Assembly: GCA_903642325.1 (NCBI GenBank)
Contig: CAHJWM010000002.1
Location: 186,001-250,000, forward strand
DNA: 64,000 nucleotides
Direction: 5' to 3'
From: Myxococcales bacterium
GTDB lineage: Bacteria; Myxococcota_A; Polyangia; Polyangiales; Polyangiaceae
In this document: in pieces, positions 1-64,000 of the stretch
Layout: every line of letters begins with the position of its first letter
Position numbering within the stretch: the stretch's first letter is position 1
The notes under the pieces: model-generated
Database searches by the model: none
What the model saw: only the letters and a program-made list of their open reading frames with translations
Told to the model about the DNA's origin: nothing
Program-made: the position numbers and the translations under genes

Positions 1-217
1 CGGTACCAGAGCCCGCTCCTTCCGGATCACCGATCACCAACCCTGGGCCCGAAATCCCGCTGTTGCTTCCAGTGCGGCCCGCCGTGTTGCCGGTTGCGTT
101 ACCCATATCGCCACCGGCCGCGCCGTCGCGGGTTACTTTGGAGCCGGCGCCATTCGACCCGCACGCGGCGGAGATTAACAAGCCGACCAAGATTGGGGTA
201 AGGATTCTGGCCTGCAT
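1..217 (-). CDS. Secreted lipoprotein, N-terminal part (runs off left edge)
   Basis: The reverse strand encodes an ATG-started frame that stays open to the window edge (72 codons visible). The start has a good AGGAGA ribosome site about 7 nt upstream. The product begins with a basic residue and a hydrophobic stretch ending in ISAAC, a type II (lipoprotein) signal with a slightly unusual Ser at -3. A Gly/Ser/Thr/Asn-rich low-complexity linker follows, typical of myxobacterial surface lipoproteins. The functional domain lies outside the window, so no role can be given. It is transcribed away from the IS remnant. Confidence 0.6.
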   Translation of the reverse strand, partial: MQARILTPILVGLLISAACGSNGAGSKVTRDGAAGGDMGNATGNTAGRTGSNSGISGPGLVIGDPEGAGSGT

Positions 218-466
218 AGCTATTCTCCTGACGCAAGGCTGCTGACGGTGAAAGAGAGCGAGCGGGTCGGGACGTATGTGCCACCCACATGTCATCTCGA
301 CGCGGTACGCAAGTGGACTCTATGCCAACCTACCCGCCGAGGCGCCAACGAAAAGGTAAGTAATCGCAAGGCTTGTCCTTACTCGGTTGCCATCTGACCC
401 ATTCGCTCCGAGCACCAATTTCCGCCAGCCGGGCAATCCGGCTTACAATCGATCGAATCTGTAATG

Positions 467-1158
467 TTACGTAATGTCGCCCGCGAGCACCTGATCGGGC
501 GCCGGTACGGTGAGATAGCGTTCAAGCCGATTTGGCGCGATGCGCTTCGTGTGCCTCGAGTCAGTCGTCTTTCGAAAGCGGCGGGGCGTATGACCACGGA
601 GCCCGAGGCCACGCATCACCCGCGCTACCCGCTTCTTGCTCGGCCGTGGTCCTCGCCGTCTGAGGGCGCGCCGAATGCGAGGCGCACCATAGCGGCCACG
701 GTTCACGCGAAAGACGTCCTTGACCTCGGCGGCGAGCACCGCATCGACAATGGAGCGCGCGCTCGGCTCTGCGTGCAACCACTTGTAGTAGCCGCTGCGC
801 GATGCGCGAAGAACCCGCAAGCTCGGGTCACGGTGATATTCGCCCTCTCCGCGTGAATAAGCTCGTACACGGTTACTTTACGTCCTCGCGAAGAGGGCTG
901 CAGCTTTTTTAGCGGCGAGTTCTCCGCCTGCAGATCGCGCAACTCGCGACGAAGACGCTCGACCTCTTCGCGTTCGCTCTGGCTCGCTTGTGCGCTGCTA
1001 GAACGCTCAGACGTAAAGCGCTCGCGCCAACGATGAAGCATGCTTTGGCTGACTCCCAGCTCCTTGGCGACTTCAGCGACCGTCTTCGAGCCGCGCGCCA
1101 TTACGCGGCGAACGGCGTCTTTCTCGAATGAATCTGGATTTGATTTTCTCTGCTGCAT
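467..1158 (-). pseudogene. IS3-family transposase remnant (orfA plus truncated orfB)
   Basis: From ATG 1158 (GGAG-type site upstream) the frame encodes an IS3 OrfA: a helix-turn-helix with GVSQSMLHRWRERF and then a Leu/Glu-rich zipper. An A6G slippery-like run lies near 904-910. OrfB-type sequence (VYELIHAERAN..TRAC) follows in the same frame, then continues as RVLRASRSGYYKW and a GRYGAPRIRRALRR segment only after a frame change near 820. A single lost C would explain the change. The reading stops at TAA (467-469) right after LAGDIT, where the DDE catalytic domain should begin. The catalytic core and one IS end are therefore missing and the element is dead. Confidence 0.85.
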
Positions 1159-1345
1159 TGGCGGAACTCCGACGAGAGTAATCCCTTGCGGATGTCCACC
1201 AAGACGGGGCAGGCTCACACTGTCCGATAAGGGTGGTCAGGGAACCTTGGGGGCATCGACTCTTCGAGAACTGACCGGCGGGTGGCGCTTGCGAAGCGAA
1301 ATGACCGCTTTTCGCCTAGTTAGGGGCGAGACATTTTACCTACAC

Positions 1346-1369
1346 ATACCAATATCTGCTGGTATATTG
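1346..1369. promoter_or_regulatory. Candidate operator/promoter of the AbiE pair
   Basis: Just upstream of the GTG start at 1376 are nested inverted repeats: ATACC (1346-1350) with GGTAT (1361-1365), and CAATAT (1350-1355) with ATATTG (1364-1369). The stretch is much more AT-rich than its surroundings. AbiEi-type antitoxins are known to autorepress by binding inverted repeats in their own promoter. This is inferred from position and symmetry only. Confidence 0.4.
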
Positions 1370-1375
1370 TCTCTG

Positions 1376-1978
1376 GTGACCAAGGCGACCAGCTCCCCCG
1401 AAAGCATCTTCCGCAAGCGTGGCGGAGTGCTGCGTATGTCAGAAGCGCTAGCAGCCGGGCTGAACCGCCGCAACCTTTACGCGCTCCGTGACGCGGGCAC
1501 CATCACGCAGCTCAGTCGCGGCGTGTACCGCCTCGCATCGCTGCCGGAGCTCGAGGCGCCCGATCTCTTCACCGTGGCGGCTCGCGTCCCCGACGGCGTG
1601 GTGTGTCTGATTTCCGCGCTCGCCTACCACGAGCTCACGACGCAAATTCCGCACGCCGTCGATATCGCGCTCCCTCGCGGTGCCGAGAAGCCACGCATCG
1701 AGTACCCGCCCGTGAGCTTTCATTGGTTCTCGGGCCCTGCCTTCACAAGCGGGATCGAGACGCCAACGGTCGACGGTCAAAAGCTGCGCGTGTACAGCGC
1801 CGAGAAGAGCGTCGCCGATGCGTTCAAGTACCGCAGCAAGCTCGGTCTCGATGTGGCGCTCGAGGCGCTGAGAACCTGGCGTGGGCGCCGTGGCGCAGTC
1901 GTTCAACGCCTACTCGAACAGGCGCGGGTCTGCCGGGTCGAGCGCGTGATGCGCCCCTACCTGGAGGCCGTGACGTGA
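1376..1978 (+). CDS. abiEi: AbiEi-type antitoxin / transcriptional regulator (type IV TA)
   Basis: 200-residue protein. The N-terminus has a winged-helix region (FRKRGGVLRMSEALAAGL) followed by LYALRDAGTITQLSRGVYRL, the signature of AbiEi antitoxins. The C-terminal part (SALAYHELTTQIP, VDIALPRG, AEKSVADAFKYR) matches the AbiEi effector domain. In known AbiE systems this protein represses the operon and neutralises the nucleotidyltransferase toxin without binding it. GTG 1376 is chosen because it directly precedes the first conserved residues and follows the candidate operator. Its stop overlaps the toxin start (GTGA), so the pair is translationally coupled. The family call is by motif recognition. 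Confidence 0.85.
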   Translation: MTKATSSPESIFRKRGGVLRMSEALAAGLNRRNLYALRDAGTITQLSRGVYRLASLPELEAPDLFTVAARVPDGVVCLISALAYHELTTQIPHAVDIALPRGAEKPRIEYPPVSFHWFSGPAFTSGIETPTVDGQKLRVYSAEKSVADAFKYRSKLGLDVALEALRTWRGRRGAVVQRLLEQARVCRVERVMRPYLEAVT

Positions 1979-2883
1979 CGGGCAACACAGCAGCGTCGGT
2001 GCGTGGGCGCCTGACAAATCGCGCCAAAGCCGGGCAGCGGCCGTTTCAGGAAGTGCTCCAGCATTACGCGCTCGAGCGCCTGCTTTACCGTCTGGCTCAA
2101 TCGCCACATCGCGGCCGATTCCTGCTCAAAGGCGCACTCCTGCTGAATGCGTGGCATGCACCCGTCTCGCGTCCAACACGCGATATCGATCTGCTCGGCT
2201 ACGCGGAGAACGACGTGGCAGTCATCGAAGCCATGTTTCGCGAGGTCTGCGAGCTGTCCGTAGTCGACGATGGTCTGCGCTTCGACGCCTCGACGCTCGT
2301 CGGAAACCGTATCAAAGAAGACGCCGACTACCAAGGAGTTAGGCTGACGTTCGTCGCCTTCCTGGAAAAGGCTCGCGTCCCGATGCAGATCGATATCAGC
2401 TTTGGCGACGTCGTGAACCCCGGCGCCGAAGAGCGAGACTACCCAACGCTGCTCGACTTTCCCGCGCCACACCTACGCATGTACCCGCGCGAGACGGTCA
2501 TCGCCGAAAAGTTCGAAGCGATGGTGAACCTCGGAACGCTCAACACGCGTATGAAGGACTTTTTCGACATTTGGCTGCTCGCTAGCCAGTACGATTTCAC
2601 GGGCCCAGCGCTTGCCGATGCGATGGCGAAGACCTTCGAGTACAGAGGCACGAAGCTCGATGCCAACCCGATCGCCCTAACGCCAATCTTCACGGCGGCC
2701 GAGGGCACGCAGAAGCAATGGGCCGCGTTCGTGAAGCGCTCGCAGCTCGACAACGCGCCCAAAACACTGGATGAGGCATGCGAGTCGTTACGCCGCTTCC
2801 TGCTGCCATTGGCATCGGCGACCCTTGCAGCGCAGACCTTCACTGCGAGCTGGGCCGCGCCTGGTCCTTGGCAGGAAGTCTAG
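1975..2883 (+). CDS. abiEii: AbiEii-type nucleotidyltransferase toxin
   Basis: 302-residue protein of the AbiEii/AbiGii nucleotidyltransferase superfamily. It carries the KGALLLNAW motif (about residues 52-60), the RPTRDIDLLG catalytic motif with its Asp pair (66-74), a PMQIDISFGD strand with the third acidic position, and ETVIAEKFEAMVNLG plus RMKDFFDIW further on. Start GTG 1975 overlaps the antitoxin stop by 4 nt and has GGAGG at 1963-1967. AbiE toxins are known GTP-binding nucleotidyltransferases, some of which modify tRNA acceptor stems and cause abortive phage infection. All motifs are intact, so it is probably functional. It sits between an IS remnant and an integrase remnant, suggesting it is island cargo. 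Confidence 0.85.
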   Translation: MTGNTAASVRGRLTNRAKAGQRPFQEVLQHYALERLLYRLAQSPHRGRFLLKGALLLNAWHAPVSRPTRDIDLLGYAENDVAVIEAMFREVCELSVVDDGLRFDASTLVGNRIKEDADYQGVRLTFVAFLEKARVPMQIDISFGDVVNPGAEERDYPTLLDFPAPHLRMYPRETVIAEKFEAMVNLGTLNTRMKDFFDIWLLASQYDFTGPALADAMAKTFEYRGTKLDANPIALTPIFTAAEGTQKQWAAFVKRSQLDNAPKTLDEACESLRRFLLPLASATLAAQTFTASWAAPGPWQEV

Positions 2884-2963
2884 AAGTAGCGATTCAGCTA
2901 CCGCGTTGACCACGACAGCGCCCAGCCGCCGGTTTTCTTGAAACCAAATTGCGGTTCATGTAG

Positions 2964-3380
2964 GGCTGGGCCGAGTTCTATGGCCGGCCGCCCCGTCCGG
3001 AAGATCCAGTCATCCCCAACTTCTTCAAGAAGGGGCACCACACCGAGAAGTCGGTTTACCACCGGTCACGGGACGCCTTTACCGAGGCCAACCTGGCCTG
3101 GAAGGCCCACCATGCCTGCCGCCATGCCTTCATGACCACGACCCGAAGGCGCGGCGCCATCGAGCTCTATATCGAGCGCATCACCCACAACGCGAGCGGG
3201 AGCATGGTCGACCACTACACGCACACGGAGTGGGACCCGCTCTGCGACGTCGTGATGAGATTGCCCTGGAAGCGTCTTCCAGCAGCAATCCTGCCCATTG
3301 CGGTGGGCGCTGATCGTGATGTGCTAAAACGCGGAAGCACGACCAGTTGGCGACGCGTTTGGCGACACAAAACCTTTTAG
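2964..3380 (+). pseudogene. Tyrosine recombinase (integrase), C-terminal fragment
   Basis: The frame opens after a TAG at 2961-2963 with no start or N-terminal domain. It encodes the catalytic C-terminus of a phage-type integrase: NFFKKGHHTEKSVYHR, then HACRHAF (the HxxR box), a helix, and THNASGSMVDHYTH carrying the box-III His and the nucleophilic Tyr. The tail after about residue 110 looks unrelated to integrases. The missing Arg-I region and N-terminal domains make it a pseudogene. It points at the 3' end of tRNA-Gly, the classic attachment position, which supports a decayed island. Confidence 0.75.
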
Positions 3381-3399
3381 AGCCAAATTTGGCTCTAAA
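3376..3399. repeat. 24-bp perfect palindrome between integrase remnant and tRNA-Gly
   Basis: Both arms read TTTAGAGCCAAA with no mismatch and no spacer. It overlaps the TAG stop (3378-3380) of the integrase fragment and begins 5 nt beyond the tRNA 3' end. It could act as a terminator for the tRNA transcript (in that direction it is followed by AAGG and then TTTTG), or be a recombinase or regulator site at the island edge. No function is shown. Confidence 0.7.
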
Positions 3400-3403
3400 G
3401 CGG

Positions 3404-3476
<73 letters not shown>

Positions 3477-3488
3477 GTGAGGGCGGGA

Positions 3489-3517
3489 CATGTACTTTCG
3501 CCGGCTAGGACTGTCAA
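3489..3517 (-). promoter_or_regulatory. Sigma-70 type promoter of tRNA-Gly
   Basis: On the reverse strand a perfect -35 box TTGACA (3517-3512) is followed by a 17-nt spacer and a weaker -10 box TACATG (3494-3489). This places the transcription start about 6-8 nt before the mature tRNA 5' end. Confidence 0.65.
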
Positions 3518-3602
3518 GAAAAACGACGCGCGGCGCGGCATTTTCGGGGGGAAATCGCGCCCAAAGCGACCGGTGGTGCCCTTGGCTAGGCGCGGACGGC
3601 GC

Positions 3603-5771
<2,169 letters not shown>

Positions 5772-5896
5772 GGCGGTTGTCCTATAGGTGACGTGGCAGG
5801 AATGCCGTAACTCAACGTAACACCGCCTTCACACGCTCGCAAAGCTCCTCAGCGGAGCGTAAATCTCTGCGCATCGCCGGTCAGGTCGGCCCACAC

Positions 5897-5910
5897 CCCA
5901 CCCGGGTGGG
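5897..5910. repeat. 14-bp GC-rich palindrome between rsh and trmFO
   Basis: CCCACCC (5897-5903) is followed directly by GGGTGGG (5904-5910), a perfect palindrome in the 159-bp gap between the trmFO stop and the rsh start. There is no T-tract, so it is at best a weak terminator of the dprA-topA-trmFO operon or a protein-binding site. Confidence 0.35.
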
Positions 5911-5930
5911 TGAAACGGCTGTGTCCGGGA

Positions 5931-7289
5931 CTAAGACCCGATGCTGACGGCCGGATCGCGCGCGGCGCGAGCCGACAGCCAAAGCGACAAATCGGTCAGC
6001 GCTCGCTCCGCCATGGCCTCGTACCTCTCGCGCTTCTTCAAGCGGACGCCCTCCCATGGCGCGATGTGCGAAAAGGTAATGTTGGACGGCTGGTAGTCTT
6101 TCTCGTTTCGCTTCAGGTGGGTGAGCAAGCCGCCCAGGGCCGTCGTTATTGGCGGCGCTACGGGCTCCCTACCCTGCAATCGGTCGGCCACGAACAAGGC
6201 GCATAGGAGCCCGCCGGCGGCGCCCTCTACGTAGCCCTCGGTGCCGGCAATCTGACCGGCGAAGTACAGCCCGGGCTCGCTTGCCAACTGCATCGTGCCG
6301 TCAAGCAGCTTGGGCGCGTTCAAAAACGTGTTCCGATGCACCGCGCCATAACGATAAAATTCCGCCTGGGCAAGCCCGGGGATCATGCGAAACACGCGGT
6401 CTTGCTCAGGCCAAGCCATCTTGGTTTGGAAGCCGACCAGGTTGTAGGCGGTGCCGGCTTCGTCCTCTTTACGGAGCTGCACCACCGCGTGCGGCCAGCG
6501 CCCGGTCTTGGGATCGGTCAGGCCAACCGGCTTCATCGGCCCGAAGGCGAGCGTGCGCTCGCCGCGCTCGGCCATGACCTCGATCGGCAAGCAGCCTTCG
6601 AAGTAACGCACCTCTTCGAACGGCTGCGGTTCGACTTTGCGCGCCGCGCGCACCTCGCGCACGAACGCACCATACTCCGCTTCGGTGAGCGGGCAATTGA
6701 CGTACGCGCTGCGGTCCTCCTCGCTGTCACCTTTTTCCCAGCGTGAAGCGTGAAAGACCAGATCCCAGTCGATCGACTCGGCGCTCACGATGGGGCTTAT
6801 CGCGTCGTAATACGCGAGCGCCGTACGGCCGACGCGCTGGGCAATGTCGGCGGCCAATGCGTCGCCGGTGAGCGGCCCGGTCGCGACGATCAGCGGCCGC
6901 GCCTCGGGCAGGCGCTCCACCGCGGCGCATTCGATGTCAATCAGTGGGCTTGCGCGCAGCCGCGCCGTGACCTCCGCGGAAAAGCGCTCGCGGTCCACCG
7001 CTAACGCGCCGCCCGCGGGCACCGTCGTCAAGTCCGCGGCCCTCATCACGTGCGACCCCAGGCGGCGCATCTCCTCCTTGAGCAGCCCGACCGCGTTCGC
7101 GAGCGAGGCGCCGCGGAACGAGTTCGAGCACACGAGCTCACAGAAATTCTCGCTGACCTGCGCCGGCGTCTTGGCGCGCGGCTTTTGCTCCAACAAACGC
7201 ACGCGAATGCCGCGCTCCGCCAAGCTCAGCGCCGCTTCCGATCCGGCCAAGCCGGCTCCGACGATGGTGACCTCTGCGCTTCCCGTCAC
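5931..7289 (-). CDS. trmFO: Methylenetetrahydrofolate-tRNA-(uracil-54-C5)-methyltransferase TrmFO
   Basis: 452 residues. It makes ribothymidine-54 in the tRNA T-loop using methylene-THF and FADH2. The N-terminal Rossmann FAD motif ([15 protein letters not shown]) is followed by the TrmFO-specific [11 protein letters not shown] segment, [22 protein letters not shown], and later [28 protein letters not shown] and [16 protein letters not shown]. Start GTG 7289 is preferred because it directly precedes the FAD motif and overlaps the topA stop as GTGA. A longer frame upstream only overlaps topA. It is the third gene of the conserved dprA-topA-trmFO (smf-topA-gid) cluster. Confidence 0.95.
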
Positions 7290-9748
7290 GGTGAGACCGA
7301 CGCCGGGCCGCCACGACGTTTGCCCCCGGGCTTTACCGGTTCCTCGGGCGGCGGCACGCTGGTCGCGGCTTCCGCTGCCGCGAGCTCTTCCGGCCCGGGC
7401 TCGTCGATCGGCCGCGCGTAATCGCACTCCTTCGGACCCTTGCCGCACATCAGGCGGGGGTTCTTCGCGCCCCCGCCGATCACCAGGAATGGATAGCTAC
7501 ACTGCGGGCAGGGCTCATTGACCGGCTTCTGCCAGACCTTGAAGTCGCACTTGGGGTAGTTCGCGCAACCGTAGAACGGACGTGAGCCCTTTTTCTTGGA
7601 GCGAATCTCGATGATGTCCCCCGCGCATTTCGGGCACGGCATGCCGAGAGGCACGGGCTTGGCGTTCTTGCATTCCGGATAGCCGCTGCAGGACAGAAAC
7701 TCGCCGTAGCGCCCGGTCTTGATCACCATCGGCTTCTCGCACTTGTCGCAGAGGTAGTCGGTCATGCGGTCGACCGCGGGCTCGCCATTTTCCTTGGACA
7801 AATCCCGAGTGAACTTGCACTTCGGGTAGGTCTCGCAGCTCAGGAAGAAGCCGTTTTTGCCCCAACGCTTCAAGAGGGGCGCGCCGCAATCATCACACTT
7901 GTATTCGGTCGGCTCGGGCTCCGGCGCCCAGCGCTTGTTCTTCTTCGCGACATCCAGCACTTCGCGAAAGCTGCCGTAGAAGCGATCGAGGAGCTTCACT
8001 CGGTCCAAACGGCCCGCCTGCACCTCGTCCAAATCTTCTTCCATCTTGGCCGTGAAGCTCGGCTCCATGAAGTCGAGGTGAGTGGAGACCAGCCCGTCCG
8101 TCACTCGTTTGCCCAAATCGGAGGCCTTCATTTGGCCGCCGGGCAACTTCTCCACGTAGTCGCGCGCCTGCACCTTACTGATGATCTCGGCGTAAGTACT
8201 TGGACGACCGATGCCACGCTTTTCCAGCTCGCGCACCAACGAGCCTTCGTTGAACCGAGCTGGCGGTTGGGTGAACTTCTGTTCGGCGAGCACACCCGGC
8301 GGCGTCACCAAGCCGAGCGCTTCACCTTCGGTCAGCTCGGGCAATAACCCTTCTTCGTCATCGGCGGCGGCGGCGCGCTCGGCGGCCGCGGTCTGGGCGG
8401 CTTCGGCGCGCGCGTCTTCTTCGCCCGCGAACTCCTTGGGCGCTTCTTCGGCGCCCTTGGTGGTGTACTGCTCGAGCCAGCCGGAAAACTTGAGCACCTT
8501 GCCGCTCGCCCGAAGCATGAACGACTCGTGTGCGGAGCCTGCGCGCGCCGGCACCGCCTCGATATCGACGCCGGTCTGGTCGTATACCGCCTGCGACATT
8601 TGCGACGCCACGAAGCGATCCCAGATCAGCTTGTACAGCTTGAACTGCTCGTCGCTCAGATGCTTTTGCACGGACTCGGGTGTGTATTCGAGCGACGTCG
8701 GACGGATGGCTTCGTGCGCCTCTTGCGCGTCCTTACGTGATTTGAACACGTTCTCTTTGGCCGGCAAGTGCTTCTCGCCGAAGGTCGTCTTGATGTACTC
8801 ACGCAGATCCAAAATCGCATCCGGGCTGACGCGTACGGAGTCAGTACGCATGTAAGTGATGAGGCCGACGAGCCCGCCGTCCTTTTTCAAGTCGATGCCC
8901 TCGTACAAGCGCTGGGCGATGCTCATCGTGCGTTTGGTGGGAAAGCGCAGATGGCTCGTGGCGTCTTGCTGCAACTTGCTAGTGGTATAAGGAGCGGGGG
9001 CGTTGCGCTTTTGCTCGCGCTTGCTGACGCCCTTGACCTTGAATTTGGCGCTGTCCAAGTCGGCTTTGACCGCCGCCGCCTGCCCACCGTTCGTGACCTC
9101 GATCTTCTCCCCGTCCGCCTTCACCAGCCGACAATGAAAGGACTGCTTGGCCTTGCCGCTCAGCGTGGCCCCGACGTTCCAATATTCCTCGGGCACGAAA
9201 GCTTCTATCTCTCGCTCACGTTCCACGATCAGGCGCAGCGCCACCGACTGGACACGGCCGGCGCTCAGCCCGAAGGCGAGCTTCGACCAGACCAGCGCCG
9301 ACACGTCGTAGCCGACGATGCGGTCCAGCACGCGCCTGCAACGCTGAGCGTTGTACAGGTTCTCGTCCAAGTCGCGCGGTGAGTCGATGCCGCGCTGGAC
9401 GCCTTTCTTCGTGATCTCCTCGAACTCGACCCGGCGTACCTCGAGCTTGGGTCGCGCCAGCTCTTGCGCGATGTGGAACGCGATTGCTTCCCCTTCGCGG
9501 TCAGGGTCGGTGGCGAGCAGGAGAACGGAGGCCTTTTTTGATTCGGCCTTCAGCTCGGCCAGAACTTTGGCCTTGGTCTCGATGACCTCGTAGGTCTCCT
9601 CGAACCCGTTTGCCACGTCGATGCCCATCTTTTTGGGCAGATCCTTCACGTGGCCCTTGCTGGCAACGACCTCGTAGCCGGCGCCCAAGTACTTCTTGAT
9701 GGTCTTGGCTTTGGCTGGGGATTCGACGATTACGAGAGTCTTCGCCAT
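7286..9748 (-). CDS. topA: DNA topoisomerase I (type IA)
   Basis: 820 residues. It relaxes negative supercoils through a 5'-phosphotyrosine intermediate. The TOPRIM domain starts at [17 protein letters not shown] with the acidic [10 protein letters not shown] triad (81-90). [16 protein letters not shown] follows, and the active-site Tyr is Tyr299 in LITYMRTDS. The C-terminal third has four Cys-rich topoisomerase zinc fingers (first pair at [10 protein letters not shown]; later [27 protein letters not shown]) interrupted by an acidic Ala/Glu insert. ATG 9748 is chosen over an upstream in-frame ATG at 9805 because it starts the conserved TOPRIM strand. It is coupled to trmFO by a 4-nt overlap. 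Confidence 0.97.
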
Positions 9749-9839
9749 GGTGGGTTCAATGTCCCTTTCGATACCCTGAGTGCGAATGCCTGGCCGCCGG
9801 CGCAAGCCCCAACGACCGGGACTGCACTAAAAACCATAG

Positions 9840-10760
9840 TCAAATCGGACTGTTATCGATTTGCAATCGCCCGAGGGGGTCGGTAACTAAGACTCCTTCC
9901 AGGCGCAGCGTCAAGACCAGTTCTGAAACACGGCCGGCCGGCAGCCTCGTCGCGAGTCCAATCTCGTCGCTCGACGACGCTCCGGACCGCACCGCGGCGA
10001 TGACCGACGCGCGGGCTCCCTCGGGGCTCGATGTTTCGGGAAAAGCTAGGATTTGTTGGGGGTAGCCCCCGCTGGGCGGGCGCGGCTCGTGAGCCGCTAC
10101 CGCATGTAGGTTCTGAGCGGCCAACGCTTTCAACAAATCTTTTGTCCCTGCAAGCGCCCGCGCGCCGAGTCGCAGCTCGGCCAGGCAGCCGTGACCCTTG
10201 GCATGCCAGGGTGGCACAGCGACGACGAACAGCGGACGACCGAGCTTGCGCGCGTGCGCCGCGGCATTGCGTGCGCCGCTGCGGATCGGTGCCTCGACGA
10301 CCACGACCACGTGCGCCAGCGCGACCAAGCACGCGTTCCGGGCAAAGAACACGGCTTGGGTCGCCGGGACGTCCGCCTCTACCAAGGACAAGTACGCGCC
10401 ACCGTTCTGGACCACGCGCGCAAAGAGCTCGGCGTTTTTTTCCGGAAAGGGCCGGTCGAAGCCCGCCGGCGCGACGACGACGGTCGCCCCCGCGCCCTCC
10501 AGGGCGCCCTGATGGGCTTCGGTATCGATGCCCTGGGCTCCGCCGGACAGCACGGCGACGCCCGCCTCGGCGAGCTCCTTGGCCAAGCTCCTGGCGTAGT
10601 CGGCGAACTGCGGTGTCGGATGGCGCGTGCCGACGATTGCAACAGCTGGCCCGCGCGGCAACTCACCGCGCAGGAACAGGCGCTCGGGCGGCGCATCTAA
10701 ATCGGCAAGGCGACCGGGCAGGCTGCCTCCATTCAGGCAGCGTTCCGCACTGAAGCCCAT
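9840..10760 (-). CDS. dprA: DNA-processing protein DprA (Smf)
   Basis: 306 residues. It loads RecA on incoming single-stranded DNA during natural transformation. The Rossmann-like DprA core shows VAIVGTRHPT, the SGGAQGIDTEAHQGAL motif, FARNACLVAL and VVVVEAPIRSGARNAAAHA. The C-terminal ~60 residues form a winged-helix (SSSDEIGLATRLPAGRVSELVLTLRLEG, split in places) as in many DprA proteins. The N-terminal SAM-like region of long DprA proteins is short here. It is first in the dprA-topA-trmFO order, with 91 bp before topA. Confidence 0.93.
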   Translation of the reverse strand: MGFSAERCLNGGSLPGRLADLDAPPERLFLRGELPRGPAVAIVGTRHPTPQFADYARSLAKELAEAGVAVLSGGAQGIDTEAHQGALEGAGATVVVAPAGFDRPFPEKNAELFARVVQNGGAYLSLVEADVPATQAVFFARNACLVALAHVVVVVEAPIRSGARNAAAHARKLGRPLFVVAVPPWHAKGHGCLAELRLGARALAGTKDLLKALAAQNLHAVAAHEPRPPSGGYPQQILAFPETSSPEGARASVIAAVRSGASSSDEIGLATRLPAGRVSELVLTLRLEGVLVTDPLGRLQIDNSPI

Positions 10761-10950
10761 TGCCCAGTTTCGGCTCTGCCACGGCGAGAGTTGCGAAGTT
10801 AGCTCTTCGCGAGCTCGGAGCGCTGCACCGCCCCTCGCGCTGGGTTCGTTTTCACGACGTCGGCGCCCTATGTAAGGAGAGCGGCCCGTACATGTAACAT
10901 GCGTTCAGGAAACTGCGCGGCGGCGGGCGAACCCCGTGGTAACACGACGC

Positions 10951-11907
10951 ATGCGCTTCGTGGTGGCTAGCCATGGCCATTGTTTCGATGGCCTGTCGAG
11001 CGCCGTGCTCTTCACACGGCTGATGCAGGAACGCGGGCTCGGTCAGGCTCAGTTCGAGTACCGGGCCTGCGGCTACGGCATGAACCAGCAACAAGCCGAG
11101 GAAAAGCTCCTAGTCGGAGATGAAAATGCAATCCTAGATTACCGGTTCAGCGGCTCGAATAAGCTCACTTGGTACTTCGATCATCATCGCACGGCATTTT
11201 CGTCGCCGTCCGACCGGGCCCTATTCGACGCCGCGCAGAACCCGCAGTTCTTTTTCGATGCGGCCTATAGCTCGTGCACCAAGCTGATTGCCGACACCGC
11301 ACAGAAGCAATATGGCTTTTCGGATCCGAAGCTCGACCCCTTGGTGCGATTCGCGGACATCGTCGACGCGGCCCGCTTTCAGAGCCCAGAGCAAGCCATC
11401 GACCGCAATGACCCGCTGATGCGCTTGGTGAGCGTGGTCGAGCATTACGGCGACGACGCTTTTTACGCCACGTTCGTACCAGAGTTGCTGCAAAAATCGC
11501 TCACCGAGCTAGCCACGTCCAACCTCGTGAGCGACCGTTACAAGCCGCTCGGGAAAAAGCACGAGCGTTTCGTCGAGCGCGTGCGCGAAAAGAGTGAGGT
11601 CCAGGGCCGCGTGGTATTCGTGGATCTGACCGAGAGCGTGCTGGAGAGCGTCGGCAAGTTCGTAACCTACGCCCTTTATCCGAAGTCCGTCTATTCGGTG
11701 CTGGTGGGCGTGCTCAAGGGCGGGCCGAAGATCTCGGTCGGCTATAACCCTTGGTCCGGGCAAGCGCTAGACGCGGACATTAGCGCGATCTGCGCTCGTT
11801 ATGGCGGCGGCGGCCATCCCGTCGTCGGGGGCATTTCGTTCGCCGCGAACGAGGTCGAGCGCGCGCGCTTGGTCGCTCGCGAGATCGCGAAAGAGCTTGC
11901 CGGCTGA
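10951..11907 (+). CDS. DHH-family phosphoesterase
   Basis: About 318 residues. The N-terminus reads FVVASHGHCFDGLSSAVLF, the first metal-binding motif of DHH phosphoesterases. The namesake DHH motif is in WYFDHHRTAF, and a C-terminal DHHA1-like glycine-rich segment reads ARYGGGGHPVVGGISF. DHH proteins include RecJ, NrnA oligoribonucleases and cyclic-dinucleotide phosphodiesterases. This one lacks extra sensory domains, so an NrnA-like or small-molecule phosphatase role is only a guess. ATG 10951 is used, with GTG 10936 as a possible alternative. It is divergent from dprA, and its end overlaps the GDPD gene. Confidence 0.8.
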   Translation: MRFVVASHGHCFDGLSSAVLFTRLMQERGLGQAQFEYRACGYGMNQQQAEEKLLVGDENAILDYRFSGSNKLTWYFDHHRTAFSSPSDRALFDAAQNPQFFFDAAYSSCTKLIADTAQKQYGFSDPKLDPLVRFADIVDAARFQSPEQAIDRNDPLMRLVSVVEHYGDDAFYATFVPELLQKSLTELATSNLVSDRYKPLGKKHERFVERVREKSEVQGRVVFVDLTESVLESVGKFVTYALYPKSVYSVLVGVLKGGPKISVGYNPWSGQALDADISAICARYGGGGHPVVGGISFAANEVERARLVAREIAKELAG

Positions 11908-12652
11908 CCTGCTCGGCGCATGGCGGCGACTGCCCGGGCAGAGGCCGTTCGTGCTCGGCCACCGTGGCGCCCGCCACGCGGCGCCTGAAAATACCCTGGC
12001 TGCCTTCGATCTGGCGCTCCGCGAAGGCGCCGACGGCAGCGAGCTCGACGTGCGGCTGGACGGCAGCGGACAGGCGATCGTACTGCACGACCCTACGTTG
12101 ACGCGTGTGACGCAAGGGAGCGAGCGCCGACACGTCGAGAACATTTCTAGTACCGAGCTCGCGCGCCTAGACGTGGGCTCGGGCGAGCGCGTGCCGCTTC
12201 TTCGAGACGTGCTGATCTGGGCGCGCGAGCACGGCCAGCGTCTCAACGTCGAGCTCAAGCACGACGTCCGAAATCGCGCCTTGCTCTTGCGCGAAGTGCT
12301 GAGCGTCGTGAGCGGCGCTCCGCTGCCATGCCTAATTTTTTCGAGCTTTCACCCATATTTCGTTTGGTGGCTCGCCCGCCATTTGCCGCTCTTACCGCGC
12401 GCCTGGCTGGTACATGACAAGCAGTATCTGCTCAAGTATGCGCGCGGCTCACGACTGATCGGCGCGAACGCAATTCATCCTCAACACACGCTGGTGACCG
12501 CCGCCCGCGTCGCGCGGGCCAAGCGGACCGGCGCGGTTTGCAACGTGTGGACCGTTAATGAGCCGGCGCGCGCGCGGGCTCTGGCGGGCTTGGGCGTCGA
12601 TGCCATCATCAGCGACGTGCCCGGACAGATCGTGAGTGCGTTGGCAGAGTGA
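11897..12652 (+). CDS. Glycerophosphodiester phosphodiesterase family protein
   Basis: About 251 residues with the GDPD TIM-barrel signature. It has the metal and general-acid motif LGHRGARHAAPENTLAAF, then ELDVRLDGSGQAIVLHDPTL carrying the metal-binding Glu/Asp and the catalytic His, NVELKHD, and the C-terminal VWTVNEPARARAL with DAIISDVPG. It hydrolyses glycerophosphodiesters from phospholipid turnover to glycerol-3-phosphate. There is no signal peptide, so it is cytosolic. TTG 11897 is the likely start: it overlaps the DHH gene end, has a GAAAGAG site just upstream, and lies some 15 codons before the first motif. Confidence 0.9.
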   Translation: MPADLLGAWRRLPGQRPFVLGHRGARHAAPENTLAAFDLALREGADGSELDVRLDGSGQAIVLHDPTLTRVTQGSERRHVENISSTELARLDVGSGERVPLLRDVLIWAREHGQRLNVELKHDVRNRALLLREVLSVVSGAPLPCLIFSSFHPYFVWWLARHLPLLPRAWLVHDKQYLLKYARGSRLIGANAIHPQHTLVTAARVARAKRTGAVCNVWTVNEPARARALAGLGVDAIISDVPGQIVSALAE

Positions 12653-12701
12653 CGATCCAAGCCACGGCCAGCTCTGGCGTCCCGCAAAAGACCCGGGGTG
12701 C

Positions 12702-13583
12702 TCAGCGCGTGGCTTCACCTTCGGCCGAGCAGGGTGAGTAGCGCACGGACACGCCGCCAGGGGGCGACTGCTCGAAGACGTGCGGAGTGAGCGGCGGGTT
12801 GTGCGACACGTCGACGTTTTCTAAAATGACGTCCTGATTGCCGTCGGGGACCTGCAGGCGCAAGCGGCCGGGGACTTCAGCGACGCAGCTCGGCCCGCTC
12901 GGCGGCAGCGGCGGGTCCAAGCCGTCCGGGTCCACCCGCGCGCCGGACATTTTGGCTGGATGATGACCCACCAAGAGAGCGCGATACAGCACGACCCCTT
13001 GCTGCAGCACGCGTACCTCGCTGACGCGCACGCGCTGCGCTCGGTACGGCAACGCAAAGTCCTGTTCGACCGGTTGCAAGTGGATCTCTTCCGCCGCGTC
13101 GCGCGTGCTTTGGATGCGCACGACGTACTCGCCCGACTTCCAGGCGATACTCGCGGCGCTCGGCGCGTGCACGAGCACGGGGGCTTCACCGCGCAGCAAC
13201 TGCACGAGGGCGGCCGGCGGCATGGGGACGTGAGTGAAGCGGCCGAGGTTACAGGCATTCGCGGGGCCGCGCAAAAACTGCTTTTGCCTAAGGTCGAAGA
13301 GCGCAAAGGACTGCCCGTCGGAGGTGAGCGTGGATACCGTGGCGCCGAACGGGCTCACGATGTCCAGGCGCAGCTTGTCCGGCACGGCGACGACGTACAG
13401 GAGGCGCCCACGAATGCGGCCAGCGTCGCCGAAATAGTCGATCTTGGCGTCGCTCGTCAGGCCACGACTGCACGCGCTCGTCGCGCGCATGCGGTCGATG
13501 GCCGCCTGCGCGCTCGGGAATTGCGAAGCGGGCGGCGGGGCCGCGCAGGCCGAGACCAGCGAAAGCGCCGCAAGCCAACCCAT
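12702..13583 (-). CDS. Outer-membrane lipoprotein, LolA/LolB-like fold
   Basis: 293 residues. The N-terminus MGWLAALSLVSAC is a lipoprotein signal. The body (VDRMRATSACSRGL-like opening, IRGRLLYVVAVPDKLRLDIVSPFG, TVSTLTSDGQSFALFDLRQKQFLRG, ALVQLLRGEAP; here cited in pieces) resembles LolA/LolB-type lipoprotein-binding half-barrels that begin by stripping a scaffold strand. That similarity is by eye and not proven. ATG 13583 follows the TGA of the upstream HARE-HTH gene by only one base, so the two genes are almost certainly co-translated. The C-terminus is Pro-rich and then polar. Confidence 0.7.
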   Translation of the reverse strand: MGWLAALSLVSACAAPPPASQFPSAQAAIDRMRATSACSRGLTSDAKIDYFGDAGRIRGRLLYVVAVPDKLRLDIVSPFGATVSTLTSDGQSFALFDLRQKQFLRGPANACNLGRFTHVPMPPAALVQLLRGEAPVLVHAPSAASIAWKSGEYVVRIQSTRDAAEEIHLQPVEQDFALPYRAQRVRVSEVRVLQQGVVLYRALLVGHHPAKMSGARVDPDGLDPPLPPSGPSCVAEVPGRLRLQVPDGNQDVILENVDVSHNPPLTPHVFEQSPPGGVSVRYSPCSAEGEATR

Positions 13584-13584
13584 A

Positions 13585-15294
13585 TCAGCCACGCAGCGCG
13601 TCCAACAGATCGAGGTCGGGATGGGGCAACGTGTAATGAGTCGCCACCAAGCCGATCTCGTACTCTTCACACAGCTTGGCTAGGCCAGCGCCGTCGATCA
13701 CGGACACGGGGCTTGCGCCGGGCGCTGCCGCTTCTTCGCGCGCCCCGCTCAGCACCTGGCCCGTGGTGATGATCAGACCAGCGAGGGCGGGCCCGTAATG
13801 ATGCAGCGCGCCGCGCAGCTCCGTGACCCGCTCGCGCCCGACCTCGCGCCCGTCCCGCCGCAAGACGACGGCCGTACGCACGTCCCCCGACGGACCGCGC
13901 GCCTTACCCGAGAGGTGTAGCTCTGCCCCGTGCAAACCCGGACGGCGCACCTGCGTGAGCTCCGAAAACCCGAGCCGTTCGAGCACGAGCGTGAGGAGCT
14001 CGCCCAAGCCGCGGTGCGAGAGCTCTTGCAGTGAGCGCGCGAACGTGCGGCGCAGGGCCTCTCGATAACGGTCGGCGATCTGAAGCAAATCCCGCTCGAG
14101 GCGCATCAGCTCACCGTCCAGCTGCCACTCGGTCAGGCCGATGCGATTAGCGGAAATGCGAAAGCGCGGACGTTGGCCGCGCGCGATCGCGCGCACGTTG
14201 TCCGTGCGGGCCGCCGCCAGAAGCAGGCCTTGGGTGGCGGCTTGGTCGGCCGCGAGGCGGCCGCGGCGTTGGGCCGCCTCGGTCAGGGTCTGTGCGGCCA
14301 CCGGCCCGCGGCCGCGATCGAAACCGAGCAACAGTGACTCGACGGCATCTGCGAGATCCTTGCCCGCCAAGTCGTCCATCGGAGCGTCGTTGGTGCGGCG
14401 GTCGTCACGCGCAAAGTTGCTTCGTTCATCGCGTTGCTGATCGCGGCGACCCTCGCGGCTCGGCCCGCGGTCGCGATCGATCCGCTCGCCGCCGCGTTCG
14501 CGCTCCGCGCCGCGCTCCGCGCCTCGGTCAGAGCTCCGGTCAGAGCTCCGGTCCGGACCGCGCTCGGCATCGCGCGGACGTTGACGCTCGACGCGAGGTT
14601 CGGCGGCGCCGCGGGCCTCGATCTCTTGCGTGAGCTCCGCCGACAACACCGCCGGTGCATCGGACACCGTATAGGATGGCAAATCATCCCCGCCCCGCTC
14701 TTCACCGGGGCGGCCGCGACCTCGGCGTCGGCGTCGGCGTCGAGAGCCGTCGGCGTTGGCCGGGCCGAGCGCGGGGTCGACCGCTACGACGTCGGCCGCG
14801 CCTCCGAAGATCGGCTCGTCATCGTCGTCCTCGGTCGCGAAGAGCTCGGTCGCGTGGGCCGCCAGCTCCGCCCGCGAGCGCTCACCTTCGTCCGGCGCGG
14901 CGCTGCTGTCTTCATCGTCGAACGTCACGTGCGAAGCGTGCGGCGAGCTCGAAGCCTCCGAGGGCGCCTCGTCGCCCGTATCGACCTCGGGCTCACCGGA
15001 GTAGCCCTGCGCGGCCAAGCGCTCGAGCGCCGGCGTGCGATCCGCCAGACCCTTCTCGATCATCGCGGGGTCCCACTCACGCAGCGCGAACACGCCAGGC
15101 TTGATGCGCACCAGCGGATTTTCTTTGTCGCCCTTTTTCACGAGCGCGGCGAGGCGGGCGCCCATGGTGACCTCGGGACTCTTGCCCACGTGACTGAGCA
15201 GATTTTTCTCGATCGCTACGTCGGTGATTTCTTTGTAATGGAGCGGTTTCCCTACGAGGCGCAAAACCTGCGCCGCGGCTTCCGTGAACGTCAT
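13585..15294 (-). CDS. HARE-HTH domain protein with C-terminal Mrr-like nuclease fold
   Basis: 569 residues. Residues 1-75 (TFTEAAAQVLRLVGKPLHYK; ITDVAIEKNLL; VRIKPGVFALREW) match the HARE-HTH winged helix known from RpoE-delta and from DNA-modification systems. Residues about 80-330 are a disordered, highly charged linker with SRRRRRRRGRGR and many Asp/Arg pairs. Residues about 421-545 resemble an Mrr-type restriction endonuclease fold: GLGELLTLVLERLGF, then HGAELH where Mrr has GxDGGID, AVVLRR where Mrr has the QAKR strand, and LAGLIITTGQVLSGARE plus VSVIDGAGLAKL, which match well. The catalytic Asp and Lys look replaced, so it may bind rather than cut DNA. Confidence 0.75.
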   Translation of the reverse strand: MTFTEAAAQVLRLVGKPLHYKEITDVAIEKNLLSHVGKSPEVTMGARLAALVKKGDKENPLVRIKPGVFALREWDPAMIEKGLADRTPALERLAAQGYSGEPEVDTGDEAPSEASSSPHASHVTFDDEDSSAAPDEGERSRAELAAHATELFATEDDDDEPIFGGAADVVAVDPALGPANADGSRRRRRRRGRGRPGEERGGDDLPSYTVSDAPAVLSAELTQEIEARGAAEPRVERQRPRDAERGPDRSSDRSSDRGAERGAERERGGERIDRDRGPSREGRRDQQRDERSNFARDDRRTNDAPMDDLAGKDLADAVESLLLGFDRGRGPVAAQTLTEAAQRRGRLAADQAATQGLLLAAARTDNVRAIARGQRPRFRISANRIGLTEWQLDGELMRLERDLLQIADRYREALRRTFARSLQELSHRGLGELLTLVLERLGFSELTQVRRPGLHGAELHLSGKARGPSGDVRTAVVLRRDGREVGRERVTELRGALHHYGPALAGLIITTGQVLSGAREEAAAPGASPVSVIDGAGLAKLCEEYEIGLVATHYTLPHPDLDLLDALRG

Positions 15295-15322
15295 ACCGTG
15301 ACCGTTTCTTTCGTTAATGGGA

Positions 15323-15338
15323 GAGAACTTTCGTTCTC
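15323..15338. repeat. Small hairpin in divergent promoter region
   Basis: GAGAAC (15323-15328), loop TTTC, GTTCTC (15333-15338). It sits 29 bp upstream of the HARE-HTH start in the 211-bp divergent gap. It could be an operator for the HARE-HTH gene. No regulator is assigned. Confidence 0.3.
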
Positions 15339-15441
15339 ACTGCCTGAAGGTGTCTCCGGGGAAGCGCACATTCGCTCCCGCCGTCGGCAGGTCACCTTCC
15401 AAGCCCCTGAGATAGCACGGCCCTTGGCGTGGGCGAAAGCG

Positions 15442-15471
15442 TTGTATTTGCGGCATTTTTGCGGTTACACT
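15442..15471 (+). promoter_or_regulatory. Candidate promoter for the 121-aa gene and murB
   Basis: TTGTAT (15442-15447) and TACACT (15466-15471) are separated by 18 nt in an unusually AT-rich patch, 35 nt before the GTG at 15506. The fit to sigma-70 is moderate. Confidence 0.35.
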
Positions 15472-15505
15472 CCAGCCCTGCACGCTTTCTCGAGTAAAAG
15501 GGGGC

Positions 15506-15871
15506 GTGGACCCGAGCCGATTGTTCGACGAGCTCTTGGCGATTGCGGCCCGAACGGGGCTCGAGGTCAGAACCCGCGCCTTTCAAAGCACGGCGTCGCG
15601 CAAGGTCCCTTTTGCCGGCGGCCTGTGCAAGGTCCTGGGCCAACAGTTGGTCTTGCTGAACTCAAACGCCAGTGTCGTCGAGCGCTCGGTCGCACTGGCC
15701 GACGCGCTGACCAGCCTCGACTTGAACGGAGCCACGATGAGCGCCGGTGCACGACGCTTTTTGGCCGAGCGCGGCCGCAGCCGCTCGGGCCTCGTGGAAC
15801 CGGACTCGGCACCCAAACCAGGCCTCGCCAAGACGCTCAGCTTGCACAAGAAAAAGCCCCAGCACCGCTAA
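15506..15871 (+). CDS. Conserved-looking hypothetical protein, 121 aa
   Basis: Starts at GTG 15506 with an AAGGGGG ribosome site immediately upstream. It is a small mixed alpha/beta protein (RLFDELLAIAARTGLEV, VPFAGGLCKVLGQQLVLLN, SVVERSVALADAL) with a basic, disordered tail. No family is recognised, and it has no signal peptide or membrane segment. It lies 23 bp before murB in the same direction and probably shares its transcript, so a cell-envelope or housekeeping link is possible but unproven. Confidence 0.7.
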   Translation: MDPSRLFDELLAIAARTGLEVRTRAFQSTASRKVPFAGGLCKVLGQQLVLLNSNASVVERSVALADALTSLDLNGATMSAGARRFLAERGRSRSGLVEPDSAPKPGLAKTLSLHKKKPQHR

Positions 15872-15894
15872 CCAGCGACGTAACGTAGGTAATC

Positions 15895-16935
15895 GTGAAG
15901 CTCGAAGCTCAGGTCGCGCTCGCGCCGCGCACGACACTCGGCGTGGGCGGCGCGGCAGCGCACTACGCGCGCGTCGAAAGCGATGCCGATCTGCGCACCG
16001 CACTGGCTTACGCGCGCGAGCACGACCTCGGCGTGCAGGTGCTCGGGGGGGGCAGTAACGTGGTCGTCCCGGACGCCGGCTGTGCGGGGCTCGTGATCGA
16101 GATGGCCACGCGCGGCATCGCGCTGACCGAACGCGGCGGCGAGCTCGAGGTTCGCGTCGCCGCGGGCGAGCCATGGGACGATTTCGTGGCACGGCTCATT
16201 AAGCGCGGCTATCAAGGGCTCGAGTGCCTGAGCGGCATTCCCGGCCGGGTTGGCGCCACGCCCATCCAGAACGTCGGCGCGTACGGGCAAGACGTGAGTG
16301 AAACCATCGATGCGGTCCAGACGTTCGATCGAGTCTCCGGCGTGGACCGCATCTTCAGCGCACGCGAGTGCCACTTCGCGTATCGCGACAGCTTCTTCAA
16401 ACGTCACGCGGGGGGCCGTTACGTGGTCACCCACGTCACCTTCCGACTGCGACCGGACGCGAATCCCACAATCCGCTATCCCGAGCTCCAGCGTGAGCTC
16501 GCCCAGCGCGGGCTCACTCGGCCATCGCTCGTGAACGTGCGCGACACGGTGCTCCAGCTGCGCCGCCGCAAATCCATGGTGCTCGACGCAACCGATCCGA
16601 ACTCGCGCAGCTGCGGCTCTTTCTTCGTGAACCCCGTGCTCCACGCGCGCGAGCTGAGCGAATTTTTGGCGCGCGCGGCGGGCGTCGGCAGCGTGCCGCA
16701 GTTCACACAGCCGGATGGACGCGTGAAACTTTCGGCGGGCTGGTTGATCGAGCAGGCCGGGTTTCCGCGCGGCACACGCGACGGCGCGGTCGGGCTCTCT
16801 AGCAAACACGCGCTCGCCCTCGTTGCCTACGAAGGCGCACGGGCAAACGACGTGCGCCGTCTGGCGCAACGAATACAGCTCGGCGTTCAGAGCCGGTTCG
16901 GTGTTCTACTCGAGCCCGAACCGATTTTTTGGTGA
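15895..16935 (+). CDS. murB: UDP-N-acetylmuramate dehydrogenase (MurB)
   Basis: 346 residues. This FAD enzyme reduces UDP-GlcNAc-enolpyruvate to UDP-MurNAc in peptidoglycan precursor synthesis. Motifs are TTLGVGGAA at the N-terminus, the FAD-binding VLGGGSNVVV (about 50-58), GIPGRVGATPIQNVGAYGQ, FAYRDSFFK (the YRDS segment marks the E. coli-like type I enzyme) and SCGSFFVNP with the catalytic Ser. The C-terminus SAGWLIEQAGF and VGLSSKHAL are also canonical. GTG 15895 begins the family's usual N-terminus. It is cytosolic. Confidence 0.96.
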   Translation: MKLEAQVALAPRTTLGVGGAAAHYARVESDADLRTALAYAREHDLGVQVLGGGSNVVVPDAGCAGLVIEMATRGIALTERGGELEVRVAAGEPWDDFVARLIKRGYQGLECLSGIPGRVGATPIQNVGAYGQDVSETIDAVQTFDRVSGVDRIFSARECHFAYRDSFFKRHAGGRYVVTHVTFRLRPDANPTIRYPELQRELAQRGLTRPSLVNVRDTVLQLRRRKSMVLDATDPNSRSCGSFFVNPVLHARELSEFLARAAGVGSVPQFTQPDGRVKLSAGWLIEQAGFPRGTRDGAVGLSSKHALALVAYEGARANDVRRLAQRIQLGVQSRFGVLLEPEPIFW

Positions 16936-17150
16936 GCCCGCTATTGGCGGCGCGAACGCCGGCCCGCTGACCAATACTTCTGGCGAAATTAGCGCAACTG
17001 CGCGCACCTGGAACCAATGTAAGGCACTGTGGTTGCCACGCGCTCGCGGCCGGTGCATGCCTCGATAAGAATGCGAATCGCGGGGGAGCCGACCTCGGCC
17101 GCTCGCAACTGGATCCGAGCAACTCAGTTTGCTCAGCCAACGAACGATAG

Positions 17151-18266
17151 ATGAGCATCATGCCGAGCGCTGTGGAACAAGGCTCCGTGACTGGCTTGGA
17201 CGACACGTTCGCCGGTACGCCATTTCGCGCGCTTAAGCGCCTTGCCGCGGGCGGCATGGGCGAGGTTTTTCTCGTTCTTCACGAAGAGCTAGGGCGCGAG
17301 TTCGTCGCGAAAGTCTTGCACGAGCAATACGCGACGGACGAACGCATGCTCGATCGGATGCGGATCGAAGCGCAGGTGCTCGGCCGGCTCAACCATCCGA
17401 ATATCGTGTCCGTCACCGGCTTCGGCGTGACGTTGGACAAGCGGCCCTTCATCGTGATGGAACACCTGCTCGGCCGAACGCTTGCCGCCGAGGTCGCCGC
17501 GCGCGGCCGTTTGCCGCCGCTCGAAGCGATCAGCTACACCCGCCAACTGCTGCAAGCGCTCCGCGCAGCGCACGCCGTCGGCATCGTTCATCGAGACATC
17601 AAGCCGGCTAATCTTTTTCTCGTCGATCGAACGCAAGAAGCCCGCACCCTCCGGGTGCTCGATTTCGGTTTGGCACGGGTGCTGCCTGGCTTTTCAGACG
17701 CGGCACCGCAACCGCTCGCGCTGCCCACTAGCGCCGGGCAGATCCTGGGCACGCCTCATTTCCTGTCGCCCGAGGGAAGCCTCGGCAAAAAGGTAGACGA
17801 GCGTGCGGACATATACGGGGTGGGGCTCGTCCTATACGTTCTGCTCGCTGGGCGCGGGCCGTTCGATGAGCTGCGTAGTCGATCGGAAATCTTGCGCGCG
17901 CACGCGCAAGCTCGACCCCTTGCCCCGTCGGTCGCGGCTGGCTTCCAGTTGCCCGCGGGCCTCGACAAGGTCGTCCTGTATGCATTGCGCAAGGAACCCG
18001 CCGACAGGTACCAGACGGCGGAACACTTCGAGAATATTCTCGAACAATTCGAAGCCTCACTTCGACGCCACCCGAGTACGGGCAGCAGGGCCCTTCAGCC
18101 GGCGCCTTTGCCGGCTTCCGCAAGCGTGGCTTCGCCTTCGCTATCCACGGCGCGAACGCGGTGGCTGCCCGATCGGCGACAGCTGCTCCTGATTGCCGCC
18201 GTTGCGATGAGCACGGCCGTGGCGTGCTCGGAAGTGGTGCGCGCAATCTTGAGTCGGCCATCATGA
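17151..18266 (+). CDS. Transmembrane Ser/Thr protein kinase
   Basis: 371 residues. It is a Hanks-type kinase with GGMGEV in the Gly-loop, FVAK (ATP Lys), HRDIKPANLF (catalytic loop), LDFGLA (metal) and LSPE in place of APE. The kinase spans about residues 25-300. A Pro/Ala/Ser linker leads to one C-terminal membrane helix (LLLIAAVAMSTAVAC, about 340-358) with almost nothing outside, so it is anchored without a sensor domain. ATG 17151 is the start. It is the first gene of a four-gene operon, with 6 bp to the next gene. The 215-bp gap upstream should hold the operon promoter, but no convincing boxes were seen. Confidence 0.93.
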   Translation: MSIMPSAVEQGSVTGLDDTFAGTPFRALKRLAAGGMGEVFLVLHEELGREFVAKVLHEQYATDERMLDRMRIEAQVLGRLNHPNIVSVTGFGVTLDKRPFIVMEHLLGRTLAAEVAARGRLPPLEAISYTRQLLQALRAAHAVGIVHRDIKPANLFLVDRTQEARTLRVLDFGLARVLPGFSDAAPQPLALPTSAGQILGTPHFLSPEGSLGKKVDERADIYGVGLVLYVLLAGRGPFDELRSRSEILRAHAQARPLAPSVAAGFQLPAGLDKVVLYALRKEPADRYQTAEHFENILEQFEASLRRHPSTGSRALQPAPLPASASVASPSLSTARTRWLPDRRQLLLIAAVAMSTAVACSEVVRAILSRPS

Positions 18267-18272
18267 TCGAGC

Positions 18273-20066
18273 GTGTGCGCCATTGCTGGGTTGTGCGGGA
18301 TTATCGTGAATAAAGCCGCGCATTCTCGGACGCGGAACGAGCCGCTCTCCGTCGGAGATCAGTTTCTCAAGTTCGAGATCCGTGCCCTCCTAGGCCAGGG
18401 TGGGCATGGCTTCGTCTATCACGGCTATGACTCGTTTCTCGATCGCCACGTGGCCATCAAGCTCATCCCGAACCCTGCTGACCGCGGAAAAGATCTGGCT
18501 CGGCGTGCGCAGCTCGAAGCACGCGTCTTGTGCAAGTTGCACCACCCGAACGTCGTGCGCGTGATCGATGCCGGTGCGACCGCGCAAGGCGCCGTATACA
18601 TCGTGATGGAAATTCTGCACGGTCGCACCTTGCGCGACGTGATGCGGGATCTTGGCGGGCTCCGCGCGACGGAGGTGCTGTCCGTTGGCGCGCAAATCGC
18701 CGATGGTGTTCAGGCGGCGCACGACCAGAGCGCGATTCACCGCGATTTGAAGCCAGAAAACGTGTTCGTGCTGGAGGACAACGCGGTCAAGGTCTTGGAT
18801 TTCGGCATCGCGAAGTTTCTCGGTCCGGGAGCCGCCACCACTCAAAGGGACCTACTGCATGGGACGCTGATCTACATGAGCCCGGAGCATCTGCAGGGGA
18901 TGCGAGTCACCGTCCGCAGCGACATTTATGCGCTCGGAACCACACTCTACGAGGCATTCGCCGGCCGCCCTCCTTGCCTGCTCGGGATGGACGAGCCCAC
19001 GCTAGAGTCCCTAACCTTTGCCCAGATGAATCGCATGCCGCCCCCGCTGAACGAGCTGATGCCGAGCGTGCCGCGCTTCGTCGCGCGCTCCATTCAACGG
19101 ATGATCGCAAAAAATCCTGTCGACCGCTTCGCCTCGATGGCGGAGGTGGCAGACGTGCTGCGCTCCAATTTGCGCCGGGTGCTCGACGAGTCGATCGGGG
19201 CATCAACGGGCAACCGGGACCTATGGCAAGGTCGAAGTCCCACGCTGCCCCCCGCGAGCGCTACGCAGCTGTCCTGCGAAACGACGGATGCGGACGAGCT
19301 TGGGCGGACTTCTTCACCGTCGATCGCGGCACGGGCAAGGCCATTTGCCTTGGATGTCCCCGTGTCCAAGCCGCTATTTTTCGAAGAGCGCGCGGTCGAT
19401 CTGCCGAGCGCTGACCTCATGCAGACGACGAAGTTTCGCCGCCTCGCCGTTTCCTCGCCGACGCCGCCACAATTGTCGCGAGCTCGCGCGGTGCCCATGA
19501 CACCGCGCGCGGAGGCTCCAGCGCGCTTCGACGAGGCGGCGCGTCGTCCCCCGCTGACCGACGAAAGGGCTGAAGCCGCAAAACCATTCGATGTGCCGCG
19601 GCCGGGCGCCCGCGATCCGGTGGCGCGTCGCGCCGCTATACCTGAGACCGCCGCGCCGGTATCGATCCAGGATGCGCTCGCTCCGGACGCGTTTCGGCGT
19701 TGGCTGTTCGGCGCGGTCTGCGTTGGCGCAACAGCGGGCGTCGTGATCGGCTTGATCGAAGGGCCAAGAGATTGGCGCTCGCACCGGTACGCCAGCGTTC
19801 TGCCGAGCACGCCGCGGGTGCAGCCAAGCATCGAACCGGCTCTGTCAGCCGGCCTCCATCCGAGCGACACCACCCCCGCAACGTCGGGATCCGCGTCGAT
19901 GCCGGTCCCGGCGGAGCCCGTCGCGCAGGACATCCTTCGCCCTGTGAACGCTCCGCGTGCGGCATTGGTCGCGCATACGTTCGCACTGCCCCCATCGAAG
20001 CCCGCGCCGCTGAAAACGGCCCAGCATAGGCAAAAGGCGATTTATGGATCCGACGAGGCCGAATGA
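18273..20066 (+). CDS. Transmembrane Ser/Thr protein kinase
   Basis: 597 residues from GTG 18273 (GTG 18306 is an alternative and would remove a hydrophobic, Cys-containing leader). The kinase core occupies about residues 34-300: LGQGGHGFVYHG, VAIK, HRDLKPENVFV, LDFGIAKFLG, and YMSPEHL with a full activation segment. About 170 residues of disordered Pro/Ala/Arg sequence follow, then a membrane helix (WLFGAVCVGATAGVVIGLI, about 476-494) and a ~100-residue extracytoplasmic Pro/Ser-rich tail. Its stop overlaps the next start (ATGA). It probably acts with the neighbouring kinase on shared envelope signals; substrates are unknown. Confidence 0.93.
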   Translation: MCAIAGLCGIIVNKAAHSRTRNEPLSVGDQFLKFEIRALLGQGGHGFVYHGYDSFLDRHVAIKLIPNPADRGKDLARRAQLEARVLCKLHHPNVVRVIDAGATAQGAVYIVMEILHGRTLRDVMRDLGGLRATEVLSVGAQIADGVQAAHDQSAIHRDLKPENVFVLEDNAVKVLDFGIAKFLGPGAATTQRDLLHGTLIYMSPEHLQGMRVTVRSDIYALGTTLYEAFAGRPPCLLGMDEPTLESLTFAQMNRMPPPLNELMPSVPRFVARSIQRMIAKNPVDRFASMAEVADVLRSNLRRVLDESIGASTGNRDLWQGRSPTLPPASATQLSCETTDADELGRTSSPSIAARARPFALDVPVSKPLFFEERAVDLPSADLMQTTKFRRLAVSSPTPPQLSRARAVPMTPRAEAPARFDEAARRPPLTDERAEAAKPFDVPRPGARDPVARRAAIPETAAPVSIQDALAPDAFRRWLFGAVCVGATAGVVIGLIEGPRDWRSHRYASVLPSTPRVQPSIEPALSAGLHPSDTTPATSGSASMPVPAEPVAQDILRPVNAPRAALVAHTFALPPSKPAPLKTAQHRQKAIYGSDEAE

Positions 20067-20833
20067 CGAGCTCCGAAAAAAAGCCGCTCCCGCCTCAACC
20101 CTTGGAGGCCACCCAAGTGTCGTCGAACGCGAGCGCTCACGGCGCCGGGCCGCACGCAAGCACCGGCGAAGTGGCTGACTCTCGATCGTTGGACTCCGAG
20201 CCAGGGGCGTTCGATCCCTACGCTTTCTCCGAGCTCGCCGTGCCGCTGGATTTGAGGCGCCAGATGATTCAGGCGCAGCTCCCCCGTCTCGCACCTGAAT
20301 ACTTACAGGACACGTTGCCACCGATTAATCCACTCGCGCCATGCGACGAGCTCTCGGCCTCATCGAGCTCCGACCCGTCGCCGGTTGCTGTGCCTCGGCG
20401 CAAATTGGGGAAGGTCGTTGCCGCGTGCGCGTTAATCGCCGCGCTCCTGCTCGGGTTGGGCATATTCAGCGGCAAAAAGCTGACCCGGGTGCCGAGCACG
20501 GCGCGTGCGGCCGCCACTGTCTCCGAGCGGCAAGCAGCGAGCCCCTTACCAGCAGCGCGAACGGTCGTGCCCGCCCAGGCGTCTCCTCCGGCATCTTCTG
20601 CGCAGTACAGTTTCGAAGCAGGCCGCGGTCAGGCAGTTGGGGATGCGAGTGCCGCCGCGCGTGTCCTCAGCGACGGTCAGGCCTCCAAGCACTTTTCCCC
20701 GACGCGCGTCCTCGGTGCACCTGGCGATGCCCCAACTTTAAAACCATCAACCGCGGTCGCCCCGACGGCCCCAGCTTCGACACCGTCCGCTCGAGTCCCT
20801 TCCACTCAAACACCGTGGTTCGAGTACAAATGA
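20063..20833 (+). CDS. Single-pass membrane protein of the kinase operon
   Basis: 256 residues with no recognised family. A polar cytoplasmic region of ~115 residues contains FDPYAFSELAVPLDLRRQMI and a Ser/Asp cluster. A membrane helix (VVAACALIAALLLGLGIF, about 117-135) follows, and then a disordered extracytoplasmic tail rich in Ala/Pro/Ser. It overlaps the upstream kinase stop and the downstream start by 4 nt each (ATGA), indicating coupled translation. The Ser/Thr-rich cytoplasmic part is a plausible substrate of the two kinases. This is inferred from context only. Confidence 0.7.
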   Translation: MTSSEKKPLPPQPLEATQVSSNASAHGAGPHASTGEVADSRSLDSEPGAFDPYAFSELAVPLDLRRQMIQAQLPRLAPEYLQDTLPPINPLAPCDELSASSSSDPSPVAVPRRKLGKVVAACALIAALLLGLGIFSGKKLTRVPSTARAAATVSERQAASPLPAARTVVPAQASPPASSAQYSFEAGRGQAVGDASAAARVLSDGQASKHFSPTRVLGAPGDAPTLKPSTAVAPTAPASTPSARVPSTQTPWFEYK

Positions 20834-21858
20834 GCCTGCGATACGGTCCTAGCGTGCTCGCGCTCCTGGCCACTCTTTCATTCGCGATCACGTGGTCGCC
20901 AATGTGCTGGGCCGACACCGTCCCTCCCACGACTGACGACAATACGCGCGCGCGTGCGCTCTTCCGTAAGGGAGTCGACGCCTTCCGCTCAGGCAAAAAT
21001 GAAGAGGCCGCGCAAGCGCTTTCCGACGCGTGGGCAATCCGAGAAACCTACGATGTTGCCGGAGCGTTGGCTCAGGCGGAGATAGCGCTCAAGCGCTACC
21101 GTGCGGCAGCCGAGCACCTCGATTTTTGCGTTGCGCATTTCTCGCCGGCAGAGACCGAACAATCGCTCCAGCAAGTCAAAGCCGCGCTCTCCGAAGTGAA
21201 GACTCATGTGGCCACGGTGCTGATCAGCGTCGACAGCGCAGGGGTCGAGGTCCACGTCGACGAGCGAACCCTGGGCGTCTCTCCGCTCGGTCTGCCCACA
21301 TTCGTTGACCCCGGCGTGCACACGCTTCAGGCCGTGGTCACAGGAAGCGCGCCCGTGACTCAGGTCGTGAACGTACAGGCCGGGCACGAATATCCCGTCC
21401 GGTTTCGAGTCCTGTCCAAGGCCACCACCATGGTGAAGGCGCCAACATCGGAACGTTCACTAGCTGCGGGTAAGCGCAGCATGGTGCCGGTGATCATTGG
21501 CGCGGCTGTCTTCGTCGCCGGCGTGGGATCGGCGATCGCATTCGAGCTTGCTGCCTCGAGCCAGGGTGATACAGCCCACTCCTTCCGCGAGCGCGCGGGC
21601 TCGACTGGGTGTGCCGACGGGAGTGCCTCGGCAAGAGACTGCAGCGCTCAACGGGATGCATTGGACAGTAAGAAGCACGACCGAAATTGGGCAGCCGGCA
21701 GCCTGGTGCTTGCCGGCGTAGCCGCGGTCGCGACGCCTGTGTATTTTTTTTGGCCGCGTTCGAGGGGAGCCCGCGGAGAGGACAGCGAGCGAGGGCTCGC
21801 GGTTCGTGTCGCCGGGAGCGCGGCCGGCGCAAATGTCTCGTTTTCTGGCCAGTTCTGA
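20830..21858 (+). CDS. TPR-like and PEGA domain membrane protein
   Basis: 342 residues. A signal peptide (LLATLSFAITWSPMCWADT) is followed by a helical TPR-like region (ARALFRKGVDAFRSGKNEEA; YRAAAEHLDFCVAHFSPAET) and a PEGA beta-domain (about 127-197: VLISVDSAGVEVHVDERTLG and LPTFVDPGVHTLQAVV). PEGA domains are known from envelope proteins and often sit beside Ser/Thr kinases in myxobacteria. Two hydrophobic helices (about 219-240 and 292-310) flank a Cys/Asp loop. ATG 20830 overlaps the previous stop. A longer frame upstream is only the previous gene's shadow. Confidence 0.85.
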   Translation: MSLRYGPSVLALLATLSFAITWSPMCWADTVPPTTDDNTRARALFRKGVDAFRSGKNEEAAQALSDAWAIRETYDVAGALAQAEIALKRYRAAAEHLDFCVAHFSPAETEQSLQQVKAALSEVKTHVATVLISVDSAGVEVHVDERTLGVSPLGLPTFVDPGVHTLQAVVTGSAPVTQVVNVQAGHEYPVRFRVLSKATTMVKAPTSERSLAAGKRSMVPVIIGAAVFVAGVGSAIAFELAASSQGDTAHSFRERAGSTGCADGSASARDCSAQRDALDSKKHDRNWAAGSLVLAGVAAVATPVYFFWPRSRGARGEDSERGLAVRVAGSAAGANVSFSGQF

Positions 21859-21873
21859 GTTCCGAGGAGCGCT

Positions 21874-23466
21874 ATGACTAAACTGGGGTTTCGTTTCTTT
21901 TCGACCATCGCACTCAGTTCGACAATCGCAACGTTCGGCTGCGCCAGTGACCCAACGTGCGACGAGCTCAGCAACTGCACCTCGAGCGGGACCAGCGGCA
22001 CAAGCGGCGGAGGCACCTCGGGGCGCGGCGGCCACTCCGGTACTTCGGGCGCAAGCTCGAGTGGCGCTTCGGGGGAAACGTCGGGGGGTGGCGGGTCGGC
22101 GGAGGGGGGGACCGCCGACGGCGGCGCTGCCGGCGCAGAGGACAAGCCGTGTGATCTGAGCAAGCCGCCCGGCGAAGAAGCGTGTTTGGTGAGCAACGAG
22201 TATGCGGTCTTCGTAGCGCCTTCCGGCAAGGACAGCGCCCCCGGCACGCAGGCCGCGCCCCTGAAAACGATCGCCAAGGCGCTCGAGCTCGCCCACGCCG
22301 CAAGCAAAAAGGTGATCGCTTGCAACGGCACTTATGACGAGCAGCTCAAGCTGAGCACGAGCACCAATCTGTTTGGAGGCTTTACCTGCCCAAGCGACCC
22401 AAACCCCTGGGCCTACGACTCGGGCAAGAAAGCGATCGTCGCCCCGTCCGCACGGGGCCTGGCCCTCAGTGTCGCCACCGGAGCCGCCGCGGTCGTCATC
22501 GCCGACTTCGAGTTCGACGCCAAAGATGGCGTCGACCCCGGCGAATCGAGCGTCGCCGCCTTCATCAACGCTTCCACCAACGTCTCGCTCATCCGCCTCA
22601 AGCTCGCCGCCGGCAAGGGCGTCGATGGTGCCAATGGTCTCCTGTCGCCAGTCGCATTCCCGCTCGCTTTCGCGTTGAGTGGTCATTCAGCGGCCGGTAA
22701 CACCGGCGGACTCGCCGACTTGGTGATGTGTCCCGCTGGTGGAAGCACGATAGGTGGCAAGGGCGGAGACGGCGGAGTTGCCACGGTTGGACCGGGCTCA
22801 AATGGGACTCCAGATCTCGGAGTAGGTAAAGGCGGCTCGCAGGGAGATTCTTGCAACGCTGGCGGAGCTGGCGGCGACGGCGCGAACGCCGCGGCACAAC
22901 CCGCCGCCTCCGGAGCCGCGCAGCTCGGCGCCATCACTCCTGTGGGTTGGAGCCCCACCCCAGGCACCGACGGCTTGCCCGGCACACCAGGTCAGGGCGG
23001 AGGAGGAGGTGCCGGCTCGAGCACCGGCGGAGGAGGCGGTGGCGGCGGTGCCGGTGGCTGCGGAGGCGCTCCAGGCACTGGCGGCAAAGCGGGTGGCGCG
23101 TCGATCGCCCTGCTCGTCCTCAGCTCCACCCTCGGGCTCAACGAGCTCGACCTCGTCACCAAAGACGCCGGCAAAGGCGGAAATGGCGCCGCCGGCCAAG
23201 ACGGGCAAAGTCAAAGCGGCAGCGGAGGTCTGCAAGTTCCAGATGGCTGTCAAGGCGGTAAAGGCGGCAAAGGCGGAGCCGGTGGCGCGGGTGGAGGCGG
23301 CGCGGGCGGCGTCTCGGCCGGCATCGTCTCGCGAGGCGCGGCCCCAGTGCCCGACCTCAAAACCCACATCAGTACGGGCTTAGCCGGCACGAAAGGCGTC
23401 GGCGGCCTCGCCGGCAGCAACGACGGGATCGATGGCAAAGCCCAGGCTATTCTCGAAGTTCCGTGA
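21874..23466 (+). CDS. Gly-rich surface lipoprotein, copy 1
   Basis: 530 residues. The signal ends in TFGC, a lipoprotein site, followed by a Ser/Gly/Thr linker. A parallel beta-helix-like part (YAVFVAPSGKDSAPGTQAAP, LKTIAKALELAHAASKKVIA) resembles DUF1565-type right-handed beta-helix proteins. Then come ~250 residues of Gly-rich turns (GGGGGAGSSTGG-type) recalling PE-PGRS and silk-like repeats. No catalytic motif is seen; it is probably surface-exposed. It directly follows the PEGA gene (15 bp). The middle and C-terminal parts are nearly identical in DNA to the next gene, a recent tandem duplication. Confidence 0.85.
   Translation: MTKLGFRFFSTIALSSTIATFGCASDPTCDELSNCTSSGTSGTSGGGTSGRGGHSGTSGASSSGASGETSGGGGSAEGGTADGGAAGAEDKPCDLSKPPGEEACLVSNEYAVFVAPSGKDSAPGTQAAPLKTIAKALELAHAASKKVIACNGTYDEQLKLSTSTNLFGGFTCPSDPNPWAYDSGKKAIVAPSARGLALSVATGAAAVVIADFEFDAKDGVDPGESSVAAFINASTNVSLIRLKLAAGKGVDGANGLLSPVAFPLAFALSGHSAAGNTGGLADLVMCPAGGSTIGGKGGDGGVATVGPGSNGTPDLGVGKGGSQGDSCNAGGAGGDGANAAAQPAASGAAQLGAITPVGWSPTPGTDGLPGTPGQGGGGGAGSSTGGGGGGGGAGGCGGAPGTGGKAGGASIALLVLSSTLGLNELDLVTKDAGKGGNGAAGQDGQSQSGSGGLQVPDGCQGGKGGKGGAGGAGGGGAGGVSAGIVSRGAAPVPDLKTHISTGLAGTKGVGGLAGSNDGIDGKAQAILEVP
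22055..23444 (+). repeat. Tandem duplication unit, copy 1
   Basis: About 1.39 kb repeated downstream at an offset of 1552-1555 bp. By eye the stretch from about 22089 to 22640 differs from copy 2 at only a handful of bases. The segments at about 22670-22890 and 23215-23250 are strongly diverged. The stretches at about 22895-23210 and 23255-23444 are again near-identical. Confidence 0.85.
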
Positions 23467-25018
23467 GCTCTCGCTCCCATTCAAGCTTCTCGGGGCGTCC
23501 ACGCTGGGCCTCGTCGTCGCAAACATCGGGGCGTGTGAAAGTCCGTTTACGAGTTGCGTGGACACCCGCACGTGCCCTCGACCTCCAACTGAAGACGCAG
23601 GAGCGGCTGGCCTCGCCGATGGCTCGAGTGGCGCTTCAGGGGGTGGCGGGTCGGCGGAGGGTGGGACCGCAGACGGCGGCGCTGCCGGCGCAGAGGACAA
23701 GCCGTGTGATCTGAGCAAGCCGCCCGGCGAAGAAGCGTGTTTGGTCAGCAACGAGTATGCGGTCTTCGTAGCGCCTTCCGGCAAGGACAGCGCCCCCGGC
23801 ACGCAGGCCGCGCCCCTGAAAACGATCGCCAAGGCGCTCGAGCTCGCCCACGCCGCAAGCAAAAAGGTGATCGCTTGCAACGGCACTTATGACGAGCAGC
23901 TCAAGCTGAGCACGAGCACCAATCTGTTTGGAGGCTTTACCTGCCCAAGCGACCCAAACCCCTGGGCCTACGACTCGGGCAAGAAAGCGATCGTCGCCCC
24001 GTCCGCACGGGGCCTGGCCCTCAGTGTCGCCACCGGAGCCGCCGCGGTCGTCATCGCCGACTTCGAGTTCGACGCCAAAGATGGCGTCGACCCCGGCGAA
24101 TCGAGCGTCGCCGCCTTCATCAACGCTTCCACCAACGTCTCGCTCATCCGCCTCAAGCTCGCCGCCGGCACAGGCGTCGATGGTGCCAATGGTGTCCTGT
24201 CGCCAGTCGCCTTTCCTTCCCAGCCCACCCTCAATGGCAACTCCGCGACGGGCGACAACGGCGGCCTTTCCAACACGGTCTTGTGCGCGATTGGCGGAAG
24301 CACGAAGGGCGGCGTCGGGGGGAACGGGGGTCCCAATGCCACCGGTGGCGGACAAGGTACTCCAGCGCTCAACGGGGGCACCCCTGGCACCCTCGGAGCG
24401 CTCTGCGCTGGGCCTGGCAGCGGTGGAAACGGCAGTGACGCGCCTGCACAACCCGCCGCCTCCGGCGCCGCGCAGCTCGGCGCCATCACTCCTGTGGGTT
24501 GGAGCCCCACCCCAGGCACCGACGGCTCGCCCGGCACACCCGGTCAGGGCGGAGGAGGAGGTACCGGCTCGAGCACCGGCGGAGGAGGCGGTGGCGGCGG
24601 AGCTGGTGGCTGCGGAGGCGCTCCAGGCACGGGCGGCAAAGCGGGTGGCGCGTCGATCGCCCTGCTCGTCCTCAACTCCACCCTCGGGCTCAACGAGCTC
24701 GACCTCGTCACCGAAGACGCCGGCAAAGGCGGAAATGGCGCCGCTGGCCAAGACGGGCAAAGTCTGTTTGGCGCTCCTGGTGCTGCGGCCGACTTTGGCT
24801 GTGGCGGCGGCAAAGGCGGCAAAGGCGGAGCCGGTGGCGCGGGTGGAGGCGGCGCGGGCGGCATCTCGGCCGGCATCGTCTCGCGAGGCGCGGCCCCAAT
24901 GCCCGACCTCAAAACCCACATCAGTACGGGCTTAGCCGGCACGAAAGGCGTCGGCGGCCTCGCCGGCAGCAACGACGGGATCGATGGCAAAGCCCAAAGC
25001 ATCTTCAACGTCCCTTGA
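23432..25018 (+). CDS. Gly-rich surface lipoprotein, copy 2
   Basis: 528 residues, paralogue of the gene before it. The signal region differs completely (FKLLGASTLGLVVANIGAC, a lipoprotein site), while the beta-helix and Gly-rich parts are nearly identical apart from two variable loops. Its ATG lies inside the last 35 bp of copy 1 in another frame, within the sequence encoding IDGKAQ. A GACGGGA-like ribosome site is also supplied by copy 1. So the start site itself arose in the 3' end of the duplicated unit. Confidence 0.85.
   Translation: MAKPRLFSKFRELSLPFKLLGASTLGLVVANIGACESPFTSCVDTRTCPRPPTEDAGAAGLADGSSGASGGGGSAEGGTADGGAAGAEDKPCDLSKPPGEEACLVSNEYAVFVAPSGKDSAPGTQAAPLKTIAKALELAHAASKKVIACNGTYDEQLKLSTSTNLFGGFTCPSDPNPWAYDSGKKAIVAPSARGLALSVATGAAAVVIADFEFDAKDGVDPGESSVAAFINASTNVSLIRLKLAAGTGVDGANGVLSPVAFPSQPTLNGNSATGDNGGLSNTVLCAIGGSTKGGVGGNGGPNATGGGQGTPALNGGTPGTLGALCAGPGSGGNGSDAPAQPAASGAAQLGAITPVGWSPTPGTDGSPGTPGQGGGGGTGSSTGGGGGGGGAGGCGGAPGTGGKAGGASIALLVLNSTLGLNELDLVTEDAGKGGNGAAGQDGQSLFGAPGAAADFGCGGGKGGKGGAGGAGGGGAGGISAGIVSRGAAPMPDLKTHISTGLAGTKGVGGLAGSNDGIDGKAQSIFNVP
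23622..24996 (+). repeat. Tandem duplication unit, copy 2
   Basis: Second copy of the 1.39-kb unit. It lacks a 12-bp piece found near 22071-22082 of copy 1 and carries different variable loops at about 24225-24440 and 24765-24810. Its 3' end again contains the CGATGGCAAAGCCC sequence that provides a start codon in copy 2. Confidence 0.85.
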
Positions 25019-25253
25019 GCCTGACAATAACGTCGGGCGGCCCCCCAGGGACTCCTCGCAAGATCGAGTGGGGCCCCACGTAGGTTTGTTTTGCCGGGCT
25101 CTGCCCATGCGCAGATCGCGATGTCGGATCAGCGATCGTTTTCCCGGTTTAGCGATCCTTACTCAGCCGCCTCTGCTGACGCCGACTTTCAGCGGTGCGA
25201 CCGCGAGTCGCTCGTCGGTACCTCACCCGACCTGGGTCGCACGCAGCCGACCG

Positions 25254-27935
25254 CTAACCGACGACCTGGTAGATCGCTTCGATCGCTTCGTCTAGACGTG
25301 CCACGTCGGTGCCGCCGGCTTGGGCCATGTCGGGCCTTCCGCCGCCGGAGCCACCCACGAGCTGCGCCGAATTTTTGATCAGCTCCCCTGCTTTGAGTCG
25401 CGGCGTGAGATCCTTGGCAACGGTCAGCACGAGCTGCACTTTGCCATCCGCTATCGAGCCCACCAAGACTACGCTCTGGCCGAGCTTGTCGCGCAGTTGT
25501 TCGGCAAGCTCGCGGAGCGCCGCGCGATCGGTCACTTCCGTCCGAACACCGAGCACTTTGACGCCGGCGATGTCACGCGCCTTGCCGAGCAACGCCTCGA
25601 GCCCTCCGCCTCCCCCACCCGTCGCGAGCTTGCGCTGTAACTCCTCGATTTGCTTTTCGAGCGCGCGCTCGTGCTGCAGGAGCTTCTCTACCTTGTCGGC
25701 GACGTTCGCGGGCGTCGCCCGCGCAAGACTGACCACTTTAGCGAAGCTTGCCTCGACATCGCGAAGATAGGAGAGCGAGTTGTCGCCTGTGACGGCGATG
25801 ATGCGGCGCACCCCGGCGGAGACGCCCTGTTCACTCACGATTTTGAACAGGCCAATGTCGCCCGTGGCACGGGCGTGATTGCCCCCGCACAGCTCGCTGG
25901 ACTCGGCCATGCTCAACATGCGCACGACATCGCCGTATTTTTCTTCGAAGATCATCATCGCGCCCCGGGCTCGCGCTTCGTCCATGTTCAGCACTTCGGT
26001 GCGCACGGTGTGATTGGCGAGGGTTCGGTGGTTCACTAGGTCCTCGACTTTGGAAATTTCGTCGGGGCTTAGCGCGCGTGGGCTCGTGAAGTCGAAGCGC
26101 AAGCGCTCTGGTCCCACCAACGACCCCTTCTGTTGCGCGTGAGAGCCGAGCACGGTGCGCAGCGCCCAATGTAGAAGATGCGTCGCCGAGTGGTTACGTC
26201 GCGTGCGGTCGCGGCGCTCGCTGTCCACGATCAGGTCGAGCGAATCGCGAACCCTAAAAGTCCCGGATTGAACCGTGCCGCGGTGAGCTACGACCCCGGC
26301 GACGGGCTTGTGCGTATCTTCGATCGAGATTTTGGCGTTCTCACTTTGAATGGCGCCTTGGTCGCCGAGTTGCCCCCCAGACTCGCCGTAAAACGGTGTG
26401 GTATCGCTGATCAGCTCGACGCGATCGCCCGCGCTCGCTTCATTCACTAGCGCGCCGTCTTTGATGATCGCGAGCAGCGTGCCGTTGTCGCGATCTTTTT
26501 CGTAGCCCGTGAAACGCACGACGCCGCCTGGCACCGTGGCCAGCGCTTCGCGATAAACGCTCTCGACCGCGTGCTCACTGCTCTTGAACTCGGAGCGTTC
26601 GCGCGCGGTCTCGAGCGCGGCATCGTAGCCGGCCTCATCCACCGCGAAGCCCCGCTCCGCACAGATCACGTTCGTGAGGTCTAGGGGAAAGCCATAGGTA
26701 TCGTACAGCTTGAAGGCGTCGGCCCCCGGAAGGGTGGTCTTACCCTCGACTGCCATCACGTCGAAGCGCTCCTCGAGAAGCGAGAGCCCGCGCTCGATCG
26801 TTTGTCGGAAGCGCACCTCTTCACCCTCCGCTACAGAGGCGATGTGGTCACGCCGCTCGCGCAGCTCAGGGTACTGATCGCCCATCGCGTCCACGACCCT
26901 CAGCGCCACTTCATGCAAAAATGGCTTTGCGATGCCGAGGCGATGACCGTGACGAATGGCCCGGCGCATCACGCGCCGGAGGACGTACTCCCGCCCAGTG
27001 CGATCAGGCATGACGCCTTCTGCGATCAAAAACGCCGTCGTGCGCGCGTGGTCGGCAATCACGCGCATCGACACGTCGTCCTGACCCATGCTGCCGCCGT
27101 AGCGCTTACCCGAAAGCTCGCTCGCGCGGTCGACCAGGGCGTGGAGGATGTCGGTGTCGTAGTTGTTGGTCTTGCCCTGCGTCACGCAGGCGAGGCGTTC
27201 GAGGCCCGCGCCCGTGTCGATGCTCGGCGCTGGCAGGGCGTCGAGCTTGTATTCGCCCCCGACCAAGCTGCGTTCGAACTGCATGAAGACTAGGTTCCAA
27301 ATCTCCATCCAACCGTAGCCCTCGCCAGTTTGTTCTTGACCAAACTGGCCTGGTTCCACGTCTGGGCCATTGCAAAAAAAGATCTCACTCGACGGGCCGC
27401 ACGGGCCCGTCTCACCGGCCTGCCAAAAATTATCGTTCATGCCCAGGCCGCGCACACGCTCTGGCCCGAAACCGGTAACTTTGTACCAAAGGTCGCGAGC
27501 GAACGTATCCTCTGCGACGCCGTGTTCGCCCTTGAAATAGGTGAAGATGAGGCGATCTTTCGGGAGCTGGAGCTCCTTGGTCAAAAAGTCCCAGGCGAAG
27601 ACGATGGCCTCTTCCTTGAAGTAATCTCCAAAGCTGAAGTTGCCCAGCATTTCGAAGAACGTGTGGTGGCGCGGGGACGGCCCCACCGCTTCCAGATCAT
27701 TGTGTTTGCCGCTGATGCGGATGCACTTTTGTGAAGTCGTCGCGCGCTTGTAGTTGCGCTTCTCCACGCCCAGGAACAGATCCTTGAACTGCACCATGCC
27801 TGCAGCCGCGAACATCAGCGTCGGATCATTGGCGGGAATCAATGGGCCGCTGGCGCAGACCTCGTGTCCATTGCGACCGAAAAAGCTCAAAAACGCCGAG
27901 CGCAGCTGAGAAGACGTGCGGATGTTAGAAGCCAT
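25254..27935 (-). CDS. alaS: Alanyl-tRNA synthetase
   Basis: 893 residues, full length. It charges tRNA-Ala and edits Ser/Gly mischarging. The N-terminal class II core has FLSFFGRNGHEV, NDPTLMFAAAGMVQFKD, HHTFFEMLGNFSFGDYF and GAGLERLACV. The editing domain contains the zinc-type motif HSATHLLHWAL and SSELCGGNHARATGDIG. The coiled-coil and C-Ala domain (KLLQHERALEKQIEELQRKL, GGSGGGRPDMAQAGG) closes it. ATG 27935 is chosen over an upstream in-frame ATG because it precedes the conserved N-terminus. Monocistronic. Confidence 0.97.
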   Translation of the reverse strand: MASNIRTSSQLRSAFLSFFGRNGHEVCASGPLIPANDPTLMFAAAGMVQFKDLFLGVEKRNYKRATTSQKCIRISGKHNDLEAVGPSPRHHTFFEMLGNFSFGDYFKEEAIVFAWDFLTKELQLPKDRLIFTYFKGEHGVAEDTFARDLWYKVTGFGPERVRGLGMNDNFWQAGETGPCGPSSEIFFCNGPDVEPGQFGQEQTGEGYGWMEIWNLVFMQFERSLVGGEYKLDALPAPSIDTGAGLERLACVTQGKTNNYDTDILHALVDRASELSGKRYGGSMGQDDVSMRVIADHARTTAFLIAEGVMPDRTGREYVLRRVMRRAIRHGHRLGIAKPFLHEVALRVVDAMGDQYPELRERRDHIASVAEGEEVRFRQTIERGLSLLEERFDVMAVEGKTTLPGADAFKLYDTYGFPLDLTNVICAERGFAVDEAGYDAALETARERSEFKSSEHAVESVYREALATVPGGVVRFTGYEKDRDNGTLLAIIKDGALVNEASAGDRVELISDTTPFYGESGGQLGDQGAIQSENAKISIEDTHKPVAGVVAHRGTVQSGTFRVRDSLDLIVDSERRDRTRRNHSATHLLHWALRTVLGSHAQQKGSLVGPERLRFDFTSPRALSPDEISKVEDLVNHRTLANHTVRTEVLNMDEARARGAMMIFEEKYGDVVRMLSMAESSELCGGNHARATGDIGLFKIVSEQGVSAGVRRIIAVTGDNSLSYLRDVEASFAKVVSLARATPANVADKVEKLLQHERALEKQIEELQRKLATGGGGGGLEALLGKARDIAGVKVLGVRTEVTDRAALRELAEQLRDKLGQSVVLVGSIADGKVQLVLTVAKDLTPRLKAGELIKNSAQLVGGSGGGRPDMAQAGGTDVARLDEAIEAIYQVVG

Positions 27936-28010
27936 GGCTAGGCCATCAGGTGTAGCATGGGATAGTCGGCCGCGAATACCGGGCCGGCTCGCCAAGCGGC
28001 CCTTCTCAAA

Positions 28011-30158
28011 ATGAGCGATAGCGCCTTAGAATTCGGGGAAGAGCGCGGTCTGGGCAAGGTCTTTGGCCACGTGCGTCTGGACTCGGCCCTATCGATCAGT
28101 GATGGCTCGCGCGCGCGGGCCACGCTGCTCCTTTCCAGCAGCGGGTTGTGGTTGATCGCGGCGCGCGACCGCTTCCACGGCCTGTGCGTGGACATTTTGA
28201 CGCACGGTGATTTGCGTCTGCTAAGTGGGCACCTTCGCGATCGGCTGTGCTTCGGACAGGAGTCCTTGATCATCCCCGCCGGACGCAGAAATGCCGTAGA
28301 GCGCCTGTTGGCACTCGGCCGCCTGGGGGCTCCCGCGGGGGCGCGTCGCTCTGAGCTCCGCCCATCGCGACTGATCCACCCGCCCGACGAGATCGAGCAA
28401 GCCTGGCTCGAGCGCGAGCTCGGCTCTGCGGAAGTGCTCGTGTGTTGGTTGCGCGGTGAGAACTCTATGCCCCTGACATCGAACATCTTGGGCGCCACGG
28501 ACAGCCATCCGTTTCTATTTGTGAGCGAGCGGCGTGCAGCGATCGTGACCATCTCGCGCGTCGGGGACGTGACTTACACCGCACTCGGCCTGGGCGCCCT
28601 GACCCTGCGCATGGAAGGTGACCAGGCAGAGCTAGCCTGCAACGGCGCGCTGTTTGCGAGTCGTCGGACCGACGCGCAGGCAGCCCGCGATGCCTTCGAG
28701 CTGATCTCGTTGGAACAACCCAAGCTGCGGCTCTTGGAAGCCGCACGCAGACTGTGGCTGACGCGCGAGCACAGCCGACAAGAGGCGGCGCAGACCATGA
28801 ATCTGCTGCAAGCGGCCATTTCGCGCGGCAGCTCGCGCGCCCGCGTTGCGCGGTTGTTGGCGTTGGTGACTGAAGACAAGGCTGCATCGGTGGATGGCGC
28901 TGAGCTAAGCCGGGCCCTGGGTGAGGGTCGTTTGAGTCCAAACGCGCTGACGGAGCTGTGGGCAAGCTGGCAATTCGCGGCGAGCCCGAGCCGGGTGCTG
29001 ATCCGCGGCTTGTTGGACATCGGCGCGCAATCGCACGCCCTCGCTCTGCAGCGCGCGCTGCCACTACAGCCGAGTGCAGACGAAGCCATTGCTCGAGACG
29101 AGCTACGGCTGGCACGCTTCGAGGTCGAAACGCGCCTTGCGCAGTTGAGTGATCGGAGAAACCTCGCCCTGCGAGACGTGCTCGGCGAACGGGGGCTCGA
29201 ACCTAGCGCGTACATTTCGCTTCCGGTGGTCAACCCGTTGCCCGAGGCAGTAATCGAGGACGCGCTCACTCATCCGTTAGCACGCGGGCAGCGGCTCGTG
29301 CTTGCTAGCGCCCAGAAGCTAATCGCGCATCGTCCCGAGCCGGACCAAGGCGCGCTCAGCGATTACTGCGAAGCGCTGGACGCACGCGAGCAACCGGCGG
29401 CTCGGCGCGCGCTCGATGCCGCGCGTCTCGCCTTTTCCATTCCCACATTGCACGCCTACGTTTCGCGCGGCAAAAAGTCGATTGGCCTCCGCGGTTACGA
29501 GGCCAAGGCGCCGTATATTTTGCTCGGGAAGGATCATATCGATCCTAACTCGTCCTTTTTCATGAGCGAGGCAGAGCTGCACTTCGCCATCGGCGCGGAA
29601 GCCCTACACCTGAAGCTCGGCCAAACCCGGTTGACCTCGCACGAGGTGTGGGCCGGCGCCCTCGCACGCACCAAGGGGGGCGTCGAGCTGCTGCTCGGTT
29701 TGCTGCCCTTGCTTCAAGGCATTCCCCTCGGCGCTTCCGCGACCAGAGCCCTGGAGAAGATCCCGGAGCCGGCCATCCGTCGCGGCCTAGAGGCTCTCGT
29801 GCACTTGGAACGCAGCCAGCGCAAAGAGCCGGTGGTGGAGCCGGCCAGCGCCCTGTCCCATGTGAACGAACGGCTAATCGCAACGCACCGGGTGCTGCAA
29901 ATGAGCGCGGATCGCGCCGGGTTGGTGCTGTGCGGCGATCTGCGCTCCAGCCTGCGCGGCCTGCTCTTGGTACGCCCGGACACCCGCGCGCTACTTCAAA
30001 CCATGGCGGAGCGTGACGTGGCCAGTGTACTGCTCGACCCGCAGGCGGTCGAGGGAGACCCCGCGATGTGCGCCGACTTGACCGTTCGCATCACCGCCTT
30101 GCTCGAGTTTTACGCGAGCGAAGATTTCATCTCGCTTCGCCGCGCGCTCGTGGGCTGA
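28011..30158 (+). CDS. Large hypothetical protein, 715 aa
   Basis: No family is recognised with confidence and there is no signal peptide or membrane helix, so it is probably cytosolic. The first ~200 residues are beta-rich (ARATLLLSSSGLWLIAARDR, HPFLFVSERRAAIVTISRVG), like a PH- or sensor-type double sandwich. Residues ~200-480 are helical and repeat-like. The C-terminal ~230 residues (PYILLGKDHIDPNSSFFMSE, ELHFAIGAEALHLKLGQTRL) recall the C-terminal domain of large myxobacterial TPR proteins that itself looks like a degenerate M48-type fold without HExxH. It is divergent from alaS and convergent with the glycosyltransferase. Confidence 0.75.
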   Translation: MSDSALEFGEERGLGKVFGHVRLDSALSISDGSRARATLLLSSSGLWLIAARDRFHGLCVDILTHGDLRLLSGHLRDRLCFGQESLIIPAGRRNAVERLLALGRLGAPAGARRSELRPSRLIHPPDEIEQAWLERELGSAEVLVCWLRGENSMPLTSNILGATDSHPFLFVSERRAAIVTISRVGDVTYTALGLGALTLRMEGDQAELACNGALFASRRTDAQAARDAFELISLEQPKLRLLEAARRLWLTREHSRQEAAQTMNLLQAAISRGSSRARVARLLALVTEDKAASVDGAELSRALGEGRLSPNALTELWASWQFAASPSRVLIRGLLDIGAQSHALALQRALPLQPSADEAIARDELRLARFEVETRLAQLSDRRNLALRDVLGERGLEPSAYISLPVVNPLPEAVIEDALTHPLARGQRLVLASAQKLIAHRPEPDQGALSDYCEALDAREQPAARRALDAARLAFSIPTLHAYVSRGKKSIGLRGYEAKAPYILLGKDHIDPNSSFFMSEAELHFAIGAEALHLKLGQTRLTSHEVWAGALARTKGGVELLLGLLPLLQGIPLGASATRALEKIPEPAIRRGLEALVHLERSQRKEPVVEPASALSHVNERLIATHRVLQMSADRAGLVLCGDLRSSLRGLLLVRPDTRALLQTMAERDVASVLLDPQAVEGDPAMCADLTVRITALLEFYASEDFISLRRALVG

Positions 30159-30187
30159 CCACGCCGGTCCCGAGGCGAGATTTCACG

Positions 30188-31324
30188 CTACTTCATCGGC
30201 GCTAAAACTAGCTCAAGATACAAGTCCTCATACGCGCGCGCCACGATCTCGGCTCGATGGCGTGCGATGATGGCGGCGCGTTGCGCCTCGGCAATCCGCG
30301 AGGCCGCAGCGCTATCAGCCAACAGCACGACGAGCGCGCGGACCCAGTCGTCGACCGCTAGGCTCGGAACTTTCAGCACACCTCGAAGATCGATGAGCGG
30401 GCCCCGATCGAGCGCGATCACCGGCACCCCGAGCGACATCGCCTCCAGCAAGACGATCGGCAAATCGACCTTGCCCCAAAGATCGTCGACTGGAAATAGC
30501 ACCGCGCTGGCGCCTGCCAGCAACGCCAGAATGTCGCGCGCATTTTCCACGAAGCGCGTGCTGGCCGGTGGCAACCGAGCCGACAAGCGTTCCGCCACTT
30601 CCCGCGCGCGCGTCGACTTACGGCGATAAGCGAAGACCGTGACCACGTCAGGCAGCAATGCCGGCAAGCGCTCGCTGAGCGTAGCCGTCGCCTCTGCCCC
30701 CGAGCTCGTTTCGAGGTCGCCCGGGTAGAGCACGTAGCGCTGTTCGGGCCCGAGCCGAAGCTCGCGTCTCACCCGTGCCAGCTCTTCGGCGCTCGGAAGC
30801 CGCAGGTCGGGCACCGGCGGCGGGATCACCGCGATGCGCGGCGGACGTAGCCCAGAGCCCTCATAGCTCCTTTCGATCGAGCTTCGGGTCCACGTGCTCT
30901 GCGCCACCAGCAGATCACCAAAGAACAACCCCTGTGGATCGGCGAAGCTGCGCGGCGGCGACGCCACCGTTTGAACGACCGGCACGCCGCGCAGCCGGCG
31001 CATCCAACGGCCCGCGCCACTGGTGCGCACGTTGGGCGCAAACACGAAATGCCAAACACTGGCGCGCGAAGCCAAAAGCACCCACGTAGCCGCGCGCAAA
31101 TTTGCCGTAAACGCGGGCGTGAACCCGCCCGACGCACCATAGGCACGGGCAGACCGTACCGCGAGCGCGCCTTCCGCCGCGTTCAGCCCGGGAGCGCCCG
31201 CCATGGACATCACTATCGGATCGATGCGCGTCAGGTGTCGCGCCACGTCCCGCACCAGACACTTGCTGCCGTCGTGAAATGGCGGCGCGATCGGCTTGGA
31301 GATGAAAAGAACACTGGGACGCAT
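30188..31324 (-). CDS. GT4-type glycosyltransferase
   Basis: 378 residues with the GT-B fold of group 1 transferases. The N-terminal acceptor lobe opens with VLFISKPIAPPFHDGSK. The donor lobe has VLYPGDLETSSGA, FVENARDILALLAGASAVLFP and the E-x7-E region LPIVLLEAMSLGVPVIALD. It probably transfers a sugar from a nucleotide donor to a cell-surface glycan or lipid. The neighbours give no pathway, so the substrate is unknown. ATG 31324 starts the Rossmann strand directly. Cytosolic or membrane-associated. Confidence 0.85.
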   Translation of the reverse strand: MRPSVLFISKPIAPPFHDGSKCLVRDVARHLTRIDPIVMSMAGAPGLNAAEGALAVRSARAYGASGGFTPAFTANLRAATWVLLASRASVWHFVFAPNVRTSGAGRWMRRLRGVPVVQTVASPPRSFADPQGLFFGDLLVAQSTWTRSSIERSYEGSGLRPPRIAVIPPPVPDLRLPSAEELARVRRELRLGPEQRYVLYPGDLETSSGAEATATLSERLPALLPDVVTVFAYRRKSTRAREVAERLSARLPPASTRFVENARDILALLAGASAVLFPVDDLWGKVDLPIVLLEAMSLGVPVIALDRGPLIDLRGVLKVPSLAVDDWVRALVVLLADSAAASRIAEAQRAAIIARHRAEIVARAYEDLYLELVLAPMK

Positions 31325-31408
31325 CGCGGTGACAACCGCGTAGCGTCACACGGCGCGGGCGACAAGGCCGGCCGCCGCTCACCACTGATGATGACGCTCG
31401 TACCCGGG

Positions 31409-32218
31409 CTACAGCCGCGCCGCAGCGATGAGCGCGGGCGGCGCACGGCGGAGAGCACTGGCGATGGCGGCTTCCAAGACGGAGCGCCGGAGCTCAGCGG
31501 ATTTCGCCGCGCTGCTCGCGTCTTCGGCGCTGGCGGTGGCGCTTGCACGGCCCGTTACGGTCGCGGCGATGGAATGCTCGGGCATCGTCTGCAGCACGTA
31601 CTCCACGAGCGCAGAGTAGACGAGGGAGCTGCCCTGATGCGCGACCGTAAGCCGTTGCACATTGCCGGTGACCATCACCAACGGCACTTTGCTGAGCCGC
31701 GACGGCGCCTCTTCCTCGACCCCGAGCACTCGCACGCCGAGTAGCTCATTCAATTTTTGGCGTGAGGACTCGGCAAGCTCACTCTCGATCTTCGTCGACC
31801 TGACGCCCGAGTCGTTCCGCATACTGCCAATTTTAATGAGCACCTTGGTCTTGGGGCCCGTTATCCGCTGTTCCTCGAGTGATTTGATGGCGCCCTTGAC
31901 TTGCAGGCGCACGCTCTCGGATTTGTCGGTGCGGTGCAATTTGAGTGTATCGAGGGCGCGCTGCTCGCCCAGATTTTTGAGCGCGGCGGCGGCGGCCATG
32001 CGCACCGATGCGTTCGGATCATCGAGCGCCGCTTCGAGCGGAGCGGCGGCGTCGCCGGTGAGCCACTTTCCGAGCTGAAGAGCTGCCGCCACGCGCACGC
32101 GGAAATCGGCGCTGTGCTGCAGCTGGTCCAGCAACATGTCGATACCCGGGCTTGCGCTGACCGACGAAACGGGAAGCACGAAAGCCAGAGTGAACAGGGA
32201 ACGGCGTAACCAGCGCAT
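31409..32218 (-). CDS. Exported HEAT-repeat protein
   Basis: 269 residues from ATG 32218 (an in-frame ATG at 32245 is less likely because it precedes the basic signal start). The signal peptide SLFTLAFVLPVSSVSASP is followed by about three HEAT/PBS-lyase-like repeats (DFRVRVAAALQLGKW, NASVRMAAAAALKNLG, SESVRLQVKGAIKSLEEQ). A mixed C-terminal domain contains VLIKIGSMRNDSG, a strand motif seen in other myxobacterial HEAT lipoproteins. It is probably a periplasmic scaffold; partners are unknown. Confidence 0.8.
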   Translation of the reverse strand: MRWLRRSLFTLAFVLPVSSVSASPGIDMLLDQLQHSADFRVRVAAALQLGKWLTGDAAAPLEAALDDPNASVRMAAAAALKNLGEQRALDTLKLHRTDKSESVRLQVKGAIKSLEEQRITGPKTKVLIKIGSMRNDSGVRSTKIESELAESSRQKLNELLGVRVLGVEEEAPSRLSKVPLVMVTGNVQRLTVAHQGSSLVYSALVEYVLQTMPEHSIAATVTGRASATASAEDASSAAKSAELRRSVLEAAIASALRRAPPALIAAARL

Positions 32219-32383
32219 CGATCTGAATTCCGAAGCTCTCAGCATCTGCCCTCTACGCCGATCTGCAAAACAAATCGTCGGCTCAGGCCCGAGTTAGGTG
32301 CGCTCGCCGCTACCCGGACCCCACATGTGCGGTTTTCTCAGCATCGTGGCAGCCCATGGAAACATGGCCAACAAGCTCGCGCT

Positions 32384-32917
32384 TTATTTGAGCAATCCAT
32401 CGAGCTCGGACTCGAGCTGCGGCTCCTCACCGGCGTAGAAGCCTGAGTGTACGAAGCGAACGATGCCGCTCGCGTCGACCACGTAGCTCGTTGGCATCGT
32501 CGGCGGCTGGTAGCTTTTGGCTACGATTTGACCCTCATCCCAGGCCAGCGGGAAGCGCGCCCCCGTTTCGCGTGCGAACTTCGGAATCGAGCCGGTGCCC
32601 TCGTCCACGCTGATGCCGATTACCGTCACCTTGCTGCCATACCTGTCGGCGATGCGCTGATAGGCCGGAAAGGAAGACCGGCAAGGCGTGCACCAGGTCG
32701 CCCAAAAATCAATCACCACCGGCTTGCCCGCAAACCTCACGAGGCTGATCGTGCGCTCTCCATTTGGCGACGGCAGGTCGAAACTCGGCGCTGGCGCGCC
32801 GATCAGCGGATGACCCTCTTCCGCCGCACTGCCGGTAGCGGCCGCGCCGCGCATCGCGCCGCAGGCTAGTGAGAATAGCGTCAACCCTGCCAGCGCTCCG
32901 ATCAGCCGCCAGGTCAC
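32384..32917 (-). CDS. TlpA-like thiol-disulfide oxidoreductase lipoprotein
   Basis: 177 residues. The signal ends LFSLAC (Cys19 lipidated). It is a thioredoxin fold with FWATWCTPCRSSFP, redox Cys76/Cys79, and a cis-Pro segment PPTMPTSYVVD. Such proteins reduce periplasmic thiols for cytochrome c maturation or protein repair. GTG 32917 overlaps the stop of the TSP3-barrel gene (GTGA), so the two are made together. The coupling suggests that this oxidoreductase maintains the Cys pairs of the TSP3 repeats. Confidence 0.92.
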   Translation of the reverse strand: MTWRLIGALAGLTLFSLACGAMRGAAATGSAAEEGHPLIGAPAPSFDLPSPNGERTISLVRFAGKPVVIDFWATWCTPCRSSFPAYQRIADRYGSKVTVIGISVDEGTGSIPKFARETGARFPLAWDEGQIVAKSYQPPTMPTSYVVDASGIVRFVHSGFYAGEEPQLESELDGLLK

Positions 32918-34524
32918 TTGGCTTTCTTCTTATCGGCCTTCGGCTCGTCGGGACAACCGTCCTCGTCCTCGAAATTATTCTTGGTTTCGGGCTCGTCGAT
33001 GCATTCGTCTTGCGCATCGGGGATGCCGTCATTGTCGTTGTCGAGATCGGGGCAGCCGTCCGTATCTTGAAAGCCGTCCGTATCCTCCGCCGCGTCGGGG
33101 CACTTGTCGCGCGCATCGGGCACGCCATCGTTGTCCCTGTCCGCCTCGTCGGGACAGCCGTCTTCGTCCTTGTACCCGTTTACGGTCTCGGGCTCCATCG
33201 GGCACTGGTCCGACACGTCGGGAATGCCGTCCTTGTCATTGTCGGGATCGGGGCAGCCGTCGCGGTCTTCGAAGTTGTCTTGATCTTCGGCCTGATCCGG
33301 ACACTTGTCCTGCGGGTCGAGCACGGTATCCAGATCGTTGTCCGGATCGGGACAGCCGTCGGAATCCTCGTTGCCATCGAAGTCTTCCTTTTCCGTCGGG
33401 CACTGGTCGACTGAGTCGTCGATGCCATCGCCATCGCGATCGCGCTTTTCGAGCGCGTACGTCAGCCCCAAAAAGCCGCGAAACTTCGGCACGCCGACGC
33501 CATCGACGAGCGCGGTCCCAGCCCCCAAGGCAACGGCCAGCGGCGAGCTCAGTGGGACGATTTGAAAACCACCGTCGAGCTCGAGCGTATTTTCACCTTT
33601 TACCGACGAGAAGCGCGTCGTCCCGAAGCCGTCGACCAGCACGCGAAACACCGGGCTGATACGAAACCCGCCGGCGACGCTATAGCGCCCTTCCGAGCCC
33701 ACGGATGACGTGCCGACTTGACCCTTGTCTCGAAATACTCCCGCCAGATTCGCGGCCCCGGAAAGCGGGCCCTTTTCAGCATCCAAAATCAGCCGCAGGC
33801 CGGCGCTCGGCAGCGTGTCGCCGATGTATTCGTTCTTCGCGGTGGCGTGCCCCACCGGTGCCGTCACGAACGCGGCCGCGCCGACCACGAACGGATCGGT
33901 CGCTCGCCCCGCAAGGCGAAACTTTGCCTCGAGCTGCGGGTCGCCCAAACCGGCTTTGCTGATCCCGTCCGCGGTATTGGACAGTGTTGCGGGATCGAGG
34001 CCCTGACCTTTCACGTACGACACCGGGATGTTCAGGCCGAGCTGCAGCCGCGGGAACGGCGTGAGCGTGCCCATCAGATTGCCGGTGAACTCGTTTTCAA
34101 TCACCTTCAATGTGCGGATACTGCGCGCCACCGGATCGCTGCAGGTGAGGCCGTTCGCTCGGTCTACCGCGCTGTCCACCGTGCACGTGCGCACGTCGAA
34201 GGGGCGAAAGCTGTAGTTCGCCATCAAGCCGAGGCTCCACAACATCTTGCCGTCGGTGCGCGCCCCGCGCGTGGTGAAGTAGTTTTGCGGGCCCGGCGCG
34301 GGGTCGAATCGCTGGAGCGCGAAGTCGCCCGTGACTGATTGTGCACGCGCCTCCGGAACGCGAGCAAAAATGGCCACCGCCAAAACGCCGCCACTGATGA
34401 GCTTAGCGCCGCGCGCGGCGTTGCAGAGGCTGAACGAAGGCTCCGCCTGAAGTGCGGGGAACGTGCGAAGTTTACGGACCAACTGTGCTTTCCTCCTGAC
34501 GATCGCCGCGCACGAGATGGCCAT
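32914..34524 (-). CDS. Outer-membrane barrel with thrombospondin type 3 repeats
   Basis: About 536 residues. A long N-terminal leader ends in a hydrophobic stretch and a probable cleavage after ARAQS, so the true start could be downstream of ATG 34524. A ~330-residue OmpA/OprF-type transmembrane barrel follows (amphipathic strands, YSVAGGFRISPVFRVLVDGF). The last ~150 residues are calcium-binding TSP3 repeats (DRDGDGIDDSVDQCP, DNDKDGIPDVSDQCP and further copies), each with a Cys. The usual C-terminal OmpA peptidoglycan-binding domain is absent; the tail is Lys-rich. It is coupled to the TlpA-like gene. Confidence 0.85.
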   Translation of the reverse strand: MAISCAAIVRRKAQLVRKLRTFPALQAEPSFSLCNAARGAKLISGGVLAVAIFARVPEARAQSVTGDFALQRFDPAPGPQNYFTTRGARTDGKMLWSLGLMANYSFRPFDVRTCTVDSAVDRANGLTCSDPVARSIRTLKVIENEFTGNLMGTLTPFPRLQLGLNIPVSYVKGQGLDPATLSNTADGISKAGLGDPQLEAKFRLAGRATDPFVVGAAAFVTAPVGHATAKNEYIGDTLPSAGLRLILDAEKGPLSGAANLAGVFRDKGQVGTSSVGSEGRYSVAGGFRISPVFRVLVDGFGTTRFSSVKGENTLELDGGFQIVPLSSPLAVALGAGTALVDGVGVPKFRGFLGLTYALEKRDRDGDGIDDSVDQCPTEKEDFDGNEDSDGCPDPDNDLDTVLDPQDKCPDQAEDQDNFEDRDGCPDPDNDKDGIPDVSDQCPMEPETVNGYKDEDGCPDEADRDNDGVPDARDKCPDAAEDTDGFQDTDGCPDLDNDNDGIPDAQDECIDEPETKNNFEDEDGCPDEPKADKKKAK

Positions 34525-34716
34525 ACTCGGCAGAATCACACTTAGGCTCTCACAGACCCACCGCGCTCCGCAATGCTGCTCGCGCCGCGTACATTTCGGC
34601 AGATAACCTGTTATCGAAGCGGGAGCGCGCGGCACCGGAACCGAGCGATGTGCGCCTCAGGGACCCGTATGGCCGCGCGGCGCCCGTCCGCTGCAATGAG
34701 CTGATATGCTCGCCGC

Positions 34717-35847
34717 GTGGCTGTCTGCTCCGCGTGCAAGAGCATCGTCGTCGAGGAAGCCCGCTTTTGCCCATTTTGCGGCAGCGCGATCGTCAAGGCC
34801 AAGCCATTGATTGGCGCTGGTGCCGAGCTCGACCTCGAAGACTGGGGTCGCGCCCTTCTCGGGCACACGATCGGTGAGGGCGGCATGGGCGTCGTCTACC
34901 GCGGCTGGCTGTATTACAATCCCGCCGGCCGGTTCGCGGGCACCCCGCCCCACCCCATTGCCGTGAAACTGCTGCACCCCCTGCTGCAAGGCAAAACACG
35001 CGCGCGCAAGCTGTTCGTGCGCGAGGCCACCGCCCTCGCACGCCTTTCGCACCCGAATATCGTGCATTTTTTTGGACTGTCCGACTTCGACGGGCAGCTC
35101 GCGTTGGTGATGGAGCTCGTTCACGGCGAGCCACTGAGCGACTTGATCGGGCGGGTGAGCGCGGAATCACGCCAAGGACAGCGGGCCCTACCCGCTTTGC
35201 CCCTGGCGCAGGCCTGGCACTATTTCGCCCAGCTATTGGGCGCGTTGGCCTCCATTCATGGCTTTGGCATCCTGCACCGGGACATCAAATCCGCCAACGT
35301 GCTGGTGCGAGGCGACGGCGTGGTGAAGGTGACCGACTTCGGCATCGCCCAAATCCCAGCCGAGGAAGTAAAGAACACGGGCGGCATGGCGCCCGGCACG
35401 GGCGCGTACATGTCCCCCGAGCAAGTGCTGAACCAGCCCTTAGATCCGCGCTCCGACCTGTATTCCGCCGCCATCGTGCTTTATGAAATGCTGACCGGGG
35501 TTACACCGTTCGACCGCCCCGAGCGGAACGAAGTGATGGTGCGCACGGCGCAGATCGACGAAGCCCCCGCCCCGTTGAGCTCTTTTTTGCAGGGCGCGCC
35601 ACCAGTCCTGGATCTCCTGATCGCGCGGGCGCTGGCAAAAGATCCCGAGCTCCGCTACGGCTCGGCGATCGAGCTCGGCGAGACGTTCCGTAGCGCGCTC
35701 GGCTTGCCCCAAACGCCGGGCTGGTCGCTGCAGCAGCAGCTCTCCGACGTGGCCCAAACCATGTCCGCAATCGCGCTGCCCGCCCCGGAGCTCGGCCAAC
35801 ACGCCGCGCAGCTGGGCACGGAGCTGATGGTCGCGTTCCGCAAATAG
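34717..35847 (+). CDS. Cytosolic Ser/Thr kinase with N-terminal zinc ribbon
   Basis: 376 residues from GTG 34717. The start MAVCSACKSIV with EARFCPFCGSAIV gives a C4 zinc ribbon (CxxC...CxxC) in the first ~28 residues. The kinase follows: IGEGGMGVVYRG, VAVK-type Lys in IAVKLLHP, ILHRDIKSANVLV, VTDFGIAQ, YMSPEQ. No membrane helix is present, so it should be soluble. The C-terminal ~60 residues are helical and unassigned. It is divergent from the TSP3-barrel gene and separated from the next barrel gene by 105 bp. Confidence 0.92.
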   Translation: MAVCSACKSIVVEEARFCPFCGSAIVKAKPLIGAGAELDLEDWGRALLGHTIGEGGMGVVYRGWLYYNPAGRFAGTPPHPIAVKLLHPLLQGKTRARKLFVREATALARLSHPNIVHFFGLSDFDGQLALVMELVHGEPLSDLIGRVSAESRQGQRALPALPLAQAWHYFAQLLGALASIHGFGILHRDIKSANVLVRGDGVVKVTDFGIAQIPAEEVKNTGGMAPGTGAYMSPEQVLNQPLDPRSDLYSAAIVLYEMLTGVTPFDRPERNEVMVRTAQIDEAPAPLSSFLQGAPPVLDLLIARALAKDPELRYGSAIELGETFRSALGLPQTPGWSLQQQLSDVAQTMSAIALPAPELGQHAAQLGTELMVAFRK

Positions 35848-35952
35848 CCTGCAAACCGGGGCTTTCTCGAGCTAGAGGCCGCGTGGTTGACAGTCTTCAG
35901 CCGCGCGTGCGAAACCCCCCGGGTCCGCCGCCGGTACCGAGCGAAGATCCGC

Positions 35953-38061
35953 ATGAAACAAGCTTCCGTTGCCTCGCTAATTGCGCTCGGTTTTCTGGTC
36001 ACCCCGGCGCTTTCGGAAGCCCAGACCAAACCGTCTACCCCCGCTCCCCAGAGCACGCCGAAGGGGAGCGCAGCGGAGCAAAGCGGGGAGCCGACCGTCA
36101 ACGACAGCGCACCCGGCAGCGATGCCACCGTGACTCCGAGCGCGGAGGACGCCACCGCTCCGGCTGCGCCGGCTCCGGGAACGCCCAGCGGCTCCTTCGC
36201 GCCGCTGCCCGCCTGGCCCGAGCCGGGCAATGACGCGGCGGAGCTCCGTCGACAGAACAACGAGCGCCCGAGCGATGCAGCCCGGCCGAGTGAGCACGAA
36301 GTCTTCGCGGAAGATTGGTGGGCCCACGCGCGCCCGGTCCTCGAGCTGCACGGAAATTTCCGCGTACGCGCGGAGCTGTTTTATCAATTTGCGCTCGGTC
36401 GGAAGGACACCCCCACCGCTGCGATCTGGCCGCAACCGGCGGACAATTTCTTCAACGACAACGCGGCCGCGCAGCACGGGCCGAGGTTGTGCACGCAAGA
36501 CGAGACCAACAACGGCAGCGACAGCGGTGCCACGCGCGCCACTTACGGTTGTAAGAGCGGCACGCAAGCGGGCGCCAACTTGCGCTTCCGCCTCGACCCG
36601 GAGCTGCACATCTCGGACAACCTGCGCGTCATCAGCCAAATCGACCTATTCGACAACATCGTGCTCGGCTCGACCCCGAGCGAATACCGCAATGTGCCCT
36701 CCGGTACCGGCTACGCGGTGGCCGCCCGCAGCGGCTACACGCCGATCGGCTTTGGCACTACCACGACAGAAGCGCCAACCTCAGGCGTCAATAATCTGCG
36801 CGACAGCGTGGTGGTCAAGCGCGCCTGGGCCGAATACGCGACGCCCGTAGGTGAGCTGCGCTTCGGTCGTATGCCCAATCATTGGGGCCTCGGCATTTTG
36901 AACAACTCCGGCGATGGCTACGATGACAACTACCAGTCGACCATCGATCGCATTCAGTTCACCACTGGGGTCAAGCCGCTCGACCTATACGTGACCGGCT
37001 CCTGGGACTTCGTGAACGAAGGGGCCACGAGTGACAGCCTCGGTATCTATCGCGGGCAGCCCTACGACGTTGCGCAGTCCGACGACGTGACGCAATACAC
37101 GCTGTCCATTGCACGGCGGAAGAGCAGGGAGCTGACTCGGCTGGCGCTGGCCAAGAACAACGTCGTCGTCAACGCTGGTTTGCAGGTGATGTATCGCCAT
37201 CAGTTGCTTGCGGACGACACCAATGGGGTGACCACGACCGCCACGAGTGACTGCACGTCCGGTGCGGCCGCGCTCGGTTGTGCTCCGGGTAGCCTCACCT
37301 TCACCCGCCGCGGTGCGAGCGCGTGGACGCCGGATCTCTGGCTACAGGTGCTGTACAAGAAGTTCCGATTCGAGGCGGAAGCGGTGACCGTCCAGGGCTC
37401 GCTGGACAACATCAGCACCGTGGGCAATGACTCGCCGACGAACAACGTCGGATACAAGCTTCGCAAATACGGGTTAGCTACCGAAATTGCCCAGAACCTG
37501 ATCGAAGACAAACTGCACCTCGGCTTCAACTTCGGCTGGGCTTCGGGCGACTCGGACGTGCAGGGCCTCACCCCGCCCAACAATGGGGTCGAGGATCAGC
37601 ACGGAAACCGTACTGATTCGACGTTTCGTTTCAACCCCGCGTACAGCATCGATCTGATCCTGTACCGCAACATCCTGACTCGCGTTCAGGGCACCTATTA
37701 TTTCCGTCCCAGCGTGAGCTACGATTTCTTGCACGACAACTCGGGCCAGAAGCTGGGCGGCGGGCTCACCGCCGTTTGGTCGCGCGCCTCCGAGTTCATT
37801 CAAGCGCCGGGGCATGCGCGGGATCTCGGTGTCGAGCTCGACGCCAACGTCTACTTTCAGTCCAAAGACGGCGCCCTCAACGACGACCCCTCGAAGCGCG
37901 GCGGCTTTTTCACGAAGATCGAGTACGGCGTGCTCTTCCCCATGAAGGGCCTGGGTTACACGGACAACGAGGCCGCGAACATCAACCGCGTGCTCAACTA
38001 CAACGCCGCCGGTACCAACACCGCGCAGACACTGCGCTGGTACATGGGCGTGTTTTTCTGA
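35953..38061 (+). CDS. Outer-membrane beta-barrel protein, TIGR04551-like
   Basis: 702 residues. ATG 35953 begins a signal peptide (ASVASLIALGFLVTPALSEAQ). A Pro/Ala/Ser linker leads to a large barrel: NFRVRAELFYQFALG, LRVISQIDLFDNIVLG, WAEYATPVGELRFGRMPNHW, and a terminal strand ending in Phe (TLRWYMGVFF), as outer-membrane barrels require. The pattern resembles the deltaproteobacterial TIGR04551 family of unknown role; this is by recollection. It is the first of four same-direction genes encoding barrels and lipoproteins. Confidence 0.8.
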   Translation: MKQASVASLIALGFLVTPALSEAQTKPSTPAPQSTPKGSAAEQSGEPTVNDSAPGSDATVTPSAEDATAPAAPAPGTPSGSFAPLPAWPEPGNDAAELRRQNNERPSDAARPSEHEVFAEDWWAHARPVLELHGNFRVRAELFYQFALGRKDTPTAAIWPQPADNFFNDNAAAQHGPRLCTQDETNNGSDSGATRATYGCKSGTQAGANLRFRLDPELHISDNLRVISQIDLFDNIVLGSTPSEYRNVPSGTGYAVAARSGYTPIGFGTTTTEAPTSGVNNLRDSVVVKRAWAEYATPVGELRFGRMPNHWGLGILNNSGDGYDDNYQSTIDRIQFTTGVKPLDLYVTGSWDFVNEGATSDSLGIYRGQPYDVAQSDDVTQYTLSIARRKSRELTRLALAKNNVVVNAGLQVMYRHQLLADDTNGVTTTATSDCTSGAAALGCAPGSLTFTRRGASAWTPDLWLQVLYKKFRFEAEAVTVQGSLDNISTVGNDSPTNNVGYKLRKYGLATEIAQNLIEDKLHLGFNFGWASGDSDVQGLTPPNNGVEDQHGNRTDSTFRFNPAYSIDLILYRNILTRVQGTYYFRPSVSYDFLHDNSGQKLGGGLTAVWSRASEFIQAPGHARDLGVELDANVYFQSKDGALNDDPSKRGGFFTKIEYGVLFPMKGLGYTDNEAANINRVLNYNAAGTNTAQTLRWYMGVFF

Positions 38062-38147
38062 GCTTCCCCGCGGCTGAAATGCTGCCGAAACGAAGGCCCC
38101 GCGGCTGGATTGGCGGGCGCCCGCCGCGTTGTGTAACCTTGGCGTAT

Positions 38148-39065
38148 ATGTCGCTCCCCAGACCGTCCGTGTTAGGCGCTTGGTTGTGGATCGCGCTCAC
38201 GCAAGGCTGCTCGTCGAGCACGCCCCTCGACGTCGCCTCAGCGGGGACGGGCGGCGGCTCCGTGGTGGGAATGGCCGGCGCGGATGGCGAGCTCGCCGGC
38301 AGCGACGGGTCCAGCCCCTCATCGTGCAAGCCTCCCGGATACCACGTCGATGCAGAACCGACCGCGGTCGGAGAAATCCAAGCGACCATTCAGGATGCGA
38401 GCGGCGTTGCTGTCCCCATGTTGCCAATCCAGGTTTGCGGCACGGATCAGTGCACGTTTGGGTCCAGCAACGCGACCGGCAAAGTCGACATTATTCCCAA
38501 AACCAAGCTTATTTTACCAGCATTCAAGTATGGCGACGGGCTCGACTTCGCGGAGCTCGCCATCCAGCTCGTCAAAGGCAAGCAGGATTTGGGTACGCTC
38601 GTGGCGCTCCCGTTTCCCGCCTTCACGGAAGGCGGCAAGTTCCCGGAAAGCGGTCGAGTGACGAACGGTGATCTCACGCTATCCATCGAGGCGACGACTA
38701 CCGTTCAGTTCGATCGTCTGAGCTACGCCGACTCGGAGCTCGTCTTCCGAACGGTTTCGATTCCGATCGACGAAAGCCAGAAGGCGCTCGACCCGAGCTT
38801 CGGCTTCGAGCTCGCCTATGCGGCCGCCCCGCTCGGCACGACGTTCTGTCCGCCGGCGCAGCTCAGCCTCAAAAACCGGCTAAAGTGGCCAGCCGGCACG
38901 GCCGTGGAGTTGTTCGTCCAAGGCGTGAATGCGGATGAGGCCTGGGCCCCCTACGGCACTTGGATCAAGGTTGCCGAGGGCAGCGTGAGCCGAGACGGGA
39001 GTGTCATCGACACGACGAGCGGTGGCATCACGGTCTTGTCTTCCATCGCCGTGCGCCGAAAGTAA
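38148..39065 (+). CDS. Surface lipoprotein, 305 aa
   Basis: The signal ends in LTQGC (Cys21 lipidated). A Gly/Ser linker leads to a beta-sandwich-like region (VGEIQATIQDASGVAVPMLP, VQVCGTDQCTFGSSNATGKV in parts, TFCPPAQLSLKNRLKWPAG). The GTDQC...NATGKV turn resembles carboxypeptidase-regulatory-like or Ig-like repeats, and the rest is unassigned. It lies 2 bp before the redoxin lipoprotein gene and in the same direction as the flanking barrels, so it probably belongs to the same envelope complex. ATG 38148 is chosen because it begins the signal peptide. Confidence 0.8.
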   Translation: MSLPRPSVLGAWLWIALTQGCSSSTPLDVASAGTGGGSVVGMAGADGELAGSDGSSPSSCKPPGYHVDAEPTAVGEIQATIQDASGVAVPMLPIQVCGTDQCTFGSSNATGKVDIIPKTKLILPAFKYGDGLDFAELAIQLVKGKQDLGTLVALPFPAFTEGGKFPESGRVTNGDLTLSIEATTTVQFDRLSYADSELVFRTVSIPIDESQKALDPSFGFELAYAAAPLGTTFCPPAQLSLKNRLKWPAGTAVELFVQGVNADEAWAPYGTWIKVAEGSVSRDGSVIDTTSGGITVLSSIAVRRK

Positions 39066-39067
39066 AC

Positions 39068-39730
39068 ATGCCGAGCGGAGCAGGGCCGCTGACTCGGGCG
39101 CTCGCCCGCGTTGCCTCGTGCGCGGTCGCTGGCTTTGCGTGCTTCGCGTGCGGCAGCAACGCCCCCACGATCCCGTCCGAGCTATTGCAATCAGGCGGCT
39201 GCGCCGCCTCCGATTACCCGGCCGGCCCCTTTGGTACCGAAGAGAGCCAAACGCTGGCCAATGCCTGCTTTCAGGGCTTTCGCGCTCCGCAAATGGTCCG
39301 TCACGAAGCAAGCTCCCTCCAAAGCATCGCCTTCGCTGATTACTACGATCCGACCGGCAGCAAGGGTATCAAGCTGGTGCTGATCGACACCTCCGCGGTT
39401 TGGTGCTCGGCCTGCCGCGTGGAGCACGAGGGGCTGTCTGAAAAGAACGACGAGTATGCGCCCAAAGGCCTGCGCATTCTGGGCACGCTGTTTCAAGACG
39501 CCCGGCGAGACCCGGCCACCGTGAAGGATCTGAGCAACTGGGTCGAGACCTTTTCATCGAACTACGCGATGGCTCTCGACCCCGATTACCAGCTGGGCGC
39601 CTTCGCCTCGGCCGAGACCGCACCGCTGAACCTCGTCGTCGACGCGCGCACCATGAAGATTGAAAAGAAGCTGCTCGGCGATCAAGCGACCGTTCTCTGG
39701 CCGTTCATCGATGCTGCGCTGGCCGATTAA
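39068..39730 (+). CDS. Redoxin-type lipoprotein
   Basis: 220 residues. A Cys-containing signal (AGFACFACGS; lipid Cys at 25 or 28) is followed by a conserved N-terminal segment YPAGPFGTEESQTLANACFQ. A thioredoxin fold then carries IDTSAVWCSACRVEHEG, redox Cys113/Cys116. The YPAGP[FY]GT segment is shared with the redoxin lipoprotein at 42158-42880 and marks a myxobacterial sub-family. Its 3' end overlaps the start of the next barrel gene by 20 bp, so the two are coupled. Confidence 0.9.
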   Translation: MPSGAGPLTRALARVASCAVAGFACFACGSNAPTIPSELLQSGGCAASDYPAGPFGTEESQTLANACFQGFRAPQMVRHEASSLQSIAFADYYDPTGSKGIKLVLIDTSAVWCSACRVEHEGLSEKNDEYAPKGLRILGTLFQDARRDPATVKDLSNWVETFSSNYAMALDPDYQLGAFASAETAPLNLVVDARTMKIEKKLLGDQATVLWPFIDAALAD

Positions 39731-41612
39731 ACGGTGTGCGGCGCTAGGGGTGGGCATTGGTCTGTGCTGCCTGAGCGCGCGCGCGCGAGCGCTCGAGCCG
39801 GTGAGTGTTTTTGGCACGCCGGTGGCGTTCGACATCACCGAAAGCTCCAGCCTGCTCTACAACTTCGACAACCGGGACGCGCGCGAAAATCAAGTCCCGA
39901 CGCGCGCCAATGACAACTGGGGACTTTTTTACAACCGCATCAATGTGCTAGCGAATGGCGGCGTGTGGCAAGTCGGCCTGCGCGTCGATGACGCGTGGTT
40001 CTTCCGCTCCCCGAACGCCACGCAGATCGGGCTCGACCTAGTGGATAGCCGCCCGGGCGGCGTCACCTCCCCTTCCGCTCCGGCTTACTTTCGACAGAAG
40101 GTGAATGAAGCCGGGGTTGAGCTTTCGAATCGTTACATCAACTGGCTTTACCCGGCGAAGTACTATGCCACGTACACGACGCCGAACCTGGAGCTTGGCT
40201 TGGGCGACGGATACGTGTCGTTCGGGCGCGGCCTAGTGCTCAGCTTGCGCAAGCTGGACGAGCTCGCCAGCGATACGACGCTGCGCGGCGCCCGCATCAC
40301 GGCCCGAGTGCGCACGGGCTCGCTCTCGCTGCGCGCTACAGCCGTCGCCGGAACGCTAAACCCTCTGCGTATAGACCCTGCCAGTGGACGCTCGCTGGGC
40401 GTGGATGCGAGCGTGACGCCCGGCTTCGTGTCGGTGCTGGAAGCGGGGATGCCGCGCGCGCTGAGCACGGATTTCGCGCCCAATACCGGCAATTGCGCGA
40501 CCTTCGCCACGTGCAGCTTTGCGCCGGATCAGATTTTCGGAGCCCAGCTCGAGCTCAGCCACCGGTCGGCCAAAATCGCGGTCCAGGGGTCGCTGCTCGA
40601 GCGCAGCACGCCGCTCGCCAATGACATCGTACGCAGCTCGACGAGCATGGCGACCGGCAGCGCCTCGCTCGAGCTCGCGGATCTATCCGGACATGGCAAT
40701 GCCTACCTGGAAGTGGCCCTCCAACATTTGACGCCCGCCGACCGCTCCACCCCCCAGCTCGCGCCGGGTCAAGCCGTGTATCTGAGCGTGAGCTTGTTGG
40801 AAGGGCCGCTCAGCTTTCTGTTCGAGGGCAAGCATTACCGTCGCTTCTTTCCGCTGCTCGCCAACGTTAGCCCGGTGCGCGCGCGCGAGCTCAGCACGCT
40901 GTCAGCCAGCGCGCCCCCGACCACCGAAGCATTATTCCTCGACACCGAATTCGAGAGCTTCAATACGTGTGTCACCGGCGGCCGCCTGCGCTCCGATCTC
41001 GCGCTCTCTAGCACCGCCGCGGTCTACGCTTGGGCGGGTTACTACGAGTCATTCGCGGAGTCGGCCTCCAACGACGCCTGCCAAGTGAGCCGCGCCACGC
41101 GCAATCGCATCGTCGACAGTGCGACTGGCTTCGAGCTGCACAGCCGAGATCGGCGCTTCAAGGCCGACATATCGGTGGGCAGCCGCCTCGACACCGCGGA
41201 CCGAGAGCTCTCGACCGATAGCGGGAACACGCGCGTCTTTTACCGAGAGGTCTACACACGCCATAAAGCGGCCCTCAGCCTGGGCGGGCCCTTCGCGTTG
41301 GAGCTTCAGGGGTGGCACCGCCGTCGCCATCAAACCGTTGGCGGGCCGGAAGCGCCCTGGAGCGAGGGCGACGAGCTGCTGGGCGTCGATTACGCCGCGC
41401 GCTGGTCGGTCGCGCTGGGTTTTTCTTACGACACCAACCCCGCGGTGCCGAAAAGCTACGTCAACGGCCAGGTCGGCTACCGGCTGAGCTCCGACTCGAA
41501 CCTGTCGCTGTTCGTCGGGCAACGCCGTGGGGCGCTGCGTTGCGTGGGCGGCGTGTGCCGCGTGTTCCCGCCCTTCGAAGGCGCTGCCCTGGACCTGACG
41601 CTGCGCTTCTAA
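39711..41612 (+). CDS. Outer-membrane beta-barrel protein, DUF6029-like
   Basis: 633 residues. ATG 39711 starts a signal peptide (RCAALGVGIGLCCLSARARA). The mature part has barrel features: NDNWGLFYNRINVLANGGVW, alternating strands, TTPNLELGLGDGYVSFGRGL, KHYRRFFPLLANV, and a C-terminal strand ending in Phe (ALDLTLRF). The layout resembles DUF6029-type barrels, which in Bacteroidetes often sit beside redoxin lipoproteins; this comparison is from memory. The coupled redoxin gene upstream supports a barrel-lipoprotein complex. It is convergent with the TlpA-like gene, with 12 bp between the ends. Confidence 0.8.
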   Translation: MLRWPIKRCAALGVGIGLCCLSARARALEPVSVFGTPVAFDITESSSLLYNFDNRDARENQVPTRANDNWGLFYNRINVLANGGVWQVGLRVDDAWFFRSPNATQIGLDLVDSRPGGVTSPSAPAYFRQKVNEAGVELSNRYINWLYPAKYYATYTTPNLELGLGDGYVSFGRGLVLSLRKLDELASDTTLRGARITARVRTGSLSLRATAVAGTLNPLRIDPASGRSLGVDASVTPGFVSVLEAGMPRALSTDFAPNTGNCATFATCSFAPDQIFGAQLELSHRSAKIAVQGSLLERSTPLANDIVRSSTSMATGSASLELADLSGHGNAYLEVALQHLTPADRSTPQLAPGQAVYLSVSLLEGPLSFLFEGKHYRRFFPLLANVSPVRARELSTLSASAPPTTEALFLDTEFESFNTCVTGGRLRSDLALSSTAAVYAWAGYYESFAESASNDACQVSRATRNRIVDSATGFELHSRDRRFKADISVGSRLDTADRELSTDSGNTRVFYREVYTRHKAALSLGGPFALELQGWHRRRHQTVGGPEAPWSEGDELLGVDYAARWSVALGFSYDTNPAVPKSYVNGQVGYRLSSDSNLSLFVGQRRGALRCVGGVCRVFPPFEGAALDLTLRF

Positions 41613-41624
41613 GCGAGAAGCCGC

Positions 41625-42161
41625 TCAGGGCGCGGGCTCTGCCAACGCCGCGACGATATCCGGCTCCACGTCGCTCGCGCCGCCCGTGGTGTAGCCCTCT
41701 TGCTTCCTCAAAATGCGACCGTTACGCCCGATGAGCACGCTGTACGGCGCGCTCGTCTTGGGATTGTACAGCGCGACCACGCGCGTCTCTTGGTCGAGCA
41801 AGATCGGAAAGCTGACCCCGAGCTTCGATACGGCGGTCTTCACCTGGGCGATCGATTCGGGGCCATCGATATCGATGCCGAGCACGACGAAGCCCTCGCT
41901 CTTGTGCCGCCGATAGAGCGCGTCCAAATGCGGCATGCCGGCCAGGCAGGGCTCACAAAAGGTGGCCCAGAAATCGAGCAGCACGACCTCCTTGCCCAGG
42001 TGCTCGCTCAGGCGCTCGCTTCGCCCGTCCACCGTCGAGAGCTCGAAGTCCGGCGGGGTCACTTGGCTCGTGCCACTCGAGCCAGGCCGCCCTGCGCCGC
42101 CACAGGCGGCGAGCGCGCCGCCCAAAAGCGCGAATCCGATGACGGAGCGCCGGGACGTCAC
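41625..42161 (-). CDS. TlpA-like thiol-disulfide oxidoreductase lipoprotein
   Basis: 178 residues. The signal includes LGGALAACGG (Cys20 lipidated); an SRR at residues 3-5 near the start is compatible with either Sec or Tat export. The thioredoxin fold contains LLDFWATFCEPCLAGMP with redox Cys69/Cys72, and VLGIDIDGP. GTG 42161 overlaps the stop of the upstream redoxin lipoprotein gene (GTGA). It is the second extracytoplasmic thioredoxin-fold protein of this two-gene unit; a partner-exchange pair is plausible. Confidence 0.92.
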   Translation of the reverse strand: MTSRRSVIGFALLGGALAACGGAGRPGSSGTSQVTPPDFELSTVDGRSERLSEHLGKEVVLLDFWATFCEPCLAGMPHLDALYRRHKSEGFVVLGIDIDGPESIAQVKTAVSKLGVSFPILLDQETRVVALYNPKTSAPYSVLIGRNGRILRKQEGYTTGGASDVEPDIVAALAEPAP

Positions 42162-42880
42162 AGCTTGTTCAGCTGCGTCTGCACCGAATCCCAATACGTG
42201 CTGCTGTAGCCCATGGTCACGGAAACGATGGTCATGGTTCGCACGTTGATCAACATGTTGAGCGGCGTGGCATCGGAATCGAAGTAAGCGCCCATCTTGA
42301 AGCTCGGGTCCAACACCAACGGGAACTTCACATCGTGGTTCGAAACCGAGCCCCAACGACTCAGATCCAGCGGCTGCGCCGGATAGTATGCGTTGTCCTC
42401 GAACAACGTACCCAAGAACTCCACGCCTTTAGCCTTGTACGTGGCGTAGGTCCCATTCGCGTTCATGTCCTGATACTCGGCCCGGCAGACACCACACCAA
42501 ACCGCCGAAGCATTGATCGCGAGCAACTTCACACTCGAATGCCCATCGGGATCATAAAAGTCCGACAGGCGCACGGTCTCGAACTGCTTCGTGTCGTACG
42601 CAGCCGCGTCGGGGTGCCTCCAACCCAGAAACGTGAGGTTTTGAATCGTTGCGCCGCGACCGGTCCCGTACGGGCCAGCCGGGTACGCGACGTAGATCGA
42701 CGCCGGCTTGGTGAGATCAACCGCCGGGCTGCCCGCCGCGGTGCCCGCGCTCGACGCCGCCGGGCTGCCTGCCAGCTCGTTTTCGCCTGGCGCCCCAGTG
42801 AGCGGACTGCTGGAGCAAGCGAGGCCAACAGCGGCGAAGCTCGAGACGGCGAACAGGACTAGAGCAATCGGCTGTTTCAT
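42158..42880 (-). CDS. Redoxin-type lipoprotein
   Basis: 240 residues. The signal ends VGLAC (Cys22). A Ser/Ala/Gly linker leads to the shared YPAGPYGTGRGATIQNLTF segment and a thioredoxin fold with AINASAVWCGVCRAEYQ, redox Cys129/Cys132. It is paralogous to the redoxin at 39068-39730. It is the first gene of a two-gene reverse-strand unit with the TlpA-like protein, and is divergent from the Cys-rich lipoprotein gene (64 bp), so the three may share one regulatory region. Confidence 0.9.
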   Translation of the reverse strand: MKQPIALVLFAVSSFAAVGLACSSSPLTGAPGENELAGSPAASSAGTAAGSPAVDLTKPASIYVAYPAGPYGTGRGATIQNLTFLGWRHPDAAAYDTKQFETVRLSDFYDPDGHSSVKLLAINASAVWCGVCRAEYQDMNANGTYATYKAKGVEFLGTLFEDNAYYPAQPLDLSRWGSVSNHDVKFPLVLDPSFKMGAYFDSDATPLNMLINVRTMTIVSVTMGYSSTYWDSVQTQLNKL

Positions 42881-42944
42881 GCTGTCGACCTGAGGGTAAA
42901 CGAATGGAGAGAGACGTGGCTCTCGAGCGACGAAAACGAGTACT

Positions 42945-44147
42945 ATGAAACACGGTAGCCCCGTGGACCGCCCCGTCAAGCGCAGCCCTTTCTTCCACCC
43001 GGTTTCAGGTTTGATTTACAGCCTGATTCTGCTGCTCGCGGTCCTGTTCGCGGGGTCTGCGTGCTCGAGCAGTACGTGTTTGGAGGCAGATTGTCGAACA
43101 TCCGCCACTCCGACGGACGGCGACGGGGGCGCGTCGGACGCCCCGCTCCCGGTGAGTCGACAGTGCAGCGCAAACGCAGACTGCGAGGGCGCGGGCGGCC
43201 AGTCGTGCATCGATGGCACGTGCCAAGTCGCCTGCACTTCGCACTTCGACTGCCAGGGCTTCGGCGAATGCGTCAGTGCCGTCGACGCCAGCGGTGTAGC
43301 CGGTCATTTTTGCGACTCGCGTCACCCGCAGAAGCCGGGCCAATTTTACACGCGCTGCCCAGGCGGCGATGCCGACTGCGATGGCGCGAGCGGCTTTCTA
43401 TGCATCGGCGCGGGAGCCGATGACGTAGAAGCGTACTGCACTTCGGATTGCAAGGGCGACACGGACTGCGCGGACGGCTTTGCTTGCAGCCCGCTCGTGC
43501 GCTCACCCTGCGCGGACGCCTGCAACGTGAGCGGTGTCCCCAAGGACCGGCAGTGCGTGCCCGCCGCCCAGATCGGTGTTGGCAAGCCGTATCAGTGCGG
43601 CAGCCGTGGTCCGATGCGCAACGTTTGCCGGCCCCGCGAATTCTGTAGCAGCTGCGAGACGGACACCGATTGCCTCGCTCGAAGCGATCAAATCTGCGCC
43701 AAAGACAAAAGCGGTGCCAAGATCTGCACGCAGCGGTGCGATCTCAAGCATCCATCTTGCCCTTGGGGCAACGCCGGCACGTGCGGGTTGTGGGACACGG
43801 ACCTCGGGCTCGCCACCTGCGCCCACAAATTCGGAAAGTGCACGGGCCGTGGCAAGGGCTGCGAGCCGTGCCTGAAAGACGCAGATTGCGGCGCGAAGAA
43901 CGCCTGCACCTCCTCCGAGTTCACCGGCGAGAAATGGTGCGTGGACTTCAGCGTCAGCTGCAGTTGCGCCGGTGGTACTGACGCCAACGGCATTTGCGAC
44001 GGGGGTGGCTGCCCACTCAGTCCGAGTCAGCTCGTCATGCAGTGCGTCGACACGTCCACCACCGGCGCCGCAGGGGTGTGCGTCGGCGCGGACACTGCGA
44101 GCGCACTGGGCTCCTCACAACAGAGCGGCTGCTGGCCGGCCAAGTAG
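42945..44147 (+). CDS. Cys-rich secreted lipoprotein (45 Cys)
   Basis: 400 residues. A hydrophobic signal (YSLILLLAVLFAGSAC) ends in the lipid Cys. I count 45 cysteines in total, in repeated units such as CSANADCEGAGGQSC, CKGDTDCADGFAC and CLKDADCGAKNAC, resembling the small disulfide-knot repeats of myxobacterial Cys-rich proteins. No catalytic motif is seen. Its position beside three thioredoxin-fold lipoproteins suggests it is a folding substrate or a metal/thiol carrier. Confidence 0.85.
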   Translation: MKHGSPVDRPVKRSPFFHPVSGLIYSLILLLAVLFAGSACSSSTCLEADCRTSATPTDGDGGASDAPLPVSRQCSANADCEGAGGQSCIDGTCQVACTSHFDCQGFGECVSAVDASGVAGHFCDSRHPQKPGQFYTRCPGGDADCDGASGFLCIGAGADDVEAYCTSDCKGDTDCADGFACSPLVRSPCADACNVSGVPKDRQCVPAAQIGVGKPYQCGSRGPMRNVCRPREFCSSCETDTDCLARSDQICAKDKSGAKICTQRCDLKHPSCPWGNAGTCGLWDTDLGLATCAHKFGKCTGRGKGCEPCLKDADCGAKNACTSSEFTGEKWCVDFSVSCSCAGGTDANGICDGGGCPLSPSQLVMQCVDTSTTGAAGVCVGADTASALGSSQQSGCWPAK

Positions 44148-44149
44148 CG

Positions 44150-44183
44150 CGCGGCGGGCGTTTTTTTTGGGGTACCCGCCGCG
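44150..44183. repeat. Inverted repeat with a T8 loop
   Basis: CGCGGCGGG (44150-44158) pairs perfectly with CCCGCCGCG (44175-44183); the 16-nt loop contains T8 (44161-44168). It starts 3 bp after the stop of the Cys-rich gene. It is not a canonical terminator, since the T-run is inside the loop, but it may still end transcription. Confidence 0.4.
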
Positions 44184-44258
44184 TCCCGCTCTGAGACGAG
44201 GCGACGGCGGTAGTGGGCCTCAACTTTTGCCCCGTCCCTGCCGTTGTTCGGCTCAGAT

Positions 44259-45521
44259 ATGTCGGTTGCGCAAAACCTCGAGTCGCGTTTGGTATTGGAC
44301 GGCAAGTACGCGTTGCTGCGTGAGATTGGTGCGGGCGCGAGCGGCACGGTGCATGAGGCAGAGCACTTGGTCGTCGGAAAGTTCGTCGCCATCAAGGTAA
44401 TGCGCCGAGAGGCATTCGCCGATCCATCGCATCGCGATCAATTCGTCACCGAAGCCCGCGCAGCCGCGCGCATCGCCCACGCCAACGTCGTCGATATCCA
44501 CGATCTCGGTCTGACGCCGGACGGGGTCCCTTACCTGGTCATGGAGCTCCTACGCGGCGAGACGCTCGAGGACATCCTCGACGCGCGCGGCGCGCTGCCC
44601 GCGAGCTACGCCTGCGAGCTCATGCTGCAGGTGCTCGCCGCGTTGTCGGCGGCGCACGCCCAAGGTTTTTTGCACTGCGACTTGAAGCCCGCGAACGTGA
44701 TGATCACTCATCCTCGTCCCGATCGGCCGCACGTCAAAGTGCTGGACTTTGGCATCGCGCGACGCATGCACGACGCCGACGGTAGCGTCGCTCGCGGCTC
44801 GGGAGGCACACCCATGTTCATGGCGCCCGAGGCGGCACGCGGTGAGGCAGTGGACGCGCGCAGTGACATCTACTCGGCCTCGGCCATGCTCTACGCCATG
44901 CTGACTGGCCGTGACCCCTACCAAGGCAAGACCGCAGGCGCGGTGCTGCAGAAGGTCGTCGCGGGCGACTTCGAGCCACTGTGTCAGGTCAATCCAATGG
45001 TGCCTAAGCTGCTCGCCGCCGTGGTCGAGCGTGGCATGGCGCTCGAGCCACGTCGCCGCATCGACAGCGCCGAGGAATACGCGGAGCTATTACACCCGTT
45101 CGTCGGCGCTGCCGCCCAGGCGCTCTCACTCGGCCCCCAACGCCGCATGTTCAGTGACCCGATCCCGCTGATCGCGACGCCGCGTGAGGTCATCATTCAA
45201 GAGTCACTGTGCCCCGACCCGCCCCCGCGAGAATCGTCGGTGAGGCCAATTCGTTTGGCCTCCTACGATCGCGGCGTTACCGACTCGCTGCTGGTTGCGC
45301 CGCGCTTTCCGCGTTCGGCGAGCACGCCGCGTTTGGAAGCCGGCACGGACTTCATGCCCTCGCAAGGCGAGCCCAAGTGGCGCGAGGCGGAAGAGCGTGA
45401 TTCTCCGACTCGGCCAGCACGAGTCTCGGGCGCCGGGCGTAACGCCTGGCCCGCCCTTGTCGCGACGGGCATCGGCTTCGGGATTGGCGTCCTCATCGCT
45501 TGGCTATCCGGCGCGCTTTAA
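44259..45521 (+). CDS. Transmembrane Ser/Thr protein kinase, non-RD type
   Basis: 420 residues from ATG 44259 (TTG 44244 also possible). The kinase core has IGAGASGTVHEAE, VAIKVM, the catalytic loop LHCDLKPANVM in which the usual HRD Arg is Cys140, LDFGIARR, and FMAPEAARG. The Asp, Lys and Asn needed for catalysis remain. A Pro/Ser-rich linker leads to a single C-terminal membrane helix (WPALVATGIGFGIGVLIAWL) with no periplasmic domain. The HRD Arg normally docks the activation-loop phosphate, so activation may differ from its neighbours. Confidence 0.92.
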   Translation: MSVAQNLESRLVLDGKYALLREIGAGASGTVHEAEHLVVGKFVAIKVMRREAFADPSHRDQFVTEARAAARIAHANVVDIHDLGLTPDGVPYLVMELLRGETLEDILDARGALPASYACELMLQVLAALSAAHAQGFLHCDLKPANVMITHPRPDRPHVKVLDFGIARRMHDADGSVARGSGGTPMFMAPEAARGEAVDARSDIYSASAMLYAMLTGRDPYQGKTAGAVLQKVVAGDFEPLCQVNPMVPKLLAAVVERGMALEPRRRIDSAEEYAELLHPFVGAAAQALSLGPQRRMFSDPIPLIATPREVIIQESLCPDPPPRESSVRPIRLASYDRGVTDSLLVAPRFPRSASTPRLEAGTDFMPSQGEPKWREAEERDSPTRPARVSGAGRNAWPALVATGIGFGIGVLIAWLSGAL

Positions 45522-45532
45522 ACGCCGTCAAT

Positions 45533-45561
45533 TTGACAGACTGCGGGTTCGGCTCTACGCC
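45533..45561 (+). promoter_or_regulatory. Candidate promoter of mrp
   Basis: A perfect -35 box TTGACA (45533-45538) with a 17-nt spacer to a weak -10 (TACGCC, 45556-45561). Transcription would start only a few bases before ATG 45571, giving an almost leaderless mRNA. Confidence 0.35.
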
Positions 45562-45570
45562 CGGGCGTCC

Positions 45571-46446
45571 ATGAGCGATCAGCCCTACGCCGCGCGAGAA
45601 ATCGGACCGGATGACCCGGTGCCCGGGGTCAAGCACGTGATCTTGGTGATGAGCGGCAAGGGCGGTGTTGGCAAGAGCACGGTTGCGAGCAACTTGGCCC
45701 TCGCGCTCTCTCGCATGGGCCACGCCGTGGGGCTGTTGGATGCCGACATTTATGGCCCCAGCATTCCGACCATGTTCGGGATCACGGGTCAGCCAGTCAG
45801 TGACGGTAAGCAGATCCAGCCTCTGGAACGCTTCGGCATCAAGCTGATGAGCATCGGTTTTCTGCTGGAAGACCCGAAGTCCGCGATCGTTTGGCGCGGC
45901 CCGATGCTTCACGGAGCCCTGTTGCAGTTCCTGAAAGACGTGAGCTGGGGCACGCTCGATTACCTGCTGCTCGACCTACCGCCGGGAACCGGCGACGTTG
46001 CGCTCACGCTGTCACAAAAAGTCCGCAGCACTGGCGCGGTGATTGTGACCACGCCGCAGGAGGTGGCCCTGCAGGACGTGTACAAGTCGGTTTCGATGGC
46101 CCAGAAGGTCGGTATCCCATTGCTCGGGGTGGTCGAGAACGAGAGCTACTTCCTCTGCGACGGCTGCGAAAAGCGTCACGAGCTGTTTGGCAGCGGCGGA
46201 GGCCAACGGATTGCGGACTTCGCCAAAGCACCGCTACTGGGTCAAATCCCTCTGCACCCTTCGGTGCGGCAGTGGGGTGACGCAGGCATCCCCGTGGTGC
46301 AAGCGGCCCCCGAGTCCGACACCGCACAGGCCTTCGTCGCGGTGGCGAGCAAGCTCGTCGACAACCTGCAGCAGGGGGAGCCGGAGCCTGAGCTCCTGAT
46401 CGACCGCAGCGGAGGCGTCAACCGCCGCCTGCCGATCGCGCGCTGA
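45571..46446 (+). CDS. mrp: Mrp/ApbC-type Fe-S cluster carrier ATPase
   Basis: 291 residues of the Mrp/NBP35 P-loop family. The deviant Walker A is SGKGGVGKS (28-36), followed by LLDADIYGPSIP, WRGPMLHGALLQFL, DYLLLDLPPGTGD and the bridging Cys pair in FLCDGCEKRHELFG (Cys196/Cys199). It binds a [4Fe-4S] cluster and delivers it to apo-proteins. The N-terminal MIP18/DUF59 domain found in many bacterial Mrp proteins is absent. Cytosolic. 52 bp follow the kinase stop, with a candidate promoter in between. Confidence 0.95.
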   Translation: MSDQPYAAREIGPDDPVPGVKHVILVMSGKGGVGKSTVASNLALALSRMGHAVGLLDADIYGPSIPTMFGITGQPVSDGKQIQPLERFGIKLMSIGFLLEDPKSAIVWRGPMLHGALLQFLKDVSWGTLDYLLLDLPPGTGDVALTLSQKVRSTGAVIVTTPQEVALQDVYKSVSMAQKVGIPLLGVVENESYFLCDGCEKRHELFGSGGGQRIADFAKAPLLGQIPLHPSVRQWGDAGIPVVQAAPESDTAQAFVAVASKLVDNLQQGEPEPELLIDRSGGVNRRLPIAR

Positions 46447-46541
46447 ACGGAGCTGCAGCACCAACGACGAGACAAACAAAGCCGCGCCGGGGAGATTGGC
46501 AGGCGGCGACAAGAGAGATATAGGGCAGTCGCCCCATCGCC

Positions 46542-48314
46542 ATGACGTCCACCGACACTATTCCAAGCGACGCTCCTTTTACACCTGGCGCCGATCACGC
46601 GAGCGAGAGTGCGGCGGCAGCCGCCCCGCCGGCCATCGTCGAGCCCATTCCGCCCGTGACGGCTCCTCGCGAGCACGCAGAGGCAGCCGTGACCGACGAA
46701 GTCATCGCTGATGACGGCGACACAGAAGAGGGAACCGAGGAGAGTGAGATCGAAGGCAATGACGCGGCCGTGAGCGAAGGGGCGGCGGCGGCCGTGCCCG
46801 GCGACAGGCCCAAGAAGAAACGTCGTCGCAAAAAGAGGCGTTCGGGCACGGGCGGCAGCGAATCACGTGACGCGCGTCCCGAGGGCTCGGTAGCGCGACC
46901 GCAGCATCACCGCGCCAGCGATCGCGCGCCGTTTCATACCGGCGAAGAAGTGTTCGGCAAAGTCACCGCCGTGCTGGAGACCGCAATCATGGTCGATCTC
47001 TCCGGCAAGGCCCTGGCCATCTTCGATCGCAACGAGATGGAGCCGGACGACCTCGTCCCGACCGTCGGGGATCGCTTCGTCGCGCGAATTCACAACGACG
47101 GCCTTCGCGGTGGCCTCGTCGTTTTGACTCGCAAACCGTTGCGAGAAGAAGAGTCGAAGCCCAAGGTCGAGCAGGCGGCCAAGGACGGAACGCCGGTCGC
47201 GGGGCTCGTCACCGGCGTGATTAAAGGCGGCGTCGAGGTGGACATCGACGGTCTGCGCGCGTTCGCGCCTGCTTCCGGCATGGATCTGCACCCGGCCAAC
47301 GCGAATTTCGCCGTCCTTGTCGGCCAGCGCGTCGAGTTCAAAGTCGTCCAGTACGAAAAAGGCGGTCGCGACGTCGTGGTCTCGCGCCGACCGATGCTCG
47401 AGGCGGAGGCACACGAACGCCGCAAGCATGCCATCACTCTGCTGCAGGAGGGGCAAGTGATGAACGGCATCGTTCGTACGGTCGTCGAGTGGGGTGCGTT
47501 CGTGGCCCTGCCGGAAGCCGAAAATTTGGAAGGGTTGGTCCATGCCTCCGAGGCCAGCCACGATGCGCGTGTGCCCCTGACCGAGCTGTTTCGCTCGGGC
47601 GAACGCATCGAGGTCAAAATAATCAAAGTCGACGAGCGCGGTAAAATTTGGCTCAGCCGCAAGGCGCTGGTCGAGGACCCCTGGTCGATCGCCAAGCAAA
47701 AGTACGCGCAAGGGTCGCAGCACAAAGGCAAGGTCAGCCGTCTGGAAAAGTTCGGGGCCTTCGTGGAGCTCGAGCCCGGAGTCGAAGGCTTGTTGCATGT
47801 CTCGGATCTCTCGCTCGAGCGCATCGAGCATCCGGAGGCCGTACTGAAGCTCGGGCAAGAGGTGGAAGTGGTCGTGCATCACTTCGACCCGCGTTCGAAA
47901 AAGCTCACCTTTCACTTGGCGCCATCCGGTGAGCACGCTGGCGAGGCTCCGCAGAAAATCGTGCGCAACGCGCTCGTCAAGGCGGAGGTGGTCAAGGGCG
48001 AAGCCGCCGGCGTGCTCGTCCGATTGATGGGTGTCACGGGGCGGGCAGCGCGTGGCTTCATACCTGGCGCCCAAACTGGCACCGCGCGCGGTACGGACCT
48101 GCGCAAGGTATTCAAGCCCGGCACGGTGCTGGATCTGAAGGTCGTGGACCTCGATCCTAGGAGCGGCGAGCCGAAGCTCAGTCTTCGCGGCTTCAAAGAG
48201 GATGAAGAACGCCGAGCCCACAAGGAGTATCGCGCGAAGCTCAAAGCCGAAGGCGGTTTTGGAACGCTCGGGGACCTGCTCAAGGCCCGCCTGGGCGCAA
48301 GCGATTCGAAGTGA
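46542..48314 (+). CDS. Multi-S1-domain RNA-binding protein
   Basis: 590 residues. An acidic/Ala-rich disordered start leads to a basic patch (PKKKRRRKKRRSG) at about 88-100, then five S1 OB-folds: GEEVFGKVTAVLETAIMVDL, VAGLVTGVIKGGVEVDIDGL, MNGIVRTVVEWGAFVAL, KGKVSRLEKFGAFVELEPGV and a more diverged last copy. It resembles ribosomal protein S1 but has an unusual charged leader, so it is probably a second S1-like translation or RNA-decay factor. ATG 46542; 95 bp after mrp. Confidence 0.88.
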   Translation: MTSTDTIPSDAPFTPGADHASESAAAAAPPAIVEPIPPVTAPREHAEAAVTDEVIADDGDTEEGTEESEIEGNDAAVSEGAAAAVPGDRPKKKRRRKKRRSGTGGSESRDARPEGSVARPQHHRASDRAPFHTGEEVFGKVTAVLETAIMVDLSGKALAIFDRNEMEPDDLVPTVGDRFVARIHNDGLRGGLVVLTRKPLREEESKPKVEQAAKDGTPVAGLVTGVIKGGVEVDIDGLRAFAPASGMDLHPANANFAVLVGQRVEFKVVQYEKGGRDVVVSRRPMLEAEAHERRKHAITLLQEGQVMNGIVRTVVEWGAFVALPEAENLEGLVHASEASHDARVPLTELFRSGERIEVKIIKVDERGKIWLSRKALVEDPWSIAKQKYAQGSQHKGKVSRLEKFGAFVELEPGVEGLLHVSDLSLERIEHPEAVLKLGQEVEVVVHHFDPRSKKLTFHLAPSGEHAGEAPQKIVRNALVKAEVVKGEAAGVLVRLMGVTGRAARGFIPGAQTGTARGTDLRKVFKPGTVLDLKVVDLDPRSGEPKLSLRGFKEDEERRAHKEYRAKLKAEGGFGTLGDLLKARLGASDSK

Positions 48315-48509
48315 ACAGCATCTGGAAGTAGCGCTAGGCTTCCGAAACTCCGTGACTTTTTTCGGTGCGCCAGCGTCCTTCCCGCGCGCCGCGCGCGCTC
48401 CGGCCCCAAGGCTTCGGCAGGCTCCGTTGTCTGACCGAGCGTGCTACTCTATCTTGGACCAAGGCTGCCTACCGAAGAGGTCTCCGCGCGAGCGAACGCG
48501 CGCATAGCG

Positions 48510-49097
48510 ATGTCCAAGCTCACGGATCGCGAACTGGTTGACGCCGCACGCGCGGGCGACAGTGAAGCCTTCACCGCGCTCATGCGTCGGCACCAAAGAC
48601 GCATCTACCGGCTCGCGTTGCATCTGTTGCGCGACGCCGGCGAGGCCGAAGACGCGACGCAGGAAACGTTCGTGCGCGCCTACGGAGCACTCGATCGTTT
48701 CGACGGCCGAAGCGAGGCGTTCACGTGGATCTATCGCATTGCCGTCAATCTATCGCTGAACGTGATCCGCGCTCGCAGGCCAGGCCGCAAGCTCGTCTCC
48801 AGCGACGACCCCCGGCTGGAGGGAATACTGATCGCGGGCGCTGAGAGTCCACTCGCCGACACTGAAAGCCGTGAGCTCGGGCGTGCTTTGTGCGAGGGGC
48901 TGGACGCGCTCAGCGACACGTTGCGCACCACGCTGATCCTGGTCGGGGTGGATGGCCTCAACCATGCTCAAGCCGGCGAGGTACTCGGTTGCCCGGAGGG
49001 CACGGTTGCGTGGCGTGTCCACGAAGCACGTAAGAGATTGAAGGCATTCCTAGTGCAGCGCGGGTTCGTGCCTAAAGGTGAAGAGGGCGCGGCATGA
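48510..49097 (+). CDS. ECF-family sigma factor
   Basis: 195 residues. Region 2 is seen in FTALMRRHQRRIYRLALHLL and EDATQETFVRAYGALDRF with TWIYRIAVNLSLN, and region 4 in LSDTLRTTLILVGVDGLNHA and GCPEGTVAWRVHEARKRL. It directs RNA polymerase to a dedicated promoter set. ATG 48510 is chosen over an upstream in-frame ATG (48441). Its stop overlaps the next start (ATGA), tying it to the membrane protein that probably controls it. Confidence 0.95.
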   Translation: MSKLTDRELVDAARAGDSEAFTALMRRHQRRIYRLALHLLRDAGEAEDATQETFVRAYGALDRFDGRSEAFTWIYRIAVNLSLNVIRARRPGRKLVSSDDPRLEGILIAGAESPLADTESRELGRALCEGLDALSDTLRTTLILVGVDGLNHAQAGEVLGCPEGTVAWRVHEARKRLKAFLVQRGFVPKGEEGAA

Positions 49098-50275
49098 GCG
49101 AGCGCAAATCTTCGACCGATCTGAGCCCCAGTGTAGAAACACTACTCAATAGCTTTCCTTTTCCGGAGCGAGACTGGGAGCAGGATGCCCGGGCGGTCGA
49201 AGCGCGCCTCAAGACTACTCGAGCGGGCTCGGCGGATACCGCGTGGCTCGCGGCTCCGTTGCCCCATGAATCGGGGGAGCCTAGCGGGCCGAGATCAGCA
49301 ACCTCGACGCCATCGGCGAGCTCTGGCATCGGAAGCCAGAGTCTTGCCGATCTGGCGCGACGCAGCGTGCAGAACAAGCAGGCTGGGGAGCGCGAAATGG
49401 CCCGCGCAAGCCTCGCCCTGGCCGCTCGACAGCAACCGATCGCTGAAGAAGTGCGAGCGCTGCGCGAGGGCGTGGCCAGCACGGCGCCTGCAGCCTTGGT
49501 GGCCCCCGCTAACGCGCCGGCACGGGTGTCGGTTTCGGCACCGCCGAATGCGCGCCGTAGGAGATGGCTCGCGGCCATGCCGATCGCCGCTGCGGGGTTG
49601 CTTGCCGGCGGCGTTTTGCTTTGGTGGCAGCACTCGGTGCCCCTGCCGCTAGTCAGCACCGTCATAGCGACGCCGACCAAGACAATGGCGTACCCGAGCG
49701 GCGCCGCTACGGCCGCCGCGCCCGCGCTGCAAGGCGTGCCGAGTGGCATCGACCCGAGCACCTTGCCGGAGAGCGCCGCTCCGGCACAGCTCACGCCCGA
49801 GAAAGTCGCGAGCAAGGCGCACCCATCAGCTCTTACGCCGCCGAACGTTCAGCACAGCAAAGAAAAGATCGCGCTCGCGGACGAGCCGATGGCATCACCC
49901 GCCAGCCGTGCACCCAGCAGGGAGGAGAAGACATCGAGCACATTGCCAGGGGAGCAGGCGCTGCCGCCGGATACGACCCTTCGTCCGGCAGACAGCACCG
50001 GCGGCGCAATCCCAGCCAAGCCTTCAACGGGTGCCGTCCAGGCCGCGCTTGGGTCGGTGATGAGCGGGGCGCGCCATTGCGTGGCGGGTGAGGAAGGCCC
50101 GTCGAGCGCGCTGGTAATATTTGGATCCGACGGTCGCGTCCGAGGCGTAACGGTGAGCGGCCCTGCGTCCGGTAAATCGTCCGGCTCGTGTGTCGAAGCC
50201 CAGCTGAGCCGCGCGCGCGTCCAGCCATTCGCGGCACCAAACTTCAGTGTCACCGCCACCGTGCGACCGGATTGA
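49094..50275 (+). CDS. Single-pass membrane protein, putative anti-sigma partner
   Basis: 393 residues. The polar N-terminus (PSVETLLNSFPFPERDWEQD) and a long disordered region lead to a membrane helix (LAAMPIAAAGLLAGGVLLWW, about 157-176) and a Pro/Ala-rich extracytoplasmic part. The last ~85 residues (ALGSVMSGARHCVAGEEGPS, VIFGSDGRVRGVTVSGPASG, QLSRARVQPF) resemble the AgmX/TonB-C-like beta domain common in myxobacterial motility and envelope proteins. The classical zinc anti-sigma motif (HxxxCxxC) is absent. The anti-sigma role rests on gene coupling only. Confidence 0.75.
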   Translation: MSERKSSTDLSPSVETLLNSFPFPERDWEQDARAVEARLKTTRAGSADTAWLAAPLPHESGEPSGPRSATSTPSASSGIGSQSLADLARRSVQNKQAGEREMARASLALAARQQPIAEEVRALREGVASTAPAALVAPANAPARVSVSAPPNARRRRWLAAMPIAAAGLLAGGVLLWWQHSVPLPLVSTVIATPTKTMAYPSGAATAAAPALQGVPSGIDPSTLPESAAPAQLTPEKVASKAHPSALTPPNVQHSKEKIALADEPMASPASRAPSREEKTSSTLPGEQALPPDTTLRPADSTGGAIPAKPSTGAVQAALGSVMSGARHCVAGEEGPSSALVIFGSDGRVRGVTVSGPASGKSSGSCVEAQLSRARVQPFAAPNFSVTATVRPD

Positions 50276-50363
50276 GCCACGCCTCCTCGTTGACAAGCCT
50301 CGAAGCTTCGCTCATAGTCCCCGCCCCTCGAGCCCTTTCCGGGCCCTTTTTGAAGGTATTCTG

Positions 50364-50516
50364 ATGGTTTCTTCGACTCGGCAGACTGAACGTCGTCGGT
50401 ATATCCGTGCGCGCAGCCAGGGCGCCAACAATAAGGGGGCCGCAACGCCCAAATTCCCGGTTCATCCCGAGGGCTACGATCCCAAGGCGCCTGACGCGCG
50501 CAAGGCAAAGGCCTGA
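50364..50516 (+). CDS. Small basic protein, 50 aa
   Basis: Starts MVSSTRQTERRRYIRARSQG with a ribosome-like Arg/Lys composition and ends PDARKAKA. ATG 50364 has only a modest AAGG site. It lies 50 bp before rpsT in the same direction, and its charge suits a ribosome-associated or RNA-binding protein. No family is recognised. It could also be a non-functional short frame, but its position and composition argue for a real gene. Confidence 0.55.
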   Translation: MVSSTRQTERRRYIRARSQGANNKGAATPKFPVHPEGYDPKAPDARKAKA

Positions 50517-50566
50517 CGCTCCCGCGTTAGCCGCTGAGCCCTATCCCCCTCGAGGTTTTCCGACGC

Positions 50567-50833
50567 ATGGCCAATCACCCGTCCGCAGAGAAACGTAACC
50601 GTCAACGCCTGGTGCGCGCTGAGCGCAATCAAGCCGTCCGCAGCTCGCTCCGTACCGCCGTGAAAAAAGCGCGCGCTGCAATCGCCAGTGGCGACAGCGC
50701 AACTGCCAAGGCTCCGGTTGCCGCGGCGTCAATCGCCCTGGCCAAGGCGGCGAGTAAAGGCGTCGTTCACGCGCGCGCGGCATCACGCACTACATCGCGC
50801 ATTCAAGCCGCCCTCGGTAAGATCGCTCGTTGA
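50567..50833 (+). CDS. rpsT: 30S ribosomal protein S20
   Basis: 88 residues. It shows MANHPSAEKRNRQRL at the start, an Ala/Lys-rich two-helix body and NQAVRSSLRTAVKKARAAI, all typical of S20, which binds the 16S rRNA 5' domain. ATG 50567. An 8-bp-arm inverted repeat (50824-50840) overlaps its stop codon. Confidence 0.96.
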   Translation: MANHPSAEKRNRQRLVRAERNQAVRSSLRTAVKKARAAIASGDSATAKAPVAAASIALAKAASKGVVHARAASRTTSRIQAALGKIAR

Positions 50834-51304
50834 ACGAGCGGCCACCGCACTAGGCTAAACGCAAGCTCTGGCGCCGCTTCCAGCGGTGACCGGAGCTTTG
50901 CCTATTTGGACAACTCAGCTTGCCGCGCTCGAGCGTAAGTATTGCTCGTCGGTCGCTTCGGGGTTTTCGTATACGTAAATCACCGGACGCGGACGGGGCT
51001 CGACGACGCAACGCACGCGATGGTGGCCGTCGCGCTCAGCAGACGCACGCGCAGGCCTCTAGTGGGAGGGTACGGCCTATCGGGCTAGCGTGGAACAGGG
51101 CCAGTTGCGGGCTGCGAGGCGGGGCCCCGAACGCCCCCACTCTCGACCTCCGGGCGGAAGCCACGCGCCACGCGCTCGTTCCAAAGCAGCCACGAAATTG
51201 GTACGTTTTGTCAGGCGAGCGCTTTAAGTGACCCGCATACTGACCCAAATTGAGCCGCAATCGCCGCGGCCGCGCTCGCGTGAGATCGAGGAAGCAGGGC
51301 AACG
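50834..51304. other. Intergenic region between rpsT and acs (471 bp)
   Basis: No supported protein gene: the one open frame inside (50920-51231) has random-looking Arg-rich composition. Complementary arms AGTGGG (51061-51066) and CCCACT (51136-51141) enclose a GC-rich, structured-looking ~81-nt stretch that could be a small RNA. I could not match it to 6S, SRP or any known RNA. The 3' end carries a GAGGAAG site for acs. Confidence 0.35.
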
Positions 51305-53260
<1,956 letters not shown>

Positions 53261-53263
53261 CGC

Positions 53264-54052
53264 GTGACCGCACGCGACGTCAGCGCCCAGGAATTGATCG
53301 CCGAGCTCGAGCTTCACTTGGACCGAGGAGCGGGCGCGCTCGCCTTCGACGCCGACGGCACACTGTGGTCGGGAGACGTCGGAGAGGACGTGTTCCGCTT
53401 CGCCGTTGGCCACGGCCGTCTTCGCGAAGCCGCGCGCGCGGAGCTGGATCGGCAAGCCACGACCAGAGGCTTCGAAACGTACGCCGACGTCAACACCACC
53501 GCCATGTCACTGTTCGACGCCTACCTCGCGAATCGCTATCCGGAGCGTGAAATGTGCGAGCTCATGACCTGGTGCTACGCAGGCCATACGCTGGCGGAGA
53601 TGCGCGAGCTTTCGCGTGAGGCGCTGCTAGCGACCCATCACGCGTCGCGTTTGCACGAGGAGCTGCGCTCCGTTCTCGAGGTCTCGCGCTCCCGCGGCGT
53701 CCGCAGCGTGGTGATTTCGGCTTCTCCCCGGGCCACGGTCGAGCTCGCGGCCGCCGCATGGGGCTTCGAGGTGGCCGACATCGCGGCCAGCACGCCACGC
53801 GTGTCGGAGAGCGTAATCTGCGCGGAAATGGCCGACGAAGTGCCCTACGGCATGGCGAAGTGCAGAGCTGGCCGCCGACTCTTGGGCGACGCGCGTTGGG
53901 TTGCGAGCTTTGGTGACAACGTGTTCGATTTGGAGATGATGCGCGAAGCAGAGATTGCGGTTGCGGTTCGCCCGAAGCCCGCGCTGACCGCACGACTGGG
54001 CGAGGTTCCAGGGGTCTTATTGCTCAGCCCGCAGAGTTCGCGCTACTCCTAG
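53264..54052 (+). CDS. HAD-family phosphatase (SerB-like)
   Basis: 262 residues from GTG 53264. HAD motif I is FDADGTLWSGD, with the Asp nucleophile and the acid/base Asp. Motif II is VVISASPRA. Motif III/IV is VASFGDNVFDLEMM. The helical cap sits after motif I, as in phosphoserine phosphatase-like (subfamily IB) enzymes. The substrate is unknown; serine phosphate, phosphoethanolamine or a lipid-linked phosphate are all possible. Cytosolic. It is co-transcribed with acs and precedes the AgmX-like lipoprotein by 8 bp. Confidence 0.85.
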   Translation: MTARDVSAQELIAELELHLDRGAGALAFDADGTLWSGDVGEDVFRFAVGHGRLREAARAELDRQATTRGFETYADVNTTAMSLFDAYLANRYPEREMCELMTWCYAGHTLAEMRELSREALLATHHASRLHEELRSVLEVSRSRGVRSVVISASPRATVELAAAAWGFEVADIAASTPRVSESVICAEMADEVPYGMAKCRAGRRLLGDARWVASFGDNVFDLEMMREAEIAVAVRPKPALTARLGEVPGVLLLSPQSSRYS

Positions 54053-54060
54053 GCCCGGCC

Positions 54061-54789
54061 ATGTCTCAATCGTTTCGCCCAGCGCTGCTTCGTACCGTCG
54101 GTGTTTTGCTCGCGTTGGCGGCGTGTCACGCGTGCGGGGGCGGCGAGCCCGCCCCCAAGTCACCCGAGCCCGCGCCGGAAGTGGACGAAGACCAGCCGAG
54201 CTCGCTCGCAGTCTCCGCCGAGATCGGCGGTTTGAACGAAGAAAAAGTCGACAAAACCTTTCGAAGAGCGTTGCCCGATTTCCAGACATGCATCGAGGAA
54301 GGCTCGAAGCGCGTCGAGTTTCTCGGGGGCTCGGTGAGTTTCTTTTTGAAGATCGATGCCCGAGGCAATATCGATCATGCGCACCTCGAGAAGTCCACGA
54401 TCGGAGACCGCGTTACCGAACAGTGCCTACTCGATAGTTTGCGTCACGAGCACTGGCCGAAGCCCATCGGAGGCATGCACGGCTTGGCGCGGAAATCCTT
54501 CGACTTCGATCCGCCCAATGACGTGCGAGCTCCCACCAGTTGGGAGGCCGATCGGGTCTCCGCCGCGATCCGCAAACTTTCGCAGAAGCTCACCAGCTGT
54601 AAGAACGGTGCTACCGGACCCTTCGAAGCCACTCTCTACGTGGGCACGGACGGCGCGGTGCTCGGAGCGGGTGTCACGCCGCCCGATGAGGCGGGCGAAG
54701 CAGACGTGGATTGCTTGGTGAATGTGCTTCGAGGCGCCTCACTGCCCTCGCCAGGAAGCTGGCCGGCGAAAGTCACTTTCCCGCTGTGA
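54061..54789 (+). CDS. Lipoprotein with AgmX-like beta domains
   Basis: 242 residues. The signal LLALAACHAC offers two possible lipid Cys positions. The mature part has two copies of a TonB-C/AgmX-like unit (RALPDFQTCIEEGSKRVEF followed by SVSFFLKIDARGNIDHAHLE; KLSQKLTSCKNGATGPFEAT followed by LYVGTDGAVLGAGVTPPDE), each with a conserved Cys. Such units occur in myxobacterial motility and sigma-factor partner proteins, compare the protein at 49094. Its stop overlaps the next GTG. Function unknown. Confidence 0.8.
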   Translation: MSQSFRPALLRTVGVLLALAACHACGGGEPAPKSPEPAPEVDEDQPSSLAVSAEIGGLNEEKVDKTFRRALPDFQTCIEEGSKRVEFLGGSVSFFLKIDARGNIDHAHLEKSTIGDRVTEQCLLDSLRHEHWPKPIGGMHGLARKSFDFDPPNDVRAPTSWEADRVSAAIRKLSQKLTSCKNGATGPFEATLYVGTDGAVLGAGVTPPDEAGEADVDCLVNVLRGASLPSPGSWPAKVTFPL

Positions 54790-55043
54790 CTCATCGCGAG
54801 GAAAAAACGTTCACCATCACGCTGCATTTGTCGGCTGAGTTTAGCGAGGAGTATGTGGGCGAAGAGGATGGCTTCGTTTGGCACGAGCGCTTCCAAGAGC
54901 AAGTACGGCCTACGCTCGTCGGCGCGGTGTCGGAAGCGCTCCGCGCGCAGGGGCATTTCCGAGTCGTGGCCGCACCCCGCGGCCGTGACCCTGAGCTCGC
55001 GCTCGACCTCGACCTGAGCTTCGAGCCAACCCCGGATCAGTGA
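54786..55043 (+). CDS. Small hypothetical protein, 85 aa
   Basis: From GTG 54786, which overlaps the previous stop (GTGA). The sequence FTITLHLSAEFSEEYVGEED followed by QVRPTLVGAVSEALRAQGHF suggests a compact mixed alpha/beta protein. There is no signal peptide and no recognised family. A possible longer frame starts upstream inside the previous gene, but the coupled GTG is more likely. Confidence 0.6.
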   Translation: MTHREEKTFTITLHLSAEFSEEYVGEEDGFVWHERFQEQVRPTLVGAVSEALRAQGHFRVVAAPRGRDPELALDLDLSFEPTPDQ

Positions 55044-55155
55044 GCCCACACGCCAAGGTGTCGAGCGGGAGCCACGCCCGGCGCTTCTCGTTTGACCGTG
55101 GCCGATTGCCAAAACAGGTCTGGTGCGGCAGGCGTTCTCCGGTTCAGCGCTGCAT

Positions 55156-56139
55156 TCAGCCGACGCTGAAGGAAATCACGACGGAGGTGGAGGCCGGCGG
55201 AGCGAGCCCGCTTGGCGTTGGTCCGGCCGCTAATGAAGTCGCGCTTGAGCTGGCTTCCCGCCCTGCTTCCGGGAGCGGCGGAGCCATGAGCGTGAGGCGG
55301 GCCGCACTCACCCCCCTCTTTTCGAGGGCCAAGAGCAGCGCGGAGCCGCGCTTGTCGGCGGCCGGCCCCGGCACACGAAGCATCGCCGAGCTTTCCGTGT
55401 GAGCGGAAAGCAGCCGACTCAGCGCGGCCAGCACGGGGTCGGTGCTCGGTCGCAACGCGGAGCTGTCGTCGAACCAGAAATCCGACGCGGCGCTCAAAAC
55501 GACACGAGTATCCTGAACGTCCAGCGAAACGTCACCGGCGATGACTCGCTCGCCCAGGGCCGCGCTCAGATCACGCATCAGCCGCGCGACCGCGACCGTG
55601 TTTGCTTCGCTCTTTTCGAGGTCCAACTTGCGCGCGTTGGCGACCTGGAGTGACGTTTCCAGGTCCGCCTTTTCCTTCGCGTACGAGCGCAGGTTGTCGC
55701 CAACGCGCCCGAGATCTCCGCGCAGCTGGTCGACGAGACCGCTCGCTTCATCGCGTTCCTTCGTGGCGACACTATTTTCGAGCTTGGTTTCCGAGATCGA
55801 CTGCTCGCTTTCCGCAAGTTGTCGTTCGCGCTGATCGAGTTGCGTGGCCAGCGCATCGAGCTGTTCCTGCGTTGCCCGAAGCGCGACCTCGGCCCGCTGA
55901 CGCGCGGCCAGCGCCACCTCACTGGCCGACTTCGCCTCCTCGTAACGGGTCGCGGGTACACAGGCATTGACCAGCCCAGCCAGCACGGCGATCGAGGCCA
56001 CATGCACGATCAATCGCGGGGCTAGTGCGACCGCGTGCGACAGCACACGTAAGGCATCGGGCTCGACCCACCTTGCCCAAAGTTTTTCGATTCGGCGTGC
56101 TTCGATTCGGCGAAAGATAGACATTGGCACCATCCTCAA
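55156..56139 (-). CDS. Coiled-coil, OmpA-like envelope protein
   Basis: 327 residues. The N-terminal helix ends VLAGLVNAC, a possible lipoprotein site after a long cytoplasmic leader (the ATG at 56124 would shorten it). Residues ~75-190 are a predicted coiled coil (QEQLDALATQLDQRERQLAE; VATKERDEASGLVDQLRGDL). The C-terminus (ISEDVSLDVQDT-like strand, VVLSAASDFWFDDSSALRPS, LLRVPGPAADKRGSALLLAL cited approximately) recalls a degenerate OmpA/MotB fold lacking the NxxLSxxRA motif. It is coupled to the PilZ gene by ATGA. Confidence 0.7.
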   Translation of the reverse strand: MRMVPMSIFRRIEARRIEKLWARWVEPDALRVLSHAVALAPRLIVHVASIAVLAGLVNACVPATRYEEAKSASEVALAARQRAEVALRATQEQLDALATQLDQRERQLAESEQSISETKLENSVATKERDEASGLVDQLRGDLGRVGDNLRSYAKEKADLETSLQVANARKLDLEKSEANTVAVARLMRDLSAALGERVIAGDVSLDVQDTRVVLSAASDFWFDDSSALRPSTDPVLAALSRLLSAHTESSAMLRVPGPAADKRGSALLLALEKRGVSAARLTLMAPPLPEAGREASSSATSLAAGPTPSGLAPPASTSVVISFSVG

Positions 56140-56468
56140 TTTAGAACCACGCCGCGCACGCTCATGAAGTCGAGATGCTCGGCCAAGATCAGCCGGTCCA
56201 CGTCCGTAATCCGCACGAACTTGAACGCCTGCTGCGTGCCGAAGGACCGTACCGGCCGAGCCAAAGCGCGGACTGGCTTCAGGTACTCCGGCAGCACGAG
56301 CTCGAGCCGCATCAGCAGCGGTGAGTCGAGCTCGCCGATCGGTCGACCTCGGTCGAGCACGACGCCCATCGGAGATACTTCGACGCCGCGATACAGAGAG
56401 CGGATGAGCCCCCGTGCTGCGATGACTCGAAAATCCGTTCTGGCTCTCAGCCCAAGTCGTCGATCCAT
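56136..56468 (-). CDS. PilZ-domain protein
   Basis: 110 residues, essentially one PilZ domain. It opens with DRRLGLRARTDF, continues into GVEVSPMGVVL where PilZ has D/NxSxxG (here Glu instead of Asp/Asn), and ends RITDVDRLILAEHLDF. PilZ domains bind cyclic di-GMP. The Arg cluster is present but the second motif is imperfect, so binding is uncertain. Its stop overlaps the OmpA-like gene (ATGA). The pair may link c-di-GMP to an envelope complex. The 156-bp divergent gap before the PBP gene is AT-rich and should hold promoters for both. Confidence 0.75.
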   Translation of the reverse strand: MDRRLGLRARTDFRVIAARGLIRSLYRGVEVSPMGVVLDRGRPIGELDSPLLMRLELVLPEYLKPVRALARPVRSFGTQQAFKFVRITDVDRLILAEHLDFMSVRGVVLN

Positions 56469-56624
56469 TACCGGTCCTATAACCGAAAACTGTAGGCTGA
56501 TGTAGTTAAAAGTAGCGAATTATCTTACCGTGTCCGGGCCGCTTCGCTATCTGCTTAAACAAGTGAATGCGGGGAATGTATCGAAATATTGGCCAAATCA
56601 GCGGGCCCGGTTAGGTCGGAGCAG

Positions 56625-57902
56625 ATGAGCTGGGCAAGATCTGGCGCCACGTGCGCCTGGACGGTCGCCACGTTGGCGTCGTCGCTCAGCGCGTTGCCCT
56701 CGAACAGCGCTTACGCCTCTGAGCCCCGCCCGGTCGACACGCGGCCCGGGCCCGCCCCGCGCATCGCCCAAATATTACCGCCGCGCCGTAGCCTCGACCT
56801 CTCCCGCATTCTGCAGCGCGGGGATCATTTCGTGGCGCCGCTCGCCTCGGGCAGGGAGGAACGCCTGACCCTCGATCCTTTTCTGCAGCAAGCGGCGATG
56901 AAAATCCTGGCGAGCGCGAGCGCCGTGCACGGGGGCATGGTGGTGATCGACGCGCGCACCGGCAACGTGCTGGCTTGGGCAGAGAGCGGGCGCGACGGGC
57001 GTCACCATCACGTGCTCGACACGGCCAGTGTGCCTGCGGCCAGCGTATTCAAGTTGGTGACGACCGCCGCGTTGTTCGAGACCACGACGCTCAGCCCGAG
57101 AGACGAAATCTGCATCTCCGGCGGCACGCACGGCATCGAACGACGCCACTTGGACGCTCCGCAGGGAGGCGAGCTCAGCGAGTGCTCGCCGTTTGCATAC
57201 GCCATCGGCTACAGCAAGAACGCAGTGTTTGCTCAGCTCGCAACGCACCGCCTGCTGCGACGCTCCCTGATCGATACAGCGCAGGCCCTAGGTTTCAATG
57301 GACAGGTCCCGTTCGATCTCGAGGTCGCGGTGGGAACGCTACAGGTTCCTTACGGCGACCTAGACTTTGCGCGAGCTGCCGCCGGCTTCCAGGGCAGCAC
57401 GTTGTCGCCGCTCGGCGCGGCTCACATTGCCAACGTGATCGCGCATGGCGGCGAGTCGACGCGGATCCGAGTCATCGCGCGGGACCCCGAAGACGCCGAC
57501 GAGCCCGCGGAAGTGCTCGCGCGCGTGCTCACGGCACGGACGGCCGAACGCATGCGGCGCATGATGGAAGTGACGGTCCGAAGCGGAACGTGCCGCCATG
57601 CGTTCAGCGACGAACGCGCCCGTCCCTACCTGGGCGCGATCCGCGTGTCCGGAAAAACCGGCACGCTACGTGCCGAAACTAATGAGGGCATGACCAGCTG
57701 GTTCATGGGCTTTGCGCCCAGTCAGAAGCCCGAAATCATCGTCAGCGTGCTGCTCGAAAACGGCGCCGTGTGGCGGCGCAAGGCGAACGAGCTCGCCCGC
57801 GACTTGATGCGCGCCTACTTTCACGGGCATGGCAAACCGTGGATCAGTGATCCGCTGGCTCCGGCTGGCGACCGATTGGCCGCAAGCGATGGGCAGCGCT
57901 AA
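56625..57902 (+). CDS. Penicillin-binding transpeptidase domain protein
   Basis: 425 residues. ATG 56625 has GGAG 7 nt upstream and starts a signal peptide (ending NSAYASEP); a TTG 12 codons earlier is less likely. The transpeptidase motifs are all present: SVFK (Ser140/Lys143), SKN (Ser197) and KTG (Lys344). Residues 60-120 are a short, MrcA-like linker with LTLDPFLQQAAMKIL as in class A PBP C-terminal halves, but there is no glycosyltransferase domain. It cross-links peptidoglycan or acts as a beta-lactam sensor. It is convergent with the DUF2330-like gene. Confidence 0.92.
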   Translation: MSWARSGATCAWTVATLASSLSALPSNSAYASEPRPVDTRPGPAPRIAQILPPRRSLDLSRILQRGDHFVAPLASGREERLTLDPFLQQAAMKILASASAVHGGMVVIDARTGNVLAWAESGRDGRHHHVLDTASVPAASVFKLVTTAALFETTTLSPRDEICISGGTHGIERRHLDAPQGGELSECSPFAYAIGYSKNAVFAQLATHRLLRRSLIDTAQALGFNGQVPFDLEVAVGTLQVPYGDLDFARAAAGFQGSTLSPLGAAHIANVIAHGGESTRIRVIARDPEDADEPAEVLARVLTARTAERMRRMMEVTVRSGTCRHAFSDERARPYLGAIRVSGKTGTLRAETNEGMTSWFMGFAPSQKPEIIVSVLLENGAVWRRKANELARDLMRAYFHGHGKPWISDPLAPAGDRLAASDGQR

Positions 57903-58006
57903 TGGCCGCCGCGGTTGCGCTACGCTGCGCACCATGGGTATGGCGCGTTATGGCCGGCTAGTCGTCGGTGGGTTTGGCTTCTCAACGGGCGGCAGGGTCG
58001 AGCTCG

Positions 58007-59779
58007 TTACTGATACTGCTTGCGGCTATTGCGTGCTCCGCGCCGAGCCGTCAGGGCGAGCACCAAAAGCCCAATCAACGCCCCAATGAGGCCCGGCCGA
58101 GCGGGCACGCCTGGTACGCTGCAGCCGCACTTAGCGACGGGTTTAGTAGTGCCTGCTATGCCTGCTTCCGCGCCTGCGTCAGCGGTAGGCGCGGTGACCA
58201 GGGTCGCTTTTTTGCCCGTGAGGCCGAGCGACGGGACGGGCGTTTGCAGCATGTCCGCCGGCTTGATCTGCGTCCGACTCTTTCGTGCCAGGTCTTCGGC
58301 TATCCAGGTTTTGCGCAGGCCACGGTAATCACGCGGGGCTTTGCCCCAGCGGTAGCGCTCGGGGGTTTGACACTGAATCACGGGTACCCAGGGATGGAAG
58401 TTGATGTAACGAACTTGAAACTGGTTCTGCGCAGCTGGCAGGACCTCGCTCGAAGCTTCGCCGTTTGGGCCTTTGGGCTGCGCGACGCCACCTTCGACCG
58501 CGCCGCTTGCCGCGCCAATTTGTGGATCGCGGGGTAAGGTCTGTTCGTCGTATCGGTAATGAAGACGTGACACGACGTATTTGTGGCGTAGCAGCAGCGC
58601 TTGGCGCGCGGCAACCGTATTACGGTCGTCTTTTGCCTGTTTTGCTTTTGCTTTACGCTCCTTCGGCTTGAGGTCCTTGGTCGCAGCGTTGAAGGCGTCT
58701 ATCTCTTCTTTCGTGAGCTCGGGCGGCTTGGGGTTCTTCGCCTGTTTCGACACGGCCCGCTCGAAGACGTCGCCGCCCAGACTCAGTAGTTCGGCAATCT
58801 GGAGGGGTTCGGTGGCGCAGGGTTGACCGCAGCCGTCACTCGGCCACGCGTACTCGTCGAAGAACGAGCCGGGGCTCTTCCGCAACATGATGTCATCCAG
58901 CGCGGCATAGAACTCACCGATGCGTTCTTTCACCGCAAAGTCGACGCCCACGTTCGTGGGCGGAAACATGTTTTTGTAGTTTTTGGTTTCGTACCGCTGC
59001 GCGGGGTCGAGCACGTAAATCAACAACTCTTGTGCGCCCGGCGAATTCAGCAGGCCGACGCGTTCTGGAACGCTCTCGTACGGTTGCTCCGTCCAGAATC
59101 GGATCGGTGAAAGCTGGGCCCGATCGCCGCCCACGAGCTCGATCCGATCGGTGTCGACTTGCGCCACGAGCAGTCGCAGGCCGGTGGCCAGGTACGGCGC
59201 CACCGCTTGCGCGGCGCCCGGTGGCACCGCATAACCCTTGTTTTTCAGCCAGGCCTCGATCGAGTCGTCTTTTCCAAGGAGCGTGAATGTGTACTCACCT
59301 TCTTTCTGCTGCGCTTTCACATCGAGCGATAGCTCTTTTGCGACTTTTTGAGTGCTCTGCGGCATATCTCCCCCACCCAGGAAAGCGCTGGACGCATCGG
59401 CCTTCATGTTGCGCTGCCACTCCTGTTCGACCGGGCCCGGATCGCATGGATCTTGCTCCCAGTACTCGTGAAAACGCGGCGCGCTCACTGCATCGACGCG
59501 GTCGATGTACTCGCGTTTCAGCGTGGTCACGTGCTCGACCGATACGTCGGCAGGAACGACCAGGACCATCGCAAATGGCTCGAGGGCTCCCTCGTAGTCG
59601 GACATCAGACTAACGGCCGTCGCGTTGGCCTTCTTCATCAAAACGATCTGCGTCGAGTTGACCTTGATTCCGGCGCCCGTCTTCGAGGTGAGGAAGCCCG
59701 GAAACGCGTCGCTCGGCGCCGCCAGGAGCGTCAAACACAAACCGAGAAGCGCGGAAAACAAGGCCTTTGCGGCGTTCAT
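58007..59779 (-). CDS. DUF2330-like secreted protein with MYXO-CTERM-like tail
   Basis: 590 residues from ATG 59779. A signal peptide (LFSALLGLCLTLLAAPSDAF) leads to the family's opening (STQIVLMKKANATAVSLMSD, FAMVLVVPADVSVEHVTTL). The long mixed domain carries LLNSPGAQELLIYVLDP and SRLHYRYDEQTLPRDP. The last ~40 residues (AKCGCSVPG, then LIGALIGLLVLALTARRGAR) look like a MYXO-CTERM sorting signal: Cys, helix, Arg-rich end. The protein is probably cell-surface attached. The family has no defined function. Confidence 0.85.
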   Translation of the reverse strand: MNAAKALFSALLGLCLTLLAAPSDAFPGFLTSKTGAGIKVNSTQIVLMKKANATAVSLMSDYEGALEPFAMVLVVPADVSVEHVTTLKREYIDRVDAVSAPRFHEYWEQDPCDPGPVEQEWQRNMKADASSAFLGGGDMPQSTQKVAKELSLDVKAQQKEGEYTFTLLGKDDSIEAWLKNKGYAVPPGAAQAVAPYLATGLRLLVAQVDTDRIELVGGDRAQLSPIRFWTEQPYESVPERVGLLNSPGAQELLIYVLDPAQRYETKNYKNMFPPTNVGVDFAVKERIGEFYAALDDIMLRKSPGSFFDEYAWPSDGCGQPCATEPLQIAELLSLGGDVFERAVSKQAKNPKPPELTKEEIDAFNAATKDLKPKERKAKAKQAKDDRNTVAARQALLLRHKYVVSRLHYRYDEQTLPRDPQIGAASGAVEGGVAQPKGPNGEASSEVLPAAQNQFQVRYINFHPWVPVIQCQTPERYRWGKAPRDYRGLRKTWIAEDLARKSRTQIKPADMLQTPVPSLGLTGKKATLVTAPTADAGAEAGIAGTTKPVAKCGCSVPGVPARPGLIGALIGLLVLALTARRGARNSRKQYQ

Positions 59780-59849
59780 CGCGCGGCACGCTATCAGATT
59801 CGGGTCTCGCTGGCGTGGATCACCGCCCGCCTTGCTACACTTATTCTTC

Positions 59850-60440
59850 ATGGCTCGGAGCTCACATCGCGAGCGGCTACGGCAGGCGCTCGCCGATCCC
59901 GAGCCCGGCTCAGAAACGCCCGTGTTGCCGGGCGAACGTCGCGCGGCAATCGCGCTGATTCTGCTCGAAAACAATGCCATGCTCGAGCTTCTGCTCATCG
60001 AGCGTGCCACACGGCGTGGCGATCCGTGGTCCGGGCAAATGGCTCTACCGGGTGGTCACGAGGAGCCCGAGGACGCGGATTTGAGTGCAACAGCAGAGCG
60101 CGAAACGTTCGAAGAAGTCGGCCTTGATCTTCGGCGCACGGCAGAACGATTGGGACGTCTGTCCGTGCGTTCGCCGGCTCGGGGGACCCCGATCGCTGTG
60201 CTGCCTGTCGTTTACCTGCTGGACGCGCGGCCAACCCTCACGCTGAGTGAAGAAGTGCGGCAAGCGATATGGGTGCCCGCGGACCCGCTTGCCCGAGGCG
60301 AACGGCGCACGGTGTTCAGTGTGTCGCAGGCTGGTCAAAAGCTGAACTTCCCGGCATGGGACGTCGACGGGCACCCGGTTTGGGGCCTGACGTACCGCGT
60401 GCTGGATGAGTTTTTTCGCCGGTTTAACGCTGTTCACTGA
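59850..60440 (+). CDS. NUDIX hydrolase, CoA-pyrophosphatase-like
   Basis: 196 residues. The Nudix box (68-91) is GGHEEPEDADLSATAERETF followed by EEVG, with all metal ligands present. The preceding DPWSGQMALPGG and the later AVLPVVYLLD match the NudL/YeaB group that cleaves coenzyme A and related CoA esters to 4'-phosphopantetheine. That substrate is inferred from the local motifs. Divergent from the DUF2330-like gene; ATG 59850. Confidence 0.9.
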   Translation: MARSSHRERLRQALADPEPGSETPVLPGERRAAIALILLENNAMLELLLIERATRRGDPWSGQMALPGGHEEPEDADLSATAERETFEEVGLDLRRTAERLGRLSVRSPARGTPIAVLPVVYLLDARPTLTLSEEVRQAIWVPADPLARGERRTVFSVSQAGQKLNFPAWDVDGHPVWGLTYRVLDEFFRRFNAVH

Positions 60441-60445
60441 GGTCC

Positions 60446-61225
60446 ATGACCGGCGTTGGACAATCCCAACCAGCCGGGATAGGAGCCGAGCGCGTGACTT
60501 CAACCGCTGGCGTCGCTCGGCAATCGGAAGCGTGCTCCGCGTGCGGTGGTTCGCTCGACGCGCTGGGTCACTGCGCCAAGTGCGGTGCCGTCTTTGGTGA
60601 GGCCTATCGTTGCCCACTTTGTGGCGCGCTGGCCGATGTGGAAAGAGATTCGAGGCTCTACTACCGCTGTCGAGTTTGCGGTGGACCGCGCATCCCACCT
60701 AGCCCCATCCCCATTTCCGAAGCTGAGGTTCAGCGGCTCAAGGCGGCGCGCAGCGAGCAATTCAAAGCAGTCGCGTTTCGCGTGGGCGCTGGCTTCGCGC
60801 TCGCCTCGAGCGCCTTGTCACTTTTGGTCACGAGCTTAGTGCTGGTAGCGACCACGCCCGCGCTGTTCGCGCAGCTTGCGGCGCTCATCGCCTGCCTCGT
60901 GCCGTGCGCGCTGGCCTTATTTGCATTTCGCCAGGCACGCAGCCATTCGCGGAGTTTCCACGCCGCGTTGCAGCAGGCTTGGTTTTTGGCGGCGGCGCGA
61001 CTTTCGGCGAGTCGCTCGGGGCGGCTGACGGCCGCCGAGCTTGCCGAGCTGCTGCGCGTGGACGAGGCGCGCGCGGAGCTCCTGCTCGCTGAAGTCAGTG
61101 TTCAGGACTTCGTCTATGCCGAAAGTGGGCCGGAGCGCCTGCGCGTGCCTGAGCTCGCCGGCCCAAGCGAGGTCAGCGTCGAGGCCGAACGAATCGACGC
61201 CACGGCCGGCCCCCTCAAGCAATAG
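60446..61225 (+). CDS. Two-zinc-ribbon membrane protein
   Basis: 259 residues. Cys30/Cys33 with Cys43/Cys46 and Cys56/Cys59 with Cys75/Cys78 form two C4 zinc ribbons in the first 80 residues. Two or three membrane helices (about 112-160, with FALASSALSLLVTSLVLVAT) follow. The C-terminal ~70 residues (SRSGRLTAAELAELLRVDEA, SVQDFVYAESGPERLRVPEL) form a winged-helix-like cytoplasmic domain. No family name is known. It lies 5 bp after the NUDIX gene and 18 bp before the PAP2 gene. Confidence 0.75.
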   Translation: MTGVGQSQPAGIGAERVTSTAGVARQSEACSACGGSLDALGHCAKCGAVFGEAYRCPLCGALADVERDSRLYYRCRVCGGPRIPPSPIPISEAEVQRLKAARSEQFKAVAFRVGAGFALASSALSLLVTSLVLVATTPALFAQLAALIACLVPCALALFAFRQARSHSRSFHAALQQAWFLAAARLSASRSGRLTAAELAELLRVDEARAELLLAEVSVQDFVYAESGPERLRVPELAGPSEVSVEAERIDATAGPLKQ

Positions 61226-61243
61226 ACCTGCGAGCGAAAGAGC

Positions 61244-62290
61244 ATGCCCGCCCCGTCCGAAGTCGCACACGTCCGCTCGCAGCTCAGAGAGCCTTGGTGG
61301 CGCCGCACCTTGCGCGAAATCGCGGTGCACGACTTCGTCGTGTTCGCGTTCTTACTGAGTCTGAACGGAGCGGTGCTGGCGACGCCAACCGGCCTCGAGC
61401 GTTCCGCATGCCTGCTGCGTACCGGGGGGTTGTTCTTCGCTTTTGCGCTCGCCATTTTTCTGGTGCGCGGCCGGCTGCTGAGACGTTCGTGGATCGCTGC
61501 ACTGGTGTACCGGCTCGGAATCTACGGGGTAGTCCAGGTCAGCTACTTTTTCTTGAAGCACGTCCTACCACTCGTGAGCAAAACGACGCTCGATCACCGG
61601 CTTTACGCCTTCGACCTGACCGTCTTTCATTACGAGCCGGCCATGGCTTGGGATCGCTTCGTCAACTCCACGAGCACGGAGTGGTTCTCGTTTTTTTACT
61701 TCGGCTATTTTTTGCTGATGGCCGTCCACGTACTGCCACTGCTCTTTTTCGCGCGACGAAAACAGATTGTCGGCGAGTTCACATTCGCGATGATCGTGAT
61801 TTTCAGCATCGGGCATACACTCTACATGGCGGTACCCGGCTTCGGCCCATATCGAGCGATGGCGAATGCATTCCAGCACTCCTTTCCGCCAGGCACGTGG
61901 CACGAGCTGGTCATGAGCGCCGTGCACTCTGGAGGGGCCCAGATGGACATCTTCCCGTCACTCCATACTGCAGCCCCGACGATGCTGGCGTTGTTCTCGT
62001 ATCGCAACCGAAGGGAGTTGCCCTTTCGCTACACCTGGCACGTCGTCACGTTTTGCACCATCAACATCATCATCGCGACGATGTTCCTACGCTGGCATTA
62101 CCTGATCGACGTCATCGTTGGGTTCGTGATCGCCGTGGCGGCGGTGATGGCGTCCCGGCCGATCGTGCGTTGGGAGATCGCGCGACGCAAACGCGAGGGC
62201 CTAGGCGACCTCTGGCCTGAATTCTCGAACGCCCCACTCGCGGGCTCCGGATCAGGCTCCGAGGTCGAGCGCGGCGTCGCCGCCGCTTGA
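61244..62290 (+). CDS. PAP2-superfamily membrane phosphatase / Aur1-like
   Basis: 348 residues with about six membrane helices. The PAP2 phosphatase motifs are spread as in inositol-phosphotransferases: PGFGPYRAM, DIFPSLHTAAP with the acid/base His, and FLRWHYLIDVIVG with the catalytic His/Asp. The layout, with motifs late and wide apart, resembles yeast Aur1 (IPC synthase) more than LpxE-type phosphatases. It therefore probably works on a lipid phosphate or a (phospho)sphingolipid head group in the inner membrane. ATG 61244. Confidence 0.88.
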   Translation: MPAPSEVAHVRSQLREPWWRRTLREIAVHDFVVFAFLLSLNGAVLATPTGLERSACLLRTGGLFFAFALAIFLVRGRLLRRSWIAALVYRLGIYGVVQVSYFFLKHVLPLVSKTTLDHRLYAFDLTVFHYEPAMAWDRFVNSTSTEWFSFFYFGYFLLMAVHVLPLLFFARRKQIVGEFTFAMIVIFSIGHTLYMAVPGFGPYRAMANAFQHSFPPGTWHELVMSAVHSGGAQMDIFPSLHTAAPTMLALFSYRNRRELPFRYTWHVVTFCTINIIIATMFLRWHYLIDVIVGFVIAVAAVMASRPIVRWEIARRKREGLGDLWPEFSNAPLAGSGSGSEVERGVAAA

Positions 62291-62334
62291 GGTCTTGCTC
62301 CGTCGGCCTATAGGGACAATTGGCCTCGAGATCA

Positions 62335-62361
62335 CGCGCGGCGTCTCAGAGATACCGCGCG
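62335..62361. terminator. Candidate bidirectional hairpin terminator
   Basis: CGCGCGG (62335-62341) pairs with CCGCGCG (62355-62361), with an inner TCTC/GAGA pairing. It lies exactly between two convergent gene ends (62290 and 62369). There is no T-tract, so termination is inferred from position. Confidence 0.4.
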
Positions 62362-62368
62362 CCTTCTG

Positions 62369-63040
62369 TCACTTCTCGAAGACTTGCGCCGCCGCCATGC
62401 CTTGGCCTTGCGAGACGGTTATGACGACTTTCATCGTGCCGCCCATGGGGAGCGCCCACTTGAAGCAATTGGGCTGCTGGCCGAGTATGGCATTCGAGCC
62501 GACGGTGGAATCCGCAGCCATGACCAAGCCCGGACCGATCGACGGAACCAGCTGAATGTCGAGGTTTTGGACAGTTGGCGCACCGACGCCAACGATGGTG
62601 TAGCACTTGCCTGGATTCATCTGCACCGTCTGCTCGAGCGACTGGCCTTGGGTGAAATTCCCGGCGATGGCGGCGCCAACCGCCTTGGCGCCCGGCGCCG
62701 CTGCAGCGGCCGCCAACGGCGCAATCGCGGACGTCACGGCCTGCGCCACCGACGGATCGATCGGCGTGGCCGTCGGACCCGCCGTGGTCGTCGCCACCGG
62801 AAGACCGGGCAGCGCGGAGGGGGTGGTTGCTGCAGTCGCCGCGGGGGCGCCGGGCGTAACGGTTGCGACGGGCGCGGTCGTGCCGGTCTGCGATTGGCAA
62901 GTGCGACCGTCGAAGTATTGACCCGGCGCACACTGCGACGTCGCCGGCTGACCCACCAGGGACGACTTGTCGTCACCACCACATGCCGACAGGGCGCTCA
63001 GCGCGACCAAGCCACACAGCACAAGCTTTGTTCCAGCCAT
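62369..63040 (-). CDS. Secreted lipoprotein, 223 aa
   Basis: From ATG 63040 the signal (LVLCGLVALSALSACGG) gives a lipid Cys. A Thr/Pro/Ala-rich low-complexity linker (VATVTPGAPAATAATTPSAL) is followed by a compact domain (LEQTVQMNPGKCYTIVGVGA, IQLVPSIGPGLVMAADSTVG, GGTMKVVITVSQGQGMAAAQ). The PGKCYTIVG segment recurs in myxobacterial lipoproteins of unknown function. Two Cys in that domain could form a disulfide. Confidence 0.8.
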   Translation of the reverse strand: MAGTKLVLCGLVALSALSACGGDDKSSLVGQPATSQCAPGQYFDGRTCQSQTGTTAPVATVTPGAPAATAATTPSALPGLPVATTTAGPTATPIDPSVAQAVTSAIAPLAAAAAAPGAKAVGAAIAGNFTQGQSLEQTVQMNPGKCYTIVGVGAPTVQNLDIQLVPSIGPGLVMAADSTVGSNAILGQQPNCFKWALPMGGTMKVVITVSQGQGMAAAQVFEK

Positions 63041-63142
63041 TTTCTCGATGTCTCCCTTTGAGGACCGCGCCGTGGGCAACACTCCCGGCGGGCGGCTCCG
63101 CGTTCTAACAGGAAGCCGGACGCGGGCGAAAGGGGCTGTTTC

Positions 63143-64000
63143 TCAACGCGAGCAGAAGCCTTCGTAGTCGATGTATTCCTTGATCGTAGGATTGTCACCG
63201 CAGGCCGGGCAATTCTTGTCACGGCGCAGCTTCAACGTGCGGAAGCCCATGCGCAGTGAATCGTACGTGAGCAAGCGGCCCACGAGCGGGTCACCCCTTC
63301 CCAAGATGAGCTTGATCGCCTCGGTAGCCTGAATGACGCCGACGACCCCGGGCAGGATGCCAAGCACCCCCGCTTCTGCGCAGGACGGGGCGAGGTGCGC
63401 CGGCGGCGGCTCCGGATATAAGCAGCGGTAGCACGGCCCCTGAAACGGCATGAAGGTCGTCACTTGGCCGTCGAAACGAAAGATCGATCCGTGCGACACG
63501 GGGATCTTGTGAAACAGCGACGCGTCGTTGACCAAGTAGCGGGTCGGAAAATTGTCACAGCCGTCGACGATTACGTCCCAGCCCGCGCCGAATATGCGGT
63601 CGACGTTGCTGCTATTCAAACGCTCTTGATACTTGATGACTTTGACGTCGGGGTTCAGGTCGTGAATGGCGAATTCCGCGCTGTCGACCTTGTTTTGACC
63701 GAGTCGCGACGTGGCGTGGATGATTTGACGTTGCAGGTTCGAGGCGTCGACGGTGTCCGCGTCCACTAGGCCGAGCGTGCCTACTCCGGCGGCGGCGAGA
63801 TAGAGCGCGGCCGGCGCGCCCAGGCCGCCCGCACCGAGCAACAGCACACGACCCTTCAGCAGCTTCTCCTGCCCGCGCTCCCCCACCTCCGGTAAAAGAA
63901 TGTGCCGCGAGTAGCGATCGAGCTGGGCAGGGCTCAGCTCCGCCGGCATCTCCACCGGGTACTTCAAGTCTTTCCAGCGTACGAAGCCGGGGTTCGCGCT
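63143..64000 (-). CDS. MoeB/ThiF-type adenylyltransferase (runs to right edge)
   Basis: At least 275 residues. The E1-like Rossmann core shows RYSRHILLPEVGERGQEKLL, VLLLGAGGLGAPAALYLAAA, LVDADTVDASNLQRQIIHAT, DGCDNFPTRYLVND and CYRCLYPEPPP, with a late zinc-type NCPACG. It adenylates a sulfur-carrier protein C-terminus (MoaD or ThiS type) for molybdopterin or thiamin synthesis. No rhodanese domain is visible. A TTG at 63967 could start it, but the frame stays open and coding-like (FVRWKDLKYPVEMP) to the window edge, so the true start may lie beyond it. Confidence 0.88.
   Translation of the reverse strand, partial: SANPGFVRWKDLKYPVEMPAELSPAQLDRYSRHILLPEVGERGQEKLLKGRVLLLGAGGLGAPAALYLAAAGVGTLGLVDADTVDASNLQRQIIHATSRLGQNKVDSAEFAIHDLNPDVKVIKYQERLNSSNVDRIFGAGWDVIVDGCDNFPTRYLVNDASLFHKIPVSHGSIFRFDGQVTTFMPFQGPCYRCLYPEPPPAHLAPSCAEAGVLGILPGVVGVIQATEAIKLILGRGDPLVGRLLTYDSLRMGFRTLKLRRDKNCPACGDNPTIKEYIDYEGFCSR

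Follow-up and report, generated by a model that had tools for sequence, protein, structure and literature searches.

A gene set of TlpA-type thioredoxin, DUF6029 barrel and thioredoxin-fold lipoprotein points to a surface redox system not described before in bacteria

Introduction

Disulfide chemistry in the Gram-negative envelope is thought to stop at the periplasm and to be the work of general Dsb enzymes and TlpA/CcmG enzymes. A locus that encodes two barrels of the outer-membrane type, three thioredoxin-fold proteins with lipoprotein-type signals and a Cys-rich lipoprotein raises the question of what these thiol enzymes would act on. The locus lies in a stretch of 64,000 nucleotides from a Myxococcales bacterium, here called the window. 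A reading made without database searches (the sequence-only reading) had proposed an undescribed envelope redox system, with the two barrels as outer-membrane ports, that would transport or fold Cys-rich surface proteins or handle a thiol-reactive metal such as copper. We report here that the locus is built around a large DUF6029 barrel, accompanied by a thioredoxin of the TlpA type and a lipoprotein with a thioredoxin fold, and that this core gene set is kept across several bacterial phyla, including gut Bacteroidota. Judged from sequence, it points to a redox system at the cell surface that has so far gone undescribed.

Results

The locus comprises seven genes, A to G (Table 1), and all of them, together with every feature that had been described in them, were confirmed at their positions. 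B and C are separated by 2 bp, C and D overlap by 20 bp, and E is coupled to F, its start sharing 4 nt (GTGA) with the F stop codon. A role in anti-phage defence was considered and dropped, as none of the seven proteins had a PADLOC match.

Table 1. Genes and motifs of the locus, in window coordinates
Feature	Position	Strand	Remarks
A: TIGR04551 outer-membrane-barrel-type protein, 702 aa	35953..38061	+	539.6 bits against an NCBIfam cut-off of 300
B: lipoprotein	38148..39065	+	alternative start at 38079 possible
C: thioredoxin-fold lipoprotein	39068..39730	+	CSAC at 39404-39415; YPAGPFGT segment
D: DUF6029 outer-membrane beta-barrel, 633 aa	39711..41612	+	PF19494 match
RCVGGVCR motif of D (Cys 611, Cys 616)	41538..41561	+	invariant; in the hairpin preceding the last strand
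E: TlpA/ResA-like thioredoxin, probable lipoprotein (SRRSVIGFALLGGALAAC)	41625..42161	-	CEPC at 41946-41957; GTG start at 42161
F: thioredoxin-fold lipoprotein	42158..42880	-	CGVC at 42485-42496; YPAGPYGT segment
G: Cys-rich lipoprotein, divergent from F	42945..44147	+	45 Cys, 44 excluding the acylated one

The sequence-only reading had named an absence of clustering in other genomes as what would speak against it. The genes do cluster elsewhere, far beyond chance; its proposal of an undescribed envelope redox module is also supported. Forty loci were sampled outside the window's order but inside its phylum, with the presence of a DUF6029 barrel as the only criterion. In 35 of them TlpA is either fused to the barrel or encoded on the strand of the barrel gene at a distance of up to 1.5 kb, against a background of 0 other TlpA hits in the 144 kb of surrounding DNA; the five barrels without a neighbouring TlpA (L166, L170, L190, L191 and L194) still keep the Cys pair described below. 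Five of the 35 loci have TlpA and barrel fused in one open frame, TlpA first, and the fusion at L198 has one signal peptide. Among Bacteroidota and their relatives, TlpA immediately precedes DUF6029 in 65 of 81 testable loci, compared with 10 of 514 other genes. A second thioredoxin-fold lipoprotein, a redoxin, is found at 19 of the 40 distant loci, and, judged from weak profile matches, the order B-redoxin-TlpA-DUF6029 is repeated in L172, L180, L181, L182, L187 and L188. In Bacteroidota the thioredoxin-fold lipoprotein Omp28 lies downstream of the barrel (37 of 37 tested neighbours). Neighbour clustering returned thioredoxins, lipoproteins, kinases and Mrp as the families that recur around the barrel. 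Our search of open-licence papers found no description of a TlpA/DUF6029/thioredoxin-lipoprotein module, nor any paper tying TlpA, barrel and disulfide together in Bacteroidetes.

The pairing of two barrels as a unit, as first proposed, did not hold up: TIGR04551 (A) occurs in 58 of 60 family genomes, mostly far from DUF6029, and was rejected as an obligatory member. It was retained as a partial neighbour because it lies near the module in related genera and in L334 and L335 (in all, L063, L064, L066, L068-L070, L334 and L335). A is thus a partial, lineage-restricted neighbour; no literature on TIGR04551 was found among open-licence papers. B combines a carboxypeptidase-regulatory-like sandwich, as judged by eye, with a conserved Cys pair. 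The first of G's cysteines lies in the lipobox, and G-type lipoproteins, which are limited to the window's wider lineage, hold the same position in other genera. In each of the 25 complete copies of these Cys-rich neighbours, the cysteines other than the acylated one add up to an even number, as paired disulfides would predict. The suggested connection with surface proteins rich in Cys is plausible, as G is adjacent and single-copy, and its count of cysteines fits full pairing.

D is a member of the DUF6029 family (PF19494, 59.7 bits against a gathering cut-off of 27), as are all 40 sampled homologs, and carries near its C-terminus a C-x-G-G-x-C-R-x2-P motif (RCVGGVCRVFP). The C-x4-C in its last hairpin is present in 40 of 40 DUF6029 proteins of set A1 and in 40 of 40 of set A3; it is also invariant in set A4, whose proteins were retrieved by that very motif. 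This invariant pair of the barrel, residues 611 and 616 of D, is absent from the sequence-only reading. Changing both cysteines in silico lowers the PF19494 score by 15.2 bits, and C-x4-C is the sole Cys pair of the mature protein in 61 of 86 proteins that had been selected by the motif and come almost entirely from Bacteroidota. The model of the window barrel is only fair (pLDDT 68.6), and strand counting therefore rests on the homolog at L312 (pLDDT 94.7). The models show a predicted barrel of the 24-strand class, with the Cys hairpin lying on the outer side, that of the long loops, and flanked by the last two strands, so that a periplasmic thioredoxin could presumably reach the pair only before insertion or via the lumen. 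Foldseek searches match the barrel to numerous large barrels, with the similarity confined to the fold. LptD appears in the Foldseek rows for both models and in the VIA rows of the window model; with the L312 model it does not reach the best 50 VIA rows, which does not speak against a likeness. Pfam searches with D and its homologs gave no LptD family, and the similarity in fold is confined to the barrel level. When the barrel alignment was used to search the sequences of solved structures, the three best rows were RecA fusion chains with 34 matched columns, and these were discarded as an artefact.

Among the thioredoxins, E exceeds the Pfam cut-offs for AhpC-TSA, Redoxin and Thioredoxin_8 (68.3, 63.3 and 37 bits), its CEPC being a CxPC site and its signal (RR...LAAC) of the lipoprotein type. 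Against ResA (NF002854) it scores 89.8 bits, below the curated cut-off of 170, and is best called TlpA/ResA-like only. Every partner TlpA retains the CxxC (73 of 73 and 62 of 62). C and F, the sole two close members in a genome of 5.83 Mb, are 33-34% identical; C just passes AhpC-TSA (27 bits, cut-off 26), and both fall far under the DsbE cut-off of 123 (TIGR00385; 25.9 and 15.4 bits). W-C-x-x-C is invariant among 48 homologous lipoprotein redoxins. Where a redoxin homolog contains an in-frame TGA, this codon stands in the place of the first CxxC cysteine (11 of 11), as selenocysteine in redox catalysis would predict. An assignment of C and F to Omp28 (PF11551) was rejected, with no Pfam match up to E = 1 and a weak profile match; hhalign aligned them with Omp28 at a probability of 90%, the alignment being limited to the thioredoxin part.

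Discussion

What do the thioredoxins act on? The linkage of TlpA to DUF6029 is best explained by the invariant C-x4-C of the barrel, and we think it somewhat probable that the genes form a dedicated outer-membrane thiol-disulfide module acting on this pair and on surface Cys proteins. In such a module the periplasmic, TlpA-type E and the lipoproteins C and F would set the redox state of the pair in D, and Omp28 would fill the C/F slot in Bacteroidota. The thioredoxins would also serve exported Cys proteins, through or beside the barrel; here the putative client is G. The barrel pair may be a direct thioredoxin substrate, and electrons would presumably pass from a DsbD/CcdA-type donor via TlpA, which would favour reduction or isomerisation over oxidation. 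Against a dedicated module, the genome also encodes a general Dsb set (DsbD_TM, VKOR, DSBA).

The role of the thioredoxins might instead be confined to forming, proof-reading or isomerising the disulfide of the hairpin during BAM folding of DUF6029, leaving a mature barrel that is a non-redox porin or exporter. The parallel would be LptD of E. coli, a large outer-membrane barrel with cysteines handled by periplasmic thioredoxin-fold enzymes, whose activation requires native disulfides and on which DsbA and DsbC act (PMC10567701). The barrel-level similarity of DUF6029 to LptD and ushers, the five TlpA-barrel fusions and the position of the inserted hairpin, apparently beyond periplasmic reach in the models, all agree with such a checkpoint. 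However, a local C-x4-C disulfide could be made by general Dsb enzymes, and a dedicated or fused TlpA, a second thioredoxin lipoprotein and a Cys-rich lipoprotein therefore exceed what a checkpoint needs. In addition, TlpA/ResA-type CxPC enzymes are usually reductants. We consider this explanation a serious one, if on the whole unlikely.

A role in heme or metal handling, in which the barrel imports or releases heme or a metal while the thioredoxins hold the liganding cysteines in the reduced state, seems improbable. TlpA/ResA enzymes act in the assembly of cytochromes and of CuA, and Foldseek lists OprC, a copper transporter, but its hits are generic large barrels. HBP35 of P. gingivalis, a relative of Omp28, does bind hemin and has thioredoxin activity (PMC2907840); yet the redoxins of the locus match no copper-chaperone family, and no heme or metal gene family recurs among the neighbours, so that the earlier suggestion of copper or another thiol-reactive metal found no backing. 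A polysaccharide export porin is suggested by the HHpred similarity of Wzi barrels and DUF6029, from which a secretion role was proposed (PMC9603273). That reading leaves the Cys pair and the thioredoxin fusions unexplained, and no polysaccharide-export family appears in the neighbour clustering; we find it quite improbable. That the genes are independent envelope genes, neighbours by chance in the window's lineage, is very improbable: the frequent location of TIGR04551 elsewhere in family genomes would fit it, but linkage across phyla and the fusions contradict it for C to F, as does, within the lineage, the position of G, and it applies at most to A.

A dedicated thiol-disulfide module could also extend across the membrane. 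In such a relay, periplasmic TlpA would hand reducing or oxidising equivalents to the Cys hairpin, located where the predicted 24-strand DUF6029 barrel opens to the outside. From there they would reach a surface redoxin or Omp28, which would keep up the disulfides that surface proteins carry outside the cell, in Bacteroidota, their relatives and the window's phylum. We regard this relay as doubtful. Nevertheless, that thioredoxins are tied to one outer-membrane barrel across phyla suggests thiol control at or across the outer membrane in some bacteria. DUF6029, a family so far without an assigned function, gains a role that could be tested in Flavobacterium johnsoniae or Bacteroides thetaiotaomicron.

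Several known systems resemble parts of the module. D shares with the rest of DUF6029 the PF19494 match and the C-x-G-G-x-C-R motif; polysaccharide secretion is the role suggested in the one paper on this family that was found among open-licence papers (PMC9603273). Like LptD, D is a large outer-membrane barrel with cysteines and apparent periplasmic thioredoxin-fold partners. However, LptD relies on general Dsb enzymes encoded elsewhere and forms long-range disulfides, whereas the module combines a local C-x4-C with a thioredoxin lipoprotein and a TlpA of its own that is at times fused to the barrel, and D matches PF19494, with no LptD family among its Pfam matches. E is akin to TlpA, ResA and CcmG in fold, CxPC site and membrane-anchor signal, ResA being its best NCBIfam match, but its apparent partner is an outer-membrane barrel rather than cytochrome or CuA assembly. 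Omp28 and HBP35 of Bacteroidota are thioredoxin-fold envelope proteins like C and F, which differ in having no PF11551 match, and the Omp28 gene adjoins the DUF6029 barrel; HBP35, which has an outer-membrane location, shows insulin-reducing activity and can complement dsbA in E. coli (PMC2907840). The module thus offers a context for both proteins. Finally, porin-cytochrome conduits of the MtrAB type offer a possible analogy as large barrels with redox partners, the Mtr barrel chain 6r2q_B being among the Foldseek hits. The module has thiol chemistry in place of hemes, and an electron path through its barrel is an analogy only; if the relay were true, it would be the thiol counterpart of these conduits.

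Gene content of the module

The sequence-only reading had described two barrels, three thioredoxin-fold proteins and a Cys-rich lipoprotein, and its gene description was correct in all particulars, including layout, strands, CxxC motifs and the count of 45 cysteines. On the plus strand, A and B are separated by 86 bp and B and C by 2 bp, and C and D overlap by 20 bp. D matches DUF6029 in Pfam (59.7 bits against a cut-off of 27), A matches TIGR04551 (539.6 bits), and C, E and F all score above the AhpC-TSA cut-off; the family-model search returned no family match for B or G. C and F are the only close redoxin members in the window's genome.

Features of the module and of nearby genes in the window
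Feature	Coordinates	Strand	Description
A		+	TIGR04551 barrel
B		+	lipoprotein
C		+	redoxin lipoprotein, CSAC
D		+	DUF6029 barrel
E		-	TlpA-like, CEPC, GTGA-coupled with F
F		-	redoxin lipoprotein, CGVC
G			Cys-rich lipoprotein, 45 Cys, divergent from F
Lipoprotein-like gene	21874-23466	+	11 Cys
Lipoprotein-like gene	23432-25018	+	11 Cys, overlaps the preceding gene
Gene pair	32384-32854 and 32914-34635	-	thioredoxin-fold protein (CTPC) beside 14-Cys protein
Kinase-like gene	34717-35847	+	serine/threonine-kinase-like
Kinase-like gene	44259-45521	+	serine/threonine-kinase-like
ATPase gene	45571-46446	+	Mrp/NBP35-type

The kinase-like genes found on both flanks recur near the module in other loci too. 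The Mrp/NBP35-type ATPase gene accompanies the module, at a distance of a few kb, in roughly a dozen loci from other genera, and the 14-Cys protein is also found near the module in three relatives.

Neighbourhood within the order

Within the window's order, DUF6029 was found in 54 of 115 genomes and relatives of redoxin C in 74 of 115, mostly side by side. A gene-neighbourhood search, which the sequence-only reading had proposed as a check, found the redoxin beside the DUF6029 barrel in all 40 near loci and TlpA in most, these loci having been selected with both barrel and redoxin in view. In several genera (L082, L083, L085, L087, L089, L101, L102) the redoxin, TlpA and DUF6029 genes form, in that order, a compact operon, and the Cys-rich lipoprotein is encoded divergently from the redoxin. 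The window appears to hold a rearranged form of this operon in which the redoxin was duplicated; B-C-D share one strand and F-E lie on the opposite one. More distant families (L092-L094) have another type of Cys-rich lipoprotein (33-38 Cys as called), encoded upstream of the redoxin, and there DUF6029 and TlpA come after the redoxin. The module set is able to split, since the L335 genome has F-E-G next to TIGR04551 and the redoxin-DUF6029 pair on a separate contig. TIGR04551, which adjoins F-E-G in L335 and in L334 immediately precedes the gene of a C-type redoxin, may be a second barrel that these redoxins use.

Eleven relatives of the C/F redoxins (L323-L333) each contain one in-frame TGA, in 11 of 11 at the first Cys of the CxxC. 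These read UxxC, often UPGC (e.g. L323 on the minus strand and L330 on the plus strand), which points to selenoproteins within the family.

G has no second match in the window's genome, and thus its adjacency to F is not drawn from a large paralog family. When the acylated Cys was identified by eye before counting the rest, the remaining cysteines were even in number in 25 of 25 complete neighbours (19 G-type, 6 of the distant type), which are relatives and not 25 independent cases; the counts differ widely, from 32 to 68.

Linkage of TlpA and DUF6029 across phyla

A barrel-alignment search found DUF6029 in 133 of 282 genomes of the phylum. Because loci should not be picked by their neighbours, we drew 40 loci outside the order using only the list of barrel matches. 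In 35 of these 40, TlpA is either a same-strand neighbour of the barrel or fused to it, and the 144 kb of DNA surrounding them held no further TlpA match; a redoxin lies at most 3.5 kb from the barrel in 19. TlpA and barrel share a single open frame, with TlpA N-terminal, in five loci (L163, L185, L189, L197, L198), and the L198 fusion has one signal peptide, at its start. Six loci (L172, L180-L182, L187, L188) have a weak match to B ahead of the redoxin, which suggests that B-redoxin-TlpA-DUF6029 is an older gene order.

One scan of a genome collection used a DNA pattern encoding G-x2-C-x-G-G-x-C-R-x2-P-x3-G, with two wobble positions biased towards A/T. It yielded at least 120 stretches, and 104 of the 120 listed contain a gene that fits the barrel profile: 99 from Bacteroidota, 2 from Ignavibacteriota, one from Kapabacteria, one labelled as Chlorobiota and one labelled as an archaeal MAG, the last probably misplaced. 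Given that these loci were selected through the motif, they are no test of its invariance, but the neighbourhood is still tested. Among the matches listed, TlpA is the immediate upstream gene in 65 of the 81 loci that could be tested, 58 of them with TlpA on the same strand, compared with 10 of 514 other genes; an Omp28-type protein, by length and CxxC, lies downstream of the barrel in 61 loci, with PF11551 matched by 37 of 37 aligned members; and 61 of 86 mature barrels have exactly two Cys. In a profile search, HBP35 of P. gingivalis is related to Omp28 (E 1.5e-10). HBP35 is located in the outer membrane, its CxxC reduces insulin, and it complements E. coli dsbA (PMC2907840).

In L220 and 17 further Bacteroidota loci, genes of a secreted family with a pair of cysteines (L220: CWGPQGGFGNC) lie near TlpA-DUF6029-Omp28 on either strand; these proteins may be clients.

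The cysteine pair of the barrel

Aligned sets of DUF6029 proteins, 40 near and 40 phylum-wide, share an invariant C-x4-C. It stands immediately ahead of the last strand, has R and x2-P after it in almost every sequence, and corresponds to Cys 611 and Cys 616 of D. The Pfam model was built independently of these alignments, and substitution in a 90-residue fragment cost 15.2 bits when both Cys were changed, 5.4 for each motif Gly, 5.0 for the Arg and 3.7 for the Pro, indicating that an independent model contains the same Cys feature.

With an alignment of 84 homologs from the pattern scan, D was predicted at pLDDT 68.6 and pTM 0.74, and the homolog L312, from the same alignment set, at pLDDT 94.7 and pTM 0.89. 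We counted 24 strands in the L312 model, with short turns between even and odd strands; its Cys hairpin (538-549, Cys 541 and Cys 546) joins strands 23 and 24. This turn pattern would place the hairpin on the long-loop side, normally outside. Structure searches returned large barrels in general, namely FimD/PapC translocation pores (Z 17.5, 4.5 A over 364 residues; Z 17.6, 4.7 A over 378), OprD-type channels, LptD and TonB receptors, and such model-based matches settle the barrel class, not the function.

Discussion

TlpA and the DUF6029 barrel are linked as genes, occur as fusions, and carry invariant cysteines on both partners. We propose that TlpA, held close to the barrel or attached to it, would exchange disulfides with the barrel hairpin, and that the lipoprotein redoxin would be a second participant in this exchange chain. 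The CxPC sites of the TlpAs (CEPC in the window) are similar to the active sites of reductants like ResA, so reduction or isomerisation is preferred over de novo oxidation. The window's genome encodes a single DsbD_TM protein, which would feed reduction or isomerisation; for de novo oxidation, VKOR and DSBA proteins are also present. In the window's lineage, the likeliest client would be the disulfide-rich lipoprotein. The main rival is that the cysteine pair might serve a maturation checkpoint of the barrel, by analogy with LptD (PMC10567701). Mixed disulfides between TlpA and barrel are predicted by both, whereas thiol exchange and the checkpoint differ on cycling of the mature barrel.

In the open-access papers searched we found no mention of TIGR04551, no description of a TlpA-DUF6029-Omp28 unit and a sole mention of DUF6029, which proposes a role in polysaccharide secretion from similarity to Wzi (PMC9603273). 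Since its parts belong to known superfamilies, we do not class the module as categorically new, but as a form of envelope thiol-disulfide exchange.
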